A stretch of 64,000 bases of DNA from Microbacterium sp. APC 3901. GTDB lineage: Bacteria; Actinomycetota; Actinomycetes; Actinomycetales; Microbacteriaceae. The notes below the pieces were generated by a model, which worked only from the letters and a program-made list of their open reading frames with translations, was not told where the DNA came from and searched no databases. Positions 1-64,000 of this stretch are shown one piece after another. Position 1 is the first letter of the stretch, and each line of letters opens with the position of its first letter. The position numbers and the translations under genes are program-made. The stretch is from NCBI RefSeq assembly GCF_030407765.1, contig NZ_JASDCU010000003.1:62001-126000 (forward strand), in the 5' to 3' direction.

Positions 1-1198
1 TGGTCCACCCGAGGAAGCGCCAGATCGCGTCGAAGTCCTCGACGTCGTTGATCAGCGGCGTGCCCGTGAGCGCGAGCATCAGCGGGTTGCCGCCAGGGGT
101 GCGCTCGCGTACGCGATTCGCGAGCGACAGCACATTCTGCGAGCGCTGTGAGCTGAGGTTCTTGATGAAGTGCGCCTCGTCGACGACCATGCCCCGAAGA
201 CCGATCGACGCGAGCCACGACATGTGACGGTCGAGGATCTCGTAGTTGACGATGAACACGTCGGCGAACGCGTCGATGTCGGCGCCATCGCCCTGGATCA
301 CCGTCGCCCTGCGCTGCGGAGTCCACCGCTCGACCTCTCGCGCCCAGTTCATCTTGACGACGTTGGGCACGACGACGAGCAGCGGGTAGGCGCCGGCGAC
401 GGATGCGGCCAGCACCGACTGCGCAGTCTTGCCCAGGCCCGGTTCGTCGGCGAGCAGGAAGCTCCTGTGTCCTTCGCGCACCGCTTCGAGGAAGCGCGAC
501 TGGTGCACCATGACCTCGAGGCCCTTGGGCGAGAGGTGGTCGTACTCGGGGGCCGGCGGCAGGTCCATGCTCGCGGCTCCTCCCCCGGCTCCGGTCTCGA
601 ACGCCTTGTACAGGGGTCCCATGAGCTCCCAGCCGTCCAGACGTCGACGAGGGGTCGTGGCTGCGCGCGGGGTGAGATCCGGAGCGAGGAACGGGTTCGC
701 CAGCTGGCGTGCCTCGACCGACGGCGGTGTCACCTGGCGCTCGGCGATCCCCGCCGACACCACAGGTGTCTGGACCGGGGCGACATCGGCGATGATGAGC
801 TCTTCGGGTGCCAGTTCGGCGCCGGACTCGAGCAGCCAGTCGCGTCGCATGCGCTTCGCGACCGGCGAAGTCGCCTGATCAGCCTCGAGGAGCTGGATCA
901 GTGAGGTGTCGCGCGCCGCCGTCTTCGCCAGGATCGTTGCCACACCGTCGAGGCGCTTGAGCAGCTCGGCTCGGGCGGCGTCGGCGATCTCGGGATCGGC
1001 CTTGACTCTCGCGCGTTCTTCGCGCACCAGGAACGCGATGACCTGGAACTTGACCCGGTTCGTCGGTCCGAGCTTTCCGCGCTGCGACTTCGCCTCGATC
1101 TCACGCACCTTGCGGGCGAGGATCGGGATGAGGGGTGCCTCATCATCGCGACGAGACGTCTTCTTGCGCCGTGTTGCGGCGGTTGCCGTGGTCGGCAT
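1..1198 (-). CDS. SNF2/DEAD-like helicase, 3' end outside the window
   Basis: This is the first ~399 codons of a superfamily 2 ATP-dependent helicase or translocase; the rest lies beyond the left window edge. The translation has a poorly conserved N-terminal ~230 residues, then a Walker A-like segment DEPGLGKT near residue 250, a stretch VVVPNVVKMNW typical of SNF2 motif Ia, and the DEAH-type Walker B in VVDEAHFIKN near residue 338, followed by motif III (LTGTPLIND). The ATG at 1198 is chosen because a strong ribosome binding site AGGAGG lies just upstream. It reads in the same direction as ribF, 209 bp downstream of it. A DNA-translocating ATPase role is known for the family; the substrate is not visible. 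Confidence 0.85.
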   Translation of the reverse strand, partial: MPTTATAATRRKKTSRRDDEAPLIPILARKVREIEAKSQRGKLGPTNRVKFQVIAFLVREERARVKADPEIADAARAELLKRLDGVATILAKTAARDTSLIQLLEADQATSPVAKRMRRDWLLESGAELAPEELIIADVAPVQTPVVSAGIAERQVTPPSVEARQLANPFLAPDLTPRAATTPRRRLDGWELMGPLYKAFETGAGGGAASMDLPPAPEYDHLSPKGLEVMVHQSRFLEAVREGHRSFLLADEPGLGKTAQSVLAASVAGAYPLLVVVPNVVKMNWAREVERWTPQRRATVIQGDGADIDAFADVFIVNYEILDRHMSWLASIGLRGMVVDEAHFIKNLSSQRSQNVLSLANRVRERTPGGNPLMLALTGTPLINDVEDFDAIWRFLGWT

Positions 1199-1407
1199 GC
1201 TCCTCCTGAGCGTGAAGGCCGGAGCATCCGGGGGATGCATCGGCCGTTCTCGGTGTCCGCGTGTGGCGTGAGCCAGGACCGTACGAACAGTATTTCCGGT
1301 GATCGTCTACGAGCGAATGACGCGCGAGGATCAAGGACCACCGAAGTACATTCTATGCCATGCGACCTGAGCGACGCAGATCAGGACACGCAGAGTTCGA
1401 GTGGAGT

Positions 1408-2361
1408 TCAGCTGGAGCGGCTCGACAGCACTCTCTCGGCATCCGTCACGTCGGTGGCCATCTGCGTCTTCAGTTTCTCGATCCCCTCGAATGCGACCAT
1501 GCCGCGCAGACGCTCGACGAACTCGACGGTCACGTCGTGACCGTACAGGTCGAGATCGGTCTCGCCGATCACATGCGCCTCGACCTGGCGCTCGAGCACG
1601 TCGTCGAAAGTGGGGTTGGTGCCCACCGAGATGGCTGCCCGATGCCGGAGCCCCGTCTCATGGTCGACGAGCCATCCGGCGTACACACCGTCGGCAGGAA
1701 CGAACGAGTCGACGGACGCCGAGAGATTCGCAGTGGGGAAGCCGAGTTCCCGCCCGCGCTTGAGTCCGTGCACGACCTCACCGCGCACGTCGACGTTGCG
1801 GTCGAGCACACGAGCGGCAGCGGTGACGTCACCGGCCATCAGCAGTTCACGGATCCACGTGGAAGAGACGCGACGATCGGACCCGTCGAGGAACACGTCG
1901 TCGACGACCTCGACCGTGAATCCGTACCTCGGCCCGAGTTCTCTGAGCAGATCGGGGTCTCCTGCTCCGCCCCGACCGAACCGGAAGTCCCGGCCCACGA
2001 GGACGGTGGACACGTGCAGCGCACCGGTCAGGATGCTGGCGACGAAGTCTTCGGCGCTGCGCGCCGCGAGTTCCGCATCGAAGGTCAGAAGCAGCGTCGC
2101 GTCGAGCTCGAGTTCGCCCAGCAGCTCCAGCTTGCGCTCGACCGTGACCACGTTCTCGGGGCAGCGATCCGGTCGAAGCACAGCGAGCGGGTTGCGGTCG
2201 AACGTGACGGCGACGGCGCGGACTCCCGACTGCGCCGCGATCTCCTTCAGGCGACGGATCACCGCTCGGTGACCGGCGTGAACACCGTCGAACTTGCCGA
2301 TCGCCACGACCGAGGGGCCGAAGCCGACCGGCACATCGCTCGGGTCGCGGAAGACGATCAT
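1408..2361 (-). CDS. ribF: Bifunctional riboflavin kinase / FAD synthetase
   Basis: This enzyme phosphorylates riboflavin to FMN and adenylates FMN to FAD in the cytoplasm. The 317-residue protein has the N-terminal nucleotidyltransferase domain with GKFDGVHAGH, then SSTWIRELL, and a C-terminal riboflavin kinase domain with GRELGFPTANL and GVYAGW. The frame is open further upstream, but the ATG at 2361 is preferred: it overlaps the stop codon of the preceding gene as ATGA and begins the conserved domain directly. This suggests translational coupling with the upstream membrane protein genes and truB. The truB-ribF neighbourhood is common in bacteria. Confidence 0.95.
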   Translation of the reverse strand: MIVFRDPSDVPVGFGPSVVAIGKFDGVHAGHRAVIRRLKEIAAQSGVRAVAVTFDRNPLAVLRPDRCPENVVTVERKLELLGELELDATLLLTFDAELAARSAEDFVASILTGALHVSTVLVGRDFRFGRGGAGDPDLLRELGPRYGFTVEVVDDVFLDGSDRRVSSTWIRELLMAGDVTAAARVLDRNVDVRGEVVHGLKRGRELGFPTANLSASVDSFVPADGVYAGWLVDHETGLRHRAAISVGTNPTFDDVLERQVEAHVIGETDLDLYGHDVTVEFVERLRGMVAFEGIEKLKTQMATDVTDAERVLSSRSS

Positions 2362-2804
2362 GCGTCGGCCTCGGCACGGAGAGCGGGCTGAGCGTCGCGG
2401 ATCGGCGCGTGGGTGCGCAACCACCAGATGCCGAAGAAAGGAAGCACGAGCGGGATGAACAGGTACCCTCGCCCGAACATCGACCAGACGGTGTCGTGCG
2501 GGAACAGCTCGGGGAAGAAGACGCTCGACGCACCGATCACCAGGACTCCGGCGAGCTCGAAGACGATCGCTACCCAGGCCACGGCGTACCAGCCGCGTCG
2601 ACTCGCGAGGACCAGCGCGAGAGTGGCCAGGATGTATACGACAGCCGCGAGCGCCGACAAGGAATAGGCGAGAGGCGCCTCGTCGAACTGTCGGAAGATC
2701 TGCACGAAGCTCCGACCGGTCGCCGCCAGCGCCATCACGGCGTAGACGATCACGAGGACACGGCCGATGCCGCTCATGCGGGAGGTGGGAACGGTGGTGC
2801 TCAT
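2358..2804 (-). CDS. Small integral membrane protein, four predicted helices
   Basis: This 148-residue protein has no recognised family. It shows four hydrophobic segments, roughly residues 12-32, 46-66, 72-97 and 110-130, with short polar loops and a polar Ala-rich tail, so it should sit in the cytoplasmic membrane. An ATG exists 12 bp upstream, but the ATG at 2804 has GGAGGA at the right distance and is chosen. Its stop overlaps the ribF start by four bases. The gene follows a second small membrane protein gene, so the two probably share the truB-ribF transcript. The function is unknown. Confidence 0.75.
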   Translation of the reverse strand: MSTTVPTSRMSGIGRVLVIVYAVMALAATGRSFVQIFRQFDEAPLAYSLSALAAVVYILATLALVLASRRGWYAVAWVAIVFELAGVLVIGASSVFFPELFPHDTVWSMFGRGYLFIPLVLPFFGIWWLRTHAPIRDAQPALRAEADA

Positions 2805-2858
2805 AGCGTCCTCCATTCTAGATCCGGGTGGGAAGACTCGGCTGCGCCCCCGACCGGC

Positions 2859-3227
2859 TCAGGCCACCTGGATGGTCCAGATGACGTGCATGCGCCACAC
2901 CATGATCGCGACCGCCAGAGCGGCCACGCCGAGGATCACCGTGCTCCAGCGGCTCCTCTCCATCAGCGCCCACAGCACGGCGCCCACTGGCAGCAGTACC
3001 GCCGAGACGAGATAGACCCAGTACTCGAGCAGGTCGCCCGTCGGAGGGTTTCCTGCCAGCGGCGCCACGATCGCGACCACCACCTGGACGACGAGGAGCA
3101 GCTCCACAAGGGCGAGCGCCCCGACGGTGTAGTCGCTCGGACGCCGGCCGGCCAGACCGAGCGAGACGCAGAACACGCCCACCAAGGTCGCGACCGCCAC
3201 CTGGGCGATGGTCAGCCAGAGGATCAT
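2859..3227 (-). CDS. Small integral membrane protein
   Basis: This 122-residue protein consists almost wholly of four hydrophobic segments (about residues 3-25, 37-57, 68-88 and 93-115). Its ATG overlaps the truB stop codon as ATGA, which supports both the start and co-translation with truB. No motif identifies a function. It lies 54 bp ahead of the next small membrane protein gene and is not obviously similar to it apart from the four-helix layout. Confidence 0.7.
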   Translation of the reverse strand: MILWLTIAQVAVATLVGVFCVSLGLAGRRPSDYTVGALALVELLLVVQVVVAIVAPLAGNPPTGDLLEYWVYLVSAVLLPVGAVLWALMERSRWSTVILGVAALAVAIMVWRMHVIWTIQVA

Positions 3228-4117
3228 CCGGCGGCCTCCGGCATGTTCATGGCGCTCTTGAGATCAGCACCGCGTCTCTCGACGACTCCCACGAGCACCC
3301 CGTCGGGGTCGATCGCGGCCGCCAGCGAGCCCATCAGCCGATCAGCCTGCCCCGTGAGTCTCTTTCCGTGACGCAGATCTCTCGCCTCCTCTGCCGACAC
3401 CGACATCGGATCGAGGACCCTCGCGGCCGCGGCGGCCGGGGTCAGCAACGCCGTCTCGACGACATCATCGACCATCACGGCATCCGCGACATCGAAGTCA
3501 CCGACGCGCGAGCGCCGCAGCGCCGTGAGATGCCCGCCCACCCCGAGCCCGGCACCCAGGTCACGGGCGAGCGAGCGGATGTAGGTGCCGGAGGAGCAGT
3601 CGACCACGACGTCGAGATCCAGGAACCCTTCACCGGACCGCTCGGCGATGACGTCGAAGCGCGAGACCGTGACATCGCGTGCGGCCAGCACAACCTCTTC
3701 CCCTGCGCGCACACGGTCGTACGCGCGGCGTCCGTCGACCTTGATCGCCGACACCGAACTCGGCACCTGCGAGATCGCGCCGGTGAGAGCTGCGATCCCG
3801 GCTGACACTCTGTCGGGGGTCACCGAATCCCACGACTCGACAGAGGCCTCCGTGAGGGTCTCACCGTCCGCGTCATCCGTGTCGGTCGTCTGCCCGAGCC
3901 GGATCGTGGCCTCGTAGGTCTTGTCGGCCCCGACGATGTAGGTGAGCAGTCGAGTCGCACCCTCGACGCCGATCACGAGCAGACCGGTGGCCATGGGGTC
4001 GAGAGTTCCCGCGTGCCCCACCTTGCGAGTGCCGAGCGCGCGCCTGGTGCGTGCGACGACGTCGTGGCTGGTCAGTCCAGCTGGTTTGTCGACGAGGAGG
4101 ATGCCGGGCGAGACCAT
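3224..4117 (-). CDS. truB: tRNA pseudouridine(55) synthase
   Basis: TruB converts U55 in the T-loop of tRNAs to pseudouridine. The 297-residue protein begins with GILLVDKPAG and contains the catalytic motif GHAGTLDPMATG with the nucleophilic aspartate at residue 40, then TKTYEA-like and SGTYIRSL motifs. Length is normal. The start ATG lies exactly six bases behind TAGGCT (4129-4124), so the mRNA is probably leaderless. The gene is divergent from mutY and heads a run truB - membrane protein - membrane protein - ribF with four-base overlaps. Confidence 0.96.
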   Translation of the reverse strand: MVSPGILLVDKPAGLTSHDVVARTRRALGTRKVGHAGTLDPMATGLLVIGVEGATRLLTYIVGADKTYEATIRLGQTTDTDDADGETLTEASVESWDSVTPDRVSAGIAALTGAISQVPSSVSAIKVDGRRAYDRVRAGEEVVLAARDVTVSRFDVIAERSGEGFLDLDVVVDCSSGTYIRSLARDLGAGLGVGGHLTALRRSRVGDFDVADAVMVDDVVETALLTPAAAAARVLDPMSVSAEEARDLRHGKRLTGQADRLMGSLAAAIDPDGVLVGVVERRGADLKSAMNMPEAAG

Positions 4118-4123
4118 CTCTCA

Positions 4124-4217
4124 AGCCTACGATGCGTCCGAACTCTCCACCGCACACCCCTCGCTTGCGCCGGCGGCGGCCCCGGTCCGCCGGGTGGGTT
4201 CCCGGTTCGCCTAGGCT
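4124..4217. promoter_or_regulatory. Divergent leaderless promoters of truB and mutY
   Basis: TAGGCT occurs on the minus strand at 4129-4124, six bases before the truB ATG, and on the plus strand at 4212-4217, six bases before the mutY GTG. An actinobacterial -10 hexamer (TANNNT) at this spacing puts transcription start at or next to the start codon. No clear -35 boxes are visible. The assignment is from motif and spacing only. Confidence 0.6.
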
Positions 4218-4223
4218 GTCGAG

Positions 4224-5123
4224 GTGCCTTCGACATCGCTCCCCGCCGCCGAGGTGTCTCTGCCTCTCATGCACTGGTATCGGCACGCGGCACGCGACCT
4301 GCCGTGGCGGCGTCCGCGGTTCCACGAGGCCTTCGGCGCCTGGGGCACGCTGGTCAGCGAGTTCATGTTGCAGCAGACCCCCGTGAATCGAGTGATACCG
4401 CACCTCGAGGCATGGCTCGACAGGTGGCCCACCCCTGCGGCGATGGCTGGCGCCTCGACTTCCGAGGTACTGCAGCAATGGGCGAACCTCGGCTATCCCC
4501 GCCGCGCACTGTGGCTGCATCGCGCCGCCGTCGAGATCACGGAACGACACGGCGGCATCGTTCCCAACGATGTGGACGCCCTGCTGAACCTCTCGGGGAT
4601 CGGCGACTACACCGCGAGAGCCGTGGCCGTCTTCGCCTACGGCGACCGGCACCCCGTCGTCGATACGAACACACGTCGTGTGATGGCACGCGCGATCCTC
4701 GGCCGGGCGCAGCCGGGCCCGCCCTCACGCCGCGATCTGGACCTCATGGATTCACTGCTCCCCGCGGATGTCGACGATTCGGCCGTGTTCAACGCGGCGG
4801 CGATGGAGCTGGGCGCGACCGTGTGCACGGCGCGATCACCGCGCTGCGACATCTGCCCTCTGGTCGACGTGTGCGCCTGGGTTGCCGCGGGGCGGCCGGA
4901 CACCGGCGACACCCGAAGACGTCAAGCGGCCTTCGAAGGCTCCGACCGTCAGGCGAGGGGCGCCGCTCTGCGTACCCTTCGTGCCGCGGCACCTGCGCCG
5001 GTCCTGATCGACTCCGTGCTCGCCGAATGGCCGGATCCGCTTCAGCGCGACCGCGCGATCGACTCGCTCATCGCCGACGGCCTCGCCGAGGCTGATGGCG
5101 AGATGCTGTCGCTCCCCCGCTGA
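4224..5123 (+). CDS. mutY: A/G-specific adenine DNA glycosylase
   Basis: MutY removes adenine mispaired with 8-oxoguanine. The 299-residue protein has the catalytic glutamate in SEFMLQQT (E46), the helix-hairpin-helix LSGIGDYTA (residues 123-131), the catalytic aspartate in VDTN (D147) and a complete 4Fe-4S ligand set C201-x6-C208-x2-C211-x5-C217. The C-terminal region after ~235 is short, so the Nudix-like 8-oxoG recognition domain of longer MutY proteins is reduced or absent, as in other actinobacterial forms. The start is a GTG behind TAGGCT. Its stop lies nine bases from the stop of the convergent LuxR gene. Confidence 0.95.
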   Translation: MPSTSLPAAEVSLPLMHWYRHAARDLPWRRPRFHEAFGAWGTLVSEFMLQQTPVNRVIPHLEAWLDRWPTPAAMAGASTSEVLQQWANLGYPRRALWLHRAAVEITERHGGIVPNDVDALLNLSGIGDYTARAVAVFAYGDRHPVVDTNTRRVMARAILGRAQPGPPSRRDLDLMDSLLPADVDDSAVFNAAAMELGATVCTARSPRCDICPLVDVCAWVAAGRPDTGDTRRRQAAFEGSDRQARGAALRTLRAAAPAPVLIDSVLAEWPDPLQRDRAIDSLIADGLAEADGEMLSLPR

Positions 5124-5132
5124 CTGCCACGA

Positions 5133-7367
5133 TCAGACGTACTGTCCGATGCGATGAGCGAGCACGGTGAGCTCGACGCGGGTCCTGACCTCGAGCTTCG
5201 TGAAGACCCGACCCAGATGAACTTCCACAGTGCGCACCGACACGTGGAGCGAGTCCGCGATGTCGCGGTTCGAGGATCCGCCGACCGCCAGCATCGCGAC
5301 CTCCAGTTCGCGAGCGGTGAGCATCGATTCCCAGACTCGGCGGCACGATGAGAGCGGGTCTGGAGCGACGGCGGCGCCGTCTGCGGCCTCCACCCGATCG
5401 AGACGCCCCGCGATCGCCCTCGCCCACGCCGTGGCACCGGAGACCTCCAGCAGGTTCAGAGCCATCGACAGATGCTCTCTGCCTATCGCGATGTCGCCTT
5501 TCATCAGTGATCTGGTGCCGATCATCGCCTCGACTCGCCCGCGCGAGAACGGCGAGGTCAGAGTGCGCGCGGCGGCGACGACCAGTGGACGCTCGACGCG
5601 CCATTCGTCATCCGAACAGCTGGTGATCTGCACCCGCAGCCGCTGGGCGAGAGCGATCTCGGGCGGCTCGATCCGGCGCGGATGCCACGATGCGCCATGC
5701 GTGACGACGATCGCCTCGTCGAGCCCGGGAACGGACAGCATCGGCTGCGGAGCGCCGCGGTCTCGCCAGAGGCGCATGCACGCCGCCGCCTCGGCTGAAT
5801 CGCCCGCCAGGAATGCCTCGATGCCTCGATCCACGAGCTGATCGATACGCCCGGGCGCAGGAAGAGCGGCAGTGAGCGCCCTCGCGAACGGCCCGAGATG
5901 ACCGAGCACAGCCAGGTCGAGGCGTCGCGCGATCACGACGCCGAGTCCGTCGAACGGCACGGCGACGGGCAGTTCGAGCGCGGCGCGCAGCATCCGGTCG
6001 CGCGCCGCGCCGATATCTCCGCGCCACATCAGAAGCAGCGCTTCGACGATCGCCCGATAGGCCGCCACGAGCGGACTGAGCTCGAATCCGGCCACGAACG
6101 GATCGGCCTCGACACCGATCGCAGAATCTCCGGCAGCGAGCAGTCGAAGACCTCTGTCGATGTCTCCGTCGAGAGCCGCACGCAGGGCCAGGAGCATGCT
6201 TCCGGTGAGCGGACCGGTGCCGCGCACATCGTCTGTCTCCCCGTCGCCGATCACGAGCCAGGCGAGCGCGACCACCGGGTCTCGAAGTTCGCTGTCTGCG
6301 TCGACGCGCGCGCTCGCGCTTCTGAGCGCCTCGAGCCACGAGCGCATCCCGCGGCGGTCGCCCCGCTCGGCGCACAGCATCGCAGCGAAGGCCGAAGCCC
6401 GCGCCCACGAGTACCAGTGGGTGGCGTCGTCCACGCGCGGCTGGACGACGCTCATGTCGACCTCAGGCACTGCCCCGCGGAGATGCGCCTCGGCGACGAG
6501 CAGACCGCCGAGACCCTGCAGACGATAGAGCTCGTCACCGTGAGGGAAGAGACTTCCCAGTCGGGCCGCCGCCTCGACCGCGTAGCCTGCGGCGATCGCC
6601 GCGACACCGGCGACGAGCGTCGCCTCATCCTTCTCGATCCCGCTGGAGTGCACGGCGGCTTCCGCCGCGAGGTGGAAGGCGCGCTCACTCAGTCCGGCCT
6701 CCGAGTGCTCTCTCGCGATGCGCGTGAGCTCACCCGCGGTGACGGGCTCGCCGTGCATCGCCGCACGCGCGCCGTGCCAGTCGGCTTCCACCCTCTCGCC
6801 GCGTACCTCGAAGACCCGATGCAGTCTCGAGTGCACCGCGGCAGCCAATGACGACGTCGTCGTCGCGCGCAGCCAGATCGCCAGCCGGGGGTCGGCGAGA
6901 CGCACTCGGCCCGCATGGATGTCGAGAAGTGAGCCGAGTGGGCCGCCTGCGAGTTCTGCGGCGGACCGACCCGAGAAGTCGACCAGCGGGTCGAGGCTGT
7001 CGTCGAGCCGCAGCGACACGGCGACGAGGACCGCACGATCTCTGTCGTCGAGCTCCAGGTGAGCGAACAGGGCTTCGACCGATGGAACCATCGGCAGCGG
7101 CGAGGGAAGCGCCCTGAGCCCGTGACGCTGAGCGGCGTCGAGTCGGGCTGCGACCGCGAGAACCGTCTGCGGATCTTCAGACAGCTCGAATGCGAGTCGC
7201 GCCGCGACATGCGGCGCGCAGCTCAGATCATGCTCGAGAAGGTCCTCGAGAATCTTCTCGATGACCGCTGGTGCGATCGAGGCCGCCCCGTGCGCGCGCG
7301 AAAAATCGATGCCGAACTCCCCAGTCCCCTCGGGCGATCGCCCGTGGAGCCGAGAGTAGCAAGACAC
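5133..7367 (-). CDS. Large LuxR-family transcriptional regulator without visible ATPase domain
   Basis: The last ~65 residues form a LuxR-type helix-turn-helix (LTARELEVAMLAVGGSSNRDIADSL... HVSVRTVEVHL). The ~675 residues before it are Ala/Leu/Arg-rich helical repeats resembling the TPR-like middle part of LAL regulators. The family normally starts with an AAA+/STAND ATPase carrying a P-loop, and none is visible here, so this may be a shortened LAL type. The open frame runs on into rbfA; GTG at 7367 is taken as the start because it is the only usual start codon after the rbfA stop and before the conserved part. The target genes are unknown. Confidence 0.75.
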   Translation of the reverse strand: MSCYSRLHGRSPEGTGEFGIDFSRAHGAASIAPAVIEKILEDLLEHDLSCAPHVAARLAFELSEDPQTVLAVAARLDAAQRHGLRALPSPLPMVPSVEALFAHLELDDRDRAVLVAVSLRLDDSLDPLVDFSGRSAAELAGGPLGSLLDIHAGRVRLADPRLAIWLRATTTSSLAAAVHSRLHRVFEVRGERVEADWHGARAAMHGEPVTAGELTRIAREHSEAGLSERAFHLAAEAAVHSSGIEKDEATLVAGVAAIAAGYAVEAAARLGSLFPHGDELYRLQGLGGLLVAEAHLRGAVPEVDMSVVQPRVDDATHWYSWARASAFAAMLCAERGDRRGMRSWLEALRSASARVDADSELRDPVVALAWLVIGDGETDDVRGTGPLTGSMLLALRAALDGDIDRGLRLLAAGDSAIGVEADPFVAGFELSPLVAAYRAIVEALLLMWRGDIGAARDRMLRAALELPVAVPFDGLGVVIARRLDLAVLGHLGPFARALTAALPAPGRIDQLVDRGIEAFLAGDSAEAAACMRLWRDRGAPQPMLSVPGLDEAIVVTHGASWHPRRIEPPEIALAQRLRVQITSCSDDEWRVERPLVVAAARTLTSPFSRGRVEAMIGTRSLMKGDIAIGREHLSMALNLLEVSGATAWARAIAGRLDRVEAADGAAVAPDPLSSCRRVWESMLTARELEVAMLAVGGSSNRDIADSLHVSVRTVEVHLGRVFTKLEVRTRVELTVLAHRIGQYV

Positions 7368-7395
7368 CGTGGCGCCCAGGCGAGGGCGCCGATAT

Positions 7396-7830
7396 TCAGG
7401 ACTTCGTGTCGTCGTCTTCCTGGCGGAGGTAGGGGTCTGCGTCGCCCGCGTGCGATGCGGAGGAAGCGAGCCTCGCCACCTCGGCGTCGCGCTGCTGCGC
7501 TTCGCGGAGGAGAGCCGAGATGTGATCGGCGTTCTCCGGCAGGGCATCGGGGATGAACTCGAGTGTCGGCACGAGCCGCGTGCTGAGCTGCTTCCCGACT
7601 TCGCTGCGCAGCATTCCGGTGGCGGAGGTCAGAGCCTCGCCGCTGGAGAGACGCTCCTCTTCGGTGCCGAGCACCGTATAGAAGACCGAGGCGTGCTGCA
7701 GGTCGCCAGTGACACGGACATCCGTGATCGTGACGAAGCCGAGGCGCGGGTCTCGCAACCCCTTCTCGAGGCGCTCCGCAAGGATCACTCGAATACGATC
7801 AGCCAGACGGGCCTGTCTTTCACCAGCCAT
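7396..7830 (-). CDS. rbfA: 30S ribosome-binding factor A
   Basis: RbfA binds the 30S subunit during late maturation of 16S rRNA. The 144-residue protein has the typical KH-like core with RLADRIRVILAE, LGFVTITDV and FYTVLG segments and a polar acidic tail. It follows infB by 71 bp, the usual order. The gap contains a strong hairpin (7852-7888), so expression relative to infB may be reduced. Confidence 0.95.
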   Translation of the reverse strand: MAGERQARLADRIRVILAERLEKGLRDPRLGFVTITDVRVTGDLQHASVFYTVLGTEEERLSSGEALTSATGMLRSEVGKQLSTRLVPTLEFIPDALPENADHISALLREAQQRDAEVARLASSASHAGDADPYLRQEDDDTKS

Positions 7831-7851
7831 TGTTCTCTCCCTCTACGTACT

Positions 7852-7888
7852 CTTCGGGCGAGGATGCATCACGCACCCTCGCCCGAAG
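7852..7888 (-). terminator. Hairpin between infB and rbfA
   Basis: A perfect 12-bp stem (CTTCGGGCGAGG paired with CCTCGCCCGAAG) with a 13-base loop lies just after the infB stop. It lacks a clear T-run, so it could be a partial terminator or an mRNA processing/stability element. Confidence 0.6.
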
Positions 7889-7901
7889 ATATCGAACTCG
7901 A

Positions 7902-10757
7902 TCAGCCGCGAGGCTTCTCGATCAGTTCTGTCGTCTCGATCTCGTCACCGATCTGGATGTCGTTGAACTTGCCGAGGCCGATACCGGCCTCGTAGTCCGT
8001 ACGAACCTCGGTGACGTCGTCCTTGAAGCGACGCAGCGACTCGATGGCGAGGCCGTCCGCGACGACCACCCCGTCGCGGATGACGCGAGCCTTGGCGTTT
8101 CGCGTGATCGTTCCCGATCGCACGATGACACCGGCGATGTTGCCGAACTTCGAGGAGCGGAACACCTCGCGGATCTCGGCGACACCAGACTGGACCTCTT
8201 CGTACTCCGGCTTGAGCATGCCCTTGAGCGAGCTCTCGACCTCGTCGATCGCGTTGTAGATCACCGAGTAGAACCGGATGTCCACGCCTTCACGCTGGGC
8301 GCGCTCGCGCGCCTTCGTGTCGGGGCGGACGTTGAAGCCCACGATGATCGCGTTGTCGATCGTCGCGAGGTTGACGTCGGATTCCGTGATCGCACCGACA
8401 CCGCGGTGGATGATGCGGAGCTGCACCGAGTCATCGACCTCGATCTTGAGCAGCGACTCCTCGAGTGCCTCGACGGCACCGGAGACGTCACCCTTGATGA
8501 TGAGGTTGAGCGACTCGACCTTGCCCTCTTCGAGAGCACGGGTGAAGTCCTCGAGCGAGATGCGCTTGCGGGCCTTGGCCAGCTGGGCGTTGCGCTCGAC
8601 CGCTTCACGCTTCTCAGCGATCTGACGGGCCATACGGTCTTCCTCGGTGACGATGAAGACATCGCCTGCACGGGGCACCGAGTTGAGACCCTGCACCTGC
8701 ACCGGACGCGACGGGTAGGCCTCGAGGACCTGCTCGCCGTTCTCGTCTGCCATCGCACGCACGCGGCCGTAAGCCGTTCCTGCGACGATCGCGTCACCGA
8801 TCCGAAGCGTTCCGGACTGGATCAGCACCGTGGCGATGGATCCGCGGCCCTTGTCGAGCTTCGCCTCGATGGCGACACCACGAGCGGCCTTGTTCGGGTT
8901 GGCCGTGAGGTCGAGGCCCGCGTCGGCAGTGAGCAGCACAGCGTCCAGGAGCTCCTGGATGCCGGTGTTCGCCCGAGCCGAGACGTCGACGAACAGGACG
9001 TCTCCGCCATACTCCTCTGCGACCAGACCGTACTCGGTGAGCTGCTGACGGACCTTGGCCGGGTTGGCGTCGGGCTTGTCGACCTTGTTCACCGCGACCA
9101 CGATCGGCACGTTCGCTGCCTGTGCGTGGTTCAGCGCCTCGACCGTCTGCGGCATGATGCCGTCATCGGCCGCGACCACGAGGATCGCGAGGTCGGTGAC
9201 CTGCGCTCCACGAGCACGCATGGCGGTGAACGCCTCGTGACCCGGGGTGTCGATGAAGGTGATGGCACGTTCGATGCCCTCGTGCTCCGTCCAGACCTGG
9301 TAGGCACCGATGTGCTGCGTGATGCCGCCGGCCTCACCGTCGATGACGTTGGTCTGGCGGATCGCGTCGAGCAGACGGGTCTTACCGTGGTCGACGTGAC
9401 CCATGACGGTGACCACCGGAGGACGGATCTCGAGGTCGTCCTCGCTCTCCTCCTCGAGCTCCTGCTCGAGGTTGAGACCGAAGCCCTCGAGGAGCTCCTT
9501 GTCCTCATCCTCGGGCGAGACCATCTGGATCTTGTAGCCGAGCTCTTCACCCAGCACCTCGAACGTGGCCTCGTCCAGCGACTCGGTGGCCGTGGCCATC
9601 TCGCCGAGGTTGAAGAGGATCGTCACGAGGGTTCCGGGCTGCACCGTGTAGCCGGTCAGCGTCTCGATCTTGTCGGCGAAGTCCGCGATCGACGCACCAC
9701 GGCGCATGCGGATGATCTCCCCGTTGCCGCGGGTGACGTTGACGCCACCGACGACCGGGGCGCTCCGCATCTCGAACTCTTGCCGCTTCGCCCGCCGCGA
9801 CTTGCGCTGCTTGCTCTTGCCGCCGCCCTTGCCGAAGGCACCTGCGGTACCTCCACCGGGGCCACGGCCGCGACCGCCGCCGCCGCCGGGGCGACCTGCG
9901 AAGCCACCACCGGGACGAGCACCGGGACCGGCACCGGGTCCACCGGCACCGCCGGGACGACCGGGGCCGCCGGGACGCTGCTGGAACGGGGCGCCGCCGG
10001 GACGACCACCCTGACCGCCGCGCGGAGCGCCGGGACGGGGGGAACCGGGACGAGGGGCACCCGGACGCGGCGCACCGGGACGCGGGGCCTGCGGGCGCGG
10101 GATGTTGCCGGGAGTGGGACTCGGACGCTGGCCCATGCCCTGCGCCGAGGCGAAGGGGTTGTTGCCGGGGCGCGGCCCTGCCGGACGCTGGCCCATGCCC
10201 TGCGCCGACGAGAACGGGTTGTTGCCCGGACGCGGTGCGCCGGGCTTCGGCGCGCCGCCGTCGTTCGACTTCGGTGCAGCGGATCCGGGCGTGGCCTCTG
10301 CCGAAGCAGCGGTCTCGGCCGGAGCCTCTGCGGCCGGGGCGGGAGCCTCGGGAGCCGGAGCGGCGACGGGCTCTTCCGGCGCGGGGGCCGGCTTGGGTCC
10401 GGGCTTGGGCCCGGGAGTCGGTCCACCGGTCTTCGCGGCACCGGGCTTCGCAGCACCGGGCTTCGCAGCACCGGGCGTTGCCGCATCGGTCTTCGCGGCG
10501 CCGGGCTTGGCAGCGCCGGGCTTGGCCGCACCGGGCTTCGCAGCACCGGGCTTGGCCGCGGCGGGGGCCGCGTCAGCGGTTGCCTTCAGCGAGGCATCCG
10601 ACTCGATGGCAGCGCGAAGCTTGCGCGCCACCGGGGGTTCGATGGTCGAAGAGGGGCTCTTGACGAACTCTCCGAGTTCCTTGAGCTTTGCAAGTGCGAT
10701 CTTGCTGTCGACGCCGAGTTCGGCGGCGATCTCGTGTACGCGTGGTTTACCAGCCAC
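7902..10757 (-). CDS. infB: Translation initiation factor IF-2
   Basis: IF-2 is the GTPase that places initiator tRNA on the 30S subunit and promotes subunit joining. The 951-residue protein has an N-terminal IF2_N domain (residues ~1-50), a long Ala/Pro/Gly/Arg low-complexity region to ~residue 310, and the GTPase domain with GHVDHGKT (G1), GITQHIGAY (G2), DTPGHEAF (G3) and NKVDKPDA (G4), followed by domains II-IV. The extended disordered N-terminus is usual for actinobacteria. It stands between ylxR and rbfA. Confidence 0.97.
10427..10563. repeat. Tandem 15-bp repeat coding KPGAA units in infB
   Basis: About nine degenerate copies of a 15-bp unit (core CACCGGGCTTCGCAG on the plus strand) encode consecutive KPGAA-like pentapeptides in the disordered N-terminal part of IF-2. 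Such a tract can change copy number by slippage. Confidence 0.8.
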
Positions 10758-10765
10758 AATTCTCC

Positions 10766-10790
10766 TGTCTGGGGTCGGTCCACCCAGACA
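10766..10790. promoter_or_regulatory. Hairpin ahead of infB
   Basis: An 8-bp perfect inverted repeat (TGTCTGGG / CCCAGACA, 9-base loop) lies within 10 bases of the infB start codon, in the ylxR-infB gap. It would occlude or modulate the infB ribosome binding region. Its role is inferred from position only. Confidence 0.4.
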
Positions 10791-10852
10791 GGGCAGACCA
10801 CTAGTCGCGGACGGGTCTCATTTCGAGCCGTTCACTTTGTTTCCATAGCCGT

Positions 10853-11107
10853 TCAGCCTTTGTTTCTTGGTGGGTGTTGTTCGATGATCCGCGTATCCAG
10901 ATTGCCGGATGCGCGAAGTGCTCGGCCGAAAGCGCGGCGCCGCAGAGCGGCATCCATGCATTCCGGTGTCGGATGCACCCACGCGCCTCGCCCCGGCAGA
11001 ACGCCTCGCTCATCGATGATGAGGATGTCGTCCTGGGCCACCACTCTGAGAAGAGCGGCGCGGGGAGCACGCGTGCGACAGCCGACGCACGTTCGAACGG
11101 GTTCCAT
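10853..11107 (-). CDS. ylxR: YlxR-family (DUF448) RNA-binding protein
   Basis: The 84-residue protein begins MEPVRTCVGCR and contains the family signatures TCVGCR and GRGAWVHP. YlxR proteins are small nucleic-acid-binding proteins encoded between nusA and infB, as here; a role in transcription/translation coupling or RNase P modulation has been proposed for the family. A strong hairpin lies between nusA and this gene. Confidence 0.9.
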   Translation of the reverse strand: MEPVRTCVGCRTRAPRAALLRVVAQDDILIIDERGVLPGRGAWVHPTPECMDAALRRRAFGRALRASGNLDTRIIEQHPPRNKG

Positions 11108-11124
11108 CTTACACCTGTGTTCCC

Positions 11125-11155
11125 GTCCGACTCGCGCGACGGGCGCGAGTCGGAC
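11125..11155 (-). terminator. Hairpin between nusA and ylxR
   Basis: A perfect 12-bp stem (GTCCGACTCGCG / CGCGAGTCGGAC) with a 7-base loop lies 11 bases after the nusA stop and 17 bases before the ylxR start. There is no T-run. It may be a weak terminator or, since NusA acts on hairpins, a site for feedback on the nusA-ylxR-infB transcript. Confidence 0.5.
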
Positions 11156-11166
11156 GTGACGAGCGG

Positions 11167-12150
11167 TCAGTCCAGGACGCTGTCGGGCTGGATGTCGATC
11201 TTCGCGCCGGTGAGCTTCGCAGCCAGACGAGCGTTCTGCCCCTCCTTGCCGATCGCGAGGGAGAGCTGATAGTCGGGCACCAGCGCACGCACGGCCCTGG
11301 TGTTCGCGTCGAGGATGAACGCGCTGGTCACCTTGGCGGGCGAGAGGGCGTTCGCGACGAAGGCGGCGAGCTCAGGATCATGATCGACGATGTCGATCTT
11401 CTCACCGGAGAGCTCCTCGGTGACGGCGCGCACACGGCGCCCCATCTCACCGATGCACGCGCCCTTGGCGTTGATCGCCGGGTCGTTGGCGCGGACGGCG
11501 ATCTTCGTGCGGTGGCCGGCCTCGCGGGCCAGCGAGACGATCTCGACGAGACCTGCGGCGATCTCGGGCACCTCGAGCGCGAACAGCTTGCGGACGAGAC
11601 CGGGGTGCGTGCGCGACACGGTGATCTGCGGACCCTTGAGGCCCTTGGCGACGCTGGTCACGTACACGCGGAGGCGCGAGCCGTGGGTGTACTCCTCGCC
11701 CGGCACCTGCTCCTCAGGAGGAAGGATGGCCTCGACCGCTCCGAGATCGACATGGATCATGCGGGGATTCGGTCCCTGCTGGATCACGCCGGCGACGATG
11801 TCGCCTTCCTTGTCCTTGAAATCACCGAGCACCACGTCGTCCGCGATGTCGCGCAGACGCTGGCTGATGACCTGCTTCGCGGCGAAAGCGGCGATCCGGC
11901 CGAAGTCATCCGGCGTGGCATCCTCTTCCCCGATGATCGCGCCCTCTTCGTCCTTGACGACCTGCAGCACGGCGACGTGCCCGGTCCGACGATCGAGATC
12001 GACGCGGACACCCTCGGGAGTCGCTCCGTCTGCGGAGACATGCTTGGAGTAGGCGGTCAGGATGGCCTGTTCGATGATCGAGACCAGCTCATCGAAGGGG
12101 ATCGCCTTCTCCTTCTCGATCCCACGCAGCAGACTCAGTTCGATATCCAT
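11167..12150 (-). CDS. nusA: Transcription termination/antitermination factor NusA
   Basis: NusA binds RNA polymerase and nascent RNA to modulate pausing, termination and antitermination. The 327-residue protein begins MDIELSLLRGIEKEK and has the N-terminal polymerase-binding domain, an S1 domain (about 110-175) and two KH domains with RTKIAVRAND and AIGKEGQNARLAAKLTG. The acidic C-terminal repeats of E. coli NusA are absent, as usual in actinobacteria. AGGGAG precedes the ATG. The rimP gene that often precedes nusA is not here; a divergent amine oxidase gene is. Confidence 0.96.
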   Translation of the reverse strand: MDIELSLLRGIEKEKAIPFDELVSIIEQAILTAYSKHVSADGATPEGVRVDLDRRTGHVAVLQVVKDEEGAIIGEEDATPDDFGRIAAFAAKQVISQRLRDIADDVVLGDFKDKEGDIVAGVIQQGPNPRMIHVDLGAVEAILPPEEQVPGEEYTHGSRLRVYVTSVAKGLKGPQITVSRTHPGLVRKLFALEVPEIAAGLVEIVSLAREAGHRTKIAVRANDPAINAKGACIGEMGRRVRAVTEELSGEKIDIVDHDPELAAFVANALSPAKVTSAFILDANTRAVRALVPDYQLSLAIGKEGQNARLAAKLTGAKIDIQPDSVLD

Positions 12151-12280
12151 GACGACTCCCTATTCAGCTCTCGTCACGCGGGTGTGCACGCGTGACATCC
12201 GTACCACGATACCCTGTGCCCACCGCCGTCGCCACGACGACGGCCGCACCGATGCGGTGCCGAGCGTGCAGGAGGACTCA

Positions 12281-13636
12281 GTGACGACGTACGACACCAT
12301 CGTGATCGGGGCGGGGATGTCCGGGGTGACGGCGGCCCGCATGCTCGCGGACGCCGGAGCGGACGTCATCGTCCTCGAGGCGAGGGAGCGCGTCGGCGGC
12401 CGCGTGCACACCGATCGCACGGCAGGCTCTCCCGTCGATCTCGGCGCGTCGTGGGTCCACGGCATCGAGCGCTCCGCACTGTGGGACCTCGTGCAGGCGC
12501 TCGGAATCCCGACGCTCGAATACACCGTCGGCAGCTTCCAGGCCGGAGGGCGGCCGATCGAGAACTTCGACGGCGACGGCAGGCCCATGGATGCCGCGCG
12601 CACTTCTCGGTGGGTGTCCGATGTCGAGGAGGCCGATCGCCTGCTGGTCGACGAGATCGAACGCTCCTCTCCCGGTGACACCTACCTCGATGTCACCGAA
12701 CGCGCGCTCGACCGCACCGGCTTCGATCCTGAGCGCATCGACGAGATCCGGGAGTTCTTCCGACACCGCGTCGAAGAGCAGTGCGGAGCATGGATCGGAG
12801 ACCTCGACGCGCACGGGCTCGACGAGGACGCCATCGACGGCGACGAGGTCATCTTCCCTCGCGGTTACGACGAGCTACCGCGGCGCATCGCCGCCGAACT
12901 CGACATCCGCCTGGGCCACGTGGTCACCCGCATCGCCCGCACGGATGCCGGAGTCACGGTGTCGACCGAGAACGCGGAGTTCTCCGCACGGAGCGCTGTG
13001 GTCACCGTGCCACTCGGAGTGCTCAAGGCGGGGTCGATCGACTTCGCTCCTCCTCTGCCCGACACGGTAGCGGGGCCGATCTCCCGGCTGGGAATGGGCG
13101 TGTTCAACAAGGTCTTCATCCAGTTCCGTGATCGCTTCTGGAACGAGGACAGCTATGTCCTGCGGGCGCTCGGCGAGGCCGGTGAGCACTGGCACTCCTG
13201 GTACGACGTGTCTGCCGTGAGCGGGCTTCCCACATTGCTGACATTCGCTGCCGGTCCGTTCGGTCGCAGAATGCAGGAGCTCTCCGATGACGACATCGTC
13301 GCGAATGCCGTGGGTGCTCTTCGCGCCCTCTACCCTGATGCCGTCGGCGCGCCCACCGCGCACTGGGTCACCCGCTGGGGGCACGACGCGTTCTCGAACG
13401 GCTCGTACTCGCATCTCGCACTAGGGTCGTCGCACCACGACCATGACGAGCTCGCGGGGCCCGTCGACGGAGTGCTGCACTTCGCCGGCGAGGCGACCTG
13501 GGGCGACGAGCCGGCGACCGTGGGGGCCGCCTTCTACTCCGGTCACCGCGCGGCGGAGCGGATCCTCGGGCATTCGATCGATCTCGCCGCATTCGCGCGC
13601 GGAATCACAGCGCGGGAGCGGACTCCCACGAGTTGA
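12281..13636 (+). CDS. FAD-dependent amine oxidase
   Basis: This 451-residue flavoprotein of the monoamine/polyamine oxidase family starts with the Rossmann motif VIGAGMSG (residues 8-15), followed by LEARERVGGRVHTD and LGASWVHG, which are family hallmarks, and ends with the FAD-contacting region FAGEATWGDEPATVGAAFYSG. It should oxidise an amine to an imine with release of hydrogen peroxide; the substrate cannot be read from the sequence. The open frame extends upstream, but the GTG at 12281 with AGGAGG five bases ahead is the start. The 3' end overlaps the convergent LOG gene by 32 bp. Confidence 0.9.
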   Translation: MTTYDTIVIGAGMSGVTAARMLADAGADVIVLEARERVGGRVHTDRTAGSPVDLGASWVHGIERSALWDLVQALGIPTLEYTVGSFQAGGRPIENFDGDGRPMDAARTSRWVSDVEEADRLLVDEIERSSPGDTYLDVTERALDRTGFDPERIDEIREFFRHRVEEQCGAWIGDLDAHGLDEDAIDGDEVIFPRGYDELPRRIAAELDIRLGHVVTRIARTDAGVTVSTENAEFSARSAVVTVPLGVLKAGSIDFAPPLPDTVAGPISRLGMGVFNKVFIQFRDRFWNEDSYVLRALGEAGEHWHSWYDVSAVSGLPTLLTFAAGPFGRRMQELSDDDIVANAVGALRALYPDAVGAPTAHWVTRWGHDAFSNGSYSHLALGSSHHDHDELAGPVDGVLHFAGEATWGDEPATVGAAFYSGHRAAERILGHSIDLAAFARGITARERTPTS

Positions 13637-14645
13637 TCGCGCCGATGAGGCGGAACAGACTGCCGACCTGACGCTGATCGAGGTGCAGCGCGAGACGCGG
13701 AAGATGCAGCAGATCGTCGTCGGCGACCTCGGGTGACCGCGGAGCAGTCCGCTCGATCCGTCCGCTCGACAGCATCCCGGCGAACCGGTCGTTCAGTTCC
13801 TCGAGCTCCGCATCTGTCGGGGCGACCCGCAGTCTGAGCACGAGCGAGTCTCCGACCCAGCGCAGCGAGTCGTAGTTGCGCCAGAACCCCGCGATCACTG
13901 CTGCGGCCGACTCGACGGAGTCGGTGATGACCACGCGGTCGAAGTCGCCCTCGGAGATCACGCCCGTGGGCTCCAGATCCTCGTCGATGAACCGCTTGAG
14001 ACCGTTCCAGAAAGTGCCGCCAGGCTCGTCGAGCAGGACGATCGGCGTCGGCTCGGCCTTGCCGGTCTGCTGCAGCGTGAGCAGCTCGAACATCTCGTCG
14101 AGCGTGCCGAACCCGCCAGGCAGGCAGATAAAGCCGCTGGACTCCTTGATGAGCATCAGCTTGCGGGTGAAGAAGTACTTCATCGCCACCACGTGCTCGC
14201 TCGCCGCGATCAGGCTGTTGGCCTTCTCTTCGAACGGGAGACGGATCGACACCCCGAGCGAGAGCGCCGGTCCGGCACCTTCCGCCGCAGCCTGCATGAT
14301 CCCCGGCCCCGCACCGGTGACGACCATCCACCCGTCCGCTGCGAGCGCTGCGGCGACGTCGCGTGCCTGGATGTAGAGGGGATCATCATGGCGGGTCCGA
14401 GCAGACCCGAAGACCGTGACTTTGGGCACGCCCTCGAACGGCGCGAACAGGCGGAAGGCGTCTCGCATCTCCGCGAGAGCGGCTGAGGCGATCTTGAGGT
14501 CGAGGCGGCTGGTTCCGTCCTCACCCAGCAGGACCGCCGTGCGCATCATGCGCATGACCAGCCTGCGGTCGGTCTTCACTCCCGCCTCATCCAGGACGGT
14601 GTTGATCTCGGCGCTCAGCGATTCCGGCAGCGGTTCGTCGGTCAT
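13605..14645 (-). CDS. LOG-family protein (TIGR00730-like Rossmann fold)
   Basis: The 346-residue protein has the lysine decarboxylase-like/LOG core: VTVFGSARTRHDDP, GAGPGIMQAAAEGA and PGGFGTLDE (residues 176-184), the phosphoribohydrolase signature of cytokinin-activating LOG enzymes. Members cleave nucleoside 5'-monophosphates at the N-glycosidic bond. It is longer than minimal LOG proteins because of an N-terminal helical part (1-70) and a C-terminal extension. CAGGCT lies six bases before the ATG, so transcription may be leaderless. Confidence 0.85.
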   Translation of the reverse strand: MTDEPLPESLSAEINTVLDEAGVKTDRRLVMRMMRTAVLLGEDGTSRLDLKIASAALAEMRDAFRLFAPFEGVPKVTVFGSARTRHDDPLYIQARDVAAALAADGWMVVTGAGPGIMQAAAEGAGPALSLGVSIRLPFEEKANSLIAASEHVVAMKYFFTRKLMLIKESSGFICLPGGFGTLDEMFELLTLQQTGKAEPTPIVLLDEPGGTFWNGLKRFIDEDLEPTGVISEGDFDRVVITDSVESAAAVIAGFWRNYDSLRWVGDSLVLRLRVAPTDAELEELNDRFAGMLSSGRIERTAPRSPEVADDDLLHLPRLALHLDQRQVGSLFRLIGAINSWESAPAL

Positions 14646-14769
14646 GCCCTCAGCCTGTCACGACGGCATGTCGGGTGGGTCGTCGCAACGCCGCCCGATG
14701 CGCCGACCACGCGCGCGGTCCGGTGTCAATGCCCCTGCGAAGTCGGACCTCCTGCGCCACAGTGGCGGA

Positions 14770-15273
14770 ATGACAGAGATCACTGGACCGGAAGCACTCG
14801 CGCGCGTGACCGAGCTCGTCGAGGACATCGACTTCACGATGCTGACGACGACCGACGAAGACGGCAACCTGGTGAGCAGGCCGATGTCTACCCGGCAGAT
14901 GGACGATGCCGGAGACATCTGGTTCTTCACCGCAGAAGACACCGAGAAGGTCGAAGAGGCGCGAGCTCACCACCAGGTCGGCCTCTCATACTGCGACGCC
15001 AAGGGCATGCGATATGTCTCGGTCGCCGGCAACGCGTCCGTCGTGCACGACCGCACGAAGATGGAGGAGCTCTACTCCCCCTCGCTCGACATCTGGTTCG
15101 AGGACGGCCTCGACACCCCCGGCATCGCGCTTCTGAAGGTGACGCCGACGGTGACCGAGTTCTGGGAGCCTGCCAAGGGCAAGATCGCGATGGCGGCGGG
15201 TGCGCTCAAGGCACTGGTCACCAAGGACACGCCCGATGACGACATCATGAACCACGGCCGCATCGTCCGCTGA
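14770..15273 (+). CDS. Pyridoxamine 5'-phosphate oxidase-like general stress protein
   Basis: The 167-residue protein has the split-barrel flavin-binding fold of the general stress protein 26 family: FTMLTTTDEDGNLVSRPM near the start, IWFFTAEDTEK, VGLSYCD and VSVAGNASVVHD in the middle. Members bind FMN, FAD or F420 and reduce diverse substrates; the substrate here is unknown. The ATG at 14770 is chosen because the conserved fold starts there although the frame is open upstream. Confidence 0.88.
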   Translation: MTEITGPEALARVTELVEDIDFTMLTTTDEDGNLVSRPMSTRQMDDAGDIWFFTAEDTEKVEEARAHHQVGLSYCDAKGMRYVSVAGNASVVHDRTKMEELYSPSLDIWFEDGLDTPGIALLKVTPTVTEFWEPAKGKIAMAAGALKALVTKDTPDDDIMNHGRIVR

Positions 15274-15299
15274 CGGGCGGCTCGACTCCGCACAGAGAG

Positions 15300-15333
15300 A
15301 ATGCCGCCCACCTCGGACGAGGTGGGCGGCATT
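15300..15333. terminator. Bidirectional terminator
   Basis: A perfect 15-bp stem (AATGCCGCCCACCTC / GAGGTGGGCGGCATT) with loop GGAC lies between the convergent stop codons of the stress protein gene and proS. A/T flanks on both sides allow it to work in both directions. Confidence 0.9.
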
Positions 15334-15346
15334 TCCGTCTGTGCGG

Positions 15347-17104
15347 TCAGCGCCGCGACAGCTGCTGCACGGCCTCGGCGACCGATACCGCCTCACGGGC
15401 ACCCGTGCTGCGGTCCCACAGCTCGACCTGGCCCTCGGCAGCACCGCGGCCGACGATGACGATCTTCGGCACGCCGACGAGCTCTGCGTCTCCGAACTTC
15501 ACTCCGGGCGAGACCTTCGGACGATCGTCGTAGAGCACGTCGAGGCCCGCGGACTCGAGCTGCGTCGAGAGCTCGGCCGCCACGTCGAACGCCACCTGAT
15601 CGCGGCCGGCCGCTACGACCTGCACATCGAAGGGCGCGACGGATGCGGGCCAGATGAGCCCCTTCTCGTCGTTGTTCAGTTCGGCGATGATCGCGAGGAT
15701 GCGCGTCACGCCGATTCCATACGAGCCCATCGTGACCGTGACCAGCTTGCCGTTCTCGTTGAGCACCTTGAGGCCGAGGGCCTCGGCGTACTTGCGGCCG
15801 AGCTGGAACACGTGGCCGATCTCCATGCCGCGCGCGAGCTCGACCGGTCCGGAGCCGTCGGGGGCGGGATCCCCTGCCCTGACGTTCGCGATTTCGATGA
15901 TCCCGTCCGAGAAGAAGTCACGACCGGCGACGACCGAGTGCGCGTGCTTCTGGTCGACGTTCGCGCCGGTGATCCAGGTGGTGCCCTCGCTCACGCGGGG
16001 GTCGACCAGGTAGCGGATGCCGGTCGCCGACTCTTCGCCGAGCACAGCGCCCGTGGGCGACCACGGCCCGATGTAGCCCTTCACAAGCAGCGGATTGTTC
16101 TCGAAGTCGTCGGCCGTGGCGGTCTCGACCTCCGCGGGCGCGAACGCGACCTCCGCGCGCTTCTCGTCGACATCGCGGTCACCCGGGATGCCCACGACGA
16201 CCAGCTCACGCGTTCCGTCGAGGTGGGTGAGTGCCAGCACGACGTTCTTGAGTGTGTCGGCAGCGGAGTAGTCGCCGTCCAGGTGCTCGTTCGCGTGAGC
16301 GACGAGCGTCTCGATCGTCGGCGTGTTCGGCGAGTCGAAGATCACAGGCGATGCGTCGGCATCGAAGGCGATGGCATCGGGCACCGCCGTCGTGAACGCC
16401 TCGACGTTGGCGGCGTAGCCGCCTGCGCTCCGCACGAACGTGTCCTCGCCGACGGGGGTCGGGTGAAGGAACTCCTCGCTTCGCGAACCGCCCATCGCCC
16501 CGGCATCCGCCTGGACGATCACGTACTCGAGACCGAGGCGCTGGAAGATCCGCTCGTATGCGTCGCGCTGCGCCTGGTAGCTGACGTCGAGTCCGGCGTC
16601 CGAGGAATCGAAGGAGTAGGCGTCCTTCATCGTGAACTCACGGCCTCGAAGCAGTCCTGCACGCGGACGCGCCTCGTCGCGATACTTGTCCTGGATCTGG
16701 TAGATCGTGAGGGGCAGATCCTTGTACGACGAATAGAGGTCCTTGACGAGAAGGGTGAACGCCTCTTCATGGGTCGGGGCAAGAAGGTAATCCCCGCCCT
16801 TGCGGTCCTGCAGACGGAAGAGCAGGTCGCCGTACTCCTCCCAACGCCCCGTCGCCTCGTACGACTCGCGAGGCATCAGAGCCGGAAAGTGCACTTCCTG
16901 CGCACCTGCGGCGGCCATCTCCTCGCGGACGGCGGTCTCGATCTTGGCCTTCACGCGCAGCCCCAGCGGCAGCCACGCGAAAATGCCGGCGGCCTGCGGT
17001 CGTATGTACCCGGCGCGGATCAGCAGCTTGTGGCTCGCGATCTCTGCGCCTGCAGGGTCTTCGCGGAGCGTGCGGAGGAAGAAGTTCGATAGACGAGTGA
17101 CCAC
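15347..17104 (-). CDS. proS: Prolyl-tRNA synthetase
   Basis: This class II synthetase charges tRNA-Pro. The 585-residue protein begins [21 protein letters not shown] and has motif 1 ([12 protein letters not shown]), motif 2 ([26 protein letters not shown]), an inserted editing domain (~225-390), motif 3 ([11 protein letters not shown]) and the anticodon-binding C-terminus. This is the bacterial-type (ProS type 1) form. The start is GTG with TAGACT six bases upstream, so probably leaderless. Confidence 0.97.
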
Positions 17105-17146
17105 CGGCCAAGTCTACTGACCGGCGGTCTCTCGTTTCGCGATGGA

Positions 17147-17917
17147 TCAGTTGAGCGCCGGGAGGCCGTTCGGGATCACGCCGCCGGCGTACAGGCTCGC
17201 GGCGAGGTCTTGGACGGCAGTGAGGGCCACGCGCTGCGGAAGAGGACCGTATGAGATGCGGGTGACCCCGAGCTTCTCGTACTCCGACGCGGCGAGGGTG
17301 CCGGGGAGGCCGATCACGCTGAGCTTGCCCTGGCCGAGGCCGTCGACGAGCTGGCGGGTGATGTTGGCGTCGAGCATTCCCGGGACGAAGACCGCGGTGG
17401 CTCCGGCATCGAGGAAGGCGCGGCCACGCTGGATCGCATCCGCGATGCTCTCGGCGACGGGGCGGTGGCCGGCACGGACGAACGCATCGGTGCGCGCGTT
17501 GAGTGCGAACGGCACACCCTCGGCCTCTGCTGCCTTGACGATCGCCTCGACCGCCGCGACGGAATCGTCGAACGGCTTGAGGCGGTCTTCGACGTTGGCG
17601 CCGACGACACCGGCGCCGATCGCCAGGCGGGTGGTCTCCCCCGCGTCGCCGTAACCGTCGTCGAGGTCGGCGGTCACCGGGACCGAGACGGATGCCGCGA
17701 TGCGACCGATCATGTCGATCATGATGTCCCGCGGAATCGTCCCGTCCTCGAAGCCGAACGACGCGGCGATGCCGTGCCCGGCAGTCGCGATCGCCTTCGT
17801 CTCAGGCAGCTTCGCGACGGCACGGGCGGACACGACGTCCCACACATTCACGACGCGGAGGATCTCCGGGGCTTCGTAGAGTCCGATCAGGGTCTTGGCC
17901 TTCGCTGCAGTGGTCAT
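17147..17917 (-). CDS. Isocitrate lyase / PEP mutase-family enzyme
   Basis: The 256-residue TIM-barrel protein belongs to the small phosphoenolpyruvate mutase/isocitrate lyase group. It shows LRVVNVWDVVSA, VTADLDDGYGD (metal-binding aspartates), GANVEDRL and NARTDAFVR in family order. Members cleave or form C-C or C-P bonds of 2-hydroxy acids; the KKCGH loop of true isocitrate lyase is missing, so it is probably not the glyoxylate enzyme. The ATG at 17917 follows a G-run and starts the domain; the longer frame to 17998 is unlikely. Confidence 0.85.
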   Translation of the reverse strand: MTTAAKAKTLIGLYEAPEILRVVNVWDVVSARAVAKLPETKAIATAGHGIAASFGFEDGTIPRDIMIDMIGRIAASVSVPVTADLDDGYGDAGETTRLAIGAGVVGANVEDRLKPFDDSVAAVEAIVKAAEAEGVPFALNARTDAFVRAGHRPVAESIADAIQRGRAFLDAGATAVFVPGMLDANITRQLVDGLGQGKLSVIGLPGTLAASEYEKLGVTRISYGPLPQRVALTAVQDLAASLYAGGVIPNGLPALN

Positions 17918-18157
17918 GCCCCCCACGCTAACGCCCAATATTCCGGTCCGGGTCGGACGGACACGCGAATCACAGGTTCCCAAGGCGCCGCGGCGCATCG
18001 GTGCACCGCCGGATCGTCGCCGCGACGTGCGTCGAGGCGGCCTTCCGGGAGGCTGTGTCTACGCACATTCCGGGATGCCGTTGTTCTGTGTGCCCGGGCT
18101 GTGTTTTGGTCCCTGATCTGGGGTCGGAATGTCGGTGGTGGGCGATGTGATGTGGGT

Positions 18158-19450
18158 ATGACGGCACTGATCGACGCAACAGTGGAGCAGGTGGGCGCGC
18201 TGGGCGCGGTCGCTGAGATGCTCGTCGAGGTCGAGCGGACGATCGGTTCATTGCTGGCCGCGCGTGATGGCCTCCTCACACTCGGTGCGCGGATCGCTGT
18301 CGAAGCAGCAGAGCAGGCCGACGAACCGAGTGCGGATGGCGTCGATCTGGCGGTGCGGGCGGTGGCGGCGGAGTTCGGGGCGGCGCTGCGCGTCAGCGAC
18401 CGGACGGTGCAGCAGCGGATGCTCGACGCGGAACTCGTGGTGTCGCGGTTCCCCCGCGTGTGGCAGGCGCAGGGTGCCGGGCTGATCAGCGCCGCCCATG
18501 CCCGGGTGATTGTCGACGCCGCCATGCACCTCGACGATGCGGCCGACCGCGATGCGTACGCAGGGCAGATGGTCGATTTCGCGAAGACGGAGTCTCCGAA
18601 TCGAGTGGGCCGGATGGCACGACGAGTCGCAGACCGGTTCCAGCGGCGCAGCATCGACGAACGCCACAAGGACGCTCGCCGCGAGCGCGGCGTGTGGGTG
18701 AAGAACCGCGCAGACGGCATGGCGGAACTGAGCATCTTCGGCCCGGCTGCCCTCGTGCACGGCGCATTCGAGAGGGTCACGGCGATGGCGAAAGCCGCCT
18801 GTGCGGATTCGTCGAGCGGCCCCCGCGCCGCGTCGGCTCATGACTCCCGGACGCTCGGGCAAGCCCGCTGCGATGTCGCTCTCGACCTGCTCCTCTCCGG
18901 CGCGCCCACAGGACACGACACCGCCGACGGCATGCTCGCCTCGATCACCCCGACCGTGACTGTCACCGTCCCCGTGCTGTCGCTGATCGGTGCGAGCAGC
19001 GTCCCGGCCGAGCTGAACGGCTGCATCCCGATCGATATCCGCACCGCACAGCTGCTCGCAGGTATGGCGTCCGGGTGGGATCGGATCCTCACCCATCCGG
19101 TCACCGGCGCTCTGCTCGCCGTCGACCGCTACCGCCCCTCCGCCGCCCTGAAGCGGCACTTGAGAGCCCGAGACCAACGATGCCGGTTCCCGACCTGCGG
19201 GCACGCCGCCCGAGACGGCGATCTCGACCACACCCGCGACCACGCCCTCGGCGGGGCGACCACGGCCGACAACCTCGGCGTCCTGTGCCGCCGACACCAC
19301 ACGCTCAAACACCACACCCCCTGGCATGTCGAACACCTCGACGACGGCACCTTCGCCTGGACCAGCCCCACCGGCCAGGTCTACATCGACAAACCCCCCG
19401 CACAGAACACCACCACCGTCACCGAAGACCACGCCCCACCGCCGTTCTGA
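18158..19450 (+). CDS. DUF222 / HNH endonuclease-type protein
   Basis: The 430-residue protein has an Ala-rich helical N-terminal DUF222 region and a C-terminal HNH nuclease domain with RDQRCRFPTCG, DLDHTRDHALGG and NLGVLCRRHHTLKH, giving the HNH catalytic residues and paired cysteines for zinc. Proteins of this layout (like the 13E12 repeat family of mycobacteria) are multicopy in actinobacteria and behave like mobile or self-spreading genes, although no terminal repeats are visible here. The 240 bp upstream hold no gene. Confidence 0.88.
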   Translation: MTALIDATVEQVGALGAVAEMLVEVERTIGSLLAARDGLLTLGARIAVEAAEQADEPSADGVDLAVRAVAAEFGAALRVSDRTVQQRMLDAELVVSRFPRVWQAQGAGLISAAHARVIVDAAMHLDDAADRDAYAGQMVDFAKTESPNRVGRMARRVADRFQRRSIDERHKDARRERGVWVKNRADGMAELSIFGPAALVHGAFERVTAMAKAACADSSSGPRAASAHDSRTLGQARCDVALDLLLSGAPTGHDTADGMLASITPTVTVTVPVLSLIGASSVPAELNGCIPIDIRTAQLLAGMASGWDRILTHPVTGALLAVDRYRPSAALKRHLRARDQRCRFPTCGHAARDGDLDHTRDHALGGATTADNLGVLCRRHHTLKHHTPWHVEHLDDGTFAWTSPTGQVYIDKPPAQNTTTVTEDHAPPPF

Positions 19451-19458
19451 CCGTGAGC

Positions 19459-19486
19459 CGACGGGCGACGGGCGACGGGCGACGGG
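19459..19486. repeat. Four tandem copies of CGACGGG
   Basis: Four perfect head-to-tail copies of the heptamer CGACGGG follow the HNH gene stop and precede the RNB gene. It is a small slippage-prone repeat with no evident function. Confidence 0.9.
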
Positions 19487-19532
19487 TCTGGCATCGCGCA
19501 ATCCTCTGGGCGCGGCGTCATAGTGTGGGGTC

Positions 19533-20948
19533 ATGCCTCAGCGCCGATCGCACGTTGCCCCGTCAGCCGCGCAGACCGAACTCGCCGCGGCGCTCGCCGC
19601 GCTGAGAGAATCCCTCGACGCGCCCACGGACTTCCCTGCCTCGGTCGTCGCCGAAGCAGAGGCGTCGGAGGCTGCGGTTCCCGAACTCGACCTGCGCGAC
19701 ATCCCCTTCGCCACGCTCGATCCGCTCGAGTCGCGCGACCTCGACCAGGCGTTCCATCTCGAGCGTGACGGCTCCGGCTACAGAGTCCGCTATGCGATCG
19801 CCGACGTCCCCGGCTTCGTGACTCCCGGAGGGGAAGTAGACGCAGAGGCACGCCGTCGAGGTCAGACGCTGTATGCGGCGGATGGCAGGATCCCCCTGCA
19901 TCCGAAGGTGCTCAGCGAGGATCGGGCGTCGCTGCTGGCCGACGTGGACCGCCCCGCACTCGTCTGGACTTTCGCCCTCGATTCTGCGGGAGTCGTCGAA
20001 GAGTTCCGGCTCGAGCGGGCTCTCATCCGCTCGCGCGCCCAGCTCGACTACGCCAGCACGCAGGCGGCCCTCGATCACGGCGAGGGCGGCCCGGCCGCGC
20101 TGCTTCCGGAGATCGGTGCGCTGCGGATCGAGCAGGAGAAGATCCGCGGCGGCGCGAGCCTGAATCTCCCCGACGAGGAAGTGACCAGAGCCGCCGACGG
20201 CACATATGCGATCGAGCGTCGGCATCCGCTTCCCGTCGAGGAATGGAACGCGCAGCTGTCCCTCATGACCGGCATGGCAGCCGCGTCCCTGATGGTCGGC
20301 GCCGGCATCGGCATCCTGCGGACGATGCCGCAGCCCGACGAGAAGTCCTACGATGCCTTCCGTCACCAGACCGAGGCCCTGGGACGCCCGTGGACGACGG
20401 GCACCTACGGCGACTACCTTCGCGAGCTGGATCGCGAGGACCCGATGACCCTCCCGATTCTCGAGGCTGCGGCATCGCTGTTCCGCGGAGCCGGCTACGC
20501 GGCCTTCGACGGGTCGGTGCCGCCCGACGTCGAGCAGGCGGCCATCGCCGCGCCCTACGCGCATGCCACGGCACCGCTGCGCCGTCTCATCGATCGCTGG
20601 TCGCTCGCGATCTGCCTCGCGGTCTCCGAAGGTCGTGAGGTGCCGAGCTGGGTTCGCGAGTCCCTCTCGGATCTGCCCGCACTGATGCAAGAGTCCGGTC
20701 AGCGCGCGTCCCGGCTCGACTCCGCGACGATCAACTGCGTCGAGGCCGCGCTGATGACGCCCCTGGTCGGCTCTGCCGTCGATGCGACCGTGATCGAGAT
20801 CCGTGGTGAGCGGGCGACGGTCCAGATCGCTGATCCGGCCGTCACCGCTTCCGCCCCGATCCCCGCCGACACGGCGCCCGGAGCTGTCGTGAGGCTCCGG
20901 GTCGTGCGCGCCGACATCGCCCGAGGCGAGATCGAGTTCAGCGCCTGA
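19533..20948 (+). CDS. Short RNB-domain ribonuclease (RNase II/R family)
   Basis: The 471-residue protein contains an RNB exoribonuclease domain: DPLESRDLDQAFHL (metal-site aspartates), YRVRYAIADVPGFV, ADGRIPLHPKVLSEDRASLL and YAHATAPLRRLIDRW. It lacks the N-terminal cold-shock domains and has only a short C-terminal S1-like tail, so it is much shorter than RNase R. The four-Asp site reads D..D.DQ, with the last Asp of the E. coli RNase II set replaced by Gln. It probably degrades RNA 3' to 5'. TAGTGT lies six bases before the ATG. Confidence 0.87.
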   Translation: MPQRRSHVAPSAAQTELAAALAALRESLDAPTDFPASVVAEAEASEAAVPELDLRDIPFATLDPLESRDLDQAFHLERDGSGYRVRYAIADVPGFVTPGGEVDAEARRRGQTLYAADGRIPLHPKVLSEDRASLLADVDRPALVWTFALDSAGVVEEFRLERALIRSRAQLDYASTQAALDHGEGGPAALLPEIGALRIEQEKIRGGASLNLPDEEVTRAADGTYAIERRHPLPVEEWNAQLSLMTGMAAASLMVGAGIGILRTMPQPDEKSYDAFRHQTEALGRPWTTGTYGDYLRELDREDPMTLPILEAAASLFRGAGYAAFDGSVPPDVEQAAIAAPYAHATAPLRRLIDRWSLAICLAVSEGREVPSWVRESLSDLPALMQESGQRASRLDSATINCVEAALMTPLVGSAVDATVIEIRGERATVQIADPAVTASAPIPADTAPGAVVRLRVVRADIARGEIEFSA

Positions 20949-20966
20949 CGGCCTAGGCTTCGGGGC

Positions 20967-21875
20967 ATGCCGATATCGCCGTATCTGAGCGAGCTTCGCG
21001 AGCGCGTGGGTCATGACCTCCTCCTACTCCCCGCTGTGACGGCGATCATCCGGCGCGGTGATCGTTTTCTGCTGTGCCGGCAAGCACATTCGCCCCAGTG
21101 GGGCCTGCTTGGAGGGGGAATAGAGCCGCTCGAGAAACCGGAGGAGGCGGTCCTCCGGGAGGTGCGCGAGGAGATCGGGGTCGACGCCACCGTGCACGGG
21201 ATCGTGGGGGCGTACGGAGGCGAAGAACTGATGGTGAGCTACCCGAACGGGGATCGCGTCGGCTACACCACGATCGTCTACTCCTGCTCGATTCCGATCG
21301 ACGCGGAGTTCCTCTTCACCGATGGCGAGCTCATCGAGACAGCCTGGTTCACGATCCCGGAGATCGCGCAGCTTCCGCGCGATCGATGGGTTGATCCGAT
21401 CATCGACGATGCCAGCCGGCTCTCTGAGACTCGCCATGCGGAACAGACCAGCATCGTCGAGAAGGCCGTCTGCTACGTCATCGCCGAGAATCGACTGCTG
21501 GTCTTCACCCACGACGACACTGACATGCTCGCCACGGGGGTCCAGGTGCCCGCAGGCACCGTGCGCCAGGGCGAAGGTGCTGCCGACGCGGCCGAGCGAG
21601 AGCTGTTCGAGGAGACAGGTCTCCGTGGAACTGTGACACGCAGCCTCGGCACGGATCTGTATGATCTCTCCCCTGCCCGCGATGAGCTGGCACTCCGGCA
21701 CTTCTTCCAGTTGGAGATCACCGACCCCGACGTCACGGCCGTGTGGCAGGCCGGCGAAGCCGATCCGGCAACCGGCGGCTCCCCCATCTCATGGACGTGT
21801 CGATGGCTCCCGCTGAGCCAGGCACATGTGCTCGCCGCCGGGCTCGGCGCGCGGCTCGGCGCAGCGACGCGCTGA
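20967..21875 (+). CDS. Tandem Nudix hydrolase with two complete Nudix boxes
   Basis: The 302-residue protein carries two Nudix domains. The first box runs from G50 to V72 (G-x5-E-x7-REVREEIGV) and the second from G196 to L218 (G-x5-E-x7-RELFEETGL), so both have all metal-binding glutamates. Nudix enzymes hydrolyse nucleoside diphosphates linked to another moiety. Whether the two halves have different substrates is unknown; sequence between the halves differs widely. The ATG is seven bases behind TAGGCT, and the gene follows the RNB gene by 18 bp. Confidence 0.88.
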   Translation: MPISPYLSELRERVGHDLLLLPAVTAIIRRGDRFLLCRQAHSPQWGLLGGGIEPLEKPEEAVLREVREEIGVDATVHGIVGAYGGEELMVSYPNGDRVGYTTIVYSCSIPIDAEFLFTDGELIETAWFTIPEIAQLPRDRWVDPIIDDASRLSETRHAEQTSIVEKAVCYVIAENRLLVFTHDDTDMLATGVQVPAGTVRQGEGAADAAERELFEETGLRGTVTRSLGTDLYDLSPARDELALRHFFQLEITDPDVTAVWQAGEADPATGGSPISWTCRWLPLSQAHVLAAGLGARLGAATR

Positions 21876-21913
21876 TCCCCGGAGGCGCACAGCCCGAAGG
21901 TTACGCTGTCGAC

Positions 21914-22606
21914 GTGGACCATTTCGCCGTCGCTGAACGATTCGTCGCCGCCCACTACCCGCGGGCCGATGTCGCCATCGTTGCGGGAAGCACGGCGCGC
22001 GGCGACCGCACCTCGACGAGCGACATCGACCTGCTGCTCCTCGGAGATGACCTCTTCGATGTCGACGGACAGACCAGTGAAGCCTCGACGCGCGACTTCG
22101 ACGGAGAGATCTTCGAAGTCTTCGCCTACACGTCGAAGGGCTTCGACGAGTGGGCGACAAGAGGCATCGCGCAGCACCGCCCGGTGACGGTGCACATGCT
22201 CGTCGACGGCATCGCGATCCGAGACGATGACCGACTGGGACCGCTTCGCGAGCGTTGGCGGAGCGCGCTCGACGCAGGCCCCTCGCTGAGCGCGCAGGAG
22301 TCCGCGTTCCGCCGCTATGTCATCACGGATGTGCTCGACGATCTGAAGGACGCCACGGACCCGCTCGAACAGCGCGTGGAGGCTTCCATCCTGTTCGAGC
22401 GGATCGCAGAGCTCATGCTGCTCACCGAGGGGCAGTGGATCGGGGCCGGCAAATGGCTGCCCCGACGCCTTCGGGAGCTGAGCGTCGAAAGAGCCGACCG
22501 CTTGACCATCCCTCTGATCGAGAGCGACTACGCGACCTTCGCAACCCGCGTCTCGGCTGAACTCGAACGTGCCGGCGGCCGCGTGCAGGCCGGATTCGTT
22601 CGCTGA
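21914..22606 (+). CDS. Nucleotidyltransferase-domain protein
   Basis: The 230-residue protein begins with a Pol beta-like nucleotidyltransferase domain: GSTARGDRTSTSDIDL (residues 25-40) gives the GS and DxD catalytic motifs. The C-terminal ~120 residues are helical and may bind substrate, as in aminoglycoside adenylyltransferases or minimal nucleotidyltransferases with a HEPN-like partner region. The target is unknown. The start is a GTG six bases behind TACGCT; the open frame upstream overlaps the Nudix gene and is not used. Confidence 0.8.
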   Translation: MDHFAVAERFVAAHYPRADVAIVAGSTARGDRTSTSDIDLLLLGDDLFDVDGQTSEASTRDFDGEIFEVFAYTSKGFDEWATRGIAQHRPVTVHMLVDGIAIRDDDRLGPLRERWRSALDAGPSLSAQESAFRRYVITDVLDDLKDATDPLEQRVEASILFERIAELMLLTEGQWIGAGKWLPRRLRELSVERADRLTIPLIESDYATFATRVSAELERAGGRVQAGFVR

Positions 22607-22612
22607 GCGGAC

Positions 22613-23479
22613 TCAGACCGCGGGAACGACCTTCGTGGTCATCACCAGCAGCTGGGGATCCGTCAGATCGAGCGCAACCGAGATCGAGACGAACTCAGAA
22701 AGCGACTCCACGTGCGTTCCGCCGCAGAGGATCTCGGCGTGGCCATCCGGCAGCTCGCAGTGCCAGCTGCGGCGATCCACGATCGTCGGGCCCTCGGGCA
22801 CGACGCGGCTCATCGCACCGGAGGCGACCCACGTGTCCAGCTGGGCGTTGATCGCCGCCTGCCGATCCTCGAGCGTTCCCGCGAACGTCTCGGTGTCAAA
22901 TCCTGCTCGGCGCAGGCTCTTGCCCAGACGGTACTCGTCGACAGCGCCGTCTTCATGGATGCGGCTGGACTGATTCGCTCTGGCCTCGAAATTCGGGTTG
23001 CCCAGAGCATCCGCTCCCGGGTCCTTGCGCCACAGATCGGCGACGGCGATGTCCAGCGCCAACGACGCGAGGTGGCACGCTGTGTGCCCCCGGCTGAGCC
23101 CGGCCCGCCGAGGAGCGTCGACCGACAGCTCCACACGCGCCCCCTCGACCAGCGAGGACGGAGCCTCCCCCTCGAGCGGGTGACCGACGAGCCAAGTCCA
23201 CCCCTCAGCGCCACGCTTGACCGGGATGTCGGCTCCGACCGCGAACTCGCCCTCGTCGGAGATCGCCGCCATCACAGCCTCGGAGACGCGAACGACAGCC
23301 CCGTCGAGCGCGATCTCACCGCTGTCGCCCGGCTGATCCGGCCACGTGTGATCGACCGGGTGGAACGGCGTCGCGTCCACGACGACGACGGTGCCCCCCT
23401 CGCCAGACTCGATCCGACTGACGGTGCTCGAACCTGAGACGCCGCCGACGGGGAAGGACACGACAGTGGACGACGGCAT
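22613..23479 (-). CDS. Alanyl-tRNA editing (AlaX-type) hydrolase
   Basis: The 288-residue protein matches the free-standing editing domain of alanyl/threonyl-tRNA synthetases: HTACH (HxxxH) and CGGTHV give the zinc ligands, within the second additional domain. It should deacylate mischarged tRNA-Ala (Ser-tRNA-Ala). The ATG at 23479 is preferred over one 12 bp upstream because GAGGAG lies at proper spacing. Convergent with the nucleotidyltransferase gene (6 bp gap) and 31 bp downstream of ispG. Confidence 0.85.
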   Translation of the reverse strand: MPSSTVVSFPVGGVSGSSTVSRIESGEGGTVVVVDATPFHPVDHTWPDQPGDSGEIALDGAVVRVSEAVMAAISDEGEFAVGADIPVKRGAEGWTWLVGHPLEGEAPSSLVEGARVELSVDAPRRAGLSRGHTACHLASLALDIAVADLWRKDPGADALGNPNFEARANQSSRIHEDGAVDEYRLGKSLRRAGFDTETFAGTLEDRQAAINAQLDTWVASGAMSRVVPEGPTIVDRRSWHCELPDGHAEILCGGTHVESLSEFVSISVALDLTDPQLLVMTTKVVPAV

Positions 23480-23510
23480 GGAACTCCTCAAGACGGACCG
23501 ACGCGGTCGG

Positions 23511-24662
23511 TCAGGCTGTCACGACCTGCGCGGTGCCGAGCGGCGCCTCAGGCCCCATCTCGACCGCGATGCGGTTGGCCTCTTCGATCAGCGTCGCGAC
23601 GATGTCCGCTTCGGGCACGGTCTTGATGACCTCGCCCTTGACGAAGATCTGTCCCTTGCCGTTGCCCGAGGCGACTCCGAGATCCGCTTCGCGCGCCTCG
23701 CCCGGACCGTTCACGACGCAGCCCATGACGGCGACGCGCAGCGGCACCGTCATGTCCTTGAGTCCCTCGGTGACGTTCTCGGCGAGCGTGTAGACGTCGA
23801 CCTGAGCGCGTCCGCACGACGGGCAGGACACGATCTCGAGCTTGCGCTCGCGCAGGTTGAGCGACTGGAGGATCTGGTGCCCCACCTTGACCTCTTCGGC
23901 GGGAGGCGCGGAGAGCGACACGCGGATGGTGTCGCCGATGCCCTCACCGAGAAGGATGCCGAATGCCGTGGCGCTCTTGATGGTTCCCTGGAACGCGGGT
24001 CCGGCCTCGGTCACTCCGAGGTGCAGCGGCCAGTCGCCGCGTTCGGCGAGCTGGCGGTAGGCCTTCACCATGACGATCGGGTCGTTGTGCTTGACCGAGA
24101 TCTTGAAGTCGTGGAAGTCATGCTCCTCGAACAGCGAGGCCTCCCAGACAGCACTCTCGACGAGAGCCTCAGCGGTCGCCTTGCCGTACTTCGTCAGGAT
24201 GCGGCGGTCGAGCGAGCCGGCATTGACGCCGATGCGCAGCGAGACGCCTGCGGCCTTCGCAGCCTCGGCGATCTTTCCGACGTTTCCGTCGAACTCGCGG
24301 ATGTTGCCCGGGTTCACACGCACAGCGCCGCACCCCGCGTCGATGGCGGTGTAGATGTAGCGCGGCTGGAAATGGATGTCGGCGATCACGGGGATCTGGC
24401 TCTTCATCGCGATGATCTTCAGAGCGTCGGCGTCGTCCTGATGGGGGACGGCCACACGCACGATCTCGCATCCGGATGCGGTCAGCTCCGCGATCTGCTG
24501 GAGAGTCGCGTTGATGTCCGTCGTCTTCGTCGTCGTCATGGACTGGACGGTGACGGGGGCGTCGCCGCCGACGAGCACCTTGCCGACCTTGATCTGGCGA
24601 GACTTGCGGCGCGGGGCGAGGACTTCGGGGATCTTCGGCATCCCAAGATTCACTGCTGGCAC
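23511..24662 (-). CDS. ispG: 4-hydroxy-3-methylbut-2-en-1-yl diphosphate synthase
   Basis: IspG (GcpE) performs the penultimate step of the MEP isoprenoid pathway using a 4Fe-4S cluster. The 383-residue protein has [26 protein letters not shown] and the cluster cysteines in SCPSCGR and CVVNGPGEA. The GTG start lies seven bases behind TAGGCT. dxr of the same pathway lies about 7 kb to the right, with the site-2 protease gene between them; these three are adjacent in many actinobacteria. Confidence 0.97.
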
Positions 24663-24755
24663 AACCCCCAGCCTACGCCGCCTGGATGCACGCAGGCTGG
24701 ATGCCGCACGGCACGGATGCGCGTCATACGGCCTGGGCGCCCGCGCGCGGTGTGA

Positions 24756-24761
24756 TAGTTT
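24756..24761 (+). promoter_or_regulatory. -10 element of the trp leader transcript
   Basis: TAGTTT lies seven bases before the leader peptide ATG (24769). By the spacing seen at many starts in this window, the transcript would begin at or next to that ATG, so the leader peptide would be read from a leaderless end. No convincing -35 box is seen. Confidence 0.55.
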
Positions 24762-24768
24762 TCAGCCC

Positions 24769-24804
24769 ATGCTCGCGAACTTCACCTGGTGGCCCGCCTC
24801 TTAG
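24769..24804 (+). CDS. trpL: trp operon leader peptide with tandem Trp codons
   Basis: An 11-codon frame, MLANFTWWPAS, has two adjacent Trp codons at 24787-24792 and ends at TAG 24802-24804. It precedes a set of mutually exclusive hairpins and the fused anthranilate synthase gene, which is the classic attenuation arrangement: a ribosome stalled at the Trp codons in low tryptophan masks the first hairpin strand and allows the antiterminator to form. Confidence 0.88.
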   Translation: MLANFTWWPAS

Positions 24805-24852
24805 GCGGTGTGTTCGCGTTCCCACGAATCCAGACCGCCTCCGGGGCGGTCT
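24794..24852 (+). promoter_or_regulatory. trp attenuator (competing hairpins)
   Basis: Strand 1 (24794-24799, CCGCCT) pairs with strand 2 (24803-24808, AGGCGG). Strand 2 (24804-24809, GGCGGT) can instead pair with strand 3 (24834-24839, ACCGCC) to form an antiterminator. Strand 3 (24832-24839, AGACCGCC) pairs with strand 4 (24845-24852, GGCGGTCT), followed by TTT, to form the terminator. Strand 1 lies directly after the tandem Trp codons. Confidence 0.87.
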
Positions 24853-24892
24853 TTTCGTTGAGCCGAGCCGGAGCCATGCACAGGAGACACCG

Positions 24893-26776
24893 ATGACCCT
24901 CTCACGTCTTGCCGAGCTCACCGCAGATCCCACGGCATCGTTCGTCCTGATCGCGCGCGACGGCGCGGAAACGGTCGAGCTGCTCACCGGCGAGGTCATC
25001 GACGTCGATCTGCTCGCCGACATCCCGCTCACGATCGACGGCGCCCCCCGCGAGATCTTCACGATGGTGCCCTACCGTCAGGTGCGCGAGCGCGGCTTCG
25101 TCGCCCAGGACGACGGCGCACCCCTGCGTTGCATCGTGGTCGACGAGCATCTGCATATCGCTACCCCCGAGCTGCTCTCGGCACTTCCCTCGGACGCCGT
25201 GCCGCTGCGCGACGGTGGCTTCGACATCCCGGACGAGGAGTACGCCACGATCGTCGAGACCGTGATCGCCGACGAGATCGGGCGGGGCGAAGGCGCGAAC
25301 TTCGTGATCCGCCGTGACTTCACCGCCGAGATCGACGTCGACGACCGCACTGCAGCCCTGACCTGGTTCCGTGCGCTGCTCACGCACGAGCGGGGTGCGT
25401 ACTGGACCTTCGCGGTGGTGACCCCCGGACACATCGCGGTCGGCGCGAGCCCTGAGGCGCACGTCGTCGCGCGCGGCGGCGTCGTCACCATGAACCCCAT
25501 CTCGGGCACGTTCCGCCACCCCGCGGGTGGAGCCACGAAGGAGACCCTGGTGGACTTCCTCTCCTCCACCAAGGAGACGGAAGAGCTCTTCATGGTGGTC
25601 GACGAGGAGCTCAAGATGATGAGCGCCGTCTGCTCCGACGGAGGACGCATCACAGGCCCGCATCTGAAGGAGATGTCGCGCCTCACCCACACCGAGTACA
25701 TGCTCCGTGGTCGCAGCGCGCTGGACCCGCGCGACATCCTCCGCGAGACGATGTTCGCGCCGACGGTGACCGGCTCGCCGATGCAGAACGCGTGCGCGGT
25801 GATCCGCCGTCATGAGAAGAAGCCGCGCGGCTACTACTCCGGCGTGGCAGCCCTCTTCACACCGAACGACGCCGGCGGACACGACCTCGATGCCCCGATT
25901 CTGATCCGCACCGTGTATCTGCAGAACGGTTCACTCAGCGTGCCGGTGGGCGCGACACTCGTGCGACACTCGGACCCGCACGGCGAGGTGTCGGAGACCC
26001 ACGGCAAGGCCGCCGGCGTGCTCGGAGCGATCGGCGCGATCGATCGCGACAGCGTCGCCGAGGCCCGCGATGATGCCGACGCCCCGGGAGAACGACAGCC
26101 CCTTGCCGACGACCCCACGGTCGCGGAGCTTCTCTCCTCGCGCAATGCTCGCCTGGCGGACTTCTGGCTGAACCCGCAGGGCGACGATCTGACCGGGCCC
26201 TTCGCCGGCCGGTCGGCGATCGTCGTCGACGCGGAAGACCGCTTCACCACCATGCTCGCCCACCAGCTGCGCCACCTCGGGCTCGACGTCACGATCCGAG
26301 CCTGGAGCGACGCCGATGATGCGGAGCTCGACGCGGCCGACCTCGTGGTCGCGGGCCCGGGGCCGGGCGATCCCCGCGACGTCGGGAGCGACCGCATCAC
26401 CAGGATGCGCGAGGTGGTGTCCCGACGTGTGGACGCCGGGTCGCCGCTGCTCGCGGTGTGCTTGAGCCATCAGATCCTCAGCGATCGTCTCGGCATCGCC
26501 CTGACGCCCCTCGCCTCACCGCACCAGGGGCTGCAGAAGTCGGTCCCCGTGTTCGGCGAGGACGCCTCGATCGGCTTCTACAACACCTTCACGGCCAGGG
26601 TGACACCCGGCACCACGTCGACGGGAGCTGTCGAAGTGTCGGCCGACCCTGAATCAGGCGACGTCTACGCGCTTCGCGGCGAGCGCTTCGCCTCGGTGCA
26701 GGGCCACCTGGAATCGATCCTGTCGCGCGACGGCATCCGCACTCTCGGGCGTCTGGTCTCGCACGCGCTCGCCTGA
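24893..26776 (+). CDS. Fused anthranilate synthase (TrpE-TrpG)
   Basis: This 627-residue protein joins a chorismate-binding TrpE-like domain (residues ~60-430, with NPISGTFRHP, DEELKMM and TVTGSPMQNA) to a class I glutamine amidotransferase domain (~445-627) with the nucleophile in LAVCLSHQ and the GHLESIL histidine. It makes anthranilate from chorismate and glutamine. The fused order and the motif variants resemble PhzE-type enzymes, but the Trp leader and attenuator ahead of it point to tryptophan synthesis. GGAG lies eight bases before the ATG. It converges on the site-2 protease gene. Confidence 0.92.
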   Translation: MTLSRLAELTADPTASFVLIARDGAETVELLTGEVIDVDLLADIPLTIDGAPREIFTMVPYRQVRERGFVAQDDGAPLRCIVVDEHLHIATPELLSALPSDAVPLRDGGFDIPDEEYATIVETVIADEIGRGEGANFVIRRDFTAEIDVDDRTAALTWFRALLTHERGAYWTFAVVTPGHIAVGASPEAHVVARGGVVTMNPISGTFRHPAGGATKETLVDFLSSTKETEELFMVVDEELKMMSAVCSDGGRITGPHLKEMSRLTHTEYMLRGRSALDPRDILRETMFAPTVTGSPMQNACAVIRRHEKKPRGYYSGVAALFTPNDAGGHDLDAPILIRTVYLQNGSLSVPVGATLVRHSDPHGEVSETHGKAAGVLGAIGAIDRDSVAEARDDADAPGERQPLADDPTVAELLSSRNARLADFWLNPQGDDLTGPFAGRSAIVVDAEDRFTTMLAHQLRHLGLDVTIRAWSDADDAELDAADLVVAGPGPGDPRDVGSDRITRMREVVSRRVDAGSPLLAVCLSHQILSDRLGIALTPLASPHQGLQKSVPVFGEDASIGFYNTFTARVTPGTTSTGAVEVSADPESGDVYALRGERFASVQGHLESILSRDGIRTLGRLVSHALA

Positions 26777-26836
26777 TCGGAGAGCGGATGCCGGGGCTAC
26801 CCGGCCCGCGAAGACAGTCGTGTCATCCAGGGCGAC

Positions 26837-28153
26837 TCAGCCGCCGAAGATGTTCACCGGGTTGAAGACGTCGGCGAGGAGCAGCACGGCGCCCATCACG
26901 ATGAGCAGCGTGGCGACGACCACGGTCAGCGGCACGAGCCTCGTGGCGTCGACGGGCGGGGGCGGCGGTCGGCGGAACAGCTTCGCCCATGCGCGGCGGA
27001 TGCCGTCCCACAGCGCGACGACCACGTGGCCTCCGTCGAGCGGCAGCAGCGGGATCAGGTTGAACACGAACAGCGCGACATTCAGTGATCCGAGAAGTCC
27101 GAGGAGCACGGAGAAGCGGTTGAGGATCGGCGCGTCGATCGCTGCGACCTCACCCGCGATGCGCCCGACGCCCACGACGCTCAGCGGACCGTTCGGGTCG
27201 CGCTCGGACCCGGTGACCAAGGAGACACCGGTGTCCCAGATCCGAACCGGAAGTGTGAGGATCATCGACCCCACGCGTGCGACGGTGTCGGCCGCCATCT
27301 CGGGTCCTGCAGACAGCGGCTGCTGGACGAAGCCCATCTGCGCCGCCATGCCGACATAGCCGACGTCCTTGACGACGGGTTGCCCGTCCTCGCCGATCAC
27401 CGGCTGCCCGCTCGCATCCGTGATGGTGCGCTCAGCCTCGATCGGCGTGATGCTCAGCCTCTCCTCGGCACCGTCTCGAAGCACCACCAGATCCAGGGTC
27501 TGCCCCGGCGCTGCCTGCACGATCGCGGTCGCCTGCGCGAAGGTCGAGACAGGCTGACCGTCGACGGACACCAGCACGTCGCCCGGCCGGATGCCCGCCT
27601 CCGCGGCCGGCGTCGCCGGATCATCCGGTTCGCACTCGGTCGCCGTCGATCCGGCGGGAAGAACGCACTGGTTCACCGAGGCGATCGTGGTGGTCCCCTG
27701 CTGAACGCCGATACCGGACACCAGGACGGTGAAGATCACGATTGCGAGGATCAGATTCATCAGCGGACCACCGAGCATCACCACCACGCGCTTCCACACG
27801 GGGAGGCGGTAGAAGACGCGGTCTTCGGCGCCCTCCGCGATCGTCTCGTCGTTCGCCGAGCGCGCGTCCTGCACGAGAGCGCGGAAGACGCCCTTCGCGG
27901 GACCTGATGCTGTGGAGGCCGGATACATCCCCGACATAGAGATGAACCCGCCGAGCGGCAGCAGCTTGAACCCGTACTCGGTCTCGCCGATGCGCTTGGA
28001 CCAGAGCCGCGGGCCGAAGCCGATCATGTACTGGCCGACGCGCACGCCGAACAGCTTCGCCGGCAGGAGGTGGCCGACCTCGTGCAGACCGATCGACAGG
28101 CCGAGGCCGATCAGCATGAACACGATGCCACCCAGATAGAGCAGTGCTTCCAC
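26837..28153 (-). CDS. Site-2 zinc metalloprotease (RseP/Rip1 family)
   Basis: This intramembrane protease cleaves membrane-bound anti-sigma factors or similar substrates. The 438-residue protein has the zinc motif HEVGH (residues 24-28) in the first membrane helix, a PDZ domain in the middle (GIRPGDVLVSVDGQPV), and the second active-site motif NLIPLLPLDGGH near residue 370, followed by a last helix. The GTG start has TAGCTT six bases upstream. It lies between ispG and dxr, the usual neighbourhood in actinobacteria, though other genes now separate the three. Confidence 0.94.
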   Translation of the reverse strand: MEALLYLGGIVFMLIGLGLSIGLHEVGHLLPAKLFGVRVGQYMIGFGPRLWSKRIGETEYGFKLLPLGGFISMSGMYPASTASGPAKGVFRALVQDARSANDETIAEGAEDRVFYRLPVWKRVVVMLGGPLMNLILAIVIFTVLVSGIGVQQGTTTIASVNQCVLPAGSTATECEPDDPATPAAEAGIRPGDVLVSVDGQPVSTFAQATAIVQAAPGQTLDLVVLRDGAEERLSITPIEAERTITDASGQPVIGEDGQPVVKDVGYVGMAAQMGFVQQPLSAGPEMAADTVARVGSMILTLPVRIWDTGVSLVTGSERDPNGPLSVVGVGRIAGEVAAIDAPILNRFSVLLGLLGSLNVALFVFNLIPLLPLDGGHVVVALWDGIRRAWAKLFRRPPPPPVDATRLVPLTVVVATLLIVMGAVLLLADVFNPVNIFGG

Positions 28154-28235
28154 TCCCCCAAGCTAGTGCTCGCCGCCTAGGAATAAGCCCCACGTGCTGC
28201 ACGAGGTGATGGTGAGGCACGGATAGGCTTGTGAC

Positions 28236-28808
28236 GTGACCTCCCGCCAGCTGCGACTTCTGCGCGCAGCCGCGGCATCCGGCGCGGCCACGCTCGTCGC
28301 CGCCGCGTCGCACACCACCGCGGGAGGAGCCGCCCCGCATCCGCTTCTGGTGCTCGCTGTCGCTACGCTCCTCGTACCGCTGGCGGCGCTGTTGATCGGC
28401 GCCCGGGTGTCCCGCGCTCGAGTCGCTCTGACGGTGCTGGTCAGCCAGGCGCTCTTCCACCTCGTGTTCCAGCTGCTCGGCACGCCGACCGGTGCCACGG
28501 CGCTCGCGGGGCACCGACACCACCTCGACCTCGCCGCCCTGGGTCCCGTGGTCGCCACGACCGCTCCTGACGCCGTCATGCTCGTCGGTCACGTCATCGC
28601 GGTGATCATCACCACTGCCCTCGTCTGTCACGGCGAGACTTCGGTGCGGGCGATCGCCGGCTGGGTGCAGGCACGCCTGCGCCACACGGTGCCGGTGTTC
28701 CGCCCGACCCACGAACGCCCCGCAGTCCCGGCGTTCGCGATCCGAGTGCCGATCGCGAACGACTTCTCGGCGTCGGTGTCGCGCCGCGGTCCCCCTGCAC
28801 TCGTCTGA
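28236..28808 (+). CDS. Uncharacterised membrane protein upstream of ycnI
   Basis: The 190-residue protein has several hydrophobic segments (about 14-30, 37-58, 65-80 and 105-130), a His-rich loop GHRHHLD near residue 90, and a cytoplasmic-looking Arg-rich tail. It is not recognised. The GTG start lies six bases behind TAGGCT. It precedes a YcnI-type gene by 88 bp, and in other bacteria YcnI travels with copper-handling membrane proteins, so a metal-related role is possible but unproven. Confidence 0.75.
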   Translation: MTSRQLRLLRAAAASGAATLVAAASHTTAGGAAPHPLLVLAVATLLVPLAALLIGARVSRARVALTVLVSQALFHLVFQLLGTPTGATALAGHRHHLDLAALGPVVATTAPDAVMLVGHVIAVIITTALVCHGETSVRAIAGWVQARLRHTVPVFRPTHERPAVPAFAIRVPIANDFSASVSRRGPPALV

Positions 28809-28896
28809 TCTCGCATCGCCTCCCCGAGGCGTTCCCCCTTCCCGCGGATGCCGCGCATACCGACGCGCCCGCAGATCAGCACACAGGAGTACCACC

Positions 28897-29580
28897 ATGC
28901 GTTCCACCACAACCCGTCGCAACGTCACCGCAGGACTCGTCGGGGGCGCGATCCTCGCGCTCGCGATCCCCGCCATGGCCAGCGCCCACGTCAGCGTCAG
29001 CCCGGACGAGCTGATCGCCGGAGACCACGGCGTGCTCACCTTCTCGTTCGCCCACGGCTGCGAGAACTCCCCGACGACCTCGCTGAAGGTGACGATGCCC
29101 GAGGGCCTCGCCTCCGTCGCGCCCACCATGGACAGCGACTGGACGATCGACATCGAGAAAGGCGATGACGGGCTCGTCAGCGCCGTGACGTACACCGCCG
29201 TCGAGCCGGTACCCAACGAACTGCGCGGCGCGGTGAGCATGGCGGTCGGGCTCGACGAGGACACGCCCGACTCGCTCGCGTTCCCGGTCATCCAGACATG
29301 CGTCGAGGGCAGCACCGAGTGGACGCAGCTCGCCGAGGAAGGCGAAGACCCGCACAGCCTCGAGGCCCCGGCTCCCGTGGTCCAGGTCGCTGCGGCCGCT
29401 GACGCTCACGGTGAGCACGGCTCTGCGGAAGAGGCCGCTGATTCGGACGCCTCCGGTTCGGAAGCAGCCGAGGAGACGGACTCTTCGAGCCAGCTCGGTA
29501 CGGCGCTGGGCGCGGGCGGCCTCGTCGCCGGGATCGCTGCGCTCGTCGTCTCCGTGTTGGCGTACCGCCGCAAGGCGTGA
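28897..29580 (+). CDS. YcnI-type (DUF1775) copper-binding surface protein
   Basis: The 227-residue protein has a signal peptide (residues 1-30, cleavage after ASA) so that the mature chain would begin with His31 in HVSVSP. In the family this N-terminal histidine binds Cu(II). The DUF1775 domain spans ~31-165; then come an acidic, Ser/Ala-rich linker with HGEHG and a C-terminal membrane helix (about 200-222) ending in RRKA, so it is anchored to the outer face of the membrane. AGGAG precedes the ATG. A terminator follows directly. Confidence 0.9.
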   Translation: MRSTTTRRNVTAGLVGGAILALAIPAMASAHVSVSPDELIAGDHGVLTFSFAHGCENSPTTSLKVTMPEGLASVAPTMDSDWTIDIEKGDDGLVSAVTYTAVEPVPNELRGAVSMAVGLDEDTPDSLAFPVIQTCVEGSTEWTQLAEEGEDPHSLEAPAPVVQVAAAADAHGEHGSAEEAADSDASGSEAAEETDSSSQLGTALGAGGLVAGIAALVVSVLAYRRKA

Positions 29581-29585
29581 CCCCT

Positions 29586-29625
29586 GGCACGTCTCCTCGG
29601 TTCGTCGCGGCCGACGAGACGTGCC
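29586..29625 (+). terminator. Terminator after ycnI-type gene
   Basis: A 10-bp perfect stem (GGCACGTCTC / GAGACGTGCC) with an inner TCGG/CCGA pairing starts six bases after the stop codon. Confidence 0.75.
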
Positions 29626-29668
29626 GCACCCGGTCATCCTGCCGCGGGCGTGAGATCATGGATGCGAC

Positions 29669-31291
29669 ATGTCGATTGAACAACAACCGAGCCTGCCTCC
29701 CGTGCTCCGCCCCGCGAACCCGCCCCGGCGCGAGCTGTCCGAACTAGCCTCTCGATTCGCTCGAGAAGTCCGCGGCGAGGTGACCGGAATCACCCTGTCC
29801 GGCATCACCCTCGCCACCGCTGATCTACGTGCCGGCGAAGCCTTCGTGGCGATCCGGGGTGTGAACCGCCACGGAGCCGAGTTCTCGGCCACGGCTGCCG
29901 AGAAGGGCGCCGTCGCGATCATCACCGACGATGACGGCGCAGACATCGCGCAGCCTGCCGGGCTCCCCGTGATCATCGTGGACGACCCTCGCGCCGTGCT
30001 CGGCGCTCTGAGCGCGTGGGTCTACGGGACGGGTGCGGGAGAGCCGCTCCCTCTGCTCTTCGCCACCACAGGGACCAACGGCAAGACGAGCGTCTCTCAT
30101 CTGCTCGAGGGCATCCTCGACCAGCTCGGCGTCGTCACCGGACTCTCGTCGACGGCCGAGCGCCACATCGCCGGAGAGGTCATCGTCTCGAGACTGACGA
30201 CCCCGGAAGCCTCCGAGATGCACGCACTCCTCGCGCTGATGCGCGAGCGCGATGTCGAAGCCGTGGCAGTCGAGGTCAGCGCACAGGCGCTCTCTCGCCA
30301 TCGCGTCGACGGCATCCGCTTCGACGTCGCCGGATTCACGAACCTCAGTCACGACCACCTCGACGACTACGCCGACATGCAGGAGTACTTCGAGGCGAAG
30401 CTCCCGCTCTTCCGCCCCGACCGTGCGACCCGCGGTGTGGTCTGCCTCGACTCCCCCAACGGCGCGATCGTCGTGGAGCGAGCGGAGGTCCCCGTGGTCA
30501 CCGTCGGCACTCCGTCGATCGCCGCCGATCCCGATGCTGCGGCCCGCGCAGACTGGGTCGTCGCGATCGACGACGAGCGCGCATCCGGAACCACTTTCAC
30601 GATGAGCGGCCCAGCGGGAACCTTGACCACGACGGTTCCCGTGATCGGTCCGCACATGGCTGCGAACGCAGCCCTGGCGATCGTGATGCTGCTCGAGGGC
30701 GGGTACGAATGGCACCGCATCGCAGCGGCGCTCGATCGTGACGGAGGCATCCTGGCCCATCTTCCCGGTCGCACTCAGCTCGTCTCCGGCGACACCGGAC
30801 CAGTCGTCTTCGTCGACTTCGGGCACTCTCCCGATGCTTTCGAGAAGACCCTCGCCGCGGTCCGCCGCGTCACCCCGGGCAAGGTGCTGATGCTCTTCGG
30901 CGCCGACGGTGACCGCGATGCCAGCAAACGCTTCGACATGGCACGCACTGCCGTCGAGGGCAGCGACATCCTGGTCGTGACGGACCACCACCCGCGCTTC
31001 GAAGACCCGGACTCGATCAGGGCCACTCTCGTCGCCGGCGCACGAGCAGCGCGGCCCGACGCCGAGATCCACGAGTTCTCACCGCCCGAGGCGGCCATCG
31101 TCGCTGCGGTCGGCCTGGTCGGAGAAGGCGATTCGATCCTGTGGGCAGGCCCTGGGCATCAGGACTACCGCGACATCCGCGGTGTGCGCACGCCCTACTC
31201 GGCCCGTGAGCTGGCGCGACGGGCGTTGCGCGCCGCCGGCTGGCCCGTGCCCGACTCGCACTGGCCGGTCCCCTACTCCGACGAGGACTGA
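29669..31291 (+). CDS. Orphan MurE-like Mur ligase
   Basis: The 540-residue protein has the three Mur ligase domains: an N-terminal UDP-binding part, the ATP site TTGTNGKTS (about residue 133), the carbamylated-Lys region YFEAKLPLF, and a C-terminal domain. Mur ligases add an amino acid to UDP-MurNAc peptides. At the site that reads DNPR in DAP-adding MurE, this one reads HHPR followed by FEDP, so its substrate probably differs. It stands alone, outside any division/cell-wall cluster, and is probably a paralogue of a main murE elsewhere. Confidence 0.85.
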   Translation: MSIEQQPSLPPVLRPANPPRRELSELASRFAREVRGEVTGITLSGITLATADLRAGEAFVAIRGVNRHGAEFSATAAEKGAVAIITDDDGADIAQPAGLPVIIVDDPRAVLGALSAWVYGTGAGEPLPLLFATTGTNGKTSVSHLLEGILDQLGVVTGLSSTAERHIAGEVIVSRLTTPEASEMHALLALMRERDVEAVAVEVSAQALSRHRVDGIRFDVAGFTNLSHDHLDDYADMQEYFEAKLPLFRPDRATRGVVCLDSPNGAIVVERAEVPVVTVGTPSIAADPDAAARADWVVAIDDERASGTTFTMSGPAGTLTTTVPVIGPHMAANAALAIVMLLEGGYEWHRIAAALDRDGGILAHLPGRTQLVSGDTGPVVFVDFGHSPDAFEKTLAAVRRVTPGKVLMLFGADGDRDASKRFDMARTAVEGSDILVVTDHHPRFEDPDSIRATLVAGARAARPDAEIHEFSPPEAAIVAAVGLVGEGDSILWAGPGHQDYRDIRGVRTPYSARELARRALRAAGWPVPDSHWPVPYSDED

Positions 31292-31296
31292 CCTCC

Positions 31297-31331
31297 GAGA
31301 GTGGCCGCAGCGATCCGCTGCGGCCACTCTC
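31297..31331. terminator. Bidirectional terminator
   Basis: A perfect 15-bp stem (GAGAGTGGCCGCAGC / GCTGCGGCCACTCTC) with loop GATCC fills the gap between the convergent MurE-like gene and dxr. Confidence 0.9.
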
Positions 31332-31334
31332 GCG

Positions 31335-32417
31335 TCAGGCTCGCGCGATCAGCTGGTCGGCCTTGCGGCGCGCCCATTCCTCGGCGTCGGCGAGGGATTC
31401 GACCGTCAGAGTCTGCGGCGGCTCGTGCGCGTCGACCACCCGTGCGATCGTGTCGACGATGCCGAGGAAAGGCAGGCGCCCTTCATGGAACGCATCGACA
31501 GCCTGCTCGTTGGCCGCGTTGTAGACCGCGGGGAAGGTCGCTCCCGCTCGGCCCACCGCCTTGGCGAGATCGACAGCCGGGAACGCGGTGTCGTCGAGCG
31601 GCTCGAAGCTCCACGACGTCGCCTGACTCCAGTCGAGAGGTCGCCCGACCCCACCGACGCGACTCGGCCAGTCGAGCCCCAGAGAGATCGGAAGGCGCAT
31701 GTCTGGCGGGGATGCCTGGGCGATCGTCGAGCCGTCGATGAACTCGACCATCGAGTGCACGATCGACTGCGGGTGCACGACGACTTCGATGTCGTCGTAG
31801 GCGACGTCGAAGAGAAGGTGCGCCTCGATCACCTCGAGACCCTTGTTCACCAGTGTCGCGGAGTTCGTCGTGACCATTCGCCCCATGGCCCATGTCGGGT
31901 GCGCGAGGGCCTCCTGCGGAGTGACCTCGAGCATCTGCTCACGTGAACGCCCGCGGAACGGCCCGCCGGATGCCGTCACGACGAGGCGTCGCACCTCGGC
32001 GTGGGTGCCGCTGCGCAGCGCCTGTGCGAGCGCTGAGTGCTCGGAGTCGACGGGGACGATCTGGTCGGGGGCCGCTGCCGCGAGAACCAACTCACCGCCG
32101 ACGATGAGGGATTCCTTGTTCGCCAGTGCGAGGGTTCTGCCTGCTTTCAACGCTGCGAGGGTGGACCCGAGTCCGATCGATCCGGTGATCGCATTGAGCA
32201 CCACGTCGGCCTCGACATCTCGCACCAGCTGCTCGGCGTCGGACGCGCCCAGTGCCGTGCTGTCGACGCGGAAGCTCGCGGCCTGCTCCGCAAGCATCTC
32301 GGCGTTCGTTCCGGCGGCGAGCCCGACGAGTTCGAATCGACGGGGATTGGCGCGGATGACTTCGAGCGCTTGCGTGCCGATGGAGCCGGTGGAGCCGAGG
32401 ACGATGATGCGACGCAT
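31335..32417 (-). CDS. dxr: 1-deoxy-D-xylulose 5-phosphate reductoisomerase
   Basis: Dxr converts DXP to MEP with NADPH, the first committed MEP-pathway step. The 360-residue protein has the NADPH motif GSTGSIGT at the N-terminus, [12 protein letters not shown], the metal/substrate motifs PVDSEHSA and TASGGPFR, and [33 protein letters not shown] lies six bases before the ATG, so it is probably leaderless. Confidence 0.97.
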
Positions 32418-32453
32418 GCCGCCAGCCTATGGCAAGCCCCCGACCCCGCCCTG

Positions 32454-33443
32454 TTACGGGGCCTGCTCGATCGGGGTGGTCGCGAGGATGTCGACGACGA
32501 AGACCAGGGTCTCGCCGGTCAGATCGGTGTCGTTGGGCTCGCCCTCGCCGTAGCCGTCCTTCGGGGGCATCGCGACGACGACCTGCGACCCGACCTTCTG
32601 GCCCTCGAGTGCCATCTTGAACCCGGTGACCACGCCGCTGGTCTGGAACTGCGACGGTGCCGCATCGCGGCTCCAGCTGGAGTCGAACTCGGAGCCGTCC
32701 GACCACTTCACGCCGCGGTACTGGACCGTGACCAGGTCGCCGGCGCCGACGACGGCTCCGTCGCCCTGCTTGAGCACGGCCACCTCGGTCTCGGTGGGGG
32801 CGTCGGAATCGGGGATCGTGATGGTCGGCGATCCGGCGTCGTCGAGCTCGACGACGGGCATGCCGTCGGTCGCGTCGACATCGGAGCCGGAAGCCGTCGT
32901 GGGGAGCTGCTCGATCGTCTCGACGTAGAGGACGCTCGGGTTCATGCCCTCCTGCGCTGCGGGAAGGGTGAGGACGACACTCGAACCGATCGGGAGGCAC
33001 TCTGCCGCGACCGTGAAGACGGTGGACTGGGTCGGGTCGACGATCTGCTGCGGCTGCTGAACGGCGAGGAGAGCGGACAGAACTCCGTCGGGTCCGCGCT
33101 CCGACGTGCTGAGAACCTCGTCGGTCGTGGCGTCGATGAGCTGGTAGCGCAGCGACACGAGGTCTCCGGGCATGACGTCGTCGCCATCGCCCTCGACCAC
33201 GACCGAACGCTGGGCTTCGGTGAGATCCGTGCCCTCGGGCACCGAGACCTTGGCATCTGCCCCGGATCCTTCGACGGACACTGCGTCGGAGCCTGCGCCC
33301 GACGCGATGTCAGCGAGGCAGGAGCTCTCGGAGCCTGCGTCTGGGGTGGCGGTGGACTCTGGGGTCGCACCACCGGAGCACCCCGCCAGCAGAAGGGTCG
33401 CCGCAGCGACGGTGGACAGGACGATAAGCGGACGCTTGCGCAC
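32454..33443 (-). CDS. FKBP-type peptidyl-prolyl isomerase lipoprotein
   Basis: The 329-residue protein has a lipoprotein signal peptide with lipobox LLAGC (Cys22), a low-complexity Ser/Thr/Pro linker, a degenerate FKBP-like domain (~75-190) and a clear FKBP domain at the C-terminus (~220-325, with VTVQYRGVKWSDGSEFDSSW, VTGFKMALEGQKVGS and PPKDGYG). It should assist folding of exported proteins outside the membrane. It lies 36 bp before the dxr start in the same direction. Confidence 0.9.
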   Translation of the reverse strand: MRKRPLIVLSTVAAATLLLAGCSGGATPESTATPDAGSESSCLADIASGAGSDAVSVEGSGADAKVSVPEGTDLTEAQRSVVVEGDGDDVMPGDLVSLRYQLIDATTDEVLSTSERGPDGVLSALLAVQQPQQIVDPTQSTVFTVAAECLPIGSSVVLTLPAAQEGMNPSVLYVETIEQLPTTASGSDVDATDGMPVVELDDAGSPTITIPDSDAPTETEVAVLKQGDGAVVGAGDLVTVQYRGVKWSDGSEFDSSWSRDAAPSQFQTSGVVTGFKMALEGQKVGSQVVVAMPPKDGYGEGEPNDTDLTGETLVFVVDILATTPIEQAP

Positions 33444-33566
33444 AGTTGAACCTCAGGATCGCGGGCGGGACACCCCATCATCTCGCACGCCCCTTTGCTG
33501 ATGCTGGGAGGCGCGCGCTGGCGCTTCATTCCCGCCCCGGCATGATTGCCGGGGTAATCTTCTCTG

Positions 33567-34346
33567 ATGACGTCAGACCAGTCCGTGGAGCCCGAAACGT
33601 CGCCCGCAGAGACTGAGAAGCCTCGTCACGCAGGCATGGCCTATGCGCTCGGACGCAGCCTCATCACGCCGCTTGCGCGCACGATCTACCGTCCCCGCAT
33701 CGAGGGCAGGGAGAACGTCCCGAAGGACGGCGCGGTCATCTTCGCGAGCAATCACCTGTCGTTCATCGACTCGATCGCGATTCCGGTGGCTGCTCCGCGA
33801 CCCGTGCATTTTCTGGCGAAGTCCACCTATTTCGAGGGGACGGGGTTCACAGGCTGGCTCAGTAAGACGTTCTTCGAATCCATCGGCGCCATCTCCGTGC
33901 GCCGTGGTGCGGGCAAGGCCGCCCTCGACGCCCTCGACGTGCAACGGCAGCTGCTCGACGAGGGCCTCGCCGTCGCGCTCTACCCCGAGGGCACGCGTTC
34001 GACCGACGGACGTCTGTACAAGGGACGGACGGGCGTGGCGTTCCTGGCCCTGCAGACCGGAGCACCGGTGGTCCCGGTCGGATTGATCGGCACGGACAAG
34101 GTGATGCCCGTCGGCGCCAAGATGCCGACTCTGAAAGAGCGCATCACGGTGCGCTTCGGTGAGCCGCTCGACCTCTCACCGCATGGCCCCGCCACAAGCG
34201 GTCGCGCCCGCAGACTCGCGACGGACGAGATCATGGCCGCGATCCATGCTCTTTCCGGCCAGGAGCTGGCCGATGCCTACAACGAGGCTCCTGCGCAGGG
34301 CACGATCGAGAAGATCAAGCAGGCGCTTCCCCACGAGCGCCGCTGA
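33567..34346 (+). CDS. 1-acylglycerol-3-phosphate O-acyltransferase (PlsC family)
   Basis: The 259-residue protein has the acyltransferase HX4D motif in NHLSFID (H63, D68) and the acceptor motif YPEGTRS (139-144). It should acylate lysophosphatidate at the membrane in phospholipid synthesis. The polar, Pro/Glu-rich N-terminus before residue 25 is unusual but short. The ATG lies six bases behind TAATCT. Confidence 0.9.
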   Translation: MTSDQSVEPETSPAETEKPRHAGMAYALGRSLITPLARTIYRPRIEGRENVPKDGAVIFASNHLSFIDSIAIPVAAPRPVHFLAKSTYFEGTGFTGWLSKTFFESIGAISVRRGAGKAALDALDVQRQLLDEGLAVALYPEGTRSTDGRLYKGRTGVAFLALQTGAPVVPVGLIGTDKVMPVGAKMPTLKERITVRFGEPLDLSPHGPATSGRARRLATDEIMAAIHALSGQELADAYNEAPAQGTIEKIKQALPHERR

Positions 34347-34360
34347 CGCGGAACTGCCAC

Positions 34361-34855
34361 TCAGGCCGTCTCTGCGCGCACAGACGCCTCGTGGCGCACC
34401 GGGAAGTTCATCGAGTTCGCGATGAAGCACCATGCGTTGGCCTGCGCGTGAGCGCGCTCCGCCGCGTCGATCATCGATGCATCGGCGACGACGACCTCCG
34501 GACGCAGCATCACCTCGACGAACGCGCCGCCACCCTTTCCGTCCTCCCGCATCATCCCCGAGGCCGAGTCCCGATAGGAGACGACGACGACACCCGCGGT
34601 GACGCACGCGTGCAGGTAGGAGAGCAGATGGCACTCGGAGAGCGAGGCGAGAAGCAGATCCTCGGGGTTCCACCTCGACGGATCGCCGCGGAACGGCTTG
34701 TCGGCGGAGGCGAGGATGTCGGGCTTGCCTGCGACCTCGAGCGTGACATCGCGACGATACTCGCGATAGCCGCTGGTGCCGGTGCCGGTGTTGCCGGTCC
34801 AGGTGGAGCTGAGTGAATAGCGGTGCTCGCCGAGCGGCGCTGGCCTGTCTCCCAT
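34361..34855 (-). CDS. OsmC-family protein
   Basis: The 164-residue protein belongs to the OsmC/Ohr peroxide-detoxification family. It contains NPEDLLLASLSECHLLSYLHA with cysteines at 75 and 84 and a further Cys143 in AWCFIANSMN. The first cysteine sits where the peroxidatic one lies in Ohr/OsmC. The start ATG at 34855 has CAGACT six bases upstream; a longer open frame overlapping the divergent asparaginase gene is not used. Confidence 0.85.
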   Translation of the reverse strand: MGDRPAPLGEHRYSLSSTWTGNTGTGTSGYREYRRDVTLEVAGKPDILASADKPFRGDPSRWNPEDLLLASLSECHLLSYLHACVTAGVVVVSYRDSASGMMREDGKGGGAFVEVMLRPEVVVADASMIDAAERAHAQANAWCFIANSMNFPVRHEASVRAETA

Positions 34856-34924
34856 GAGAACAGTCTGCCACCGCGACACCCTGAGCGAACTCCGCGCCTG
34901 GCACTGCATGCGCCCAACCGACGA

Positions 34925-34930
34925 TATCCT
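34925..34930 (+). promoter_or_regulatory. -10 element fixing the asparaginase start
   Basis: TATCCT lies six bases before the GTG at 34937. The open frame extends 114 bp further upstream, but this spacing, seen at many starts here, selects the GTG. Confidence 0.5.
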
Positions 34931-34936
34931 GGGGAG

Positions 34937-35932
34937 GTGCTGGAGACTCTCACCGTTCAAGATGCCGTGGAACTTGCCGTCGTCGAACGAAGCGGATTCG
35001 TCGAGTCCCGCCATGCGGGAGCGGCGGTGGTCCTCTCACCTGACGGCGATGTCGTCGCACGCTACGGGAACGTGGATGCTCTGATCCTGCCTCGCTCGAG
35101 CCTCAAGCCGTTGCAGGCGGTGGCATGCATCACAGCCGGAGCCGCGCTCGAGGACGAGCAGCTCGCCCTGTCGACGGCGAGCCACAGCGGCACCGACCGC
35201 CATGCGGCAGTGGTCCGCGACGTGCTCACCGAGGGTGGACTCACCGAGGATCACCTGGGCTGCCCGCCGGCGTGGCCTGGTGATACATCCGCCCGCGACG
35301 AGCTCGTGCGCGAGCACGGTGCGCAGACCCGCATCCGCATGAACTGCTCCGGCAAGCACGCGGCGATGCTCCGCGCCTGCGTCGCGACCGGCTGGCCCAC
35401 CGACAGCTACCTCGACCCCGCCCACCCGCTTCAGATGCACATCCGCGATGTCATCGAGCGTCTGACCGGAGAGAAGGTGGCCCACACGGCGATCGACGGA
35501 TGCGGCGCCCCGGTCTACGCGATCACCCTGACGGGCCTCGCCCGGTCGATCCACCGGATCGGCACCGCCTCTGATCGCTCCCCGTTCGCGCTGCACCGGG
35601 TCGCCGGCTCTCTGGTGCGGGCGGTGCGCGAGCACCCGTGGACCATCGACGGGCCGGGTCGCCCTGACACCATCGCGATCGAGAAGCTCGGAGTGTTCGC
35701 AAAGGGAGGCGCCGAGGGAATCATGGTCATGGTCGCGCCGAACGGAACGACTGTGGCGCTGAAGATGCTCGACGGCGGCGCACGCGCATCGACCATCGTG
35801 GCCGCGACGCTGCTCGCACGCGCGGGCGGTCTCACCGACGCCGAGGTCGCGACTCTCGCTGACGCTCTGCCTCTCGAGGTTCTCGGTGGCGGCGCCGAGG
35901 TCGGAGCCGTCCGCCCGGGCAGCGCCATCTGA
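34937..35932 (+). CDS. Asparaginase (asparaginase II family)
   Basis: The 331-residue protein matches the Rhizobium etli-type asparaginase family: SRHAGAAVVLSPDG, LPRSSLKPLQA, ASHSGTDRHAAVV, MNCSGKHAAML and DGCGAPVYAI. It hydrolyses asparagine to aspartate and ammonia, probably in the cytoplasm since no signal peptide is visible. It converges with the interrupted ATPase gene 22 bp further. Confidence 0.88.
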   Translation: MLETLTVQDAVELAVVERSGFVESRHAGAAVVLSPDGDVVARYGNVDALILPRSSLKPLQAVACITAGAALEDEQLALSTASHSGTDRHAAVVRDVLTEGGLTEDHLGCPPAWPGDTSARDELVREHGAQTRIRMNCSGKHAAMLRACVATGWPTDSYLDPAHPLQMHIRDVIERLTGEKVAHTAIDGCGAPVYAITLTGLARSIHRIGTASDRSPFALHRVAGSLVRAVREHPWTIDGPGRPDTIAIEKLGVFAKGGAEGIMVMVAPNGTTVALKMLDGGARASTIVAATLLARAGGLTDAEVATLADALPLEVLGGGAEVGAVRPGSAI

Positions 35933-35953
35933 CCGATCGACGCGCCGGGCTGC

Positions 35954-37346
35954 TCATCTTCTCGGCGCGAGGGCCGCGATGATGACACGACGCGGCCCTG
36001 CATCGCCGATCAGCGACCAGGCACGTCCGGCATGCGGTCGCGCGTAGGGCGGGAGTTCACGCACACCCGCGAGTTGCCGCAGCTCGGTGCTGTTCTCTGC
36101 CCGGATGAGAGCCTCTCCCTCTCTTCGCACCCGCTGCCAGAGCGGCCAGTTGCGTTGCCAGGCGTCCGCTTCGCCGATCAGCAGCGTCGGACGCGTCGAT
36201 GCCTGCAGGTCGCGCAGTTCTCCCGAGAGCGCGACGACATCGCAGCCTGGATGGGCGTCCGCCAGCGATTCGGCGACCGTCGGCACCCCTGTGGTGACGA
36301 GCGCCGTAAGAGCGGAACGCGGCGACCAAGTGTGGTCGTCCCGATACCGAGAAGCACCGCGCTCAGTCCCCGACGATCGCAGTCGCTCCTCCGGGACCCA
36401 GACCAGCTGGACCTCGCGATCCCCCATCCGCATCCGCCCCGGCGGCCGATCTCGATCGAAGCCCGCGGAGTCCCCTCCTGCGGCGAGATGATCGACGCGG
36501 CTCGGCATCCTCAGCAGCCCGCGGCGAGGCAGCGCCTCGAGAAGCCGACCCAGGGGGCCCGCCGCTCGTGACGCTGTGAGCGCGAAGGTGGTTCCAGACC
36601 CGTGCCGCAGGATCTGCTCCCAGAGCTGTGCGACATGCTGACCGTACTCGGTCGGCAGCTCGCTGATCCTGACGTCGATGTCATCGCAGAGGACGAGACC
36701 CGCGCCGTGCGCCCCGTCTGCGGCCAGAGCTACCACGGCGTCCCACGCGCGCTCCGGATCGGACGGTATCCAGATCGCGTCGGCCTGCTGCGTAGCCAGC
36801 GCGCGCAGAGCCGAAGTGCGTCCAGACCCCGATCCTCCGAGGAACACGATTCCTCGGTCTGAGCCGATCGAGAGGAACTCGAGCGGCTGTCGCTGACGCT
36901 CCGGATCGTCGGCTCGCCCCAGGATGACGCCGCCCGTCTGCATCTCAGGCTCGACCGCGGCCAGTGGAAGCGTGCGTGGAAGCACGGGCAGCCAGGGGCT
37001 GCGCGGAATGTCGGCGTCGGCCCACCTCAGCGTGATGGCTCTCAGGTCGGCCGCACCCGTCAAGGCGACTCTCATCGCCATCGGTGCCGCATCCTGGGGA
37101 CGACGGACGAGCGCCAGGCCCCTGGACTCCACTCCGCCCGGAAGGTCAGCCGCGTCGTCGGTTCCTATGACAGCGCGGCTGTCTGCAGCGTCCGCGACAC
37201 GCAGACTCACTCGGAGCGGGCAGTTGGCCGCCAGGGCGTCACGAATCACCCCGGAGGCGCGCTGAGTTCCGAGGATCAGATGCATGCCGAGCGCTCTCCC
37301 ACGCGCGGCGATGTCGGTGAAGACAGCTCCGAGATCCGCATGCTCC
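35954..37346 (-). pseudogene. EccC/FtsK-type ATPase, 3' fragment cut by the island
   Basis: This is the C-terminal part (about 464 codons) of an FtsK/SpoIIIE-type ATPase. It starts inside the first ATPase domain just after Walker B, with GAVFTDIAARGRALGMHLILGTQRASGV, and includes a second ATPase-like domain with GGSGSGRT (Walker A with Lys replaced by Arg) and LVLCDDIDV. The host sequence ends at the attL core TGCTCC. The frame stays open into the island antisense to the integrase gene, but that extension is foreign and has no credible start, so the fragment is probably not expressed as such. Confidence 0.9.
37341..37346. other. attL core (TGCTCC)
   Basis: Left junction of the island. Host sequence lies to the left. 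On the island side GACACTTTAG (37359-37368) is an inverted match (9/10) of CTAGAGTGTC next to attR, giving the reconstructed attP arms dyad symmetry centred on the TG of the core. Confidence 0.85.
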
Positions 37347-37414
37347 AACTTAGGAGATGACACTTTAGAAAGTTGCGCTCCTCGCCCGTATAGATAGAAG
37401 GAAGGGCAGGGACC

Positions 37415-38923
37415 ATGACCGAGAAGAAGAAGGCCGCGATCTACGCACGCATCAGTGCGAAGGACGAGAAGGTGCCGAAGACCGCACAGCAGATCGAACA
37501 GTGCAGGAAGCTCGCCGCCGAAAACGGGTACGAAGTCGTCAGTATCTACGAGGATGACGGGATCTCTGCCTTCAATGGCACTGACCGCGCCGCGTACGAG
37601 TCCATGCTTGAGGACATCCGTGCTGGCAACTTCGATGTGATCTTGGCCGTGGAGGAGTCCCGGTTCACCCGTCAGGGCTTCGGAGAGAAGGACCGTCTCA
37701 TGCTCGCGTGTGTGGCCGGTGGAGCGTGCTGGCACACGACAAGAGAAGGATTCTTGGACCCCGCCACAGACTCGGGAGAGTTCATGGCAAGCCTTCGTGG
37801 CCTCTTGGACAACCTGGAGGTTAAGAAGAAGACCCGAAGGCAGAAAGACCGGTACGCCGAAGAGCGTGCTCAGGGGAAGCCACTGTGGGGAGGCAGACCG
37901 TTCGGGTATCAGGCGGACCGGCTGACCATCAATGAGGTTGAGGCCGACGCTATCCGTGAGTGCATCCGCAGAGTGCTGGAGAAGGACGCAACTCTTTACT
38001 CATGTGTCCGCTACCTGAATGATGACCTGAAGCTGAAGACGCCACGCGGGAACAACTGGAGCACGAACACGGTGAAGGAACTCCTCACCCGTCCACGCAA
38101 CGCGGGCATCTACATCGTCAACGGCGAAGCAATGGATGTCCCCGGCACCTGGAAACCACTCATCGACCGCACCACGCATGAGGCTGTGGTTGCCACGCTG
38201 AAGGCTCGGAGCAAGAGCACGCCGGGACGGAAGCCCCGGCACGTCGGCAACATGATTATCAGGTGCGGCGTCTGTGGCGAGCGGATGAGGTCAGCAAGCG
38301 ACGGACACGGCATCGCGATCTACCGGTGCAAGTCCAAGGCTGTGGAGTCTCACCCGGATTACAAGGACGGCAAGCGTCACTGTTCCATCCGGGTTCATTT
38401 CGTGGAGGAAGTCGTGAAGAAGGAGATTGTGAAGGCCTTCTTCATCGGGCACAACGTGCTTTCCGCGTCCACCAGCGAGGGCAAGGAACTCTCTAGCCTG
38501 TACGCCAAGATCGAAAAACTGAACAATCAGAAGCAAGACCTCTTGGCTTCGATTCGGGGAGAGGATGCCGTTCTCACAATGGCCGACATCACGCCTGACC
38601 TTCGAGCCATCAAGGTAGCTCTGGAGGCCGCAGAAGGCCAAGTAGAGGCCCTAACAGCCGAGAAAGCACATGCACGCATGCTGGAGGAGATTAGGCGCTC
38701 CATGGGCTATCTCGACTCCGCTACTCATCGTGTGGACTGGGACAAGGCAGAAGAGATGCACAACGCTCTGAGCGAGCGATACGACGCCCTGACTCTCGAC
38801 ACGAAGAGAACCTTGCTCGATGATCTTCTCGAAGTCACCATCGGGCCTGGACGGGGAGCCAAGAAGGTGCTGGTGCATCACAAGGTGGTCACCACGCTCA
38901 ACTCAGACGGTGACCTTGGTTGA
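37415..38923 (+). CDS. int: Large serine recombinase (integrase)
   Basis: This 502-residue enzyme should catalyse attP x attB integration of the island. The N-terminal catalytic domain has YARIS with the nucleophilic serine at residue 14 and the resolvase-family EESRFTRQGF helix. A recombinase domain (~160-270, GGRPFGYQ, NTVKELLTRPRNAGIYI), a zinc ribbon (~283-325, CGVCGERM ... YRCKS ... HCSIRVH) and a coiled coil (~355-440) follow, all typical of large serine integrases. AGGAAGGGCAGGG precedes the ATG. It lies 69 bp inside the left end, the normal position for such an integrase. Confidence 0.95.
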   Translation: MTEKKKAAIYARISAKDEKVPKTAQQIEQCRKLAAENGYEVVSIYEDDGISAFNGTDRAAYESMLEDIRAGNFDVILAVEESRFTRQGFGEKDRLMLACVAGGACWHTTREGFLDPATDSGEFMASLRGLLDNLEVKKKTRRQKDRYAEERAQGKPLWGGRPFGYQADRLTINEVEADAIRECIRRVLEKDATLYSCVRYLNDDLKLKTPRGNNWSTNTVKELLTRPRNAGIYIVNGEAMDVPGTWKPLIDRTTHEAVVATLKARSKSTPGRKPRHVGNMIIRCGVCGERMRSASDGHGIAIYRCKSKAVESHPDYKDGKRHCSIRVHFVEEVVKKEIVKAFFIGHNVLSASTSEGKELSSLYAKIEKLNNQKQDLLASIRGEDAVLTMADITPDLRAIKVALEAAEGQVEALTAEKAHARMLEEIRRSMGYLDSATHRVDWDKAEEMHNALSERYDALTLDTKRTLLDDLLEVTIGPGRGAKKVLVHHKVVTTLNSDGDLG

Positions 38924-39118
38924 GAGTTCCGGTGTCAGGCTGCTGTTGAGTCAGGGCCGCCATTATGTCGCGCAGGATCACCCCTGCGCGTTCCCACTGC
39001 ACAATCGTCACGGACAAGTGCACGACCGCACTAGTTGCGGCTCCCTCGGGTACACGGCTCTGGCCGCCCCAGGCAGCATCATCCTCCCGTAGAAAGCCGC
39101 GGCCTCTATGCTCGTGCT

Positions 39119-39760
39119 ATGGCTCTTAGTTCCGCGCGACTGCTCCTGAACTTCTTCAACGCAACCATTCAAGAAAAGTACACATACGCGTTTGAGGATC
39201 TCATCGCGGCGATCGCTGACATTCGTCGGCACATGCCGTTGTGGAAGGCGCAGGGGCACGACGTTCTGGCGTTCGAAGAAGCGATCCCCGCCTGGACCAG
39301 CTCGATAATCACTTACATGGTCGAAGGGCAAATCCGCAAGCCTGGGGGTATGCCTACGTCGGGCGATCTGGGCGTCCTTCGATGGGCGGCGAGCCTTCTA
39401 GACGCCGACACGCCCTCGCTGAGCGAATCTCAGCGAGGGGATATTCGCGAGATGGTCAACGCGGCGCGCGGAGTTTTGAGGGATGACGGCACCCTCCCGG
39501 AGTCCCTGAGGCTCCATATCATGACCCTCTTGCTTCACGTCGAATCAGTTCTCGATAATTTCGAAGTGATGGGAGACTTCGCTCTCGAAGATGCAGTGGA
39601 ACGTTTGCTGGGGGCGATGCGCTTCGCCGAGAACGTTTCGACTTCGGAGCCGAACGCTTGGCAGAAGTTCTACAGGGATTGGGTCCAGCCAGTAGCCACA
39701 GCGATCCTAGGCGGCTCCCCGAACACGGCCCTCGCGCTGACAACTCTTCTCGGCGGCTAG
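39119..39760 (+). CDS. Island protein of unknown function (213 aa)
   Basis: Not recognised. The protein is helical by composition, with an N-terminal segment ARLLLNFFNATIQEKYTYAFEDLIAAIADIR, a middle region rich in Leu and Asp, and a C-terminal weakly hydrophobic tail ending LALTTLLGG that could touch a membrane. The ATG at 39119 is chosen because TATGCT lies six bases upstream; the frame is open for 84 bp more. Its stop overlaps the stop of the next, convergent gene by four bases. It follows the integrase gene by 195 bp. Confidence 0.65.
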   Translation: MALSSARLLLNFFNATIQEKYTYAFEDLIAAIADIRRHMPLWKAQGHDVLAFEEAIPAWTSSIITYMVEGQIRKPGGMPTSGDLGVLRWAASLLDADTPSLSESQRGDIREMVNAARGVLRDDGTLPESLRLHIMTLLLHVESVLDNFEVMGDFALEDAVERLLGAMRFAENVSTSEPNAWQKFYRDWVQPVATAILGGSPNTALALTTLLGG

Positions 39761-40068
39761 ACAGCTTCAACGGCATTCCCCCATACCCAACACCGATACG
39801 TCTCCTCTTCTCCTCGGAACTCGATACCGGCGGCGAGGGGCGTCGATCTCATGAGCTTGGCGTCAACGCGTACTGCCTCTGCCCCGAACCTCACCCACGC
39901 ACGTACGCGGCGCTGGAGGGCGTGCGGATAGATGGTTACCGGCTGTTCCCGTAGGGCGAGTTCGCGCTCCGTCAGTGATTGAAGCGGGCCTCGCTTCGCG
40001 GCGGCTGTGACGGAAGCGCGAGCGGATCGAACGTCGTTCGCCGCTTTCAGTCTGTCGCTTGCACCCAC
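39757..40068 (-). CDS. Small island protein behind an SOS box (103 aa)
   Basis: Not recognised. The protein has a basic, Ala/Arg-rich N-terminal half and a C-terminal part with WVRFGAEAVRVDAKLM and YRCWVWGNAVEAV that looks like a small beta domain. The GTG start at 40068 has GTGAGG upstream. A LexA-type box (40110-40125) lies 42 bp ahead, suggesting induction by DNA damage. A small SOS-controlled protein beside an integrase might be an excision or directionality factor, but nothing in its sequence proves that. Confidence 0.6.
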   Translation of the reverse strand: MGASDRLKAANDVRSARASVTAAAKRGPLQSLTERELALREQPVTIYPHALQRRVRAWVRFGAEAVRVDAKLMRSTPLAAGIEFRGEEETYRCWVWGNAVEAV

Positions 40069-40109
40069 GGCCCGAACCTCACCCTTTGTGGATACAAGGA
40101 TACCAAGAT

Positions 40110-40125
40110 TCGAACATATGTTCTA
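40110..40125 (-). promoter_or_regulatory. LexA-type SOS box
   Basis: TCGAACATATGTTCTA matches the actinobacterial LexA operator TCGAACNNNNGTTCGA at 11 of 12 defined positions, and contains the perfect 12-bp palindrome GAACATATGTTC. It lies upstream of the 103-residue protein gene, with TATCCT-like -10 candidates on the minus strand nearby. Confidence 0.75.
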
Positions 40126-40139
40126 TTGCCTTGACGAGC

Positions 40140-40304
40140 CTAGCTCAGGCGAGCGGCTCCGCACTGCGGGCAGTGCCAGTGCTCGCCGCGTGCAGTAGGT
40201 GTCGGTTCCATCGTCGACAGGCAGTGTCGACAGTTGGGCGTGGCTCCATCGACGTCGTCACCGTCTGTGAACTGGATCGACTCATCGACGGGAGGCAAGA
40301 TCAT
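40140..40304 (-). CDS. Small zinc-ribbon protein (54 aa)
   Basis: The 54-residue protein has two CxxC pairs, NCRHC and HCPQC, separated by 17 residues, which form a likely zinc ribbon. The ATG overlaps the stop of the preceding gene as ATGA, so it is translationally coupled to it. Its function is unknown; such miniature ribbons often bind nucleic acid or proteins. It is too short to stand out alone but the overlap and cysteine pattern support it. Confidence 0.65.
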   Translation of the reverse strand: MILPPVDESIQFTDGDDVDGATPNCRHCLSTMEPTPTARGEHWHCPQCGAARLS

Positions 40305-40576
40305 AGATACTTGGCAGCGGCTGCCGAGAACGTTTCTTGCGCCTTGAATTGGGGGATGTTGGCGGCGCGGAACATATAGTCCTCCCGGACGACGTTGCCA
40401 TAGTAGTAATGGCCGCCATCTCGGTCGTGGGCTACAGACCACGTGTCAGAGTCGAGTCGCAGACACTTGACGATTTGCCCCTCGCTCCAAGCGATGGAGA
40501 ACTCTCGGCCCACAGGGAGGTCAAGCGCTTCGTGTTCACGGATTGCCCTGCCGTGCACGTCGGTGTATCGAGCCAT
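40301..40576 (-). CDS. Small island protein of unknown function (91 aa)
   Basis: Not recognised. The 91-residue protein begins MARYTDVHGRAIREHE and has a central part rich in Trp, Tyr and Asp (WSVAHDRDGGHYYYGNVV). TAGGGT lies six bases before the ATG on the minus strand, supporting a leaderless start. It is coupled by a four-base overlap to the zinc-ribbon gene and is divergent from the TIR gene, 66 bp away. Confidence 0.65.
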   Translation of the reverse strand: MARYTDVHGRAIREHEALDLPVGREFSIAWSEGQIVKCLRLDSDTWSVAHDRDGGHYYYGNVVREDYMFRAANIPQFKAQETFSAAAAKYL

Positions 40577-40642
40577 GTCGTTACCCTACGCGCGCACGGT
40601 CGGGGCATGCGACCTGCCGCCCTTGCTCGGTAGCATCCAGAT

Positions 40643-41458
40643 GTGGATAAGTACTCGTTAAGCACCCCAGGACGCATCACCGTCGAGTTCGTGCGTGAAG
40701 TTCTGGCACTCGCCCGCGAAGCGTTCGCCCTGCCAATCACCGTTGGCTACTCAGCGGCGGGCGCTGGCTTCGAGACCGAAGTGATGTTCGGCGACGAAGA
40801 GCAGCTTCTCCGAATCGCAGCGCGCGACTTGGTTTCGTTCCGAATCCAGATCTCAGACGACCGTGCGCTGAACGGTTACATAACCGTGAGTCTGCGCGCC
40901 GGTGTTGTGACTGTCGCGAGTCAGGCATTCGAACCGGTGGAGGGCGAAGAAGTCGTCCACGATCTCCTGGAGCGGGTTCCGGCTCCCCACGAGCCCCCCA
41001 ACGGCGGGCTCTCAGCAGCGATACTTCCCGAACCGTTGCCAACCATGAAGGTCTTCATTGGGCACGGCGGTGATGACAAATGGCAGACGGTACGAGACAT
41101 CGTGGCGGCGGCTGGCTATCGCACTGAGAGCTTCGAGCGCGACACGCGAAACGGTACTCACATTCTCGGGACAGTGCTGGACATGGTGCGAAGCTCTGAC
41201 GTCGCGATCATCGTCATGACCGGAGCGGATTCTGTCGACGGGCACCCGCGAGCGCGAGAGAACGTGGTTCATGAGCTTGGAGTGGCCCACGCGGCGCTCG
41301 GTCCCCGCAACACAGTCATCATGCTGGAGGAGGGCATTTCGGAACCTTCGAATATATCCGGGACCGATCAACTCAGGTTCGCCAACGGTGACATCTACTC
41401 CAGCAAGGACAGGCTGTTGTTCGTGCTCCAGACGCTCGACCATGAACGCGCACAGTAG
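40643..41458 (+). CDS. TIR-domain protein (CAP12/Pycsar-type TIR, PF10137-like)
   Basis: The 271-residue protein has an unrecognised N-terminal domain (~1-125) and a C-terminal TIR-like domain (~134-250): KVFIGHGGDD at its start, SSDVAIIVMT in the middle, and RARENVVHELG with the putative catalytic glutamate at residue 211. Related TIR domains in CBASS and Pycsar systems cleave NAD when activated by a cyclic nucleotide. No cyclase gene is visible nearby, so the N-terminal domain would have to sense something else, or the protein works alone. The GTG start has TAGCAT six bases upstream. Its stop faces the resolvase stop three bases away. Confidence 0.85.
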   Translation: MDKYSLSTPGRITVEFVREVLALAREAFALPITVGYSAAGAGFETEVMFGDEEQLLRIAARDLVSFRIQISDDRALNGYITVSLRAGVVTVASQAFEPVEGEEVVHDLLERVPAPHEPPNGGLSAAILPEPLPTMKVFIGHGGDDKWQTVRDIVAAAGYRTESFERDTRNGTHILGTVLDMVRSSDVAIIVMTGADSVDGHPRARENVVHELGVAHAALGPRNTVIMLEEGISEPSNISGTDQLRFANGDIYSSKDRLLFVLQTLDHERAQ

Positions 41459-41461
41459 GAG

Positions 41462-42037
41462 CTACTTGCTCTTCGTGATCCGGTACACGGTGGCAATGCT
41501 CACTCCGAGAGCCTTCGCGATGTCCGGGACACTCTCCCCTGCACTGCGAAGCATCTGCGCCTGACGGGCCTGTGCACTGTCCACGCTCCTCGGTCGTCCA
41601 CCAACACGGCCTTGAGCCTTTGCGGCTTGCAGGCCGGCGACAGTACGCTCCTGGATGAAGCTACGTTCCATCTCTGCGAAGATCGCCAGCATCTGGAGCA
41701 TGGCCCGTCCAGTAGGGGTGCTGGAGTTGAGGCCGTCGCTCACGGACTCGATGAAGATCCCCTTCTCGGTCAGGTCTGCGATCAGAGAGGCTACGTGAGC
41801 CGTAGACCGTCCAAGCCTGTCGAGCTTGTACACCGTGATCGTGTCTCCCGGCTGTGCATCTGCGAGGAGAGCATCAAGACCTTCACGCTTCACTTTCGAA
41901 CCGGATACCCCGTGATCGGTGTACCTGTTGCGCTTCAGCACCCCCGCCTTGTCGAGCGCGTCATGCTGGAGGGCTTCGTCCTGCTTGCCCGTCGATACGC
42001 GGAGGTAGCCAAGCTTCGTGCCCGTCGTCATATCCAT
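41462..42037 (-). CDS. Small serine recombinase (resolvase/invertase)
   Basis: The 191-residue protein is a classical resolvase/invertase: GYLRVSTGKQ with the catalytic serine at residue 15, KLDRLGRS, FAEMERSFIQERT and a C-terminal helix-turn-helix (VPDIAKALGVSIATVYRI). It could resolve dimers of an excised circular island or belong to an older nested mobile unit. ATG at 42037 follows GGGAGC; an upstream in-frame start is less likely. A hairpin lies 150 bp upstream, separating it from the operon at 42315-43756. Confidence 0.92.
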   Translation of the reverse strand: MDMTTGTKLGYLRVSTGKQDEALQHDALDKAGVLKRNRYTDHGVSGSKVKREGLDALLADAQPGDTITVYKLDRLGRSTAHVASLIADLTEKGIFIESVSDGLNSSTPTGRAMLQMLAIFAEMERSFIQERTVAGLQAAKAQGRVGGRPRSVDSAQARQAQMLRSAGESVPDIAKALGVSIATVYRITKSK

Positions 42038-42189
42038 GCTCCCAGTGTCGCAGATACCCGTATGTTTATGCAACTCAAAAAGCTACGGGTTCTGACGTGC
42101 CTTCCGGGTAACCGGCTCTCCCGGAATCTCGGGCCGGGGGGCGAACCATCACGATTCTTAAGTGAGCATCGTTTTTGCGAGAGCAGAGA

Positions 42190-42232
42190 ACGGCCCCGGC
42201 AAGTGAAAGAAGTAAAGCCCTGCCGGGGCCGT
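42190..42232. terminator. Hairpin between island operon and resolvase
   Basis: Perfect 12-bp stem (ACGGCCCCGGCA / TGCCGGGGCCGT) with a 19-base loop. Together with the hairpin at 42273-42308 it should stop transcription from the four-gene operon before the resolvase gene. Confidence 0.7.
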
Positions 42233-42272
42233 GGAGGGTGCCACCCTCTCCCTGCGAGGAGGATGACGGGAT

Positions 42273-42308
42273 CTGCTGGGCGCGGAACTCGACTAACGCG
42301 CCCAGCAG
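42273..42308 (-). terminator. Terminator of the four-gene island operon
   Basis: Perfect 12-bp stem (CTGCTGGGCGCG / CGCGCCCAGCAG) with a 12-base loop, starting seven bases after the last stop codon of the operon. Confidence 0.8.
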
Positions 42309-42314
42309 AAGTTT

Positions 42315-42545
42315 CTAGTTCTTGCCCTTGCCCAAGATGTCGCCTAGCAACCCTGCCAGACGGTCAACCTCGGGGTTGGCTGACGGAGCGGAGGTCAGGC
42401 GGCGTACCTCGGGGTTGCTCGGATCGAGTGCCTTCTGAATGTCGGCTTCCGTCCACGTAGTGAAGTTCTTCTGCTCTTCGATGGCGGCTCGCTCGGCATC
42501 CCCATTGGATGCGATCACGGCCCTCAGCATTGCGTCGTCAGTCAT
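42315..42545 (-). CDS. Small acidic island protein (76 aa)
   Basis: Not recognised. The 76-residue protein is acidic with two copies of a short NPEV motif (SNPEVRRLTSAP and ANPEVDRLAGLL) and a Lys-rich end. It is the last gene of an operon of four; its start overlaps the previous gene by eight bases. Confidence 0.65.
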   Translation of the reverse strand: MTDDAMLRAVIASNGDAERAAIEEQKNFTTWTEADIQKALDPSNPEVRRLTSAPSANPEVDRLAGLLGDILGKGKN

Positions 42546-42813
42546 TTTCTAGTTCTCTCTGTTCGGTGGCCAGGTAGGCGGCTCGATGCTTCGTGATGGA
42601 CTCGCGGAAGGAATCAAGAATCCATCCGGCATCGATGTCGTGGGATGCGGCATAGGCCTGCAGATGTTCTACGGCGTCTCGATGGCCCTGCTTGTAGCCG
42701 TGGTCCTCGATGGCCTTCGCGTGACTCTCGACCGACTCGTGTGTGGCTACCTTCGCGAGAGCCTTGAGTACGAGGTCATCTAGAGATCCGCGCTCGATCT
42801 TCGTACCGGTCAT
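42538..42813 (-). CDS. Small island protein (91 aa)
   Basis: Not recognised. The 91-residue protein is probably all helical, with many His and Glu residues (ATHESVESHAKAIEDHGYKQGHRDAVEHL). Its ATG overlaps the stop of the 143-residue protein gene by four bases, indicating translational coupling in the operon. Confidence 0.65.
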   Translation of the reverse strand: MTGTKIERGSLDDLVLKALAKVATHESVESHAKAIEDHGYKQGHRDAVEHLQAYAASHDIDAGWILDSFRESITKHRAAYLATEQRELEND

Positions 42814-43241
42814 CGGATCACCGGGATGTGCTGTGGACCCTGCGCAATCGGGTTCAGCGCGTCGCCGTACTCCACCTGCACTTTCTTGAGGGCGAGGGCG
42901 CGGTCCATAGGATCACTGATTCGCTCGGCGTATGCTTTCGCGGCCTGTCCCTGGCGGTAGCGGTAGCCTTCGTCATCCCCACCCACGGCCATACCCTCAG
43001 GACGTGGCCCCTTGGCCCACTTCACGCAACCGTAGCGAGCTACCTGCTCGGCGTCCGTGAGATTAAGCCATGAAGCGCCTGTGCGGTCGAGAGTCGCTTC
43101 GTACAGCTCTTCGGTGACCTCGAACTCTTCTCCTTGTCGGAGCACTCGACCGGGGGCCGCGTCACCGGCGAGAGTCACAGCGGGAAGGGTCAAGCCGCTG
43201 GCACGGCAATGCGCGATGAAGGGGAATCGTGAATCGGTCAT
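42810..43241 (-). CDS. Island protein of unknown function (143 aa)
   Basis: Not recognised. The 143-residue protein has an N-terminal part that looks like a small beta domain (VLRQGEEFEVTEELYEATLDRTG) and a C-terminal helical part ending in PQHIPVIR; such composition is frequent among actinophage proteins. It overlaps both neighbours by four bases, so it is coupled with the HTH gene upstream. Confidence 0.65.
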   Translation of the reverse strand: MTDSRFPFIAHCRASGLTLPAVTLAGDAAPGRVLRQGEEFEVTEELYEATLDRTGASWLNLTDAEQVARYGCVKWAKGPRPEGMAVGGDDEGYRYRQGQAAKAYAERISDPMDRALALKKVQVEYGDALNPIAQGPQHIPVIR

Positions 43242-43756
43242 TTGGTGTCTCCAGATGTGAGGGTGCGTAGGGCCATGCGGACTTCCTTGAGGGACGAATA
43301 GTCGCGCATGGTGAGGATGAGAGAGCGCGCCGCTTCAGGGTTGCTCAGAGCGAATTCGCGAAGGGCGCGGATCAAGTCGCCGGTCTGCTCCATGAACTCA
43401 GCCAACGTCACATCTTCGATGCCGAGACGGTCCGTGAGCGTGGTCAGGATGTCGGCCTCGGTCTTGATGGCCCTGGCTCGGGCGGCGGCATTGCCACTCG
43501 TGCGCGTGAGTCGGCGCAGGGCCTGGGCATCGTCAGCGGCTTCTAGCATTCTCGGGATGAGTTCTACGACGTTCGGCTCATCGTTCAGCACTCGGGCCAG
43601 CGGTGCCCGTGACAAAACAAATCGAGATAGCGAACTCCGGCTTACCCCGAACTTCGCGCTAATCGAGCGGTACGGCTCTCCCGCATTTAGGGCCGCTTCG
43701 ATCTCCGCTCGGGCGGGATGGACGGCAATAGTGCTCGCTTTTCCTTGGTTCGCCAT
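43238..43756 (-). CDS. Helix-turn-helix protein, first gene of island operon
   Basis: The 172-residue protein has a helix-turn-helix near the N-terminus (RSISAKFGVSRSSLSRFVLSR) followed by a long helical region. This resembles small terminase subunits or transposon/phage regulators, but no large terminase is present. The ATG at 43756 is chosen because AGGAAG lies at proper spacing; another ATG two codons earlier is too close. The inverted repeat at 43779-43890 upstream might be its operator. Confidence 0.7.
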   Translation of the reverse strand: MANQGKASTIAVHPARAEIEAALNAGEPYRSISAKFGVSRSSLSRFVLSRAPLARVLNDEPNVVELIPRMLEAADDAQALRRLTRTSGNAAARARAIKTEADILTTLTDRLGIEDVTLAEFMEQTGDLIRALREFALSNPEAARSLILTMRDYSSLKEVRMALRTLTSGDTK

Positions 43757-43778
43757 GTGCATACTTCCTAGTGTTTAG

Positions 43779-43890
43779 TAGCGAATGGGCAGAGTATGTA
43801 AGCTTTCGTGCCCATGCACGGGCGGAGTATCCAGGGCTGAACCAACCACTATGAATCTCGTGCAATCCCCGCTCAGGTTCCCATTCGCTA
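43779..43890. promoter_or_regulatory. Paired 11-bp inverted repeat upstream of the HTH operon
   Basis: TAGCGAATGGG (43779-43789) and its exact complement CCCATTCGCTA (43880-43890) flank 90 bp just upstream of the HTH gene. A pair of distant operators bound by the HTH protein is one reading. Function is inferred. Confidence 0.45.
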
Positions 43891-43953
43891 TACCTTTACT
43901 ATCGCGCGAAGTCCGGGACACTGCGATCTGTCCCCGCTTGAGTGAGACTGATC

Positions 43954-44322
43954 TCAGGCCGCCTTCGACATTTCCTTGAGGTCTGCGATCCACTGCCAGG
44001 CTTGTTTCTTGGTTGCCGAATCCCAGTCGAAGGTTTGCCGTCCGTTCTTCTCCACGTCGAGATTGCGACCGTACGCCACTTGTTTTGGCGTAGCCATTTC
44101 GCCAGGCTGAGATTTATTCCCATTTTTAGCGACCAATTCTTTCAATTTTGGGACGATCCCTTGGGCCCAGACTTGATCTCTGTTCTGCATGATCCACTGC
44201 ACGAACCCATCCCGGTGCGTCGGCACCGGTACGCCACGGGCGTCTTGCTTGCGGAAGGGTTCACCTGCCTGATCCCAGAGGTCTGCGATGAAATCTGCTT
44301 GCTTCTTGCTGATTCCTGACAT
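43954..44322 (-). CDS. Island protein with TPKQ-type repeats (122 aa)
   Basis: The 122-residue protein contains two related segments, SKKQADFIADLW at the start and TPKQVAYGRNL near residue 80, and ends in a Trp/Lys-rich helix (KQAWQWIADLKEM). This kind of KQ-x-x-(Y/F)-x-x-(D/N)L repeat occurs in phage and plasmid replication accessory proteins, but that is a resemblance only. AAGGAC precedes the ATG closely. Confidence 0.6.
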   Translation of the reverse strand: MSGISKKQADFIADLWDQAGEPFRKQDARGVPVPTHRDGFVQWIMQNRDQVWAQGIVPKLKELVAKNGNKSQPGEMATPKQVAYGRNLDVEKNGRQTFDWDSATKKQAWQWIADLKEMSKAA

Positions 44323-44430
44323 GTCCTTAGTCCTACCCAGTAGCTCGGGTTCGCCGGGGCGACGGTCGAGCGATCTCCACGATTTTTGTTCTTGGTTCCA
44401 CCGAGCGAAGCGATGATATTAGCTTTCGAG

Positions 44431-44514
44431 ATATGAGATATGAGGTCGAGTGATGGCCCGCTACCGGACACACTCCGCCTTAAGACTCATATCTTGAAAC
44501 CTCATATCTCATAT
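44431..44514. repeat. 16-bp inverted repeat with CTCATATCT units
   Basis: ATATGAGATATGAGGT at 44431-44446 is exactly complementary to 44499-44514, with another CTCATATCT at 44486-44494 in the 52-bp spacer. The units overlap, giving an iteron-like cluster. Confidence 0.85.
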
Positions 44515-44648
44515 TGTCTTCGCTTCGCTTCGAGCCTCATAACTAATAACGCCCAATTCGTAGTACCTATTCCCAATTCGTCCAAGATTCTTGGAATTCT
44601 TTTAAGGTCGCGTGTTACATACGCAACATATACATGAAGAGGGACGAG

Positions 44649-44679
44649 AAAGGCCCCTCTCGTGTAGAGAGGGGCCTTT
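44649..44679 (-). terminator. Terminator after the CxxC island gene
   Basis: Perfect 13-bp stem (AAAGGCCCCTCTC / GAGAGGGGCCTTT) with loop GTGTA, with T residues on the minus-strand side; it lies 82 bp after the stop codon at 44761. Confidence 0.85.
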
Positions 44680-44760
44680 GCGGCGGAGTCGAGTGCGTGG
44701 ATGAAGTAGGACTCAGTGTATTTATACGCCCGAGTCGGCTATTTACCAAGATGTCTCTTT

Positions 44761-45363
44761 CTACTGTGATGAATCTCCAGAACGCATTGCGACTCGCTCC
44801 GCACGCCTTGCGACTCGCTTTTCGCGCTCCCGTCCGTTGGCGGAAGCCTTCGAGGCGCGGCACATTTCACAGCGACAGCCTTTCTGGTACAGCGTCAGCG
44901 AGCCATGCTGAGCCTCGGGCCTGGGCTTCGGTTCGGGTTTCGGAGTCGCCGGTGCCTTCGGCCTTTGGTCGTCGTACCTACGGTTGACGCTCATGAGCGG
45001 TCGCCGCTCTCGCACCTGCTCGGCTGTAGCGGTCTTCGTCGCCGGTCCCCACGTCACCGTTACCGGTCGGTGTTCGGGCGTGGTGCCCTCGGTACGATCC
45101 ACGCGCTTAGAGGGGCACTGAGGGGTCTCTGAGGGCCTTTCGGCTATCGCTTGGGCATGTGCCGCCCGTGCCGCATGATCGGCCTTAAGGGCGGCTTCCA
45201 GGTTCTCGCGTACCCTGCGATCTTCCTCGCGTGCGAGGAAGACTAGGCGGGCGCGCTCGGCATCCGTTCGAGTATCGGCGGCGAGCACAGCGAGATGGCG
45301 TCGGCGAGCTTCTGGCAGGTCGGTGAGACTGCGGATGGCGCGGAGGGCGTTGGAGAGTTCCAT
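44761..45363 (-). CDS. Arg/Ala-rich island protein with C-terminal cysteine motif
   Basis: The ~200-residue protein has a helical, charged N-terminal half, a Pro/Lys linker, and a C-terminal motif HGSLTLYQKGCRCEMCRASKA followed by a basic tail. The GCRC..CR motif is common in small actinophage and plasmid proteins and may bind zinc or nucleic acid. Starts at 45363 (ATG) or 45387 (GTG) are both possible; neither has a strong ribosome binding site. It is one of the genes next to the repeat region. Confidence 0.6.
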   Translation of the reverse strand: MELSNALRAIRSLTDLPEARRRHLAVLAADTRTDAERARLVFLAREEDRRVRENLEAALKADHAARAAHAQAIAERPSETPQCPSKRVDRTEGTTPEHRPVTVTWGPATKTATAEQVRERRPLMSVNRRYDDQRPKAPATPKPEPKPRPEAQHGSLTLYQKGCRCEMCRASKASANGREREKRVARRAERVAMRSGDSSQ

Positions 45364-45483
45364 ACCCTTTACCATCGAACGATTCACGGATGCCTAAATG
45401 GGTGGACTCTGCGACATCGAAGTATGCGTCGCGATTCCCGCACACGTGCGTCTGAAGATTGCGCCGAGACTAGCCTTGGCCCC

Positions 45484-45711
45484 ATGAGTGAATTTACGGA
45501 CGCGCTGAGAGCGCTCAACGACGACGAAGACAAGTGGCACGCAAGAGACCGTCAGATCCGCGAAGAGCGCGGTGTGCCTGACGACGTCCCGCTGGTGACG
45601 CGGGACTCGGACTCAGAGTTGATGCAGCATATGGCGGAACTTCAAGAATTGAACCGCAGGTGGGCGGAGTTCAACGCGACACACGCTGGCGCGGACGACG
45701 AAGCAAGCTAG
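45484..45711 (+). CDS. Small acidic island protein (75 aa)
   Basis: Not recognised. The 75-residue protein is strongly charged, mainly Asp and Glu, and probably helical (LMQHMAELQELNRRWAEF). The ATG at 45484 lies seven bases behind TAGCCT, the leaderless spacing seen at many genes in this window, and the longer upstream frame is not used. Confidence 0.55.
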   Translation: MSEFTDALRALNDDEDKWHARDRQIREERGVPDDVPLVTRDSDSELMQHMAELQELNRRWAEFNATHAGADDEAS

Positions 45712-45760
45712 TTCCGAGACGAACTTGGCCTTCGCTCGTGCAGGAGGGGCTTAGCGCGAC

Positions 45761-47032
45761 CTACTGCCAGACGCGCCCCACGATACTGATCGGGTCGGTC
45801 TGAATGATGAGCCAGGTTCCGCGCGGATCGCCTTCTAAACGCGAGCGCTTCTCGGCATCGACGTATACCCATCGCAGTTCCGACTCCCGAACCTCACCCC
45901 CAACGGTGAGTCCAACCGTCACATGGGCAAGTGCGAAACCGCGAACATCGACGCGCCGCACTTCATACCCCTCTAGGGGTTGTCCCTCGAAACGCGAGCG
46001 GACCACTCCGATGAAGGCGTTTCGAGACTTCGGCTTCGTGAACTCGTGCAGGAACGGAGCTAGTCGCCCATAGTTTTTCGCGATCCAGGCGTCCAGCATC
46101 GCGACTGTGGCCTCAACCACCGGCTCGGACATCACCGTTTCGAGGCCGTCCACCTGCACATCACTAGCACGCGGCTTCCATGCATCCATCTTCTTGCGGT
46201 CGGCGGCTGTGTCTGCCATCTTCGCGAGCGACTCGCGAAGGGTCGGTTTGGGGTCTTCGGGCTTCTTTGCCTGTTCGATGGCCTGCGCCCAGTCGATGAG
46301 CGCGAATAGGCGGTTCCACGCCTTGGAAGCGACGATGACGTTGTCGAAGTTCGTGAGGTTCCCGTGCATGATTCCGTTGCGGTACAGCTCGTACACCGGT
46401 TCAGCGCTGGTTTTGTTGAAGCTCTTGGTGAACGACTTCTGAGTTGCGGCGAGGCCTTGGTGATGAGCGGTCATGGAGTTCCACGCGACAAGCTCTTCAC
46501 CGTCCCGTGTGTGCAACCCTCGTCGCTGGTTACCAACGTCGTTCACAAAGCCGTCCATGACCGCGAGCAGCACGAGCACCGCGGCGTAGTAGCGTCCGTC
46601 AAGGTAATCACGGAACGCCGCATCGAGCAGTTCGGCCCTCGCGCGCATCTCCGGGACGTTCTTGGCTCGCATCAGAGCGGACCTCATGCGCTCTGGGTCC
46701 TGGTACTGAGCGATCACCGCGTTCTCAACCGCGTCGGGATCATTGGTGCTGACCGCCTCGACCAACGGATCAAGCCTCAGCGAACCATGGAAGACCCAGT
46801 GCCGCTCGCCCACAAGTTGGTAAAACCGCTCGACCGTACCAACGATGCGTTCAAAGTCCGCTTTCAGCTTCTTGAAGTCTGCCCTCATGGATGGCTTGAG
46901 TATCAAGATCAGACTCATCGCCGTCATCTGATCGCGCATCTGCTTGTACTCAGGGATGTCGTATGCGCTCGGGTAACCAGTACTCGGCGGCGGATCGATG
47001 TCACCCCTGCCAGGCTTCGTTGGTCGTGGCAT
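45761..47032 (-). CDS. HEPN-like protein (RxxxxH motif) of the island
   Basis: The 423-residue protein has a helical N-terminal half. A helix pair (YYAAVLVLLAVMDGFVNDV, ~149-167, and VYELYRNGIMHG, ~213-224) carries R218-N-x3-H223, the Rx4-6H signature of HEPN ribonucleases with the usual polar residue after Arg. The C-terminal ~130 residues look like an unrelated beta domain. It may be an RNase effector, but without a fold comparison this is tentative. GGGAGGA precedes the ATG. It is divergent from the SIR2-like gene, 73 bp away. Confidence 0.7.
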   Translation of the reverse strand: MPRPTKPGRGDIDPPPSTGYPSAYDIPEYKQMRDQMTAMSLILILKPSMRADFKKLKADFERIVGTVERFYQLVGERHWVFHGSLRLDPLVEAVSTNDPDAVENAVIAQYQDPERMRSALMRAKNVPEMRARAELLDAAFRDYLDGRYYAAVLVLLAVMDGFVNDVGNQRRGLHTRDGEELVAWNSMTAHHQGLAATQKSFTKSFNKTSAEPVYELYRNGIMHGNLTNFDNVIVASKAWNRLFALIDWAQAIEQAKKPEDPKPTLRESLAKMADTAADRKKMDAWKPRASDVQVDGLETVMSEPVVEATVAMLDAWIAKNYGRLAPFLHEFTKPKSRNAFIGVVRSRFEGQPLEGYEVRRVDVRGFALAHVTVGLTVGGEVRESELRWVYVDAEKRSRLEGDPRGTWLIIQTDPISIVGRVWQ

Positions 47033-47105
47033 GTGGTTCCTCCCAAGGTCGATCTTGCCTCACACCACCGACAGGCGCGGATCCGCTCCGCGATAAGCTC
47101 ACGAG

Positions 47106-48146
47106 ATGCCGCCTCGTATCCTGTCTTTTGATGAAGCCTTGCTCGACGCGCGGCGGAAGAGCAGCCAACGTTCAATCCTGCTAGGCAATGGATTCAGCAT
47201 CGGCTACAACCCATCGATTTTCAGTTACGACTCTCTCGCGGACGAAGCCGAGCTTGCCGGGCTGTCGGTCGCGAAGCCCGCTCTGTTCGACGCGCTCAAA
47301 TCGAGCAACTTCGAAGCAGTCATTGACAAGCTCAATGCCTCCTCAAGCCTGTTGACGCTTTATAACGGAGACCGGGAGCTTGCGGCAACGATGGCGGCTG
47401 ACGCTATAGTCGTGAGAAATGGTTTAGCTGACGTTCTCGCTAACCGTCACCCGGTGAACGCTCAAGGGCTGAGTGACGAGGAGGTCCTTCATGCTCGTAC
47501 GTTCTTGTCGAATTTCCGTCAGTTCTACACGCTCAGTTACGACCTTCTTTTGTACTGGGTGGTCACGCGCACCGGAGTAGGTCCGTACGTGCATATGCGA
47601 GACGGGTTCGAGTGGCCCGCATGGAATGATCGAAGCGCTCTGATCTGGAAATCCAAGCCAACCCAGGGACGCCAGCGCGTGTTCTTCCTACACGGGGCGC
47701 TTCATCTCTTCATCCGAGGCAAGAAGCTGGAGAAGTTGTCTTACCGTGAGCACGGCTCTCTTGTGGGCGAACTGCGATCCCGACTAGATGACGATAACTA
47801 CCCCTTGGTGGTCACTGAGGGGTCCCGCCCGGAGAAGGAAGCCCGCATCGAGCGCAGCGGCTATCTCAGGTTCGGGCTGCGCCGGTTTGCTGCAACCGAG
47901 GGCGCGCTGTTCATCCACGGGGTATCGATGAACCCAAACGACGACCACATCCTCGAATTGATCGAATCGGACTCTAGTCGGGTCAGCGCAATCTATGTTG
48001 GCGTGCATGGTGACCCCGCCTCGCCGGACAACCGCCGCTTGATCGAACGCGCGAAGGAGATGAAGAATCACCGTCGTACCGTGGGCGGTGAGGCCCTACG
48101 TGTGCGATTCTACGATTCTGACAGCGCAAGAGTTTGGCGAGGCTGA
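47106..48146 (+). CDS. SIR2-like protein (DUF4917 family)
   Basis: The 346-residue protein matches the DUF4917 family throughout: ILLGNGFSIGY (24-34), YTLSYDLLLYW (141-151), FFLHGALHLF (193-202) and ALFIHGVSMNPNDDHILELIE. The family resembles SIR2 NAD-binding proteins. The segment YTLSYD corresponds to the SIR2 TxNxD-type motif with Ser in place of Asn, so NAD cleavage cannot be taken for granted. Many SIR2-like proteins in mobile islands deplete NAD during phage attack. TAAGCT lies six bases before the ATG. It is divergent from the HEPN-like gene. Confidence 0.85.
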   Translation: MPPRILSFDEALLDARRKSSQRSILLGNGFSIGYNPSIFSYDSLADEAELAGLSVAKPALFDALKSSNFEAVIDKLNASSSLLTLYNGDRELAATMAADAIVVRNGLADVLANRHPVNAQGLSDEEVLHARTFLSNFRQFYTLSYDLLLYWVVTRTGVGPYVHMRDGFEWPAWNDRSALIWKSKPTQGRQRVFFLHGALHLFIRGKKLEKLSYREHGSLVGELRSRLDDDNYPLVVTEGSRPEKEARIERSGYLRFGLRRFAATEGALFIHGVSMNPNDDHILELIESDSSRVSAIYVGVHGDPASPDNRRLIERAKEMKNHRRTVGGEALRVRFYDSDSARVWRG

Positions 48147-48195
48147 TCGATCACGTGCGTGGTTCAAGACGGCGCTACTTCATCTCTAGTCCGGC

Positions 48196-48537
48196 TTAGC
48201 TGACAGAGTCGGGTTCGTCTAAGTCAAGGTATGCGAGCACGTCAGCCAAGCTTGCGTCGGGGCCAACAAGAGTCTCCCGGGCACTTATGTCGTTGAGCGA
48301 GAACAGCCCATCATCCTCTTGCAGGTACAGGCCCCGCTTGTCAGCGTATGCGGACGCGATGTCCTTCTCTGTTGGCGTCTCCGCTTCGGCCTCCTCGATG
48401 CCCCACGCAATCGCGTCAAGCATCGCGGCGGCGCGGTGCAAACGCAGCGGATCGTCCGTGCGGAGCGCAAGCCGCGCCGTTGCCTCCGCAGCCTTGTGGA
48501 TAGTTGTCGGCCAAGTGAACTCAGGCTCTGTTGTCAT
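48196..48537 (-). CDS. Island protein of unknown function (113 aa)
   Basis: Not recognised. The 113-residue protein has a helical N-terminal half (HKAAEATARLALRTDDPLRLHRAAAML) and an acidic C-terminal half. TAGTCT lies six bases before the ATG on the minus strand, supporting the start. It stands convergent with the SIR2-like gene. Confidence 0.6.
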   Translation of the reverse strand: MTTEPEFTWPTTIHKAAEATARLALRTDDPLRLHRAAAMLDAIAWGIEEAEAETPTEKDIASAYADKRGLYLQEDDGLFSLNDISARETLVGPDASLADVLAYLDLDEPDSVS

Positions 48538-48739
48538 GGCCGCAGACTAGTGCACAGCGCGCTTAGAACATCGCCAACATGTGGACTACATCAACGGGAT
48601 CGGCGTCGTGCCGTACGCGCATCAGCACGACAGCACAAACGGGAACCACACCCCTCACAACTTCACCGCTCGCGCTGCCGCGTTCCTCACTGGCTGACGA
48701 GACCAACCACACGCTCTAGGCATGCCCTAGATTTCACTC

Positions 48740-49396
48740 ATGGGCGAAGAATCTCAATCTCACACGCACGACGCACTGTCGGCCCTCAGCAGGCGCATCC
48801 AACGAACTTATAAGTCACGTGTCGAAACAGCGCGGCGTCATCAAAAACGAGGGAACTACTGGAACTTCGCCCTGGTCGTCGCATCGCTCACGGGTACATC
48901 GGTGGCAGTCGTATCGCTCACTGAACCATCTGTGTACGGTGAGCGTGGTTCGGCTTTGATGGTGGTACTCGGAATCGTCACTCTCGTGGTTTCCGTCCTC
49001 GTTACAAGCGCGCAGTTCCAGGTACAGGCAGAGAAGTTCTTTCACGCATACCGAAGCCTTCAGAAGCTGTGGGTGGCGTCCGATCTTGCAACGCGTTCGC
49101 TTGCCGACACGGATGAACGAAACAAACGTGCCGACGAGATCGACCGCGATTACCAGTCTGTCCTCGACGACACCGATAACCACAGCCCTGCCGACTTCTT
49201 CAAGGCGTTCCCCGGCGAGATCAAACGGGACAAACCATCTAGCGTCGATCCCGCCGATCGACTGTCGGTCGTGGGGTTCTTCAAGAGGAAGCTGATAGTA
49301 CTCGGGAGCAATATCTTCACCTTCCTTCCCGTCCTCGGGAGCACGGCCTTGTTGCTGCTCCTGACTCCAGCAGTCAGATGGTTAGTCGGTCTCTAG
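48740..49396 (+). CDS. SLATT-like membrane protein
   Basis: The 218-residue protein has a basic helical N-terminus (LSRRIQRTYKSRVETARRHQKRGNYW), two closely spaced membrane helices (~43-61 and ~72-90), a long charged helical region, and a third membrane helix at the C-terminus (~187-214). The first part fits the SLATT pattern of two-helix effectors found with nucleotide-sensing defence systems and thought to form pores. The third helix is an addition. TAGATT lies six bases before the ATG. Confidence 0.7.
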   Translation: MGEESQSHTHDALSALSRRIQRTYKSRVETARRHQKRGNYWNFALVVASLTGTSVAVVSLTEPSVYGERGSALMVVLGIVTLVVSVLVTSAQFQVQAEKFFHAYRSLQKLWVASDLATRSLADTDERNKRADEIDRDYQSVLDDTDNHSPADFFKAFPGEIKRDKPSSVDPADRLSVVGFFKRKLIVLGSNIFTFLPVLGSTALLLLLTPAVRWLVGL

Positions 49397-49470
49397 AATC
49401 CGTTACATGTGGCTCGCCACCACAGCCCAACCTCTAGCAATGTTCAACCTATGACTGCCCCGGGGACAAG

Positions 49471-49508
49471 GGAAGACCCACCGTCCAAGATCGACTGATG
49501 GGTCTTCC
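49471..49508. terminator. Bidirectional terminator
   Basis: Perfect 10-bp stem (GGAAGACCCA / TGGGTCTTCC) with an 18-base loop, between the SLATT-like gene and the convergent small gene at 49518. Confidence 0.75.
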
Positions 49509-49517
49509 TGCGTCCGG

Positions 49518-49742
49518 TTAAAGGGTGATGCGCAAGGCAGTCACCGCGCTGGCGCTCGCGATGGCGTGATGACCAACCGCTTCAAGCGCGTCCTCATCCA
49601 CGTCACGCTTCAGCAGAGTGCGGTACAGCGCGTTCAGCTTCCACGTGGCCATCAGAGCTTCAGACACCAACTGCTCTGTCCTCAGCTTCTCGAACTCTCC
49701 CATCAGGCGGTCGATCTCAGCTACGGGGTCGATTTCGGTCAT
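49518..49742 (-). CDS. Small island protein near attR (74 aa)
   Basis: Not recognised. The 74-residue protein is probably a helical bundle (DPVAEIDRLMGEFEKLRTEQL...). The ATG at 49742 follows GAGGAG at a suitable distance; the frame is open upstream but without such a site. It is the last gene before the right end of the island, leaving 180 bp noncoding up to attR. Confidence 0.6.
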   Translation of the reverse strand: MTEIDPVAEIDRLMGEFEKLRTEQLVSEALMATWKLNALYRTLLKRDVDEDALEAVGHHAIASASAVTALRITL

Positions 49743-49909
49743 TTTCCACTTCTCCTCAGCGGAGCGGGCGTTTCCCTCTCCTGTTAACTGATACGCATGA
49801 GACATGCCGATCATCAAAGGACCTCCGGAAAAACTTGCGACGGGTCGACGAAGCGCCCCACCCTGCGATGCGGGAAGTCAAAATCCTCGGGCGGCGCTAG
49901 AGTGTCCTA

Positions 49910-51301
49910 TCAGGGGTAGGAGTGCTCCTGAAGCAGCGCGGCGAACTCGTCGACCACGATCACCAGCCTCGCCATTCCGATCTCACGCACATCACGTGCG
50001 CCGGCTTCCGCGAGGACCGACTCACGGCGGCGCAGCTCCGCCGTCAGGCTGGACACTCCCCTGCGCGCACCCTCTTCATCCAGATCCGTGATCACAGCGG
50101 CCACCTGCGGGAGCATCCGAAGCGGCTCGAAGGCTGTGCCCCCTTTGAAATCCGCCAGGACGAACGTCACTCGGTCCGGCCCGTGGCCGCTCGCCATGGC
50201 GGTCACCCACGAAACCAGCAGCTCGCTCTTGCCGCTGCCGGTCGTGCCGGTCACGATGGCGTGCGGCCCGTCGTCGACGATGTCGAGGAGGGTGTCAGTT
50301 CGCTCGCCCCGGCCCACCACCGCCGCCAATCCGATCCCCGATTCGGGCTGGCGCAGGTCGCTGAGCGCCACCCCTGGCGGCAGGGAGTCCAGCTCGTCGC
50401 CCTCACGCGATCTCTCTTCTCCGATCGCGATCGCCTGATCTCGGGACATGCACTCGGCGGCGACCTCGATGATCCCCTGCGGCGTGCGGACGCTCGCGCG
50501 GTGCGGCTCGACGACGTCGATGACCGTCGCGATTCCCTCAGGGACGTCCTCGTCGCGGCCGAGCAGCCAGATCACAGCATCAGACGACGGGTGAGAGTCT
50601 CCGCTTCGGGTCACCGCCAGACGAAACGCACCGCGCCGCGCGAAACGCGATTGTGGGAACCCCGCGATTCCGAGTTCCTCGAGATGCGGGCCGAGGATCG
50701 ACATCTGAGCGGCGCCGAACCGCAGACAGAGCTGCACGACGAGCGCTCGAGCGACGGAGGCGACGACGGGGTGCGCACCGCGCAATCCGACACCCCCGCT
50801 GAGCGGAACCGTGATCGGCACGCTGTCGAGCCTGGCGCATCGAGTCCGGAACTCGCGTTCGCGCTCTCCTTCCCCTCCCGATGCGCGCACTGCGCTGGCG
50901 CCGACTCCGCTGCCGACGACGATCTCCGTGTCGGCGTTCGGTGATTCGAGGCCGCGCAACGGCGGTTGCGCAAGACCGGCCGCAGCATCAGGATGACGGT
51001 GCCATCGCATCTGACGCTCGTCGTCGTGGAGCTGCGACAGCTGTGCTTCAGCGAGCGACCACGCCGCCGCGCTCTCGATCTCGGCGACGCGGAACGCCTT
51101 TCGCCGGGAACGCGCCCCGTCGATCAGCGACGCGAAGATCATCAGGGGTCCGAGAGCCGCGAAGCACAGCGAGAACAGCGAGCCGGTGACGAGCCAGAGC
51201 ACCACTCCGGCGACCACCGGCACGAGTGCAGCGATGAACGGGGTGGGTGGCCTGCGAGCCGGCACAGGGGTGGCAGGGATCGCTATCGGCAGAGAGTCCA
51301 T
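49910..51301 (-). pseudogene. EccC/FtsK-type ATPase, 5' fragment cut by the island
   Basis: The host-coded part encodes two membrane helices (~21-60), a middle domain with RWHRHPDAAAG as in type VII secretion EccC/EssC proteins, and the first ATPase domain with GTTGSGKS (Walker A) and IVVDEFAALLQ (Walker B). The frame then enters the island and stops after five codons (EHSYP, TGA at 49912-49910). The missing remainder is at 35954-37346. Start ATG at 51301 is preferred (G-run upstream); ATG 51319 or GTG 51346 are alternatives. Such a truncated protein lacks part of the ATPase core and is unlikely to work. Confidence 0.9.
49923..49928. other. attR core (TGCTCC)
   Basis: Right junction of the island. 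Host ATPase-gene sequence begins directly to the right. CTAGAGTGTC (49897-49906) on the island side is the counterpart of GACACTTTAG near attL. Confidence 0.85.
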
Positions 51302-51370
51302 GCCCCCAGTGGACCCCATGGGAGAGCAACCGAGCGTGCCCTCCACAGGGATCGGACACGATTCGTCGGT

Positions 51371-52177
51371 CTAGTCCGGTGTGGAGAAGGACTCAGCCGG
51401 TGCGGGGGACGACTCGTCCGCGATCTGCACGATGACGAGCGTCACGTTGTCGCGGCCTCCGTTCTCCAACGCCGCCGCGAGCATCGCATCGACGGCAGCG
51501 GCGGGATCGGCGTTCTCGCGGAGGAAATGTTGGATGCCGTAATCGGTCAGCTCTTTCGTCAGCCCATCTGAGCAGATCACGAACCGGTCGCCCGGGCGGA
51601 CATCGAGCGTGACGTAGTCGGGAGCAGTGAGCTCACTCGCCCCCACCGCTCGTGTGATCACGTTGCTGTACGGGTGCCCTTCGGCCTCTTCGGGGCTGAT
51701 CTTGCCTGCGGCGATGAGCTCCTGGACGACAGAGTGGTCTGTGGTGATCTGCACCAGACGCTCGTCCCTGAGGAGGTACACGCGAGAGTCGCCGATGTTG
51801 AGCGACGTCCAGTGCGGCTCATCGCCCTCGAACTCGAGGAAGACTCCGGTGAGTGTGGTGCCGGTGCCTTCGTCCGTGGTCTCGGGATGATCGGCGATGT
51901 CGGCGACGGCCAGCTCGAGCGCACCCTCGATGGATCCGCGATCGACAGCGCCCGCGGCGACGACGGCGTCCAGTCGTTTGACCGTGCTCTGGCTCGCGAT
52001 CTCGCCACCGGCGTGACCCCCCATGCCGTCGGCGACGATGAACAGCGGGTAGTCCGCGAAGAACGCGTCCTGATTCGATTCACGGCGCCGACCGACATCG
52101 GTCACACCCGCCCAGGAAAGCAGCAGCGTGCGCTGCGCAACCGTGACGCTGCGCGTCTTCGTCGTCGTCTCAGCCAC
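51371..52177 (-). CDS. PP2C-family serine/threonine protein phosphatase
   Basis: The 268-residue protein has the full set of PP2C metal-site motifs: RRESNQDAFF, VADGMGGHAGG, GTGTTLTG, NIGDSRVYLL, TTDHS, ICSDGLTKELTD and GGRDNVTLVIV. It dephosphorylates Ser/Thr residues of proteins in the cytoplasm. The GTG start has GGAGG six bases upstream. It lies directly upstream of the interrupted EccC-type gene in the same direction, so it probably shared a transcript and perhaps a regulatory link with that secretion-type ATPase. Confidence 0.94.
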   Translation of the reverse strand: MAETTTKTRSVTVAQRTLLLSWAGVTDVGRRRESNQDAFFADYPLFIVADGMGGHAGGEIASQSTVKRLDAVVAAGAVDRGSIEGALELAVADIADHPETTDEGTGTTLTGVFLEFEGDEPHWTSLNIGDSRVYLLRDERLVQITTDHSVVQELIAAGKISPEEAEGHPYSNVITRAVGASELTAPDYVTLDVRPGDRFVICSDGLTKELTDYGIQHFLRENADPAAAVDAMLAAALENGGRDNVTLVIVQIADESSPAPAESFSTPD

Positions 52178-52379
52178 TCGTCGCCTCCGAATTGCCTGCG
52201 GGTCGGGCTACCCCAGGGCACTCACACATCGTAGTGGACGCGGTGAGGGTCGCACTCGCACCCCCGGCCGTCACGCGGAGTCCTGCTGCGCCGATTCGAG
52301 GCTGCGACATGACCATGCCTCCACGTTATCGCTTTCCACCGAGGCCCTCCGACACGGTGCGCACCCATCCCGCACAGCA

Positions 52380-52409
52380 CAGAGCCCCCGACCGAAGTCG
52401 AGGGCTCTG
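52380..52409 (-). terminator. Terminator of the Pro-rich membrane protein gene
   Basis: An 8-bp stem CAGAGCCC / GGGCTCTG continues, after one mismatch, with CGAC / GTCG around loop CGAA. It lies 22 bases after the stop codon at 52432. Confidence 0.8.
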
Positions 52410-52431
52410 CGTCGCGCCAGATCAGATCAGA

Positions 52432-53217
52432 TCAAGCCGGAGGCTGCGTGGGGTCAGTAGGCGGAACCTGCGGAGCGGCCGGAGGTGCTGCGGGCGGAGC
52501 GGGCGGAGCCGTCGGAGGCGTGGACGGCGCGGCCGGCGGAACGCCGGGTGCGGCCGGGGACGACGGCGCTGCGGGCGGCGCGTAGCCGGGCTGGGCGGGC
52601 TGAGCCGGCGGCGCGTAGCCGGGCTGAGCGGGCGGAGCGTACCCCTGCGGGGCGGGAGGCGCGTAGCCCTGCTGAGGGGCGCCGTATCCCTGAGGAGCGC
52701 CGTAGCCGGGACCGGCTGCCGGGCGAGGCTGCACGGGGACGCCGTCCCAGACGGTGGAGTCGGCGAGGAAGCCGTTCCCGGCCCACGGGGCGGGAGTGAT
52801 GTTCGGGTTCCAGCGGGACTTGTCGAAGGCGTTGATGCCGTACCAGACGATCGAGAGCAGAACGAACAGGACGACCCACACAGCGTCCTTCTGCAGCTTC
52901 AGCCCCACTCGCCATGCAGCGAGAGCGAGAACCACGGCCAGCGCGATGCCGGTCAGGAAGTTGAGATACGGGATGAACGAGAGCCCGATGCCGATCAGGA
53001 CGACCCACGGCGAGATGTCTCCGAGCTTCGCGAAGATCATCGAGTTGTAGACAGGCACCCACGCGCGCCACTTGCCCTGGACACCAGCCTTTTCGAAGAT
53101 CTTCATCAGGAAGATCGACGAGATCACATAGAACGCCAGTGCGAAGAGCAGACTGATCAAGAAGACGACGAAGAGACCGGCGATAGCCGCCCCGTTGTCG
53201 TAATAGTCGTTGTACAT
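52432..53217 (-). CDS. Membrane protein with Pro/Ala/Tyr-rich tail (DUF5684-like)
   Basis: The 261-residue protein has about four membrane helices in the first 140 residues (including IAGLFVVFLISLLFALAF and VVLIGIGLSFIPYLNFL), a WVPVYN motif as in DUF5684 proteins, then a long cytoplasmic or exposed tail with repeated GYAPP and Pro/Ala runs. The ATG at 53217 with GGAGGGG upstream is the start; a longer frame is not used. The function is unknown; low-complexity tails of this kind often bind partner proteins. Confidence 0.82.
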   Translation of the reverse strand: MYNDYYDNGAAIAGLFVVFLISLLFALAFYVISSIFLMKIFEKAGVQGKWRAWVPVYNSMIFAKLGDISPWVVLIGIGLSFIPYLNFLTGIALAVVLALAAWRVGLKLQKDAVWVVLFVLLSIVWYGINAFDKSRWNPNITPAPWAGNGFLADSTVWDGVPVQPRPAAGPGYGAPQGYGAPQQGYAPPAPQGYAPPAQPGYAPPAQPAQPGYAPPAAPSSPAAPGVPPAAPSTPPTAPPAPPAAPPAAPQVPPTDPTQPPA

Positions 53218-53335
53218 GATCCCCTCCGGATCTGATGGAGCTGACGCTGTGCGCGCCGCGACACCAACCATATCGGTGTGCCGATATGCGGGGCAACGAC
53301 ACACGCGCGGAGAACTCGTTGCGGGTCGAGCTCGG

Positions 53336-54082
53336 TCATTCCGCGACGACGAGCTCTTCTACACCGGGGTCGTCGGTGCGGCGGAGTACCAGCCCTCTGC
53401 CACCGGCCCACGTCCGGAACGTCCGCAGCGATCGAACCCGCGGACGGTCCTGCGCCAGAGCTCGCACGAGCGTCCCCTTGGACTTCTTGTTGAAGTGGTT
53501 GAGAGCCCGACCGTGCTCCGTGACGACTCGCACGTAGCAGGAGCTGACGGTATCCGGCACGGGACCGAGAGCGACGTAGGCCTCGCTCCGCAGGTCGAGA
53601 ATGAAGTCGGGCTCCTCCCCCGCCATCGCATCGGTGGTCGCGTCGGCCCAATGTCGGCGCAGCGCAGGGAGACCAGGCAGCGATGTGCCGGCTGCCAGGC
53701 GATACGGCGGTAGGGCGTCGAGCGCGCCGATCGGGCCGAGCGGCGCCGAGTGGATCCACACGTGGGCGCCGAGCCAGCGACGGGAGGCCGCGCTGAGGCT
53801 GCCCGCGTCGAGCGCGTCGTACAGGACACCCGTGTAGCGATCCACCGCCGGCATCGTCGCCGCGGAGCGCAGCATCCGGTTGTGAAGGACATCTCCGGCC
53901 TGCTTCGGGCTGAGCCTCAGCACCTTCCGCGCGTGCTCTTCGTCTCCTGCCAGCTCGACGAGCGCATCGATCACCTCGTGACGCTTGGCGCCGAGGTCCG
54001 GAAGTGCGAGCCCGCTCACATCGAGGGGCGCACCGTCGCCTCCGGGTCGCTTCGTCTCTGACGGGGGCAGGAGAATCTTCAT
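53336..54082 (-). CDS. yaaA: YaaA-family peroxide stress protein
   Basis: The 248-residue protein belongs to the YaaA/DUF328 family: MKILLPPSETKRPGG at the start, RYTGVLYDALDA and NHFNKKSKGTLVRAL near the end, as in E. coli YaaA, which limits intracellular free iron during peroxide stress. The length is normal. It lies downstream of the ATP synthase operon behind a terminator. Confidence 0.88.
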   Translation of the reverse strand: MKILLPPSETKRPGGDGAPLDVSGLALPDLGAKRHEVIDALVELAGDEEHARKVLRLSPKQAGDVLHNRMLRSAATMPAVDRYTGVLYDALDAGSLSAASRRWLGAHVWIHSAPLGPIGALDALPPYRLAAGTSLPGLPALRRHWADATTDAMAGEEPDFILDLRSEAYVALGPVPDTVSSCYVRVVTEHGRALNHFNKKSKGTLVRALAQDRPRVRSLRTFRTWAGGRGLVLRRTDDPGVEELVVAE

Positions 54083-54101
54083 GGAACCTCGGTCATACAG
54101 A

Positions 54102-54140
54102 CGCGTCCGCCCCGACCCCAGAAGGGCCGAGGCGGACGCG
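54102..54140 (-). terminator. Terminator of the ATP synthase operon
   Basis: Perfect 10-bp stem (CGCGTCCGCC / GGCGGACGCG) beginning 15 bases after the atpC stop codon. Confidence 0.8.
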
Positions 54141-54154
54141 AGGAACTGAACTGC

Positions 54155-54415
54155 TCAGGCGATGAGAGCCGCGTTGCCTGCCACGATCGTCAAGACGTCG
54201 CTCTCCATCGAGAGGAAGCCGTCCTGTGCGTTGGCGAGCACCTTGGTGCCATCCGTCTGCGTGATCCGGACCTCGCCCTGAGCGAGGATCGCCAGGACCG
54301 GCTCATGGCCGGCCATGAATCCGATCTCGCCCTCGACGGTCTTGGCGACAACGAGACTCGCCTCTCCCGTCCAGACCTCCGCGTCCGCGGAGACGAGGCT
54401 GACATGCAGTGCCAT
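54155..54415 (-). CDS. atpC: ATP synthase epsilon subunit, short form
   Basis: The 86-residue protein consists of only the N-terminal beta-sandwich domain (ALHVSLVSADAEVWTGEAS ... GEIGFMAGHEPVLAIL). E. coli epsilon has ~139 residues, the extra part being two C-terminal helices that inhibit ATP hydrolysis. Here a stop and a terminator follow directly, so the short form is real, not a window or frame artefact. The ATG at 54415 lies two bases after the atpD stop. It connects the gamma subunit to the c-ring. Confidence 0.93.
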   Translation of the reverse strand: MALHVSLVSADAEVWTGEASLVVAKTVEGEIGFMAGHEPVLAILAQGEVRITQTDGTKVLANAQDGFLSMESDVLTIVAGNAALIA

Positions 54416-54417
54416 GA

Positions 54418-55893
<1,476 letters not shown>

Positions 55894-56793
55894 CTATTTG
55901 CTCGACGAGAGTGCGTCGGCGCCGCCGACGATCTCTGCGATCTGCTGCGTGATCTCCGCCTGACGCGCGTTGTTGCGCAGACGGGTGTAGTCGGTGATGA
56001 GCTTGTCGGCGTTGTCGCTGGCCGACTTCATCGCCTTCTGGGTCGCGGCCTGCTTCGCAGCAGACGACTGCAGAAGCGCGTTGAAGACGCGGCTCTGGAT
56101 GTACACCGGCAGGATCGCGTCGAGAACGGTCTCGGCATCCGGCTCGAACTCGTACAGCGGGTAGACGGCGTTGCCTGCCTCCGAGTCATCGGCTTCCGTG
56201 ATCTCCAACGGAAGCAGACGCACGGACTCAGGCGACTGCGTCATCATGCTGACGAAACGGTTGTACACGAGGTGGATCTCGTCGACGCCACCGTCGTCTG
56301 CACCGCGCCCGAAGTCCTCGAGCAGCTTGGCCGAGATCTCTTCTGCGGTGTGGAACGACGGTGTGTCGGTGTCGCCGGTCCACTCCGCAGCCGCCGCGAT
56401 GCGACGGAACTGGAAGTACCCGACGGCCTTGCGTCCGACGAGATAGAACACCGGCTCCTTGCCCTGCCCGCGCAGGAGCTCTGCCACCTCGAGACCCTCA
56501 CGGAGGATCTGCGAGTTGAAGGCTCCGGCGAGACCGCGGTCCGACGAGAAGATCACGACCGCGGAGCGGCGGATCGTCTCAGGCTCGCGGGTGAGCGGGT
56601 GGTCGACGTTCGAGTGCGTCGCGACGGCCGACACGGCCCTCGTCACGGCTCGCGCGAAGGGGCTGGACGCTTTGACACGTGCCATCGCCTTCTGGATGCG
56701 CGAAGCCGCGATGAGTTCCATCGCCTTCGTGATCTTCTTGGTCGTCTGAGCAGAGCTGATCTTCTGCTTGTAGACCCTGAGTTGAGCGCCCAT
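55894..56793 (-). CDS. atpG: ATP synthase gamma subunit
   Basis: The rotor shaft of F1. The 299-residue protein begins [32 protein letters not shown] and ends with the conserved [26 protein letters not shown], the two helices that form the central coiled coil. It lies 20 bp after atpA and 21 bp before atpD. Confidence 0.97.
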
Positions 56794-56813
56794 GAATTCA
56801 GTTCCTCACGCGG

Positions 56814-58454
56814 TTACGCGCGACGACCCTTGACGATCTTCTCCTGGTTGACGTCCTCAGCCTCTGCTGCAGCGTGCTCCTCGTGGCCGGGAGCGCCGAT
56901 GGCGTGTCCCTTGCCACCCTGGAACTCCAGGAGGAAAGCGTCAGTGTGCTTCTCGAGCTCGGCGACCGTGTCGTCATCGAGGACGTTGGTGTCGCGCAGC
57001 GTCTCGAGCACCTTCGTGTTGCGACGGAGGTAGTCGAGCAGCTCGCGCTCGAAGCGGAGGACATCGGAGACCTCGAGGGTGTCGAGCTTGCCCTTGGTGC
57101 CGGCCCAGATCGAGACGACCTGCTCCTCGACGGGGTACGGCGAGTACTGGGGCTGCTTCAGCAGCTCGGTGAGACGCGCTCCACGCGAGAGCTGACGACG
57201 CGAAGCCGCGTCGAGGTCGGATGCGAACATCGCGAAGGCCTCGAGCGAGCGGTACTGCGCGAGCTCCAGCTTCAACGTTCCGGAGACCTTCTTGATCGAC
57301 TTGACCTGAGCGTCGCCACCGACTCGCGACACCGAGATACCCACGTCGACCGCGGGACGCTGGTTGGCGTTGAAGAGGTCGGACTGGAGGAAGATCTGGC
57401 CGTCGGTGATCGAGATCACGTTGGTCGGGATGTACGCCGAGACGTCGTTCGCCTTGGTCTCGATGATCGGCAGACCGGTCATCGAACCCGCGCCGAGCTC
57501 GTCGGACAGCTTGGCGCAACGCTCGAGAAGACGCGAGTGCAGGTAGAAGACGTCACCCGGGTATGCCTCACGGCCCGGCGGACGGCGCAGGAGGAGCGAC
57601 ACGGCACGGTAGGCCTCGGCCTGCTTCGACAGGTCATCGAAGATGATGAGGACGTGCTTGCCGCCGTACATCCAGTGCTGGCCGATGGCCGAGCCGGTGT
57701 AGGGGGCGAGGTACTTGAAGCCCGCGGGGTCGGATGCCGGAGCGGCCACGATCGTGGTGTACTCCAGGGCGCCGGCCTCTTCGAGCGCGCCCTTCACCGA
57801 AGCGATGGTCGAGCCCTTCTGACCGATCGCGACGTAGATGCAGCGAACCTGCTTGTTGACGTCGCCCGACTCCCAGTTGTCCTTCTGGTTGATGATCGTG
57901 TCGATCGCGATGGCCGTCTTGCCGGTCTGGCGGTCGCCGATGATCAGCTGACGCTGACCGCGGCCGACGGGGATCATCGCGTCGATGGCCTTGATGCCGG
58001 TCTGCATCGGCTCATGCACCGACTTGCGCTGCATGACGCCGGGCGCCTGGAGCTCGAGCTCACGCACGCCGTCGGTGGCGATGGAGCCGAGGCCGTCGAT
58101 CGGGTTGCCGAGAGGGTCGACCACGCGGCCGAGGTAGCCGTCGCCGACGGGAACGGAGAGGACCTCACCCGTGCGGGTGACTTCCTGACCGGCCTCGACG
58201 CCGGTGAACTCGCCGAGCACGACGACACCGATCTGGTGCTCGTCGAGGTTGAGCGCGAGTCCCTTGGTGCCGTCTGCGAAGGTGACGAGTTCGTTCGCCA
58301 TCACGCCGGGAAGTCCCTCGACGTGCGCGATGCCGTCTGCCGCGTCGATGACGGTGCCGACCTCGGTCGCCGCGGCCCCAGTGGGCTCGTATGCTGCGGC
58401 GAAGTCCTTCAGCGCGTCACGGATGACGTCGGGGCTGATCGATAGTTCTGCCAT
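56814..58454 (-). CDS. atpA: ATP synthase alpha subunit
   Basis: The noncatalytic nucleotide-binding subunit of F1. The 546-residue protein has the P-loop [24 protein letters not shown], and [13 protein letters not shown]. The C-terminal extension (after ~515) with [15 protein letters not shown] is longer than in E. coli, as in actinobacteria such as mycobacteria, where it affects ATP hydrolysis. It follows atpH. Confidence 0.98.
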
Positions 58455-58501
58455 TGTCTTCCCTTTGTATCTGGGTGCGCGGTTCCCCGCGCGAAGTCGT
58501 G

Positions 58502-59289
58502 TTAGCCGGCGAGCTTCTGGCGAAGATCGGCGAGACGGGCGGAGATGCTGCCGTCGATGACGTCATCGGCGATCTGCACGCGCAGGCCTCCGACGACGGC
58601 GGGGTCAGAGACCTCGTTGAGCGAGATCTTGCCGTCGTAGCGACGCGAGAGCGCGTCGCTGAGACGAGTGCGCTGTGCATCGGTGAGCGGCTTGGCGCTG
58701 TGCACCGTGGCCACCACGCGGTCGCCCTGATCTGCGACGACCCGCGTTGCCCGACCGAGCATCTGACGGACCCGACGATCACGAGGCTGGCGCACCAGCG
58801 ACGAGACGATCAACGCAGTCGCGTCGCTGACGCCACCTGCGAGCAGCTTGTCGACGAGTGCACCCTTGGCGTCTTCTCCCCCGAGGCGGCTTCCGAGCGC
58901 GAGCTCGAGTTCCGCGTTGGCGGCGATCACGCGGGTGAAGCCGAACAGCTCTCCCCCGATGTCAGCCTGAGGCTCGGCGATCGCCGCAGCTCGGATGGCG
59001 AGCTCCTCGATACCGTCCACTAGCTGCGAAGCCGAAGACCAGCGCTCGGCGACGACGGTCTTCAAGACGCTCTGGGCATCCTGAGAGAAACCGCCGAACA
59101 CCGCTGCGACGACGTTCTGTCGCGCCACGACCGGAGCCGAGGCGTCGGCGAGCGCGCCGCTCAAATGAGACGACTCCGTCACGGCGCGCGCGGCTGCGAA
59201 CAGCTCCCGTGCCGTGTCGAGAGTGACGTCCTTCGCTGCGGCAAGCGTCTGAGTGGATGCCGCGAGTGCCTGAGTGGTCGCGCTGCCCA

Positions 59290-59290
<1 letters not shown>
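58502..59290 (-). CDS. atpH: ATP synthase delta subunit
   Basis: Delta joins the peripheral stalk to F1. The 262-residue protein is longer than the ~177-residue E. coli form, which is common in actinobacteria; the C-terminal part [27 protein letters not shown] is the family signature. Its start codon overlaps the atpF stop by one base. Confidence 0.94.
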
Positions 59291-60940
<1,650 letters not shown>

Positions 60941-61086
60941 CAGGGTCGCAGCAAGATTGAACAGCGCGGGCTCCAGCTTCGGGGCACCGGTCAGAACCGG
61001 GGCGACGATGGTCGGTGTGCTTCAAGCGCAAGCGCTCGCGAACGAGCGGCGGGCACGTGACAACACTATCAGAATCTGAGGGTGTC

Positions 61087-61662
61087 CTAAGACCGCGGGG
61101 CCTCTTCTGTCGGCCCCTCTTGATCGAGGGAGTCGGGGATCAGGTTGTGCCGCCCAGGGGCGCGATCCTCGGGAACGACGGTGGGCAGCTGCACGCCGGG
61201 GGCGTAGTCGCTCGGCGCTTCGGACGGCAAGGAGGCGTCGCTCACGTTGGGCAGTCGCATGCGCGTGAGCACGATCACGTCGATCACCAGTGACACGATC
61301 ACGCCGGCGACGATCGAGAGGAAGAACACCATGGGATTCAGCCACGGCTGACCGGCGAGGAGGATCATCACGACGAGGAAGACGCCGAGCTTCAGCAGCC
61401 AGCCGCCCAGCACGATCGCGAAGAACAGCTGTACATAGAGCGGGTCGCCGAACCAGCGGTTGGCGATCAGGATGCTGAGCGCGGTGATGCCGAGGAACAG
61501 CATGGCGAGCACGACGCCGAGCAGGCCGCTGATGAGTCCTTCTCCCCCGCCGACGAGGAGACCGATCGCCCCGGCGACGACAGCGAGGATCACCATCGAG
61601 AGGGCGGACCAGAGCAGCGTCCTGCGCAGGATCGGGTTGCTGGAAACAGGGCTCGGGCTCAC
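61087..61662 (-). CDS. AtpI-like membrane protein of the ATP synthase operon
   Basis: The 191-residue protein has four membrane helices in its first 130 residues and a polar, Pro/Asp-rich cytoplasmic tail. Its place just ahead of atpB matches AtpI, a factor for c-ring assembly, and the helix pattern fits, though the sequence is too divergent to be certain. Its ATG overlaps the stop of the preceding transferase gene as ATGA. Confidence 0.75.
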   Translation of the reverse strand: MSPSPVSSNPILRRTLLWSALSMVILAVVAGAIGLLVGGGEGLISGLLGVVLAMLFLGITALSILIANRWFGDPLYVQLFFAIVLGGWLLKLGVFLVVMILLAGQPWLNPMVFFLSIVAGVIVSLVIDVIVLTRMRLPNVSDASLPSEAPSDYAPGVQLPTVVPEDRAPGRHNLIPDSLDQEGPTEEAPRS

Positions 61663-62831
61663 GGGGACTCCACGGGTGTCGGGTCGGGTTCAGCAGACGC
61701 CGAGGGCTTCCGCCGGCGCAGGGGGTTCAGGGTGATGACGAGGCACGCGGCGATCCCCACGAGTCCGAACACGACTCCGGGCAGGTACTGGCCGGGCCAG
61801 TCCTCTCGAGCGCCCACGTACATCAGAAGGACGGCGAGGGAGATGACCGCCGTCCAGGCGTAGAAGATGAGCACGGCGTCACGGTCGCGATGGCCGAGGT
61901 CGAGCATGCGGTGGTGCAGGTGCTTGCGGTCGGGAGAGAACGGCGACTTTCCCGCGTTCATGCGGCGCAGAACGGCCAGCCCGAAATCGAGCAGCGGCAG
62001 CAGCACCACGAGCAGCGGGAGCAGGATCGGGATGAAGGCGCCGAGGAGCTGGGATCGCCCGAGGCGCTCGGGGTCGAGCGCGGAGGGCTCGAGCTGCCCT
62101 GTGACGGCGATCGCGGACGTCGCCATCAGCAGGCCCAGGACCAGCGCCCCCGAGTCGCCCATGAAGAGCTTGGCCGGGCTCCAGTTGAAGGGCAGGAATC
62201 CGAGGCAGGCGCCGATCAGCACGGCCGCCAGGAATGAGGCGAGGTTGAAGTAGCTGGATGCGCCGGTGTCGCGCGTCAGGATGTAGGAGTACGCGAAGAA
62301 GACGCCGTTGGCGATCAGGCAGACGCCGGCGACGAGCCCGTCGAGGCCGTCGATGAAGTTGACCGCGTTCATCACGATGACGATCGCGAACATCGTGATG
62401 GTGATGCTCAGCCAGCTGGAGAACACGATCAGATCGCCGAACGGAAGCGAGAGGATCTGCAGTCCGCCGCCGACGGTGATGATCCCCGCGGCCAGGAACT
62501 GCGCGCCGAGCTTGATCATCCAGTCGAGATCCCACAGGTCGTCCACGACGCCGATGACCGCGATCAGCAGGGCCGCGGCGAGGATCGACCACATCGTCTG
62601 CGGCGGCATCCACATGGTGGCGAAGAACGGATTCACCGCCGAGAACCCGATCGCCGCGGTGATGCCGAGGAAGATCGCGACGCCGCCGAGACGCGGGGTG
62701 GGGGTCGTGTGCACATCCCGCTCGCGGATGGTCGGGTAGAGCTTGAACCGCAGGCTCAGCTTCCAGACCGCCCAGGTCAACGCGAAAGTGATCGCGGCGG
62801 TCAGGATGATCGTGAAGAGGTACTGCTTCAC
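61659..62831 (-). CDS. Undecaprenyl-phosphate sugar-1-phosphate transferase (WecA/TagO family)
   Basis: The 390-residue membrane enzyme transfers N-acetylhexosamine-1-phosphate from a UDP-sugar to undecaprenyl phosphate, beginning a cell-envelope polymer. It has about ten or eleven helices and the family motifs TPRLGG, VVDDLWDLDW (aspartate pair), NFIDGLDGL, MGDSGAL and the HLHHRM histidines. It overlaps both neighbours by four bases, in the tsaC - wecA-like - atpI arrangement usual in actinobacteria. Confidence 0.93.
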   Translation of the reverse strand: MKQYLFTIILTAAITFALTWAVWKLSLRFKLYPTIRERDVHTTPTPRLGGVAIFLGITAAIGFSAVNPFFATMWMPPQTMWSILAAALLIAVIGVVDDLWDLDWMIKLGAQFLAAGIITVGGGLQILSLPFGDLIVFSSWLSITITMFAIVIVMNAVNFIDGLDGLVAGVCLIANGVFFAYSYILTRDTGASSYFNLASFLAAVLIGACLGFLPFNWSPAKLFMGDSGALVLGLLMATSAIAVTGQLEPSALDPERLGRSQLLGAFIPILLPLLVVLLPLLDFGLAVLRRMNAGKSPFSPDRKHLHHRMLDLGHRDRDAVLIFYAWTAVISLAVLLMYVGAREDWPGQYLPGVVFGLVGIAACLVITLNPLRRRKPSASAEPDPTPVESP

Positions 62832-63535
62832 GAATCCCCATCCGATTCCGGAGCCGGAGTCTCGGGCTCGAGCAGGTCGCCGAGCACCTCCTCCAGCCGC
62901 TCACGGCTGACGGCGCCGACTCGGAGGATCCGCACGCCGCCCTCGGTGGGCTCCGCGCCGCGCGGCACCAGCGAGGTCGCGTCGATGATCGTCGATGCGA
63001 TCCCATCGCGACTGACGCCGTCTGCGAGATAGACGGAGACGCTGTCACCGAGCATCCGCTCGGCGTCGAGCGCCGAGATCGCCGACTCGCGACCGGTGAG
63101 GTTGGCGCTGGACACCGCCAGCGGCCCGGTCTCGGCGAGCAGCTCGAGGGCGACGCGTCCTTCGGGCATCCTGACGGCGACCGTACCCTCCGTGTCGCCG
63201 AGATCCCAGACGAGGGACGGCTGCGCGGGCAGGACGATCGTCAGCCCACCGGGCCAGAACGTGTCGACGAGACGCTGGACGGGCTCCGGCACCGACTCTG
63301 CGAGCGCGTGCAGGGTCTCCTTCGTGCCGATGAGGACGGGCGGGGGCTGGTTGCGCCCTCGCCCCTTGGCGTCGAGGAGACGTTGCACCGCTGCCGGTGA
63401 GAAGGCATCGGCGGCGACACCGTAGACCGTGTCGGTGGGCATGACGATGAGTTCGCCGCGACTGATCGCCTGGCGGGCGTGGCGCATGCCGGCGAGGAGC
63501 TGGGCCTCATCGCCGCAATCGAAGATGGAGGACAT
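62828..63535 (-). CDS. tsaC: L-threonylcarbamoyladenylate synthase
   Basis: TsaC/Sua5 makes threonylcarbamoyl-AMP for the t6A modification of tRNAs. The 235-residue protein has the YrdC fold with IVMPTDTVYGVAADAF, KGRGRNQPPPVLIG and GPLAVSSANLTG. The C-terminal ~40 residues are an acidic extension. It lies 48 bp downstream of prmC. Confidence 0.94.
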   Translation of the reverse strand: MSSIFDCGDEAQLLAGMRHARQAISRGELIVMPTDTVYGVAADAFSPAAVQRLLDAKGRGRNQPPPVLIGTKETLHALAESVPEPVQRLVDTFWPGGLTIVLPAQPSLVWDLGDTEGTVAVRMPEGRVALELLAETGPLAVSSANLTGRESAISALDAERMLGDSVSVYLADGVSRDGIASTIIDATSLVPRGAEPTEGGVRILRVGAVSRERLEEVLGDLLEPETPAPESDGDS

Positions 63536-63583
63536 GACGATCCGATTCTAGTTGGGGATGCCTGTGCGGTTCGTGTCCACGTC

Positions 63584-64000
63584 TCACGGGCGCAGAGCGG
63601 TCGTCGCTCTGTCCCGCAAGGTGAGGTCGAGGTGCGTCGAAGCCGCCCGCCAGCCGTCGCGTGTGAGGATGCTGCGGATCTCCTCGCCCTGCAGCTCGCC
63701 GTGCTCGATGACCAGCAATCCACCCGGATGCAGGAGCTCGAGGGCACGCACGCTGAGAACACGCACGACGTCGAGACCGTCCTCTCCCCCGTACAGTGCC
63801 ATCGACGGGTCGAAGAGGCGCACCTCGGGGTCGCGGGGAACAGCGGCGTCAGGGACGTACGGCGGGTTGGAGATCACAACGGACGCTGTTCCGTCGAGCT
63901 CGCGGAAAGCGTGCGCCAGGTCCTCATTCACCAGCGTGAGATTGGCCACACCCTCGGTGTTCCGGGCGGCCCACGGATAGGCGTCGGGCGAGAGTTCTGC
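63584..64000 (-). CDS. prmC: Peptide chain release factor N5-glutamine methyltransferase, 5' end outside window
   Basis: The C-terminal 138 residues of PrmC (HemK), which methylates the GGQ glutamine of release factors. The catalytic motif NPPYVPD is visible, followed by DPSMALYGGEDGLDVVR and LLVIEHGELQGEEIRSIL, all characteristic. The start lies beyond the right edge. It precedes tsaC in the same direction, the common order. Confidence 0.93.
   Translation of the reverse strand, partial: AELSPDAYPWAARNTEGVANLTLVNEDLAHAFRELDGTASVVISNPPYVPDAAVPRDPEVRLFDPSMALYGGEDGLDVVRVLSVRALELLHPGGLLVIEHGELQGEEIRSILTRDGWRAASTHLDLTLRDRATTALRP

Follow-up and report, generated by a model that had tools for sequence, protein, structure and literature searches.

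An island with its own large serine integrase splits an orphan EccC/FtsK-like ATPase gene in Microbacterium

A 12,576-bp island was found to split a 922-codon gene encoding an orphan EccC/FtsK-like ATPase within the window, that is, the whole 64,000-nucleotide stretch of Microbacterium sp. APC 3901 analysed here. Most likely, with a probability of roughly 80%, the island was inserted by its own large serine integrase and spreads its cargo, the loss of the gene being tolerated. The island is of an ordinary kind; its target is unusual and its history is readable. The features of the locus are given in Table 1.

Table 1. Features of the split ATPase locus and its island, in window coordinates.
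Feature	Coordinates	Strand	Evidence
3' part of split EccC/FtsK-like ATPase gene, 463 codons with stop, including second P-loop	35954..37346	-	tblastn and synteny in 86/86 loci; solved-structure match EccC 4nh0
attL core TGCTCC	37341..37346		edge of alignment to empty sites
Island, 12,576 bp	37347..49922		missing at the empty sites of G100, G101, G208; lower GC
Large serine integrase, 502 aa	37415..38923	+	Pfam Resolvase, Recombinase and Zn_ribbon_recom; PHROG 95 integrase
213-aa protein, no family match	39119..39760	+	PADLOC, Pfam
103-aa ORF	39757..40068	-	same DNA present in dozens of Microbacterium genomes
91-aa ORF, no family match	40301..40576	-	PADLOC, PHROGs
271-aa protein, CAP12/Pycsar-type TIR domain; PADLOC PDC-S35 (8.4e-12)	40643..41458	+	PADLOC, Pfam
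Small serine resolvase/invertase, 203 aa, backbone	41462..42073	-	PHROGs, Pfam, protein search of relatives
91-aa ORF, no family match	42538..42813	-	PHROGs
143-aa backbone protein	42810..43241	-	tblastn in G160, G085, G316 elements
174-aa HTH backbone protein	43238..43762	-	Pfam, tblastn in relatives
122-aa ORF, no family match	43954..44322	-	PHROGs
208-aa backbone protein, weak HNH-type match	44761..45387	-	PHROGs, tblastn
423-aa cargo protein, conserved RNGIMH string	45761..47032	-	tblastn in relatives
DUF4917 protein; PADLOC PDC-S21 (4.1e-100)	47106..48146	+	PADLOC, Pfam
113-aa cargo protein	48196..48537	-	tblastn in relatives
SLATT_5 two-TM protein; PADLOC RTasSLATT (2.7e-47)	48740..49396	+	PADLOC, Pfam
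Likely fossil attP junction, from a sister element that has a different integrase	49389..49463	+	49/75 identities to joined G316 ends
99-aa ORF, no family match	49518..49817	-	PADLOC, PHROGs
attR core TGCTCC	49923..49928		alignment to empty sites
5' part of split ATPase gene, 459 codons, Walker A and B of domain 1; stop at 49910	49923..51301	-	domain matches, structure match, rejoined frame
PP2C phosphatase gene, just upstream of split gene	51371..52177	-	neighbour in 84/86 loci

The host flanks meet at two copies of TGCTCC. Joined there, they gave 2,766 bp, or 922 codons with a single, terminal stop, and a frame that reads VDEFAALLQEHADLGAVFTD across the junction; both results agree with the first-pass annotation, which had also placed the junction just after Walker B (VDEFA at residue 450, junction at residues 459/460). 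At the same position the intact orthologue L003, of 922 aa, reads VDEFAALLQEHSDLGAVFTD. The hexamer alone says little, because 52 copies occur in the window against 45.9 expected; comparison with relatives carries the weight. In G100, the nearest relative found, the site is empty and the flanks overlap by exactly the six bases of the core, with 91.7% identity over 5,348 columns on one side (32000-37346) and 91.3% over 5,079 on the other (49923-55000). The empty site of G208 also showed a 6-base overlap, with flanks at 83.9% and 85.3%, as did that of G243 (6 bases), and the overlap was 14 bases in G101 and 10 bases in G121. The core is thus identical at both ends of the island and single in empty sites, where its position reads TGATCC in G100, G101 and G208. 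The island had a GC content of 0.591; the 10-kb flanks had 0.686 and 0.662. An assembly artefact joining the island to the gene is extremely improbable: the genome is a draft of 29 contigs, but both junctions lie within one contig of 282,691 bp, the edges match the att core exactly, and the database cluster of the truncated product (P0138) has six member sequences.

The rebuilt attP contains a dyad centred on TG, with 15 of 22 pairs complementary, a score reached or beaten by 2 of 20,000 shuffles and by 18 of 12,490 island windows. TG is likely the crossover dinucleotide. Since TGCTCC begins with it and the relatives read TGATCC, attP and attB probably agree over CTCC by chance. The integrase gene has a complete frame that begins 68 bp in from the left core, and its resolvase, recombinase and zinc-ribbon domains all scored above the Pfam cut-offs. 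The three domains, the short core and the dyad-symmetric attP together mark a large serine integrase element. Large serine integrases often disrupt genes, and a published catalogue, which identifies target genes by such disruption, reports that conserved coding sequences serve as targets (PMC10083194). As in the elements of that catalogue, an integrase lies beside its att site, the target is a conserved coding sequence, the boundaries are precise and relatives hold empty sites. The island differs from them in its target, an orphan EccC/FtsK-like ATPase (the text of the catalogue does not mention FtsK), and in retaining what is likely the fossil attP of a different integrase. Our literature search returned no match linking serine integrase, eccC and attB.

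Close relatives of the integrase are rare. The best matching proteins (P0002, from Microbacterium sp. 2216-1, P0003 and P0004) were 67, 59 and 55% identical; no relative above 60% was found in phages or plasmids, none above 40% among the matches listed from 366 genus genomes, and no close relative in genome contigs or viral contigs. A family-wide search at E<=1e-60 returned 2 other genomes of 398. A promoter scan upstream of the gene gave no sigma-70-type site. If the enzyme is active, its exactly delimited attP and attB would make it a genetic tool for Microbacterium.

The proposed order of events is as follows: the element would descend from a relative that targeted pilin, its integrase having been replaced. 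The new integrase then likely recombined a circular attP with attB in the gene, cutting at the TG of TGCTCC. The gene now consists of two open pieces, the 5' piece running into a stop 15 bases beyond the core, and the ATPase would be off while the island is in place. Together with a directionality factor, of which none was recognised in the island, the integrase could remove the island and thereby restore the frame exactly, an effect common to all conservative excision. Judged by its family matches (TIR, DUF4917, SLATT), the island would spread anti-phage cargo, loss of the ATPase being a tolerated side effect. That the island can no longer leave, the gene being simply lost, is unlikely; the lack of a recognised directionality factor and the past rearrangement recorded by the fossil attP speak for such an immobile insert, but the integrase frame is complete, the core copies are identical, the attP dyad is kept and both gene pieces are undamaged.

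To follow the gene among relatives, the 5' piece was used as query against 366 Microbacterium genomes at a threshold of E<=1e-100. Matches were obtained in 118, the window's own genome included, and in 0 of the 117 others was the gene interrupted at the core. The first-pass annotation had expected one uninterrupted gene in related genomes, and this is borne out by the intact 922-aa L003 and, as far as the core is concerned, by the 117 genomes. An open frame passed the junction in 116 of the 117; in G272 the frame breaks before the junction, with the alignment unbroken across the core. Frames shorter than 900 codons were seen in five (G121, 571; G272, 424; G243, 794; G040, 796; G312, 815, beginning at a contig end). 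The short frames of G121, G272 and G243 were considered as further insertions at the site and rejected: the sequence runs on unbroken past the core, and the frame changes therefore lie elsewhere. Among 86 fetched loci, in which some genomes are counted twice under different handles, the two ATPase parts abut without a gap in 85, and L127 gave no alignment near the junction. The order ATP synthase, PP2C, asparaginase is conserved, with all ATPase parts in 86 of 86 loci; the two loci where PP2C does not adjoin the ATPase are short contigs. With weaker homologues admitted in a smaller sample of 59 genomes, the gene was split into two frames in G017, and about a dozen genomes had only distant ATPase matches. 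The gene is thus common, with occasional losses, and as some relatives have a broken frame or none, it appears to be a dispensable target.

These counts bear on the suggestion, made in the first-pass annotation, that the island is a reversible off switch. In such a switch, of which comK prophages are an example, the cell or the island would time excision, and the ATPase would be active under certain conditions only. The rejoined frame and the empty sites indicate that excision would restore the gene; the proposal that precise excision of a large serine integrase island would make whole an ATPase gene found whole in relatives is accordingly supported. The island resembles in this respect the phage regulatory switches and active lysogeny described for comK and hlb, which need regulated excision (PMC6597384); it is unlike them in lacking detected phage genes and recurrent occupancy. 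Conservative recombination by a serine integrase necessarily restores the frame, so the restoration is no evidence for a switch: a perfect junction of this kind is expected of any serine integrase. A conserved switch should show recurrent occupancy, whereas the site is occupied in 1 of 118 genomes, the closest integrase relatives are rare and the frame is broken or missing in some relatives. We also compared substitutions in the two pieces. Their dN/dS against G100 was 0.17 and 0.14 (G100 against G101: 0.12 and 0.17), values too weak to date the insertion, and amino-acid to synonymous changes unique to the window stood at 28:33, compared with 142:214 for the others (Fisher p=0.40). No relaxation of constraint on the pieces was thus detected, a result that would fit either a recent insertion or repeated excision. 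Weighing the exact frame and the apparent constraint against the rest, we regard a regulated switch as quite improbable, and prefer integrase-driven insertion with tolerated loss of the gene.

The identity of the ATPase was revised. Both pieces found their best solved-structure matches in EccC (PDB 4nh0, 7np7), and the gene had been annotated as a secretion-type ATPase. The intact orthologues L003 and L004 scored 182-187 bits against NCBIfam EccCa and 143-170 bits against EccCb (L003: 182 and 143), both below both cut-offs (509 and 347). Both were passed, at 887 and 808 bits, by a protein of 1,611 aa encoded on contig C26 of the window's genome, some 5 kb from two WXG100 genes. The genome held eight WXG100-like matches, of which five were over the cut-off, and the genome scan placed none on the window's contig. 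As the orthologues fail the cut-offs that the C26 protein passes, the split gene was called an orphan EccC/FtsK-like ATPase; the candidate identity as the EccC of the type VII secretion system (T7SS) was rejected, the genome's T7SS EccC being intact on C26. The product shares with T7SS EccC an FtsK/SpoIIIE-type ATPase, the best structural-database match and, by inspection of the sequence, a membrane N-terminus. It differs in its length of about 920 residues, in its scores, and in its conserved position beside PP2C and ATP synthase genes, outside any WXG100 cluster. The PP2C phosphatase is probably its partner. A search of viral contigs gave no match to the split ATPase.

Island genes were scanned with Pfam (16 of 16 gene calls), PHROGs (10 of 16) and PADLOC (9); an ORF at 45295-45711 on the plus strand lay outside the scans. 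Strong PADLOC matches were obtained for three of the nine proteins, the PDC names denoting candidates. With three genes from defence families the island has the make-up of a defence island, and these matches point to a likely anti-phage role of the cargo. The RNGIMH string of the 423-aa protein may be a HEPN-like motif; the structural model of this protein (pLDDT 39) was too poor for use. Neither Pfam on the 16 calls nor PHROGs on the 10 detected a phage structural or packaging gene, so the insert was not classed as phage-derived; tblastn found no phage relatives of three backbone proteins. For the HTH protein, considered as a possible small terminase, 1 of 16 relatives gave a weak terminase match, and its model (pLDDT 74) had no significant fold match.

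When 361 genomes of the genus were searched at the DNA level, long matches to the cargo appeared in G315, G143 and G316, those in G315 being 87% identical over 45761-48157 and 48215-49432. By protein search, the backbone (resolvase, 143-aa, HTH and HNH-like proteins) is common to G160, G085 and G316, some with cargo. The G316 element, of 12,170 bp, carries homologues of 7 of the 16 island genes, their order unchanged, and interrupts a pilin-like ORF of 65 codons, which G195 has intact; the name pilin was taken from sequence and neighbours, not from a family scan. It is unlike the island in its integrase (26% identical to that of the window), its pilin-like target and the other cargo in its middle. 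Beyond the SLATT end of the cargo in G315 the sequence is weakly pilin-like.

When the ends of the G316 element were joined, the best match in the window was the likely fossil attP of Table 1, the next best on either strand reaching 36/75. Searched apart, the two halves found their best places adjoining there (25/41 and 24/34; runners-up 23 and 21). Since shared cargo would by itself account for the right half, weight is placed on the position of the left half. Only the first codons of a lost integrase can be present at this place, and a protein search returned no remnant of a G316-like one. An ancestor likely used such an integrase, since lost, before the present one took over. Because the island keeps this likely fossil while the G316 element splits a pilin-like gene, the replacement likely changed the target. 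Defence-like cargo is thus common to islands with different integrases and targets, and the likely fossil att site records the change.

A wider reading joins two claims: that the codons after Walker B are a shared landing site for islands of unrelated large serine integrases, and that a lineage of defence islands swaps integrases between genes of cell-surface machines (pilin-like, EccC-like), each arrival arming the cell against phage while reversibly switching off an envelope machine. We consider this combination improbable. Bearing on it is a protein search restricted by length to broken ATPase copies, which listed 120 proteins; reading was confined to the 97 with the DEFA motif. Besides the window's own product, P0140 alone among these leaves the family right after DEFA; 18 other rows flagged by a crude filter were normal homologues or break further on. 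P0140, a metagenomic protein, departs at EHPDL, three residues past the window's junction, which hints at a second insertion there. The integrase P0027, 30% identical to that of the window and 43% to that of G316, shares with P0140 a source and a contig size of 4,015 bp, and the two may lie on one contig.

Within the island, one short segment is likely a fossil attP left by a sister element whose integrase differs. A further serine integrase is encoded at a locus on contig C24 of the same genome (L198); it shares 27% identity with the integrase of G316, a Microbacterium genome carrying a sister island, adjoins the intact pilin-like gene of its own genome, and sits within about 8.7 kb that G316 lacks at the corresponding place.

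The database cluster of the truncated ATPase product (P0138) lists six member sequences, and therefore other strains may have the same split ATPase gene.

A repeated sequence overlapping a 103-aa ORF, a region without matches in Pfam or NCBIfam, has copies in dozens of Microbacterium genomes at roughly 68-80% identity, with two copies in some. The 423-aa cargo protein was found in three other genomes (68-92% identity); its RNGIMH string is invariant and resembles a HEPN motif.

Coordinates of the features discussed
Feature	Location	Position
Repeat, ~235 bp (103-aa ORF, - strand)	window	39767-40005
423-aa cargo protein	window	45761-47032
Likely fossil attP	window	49389-49463
Further serine integrase	L198	9074-10168
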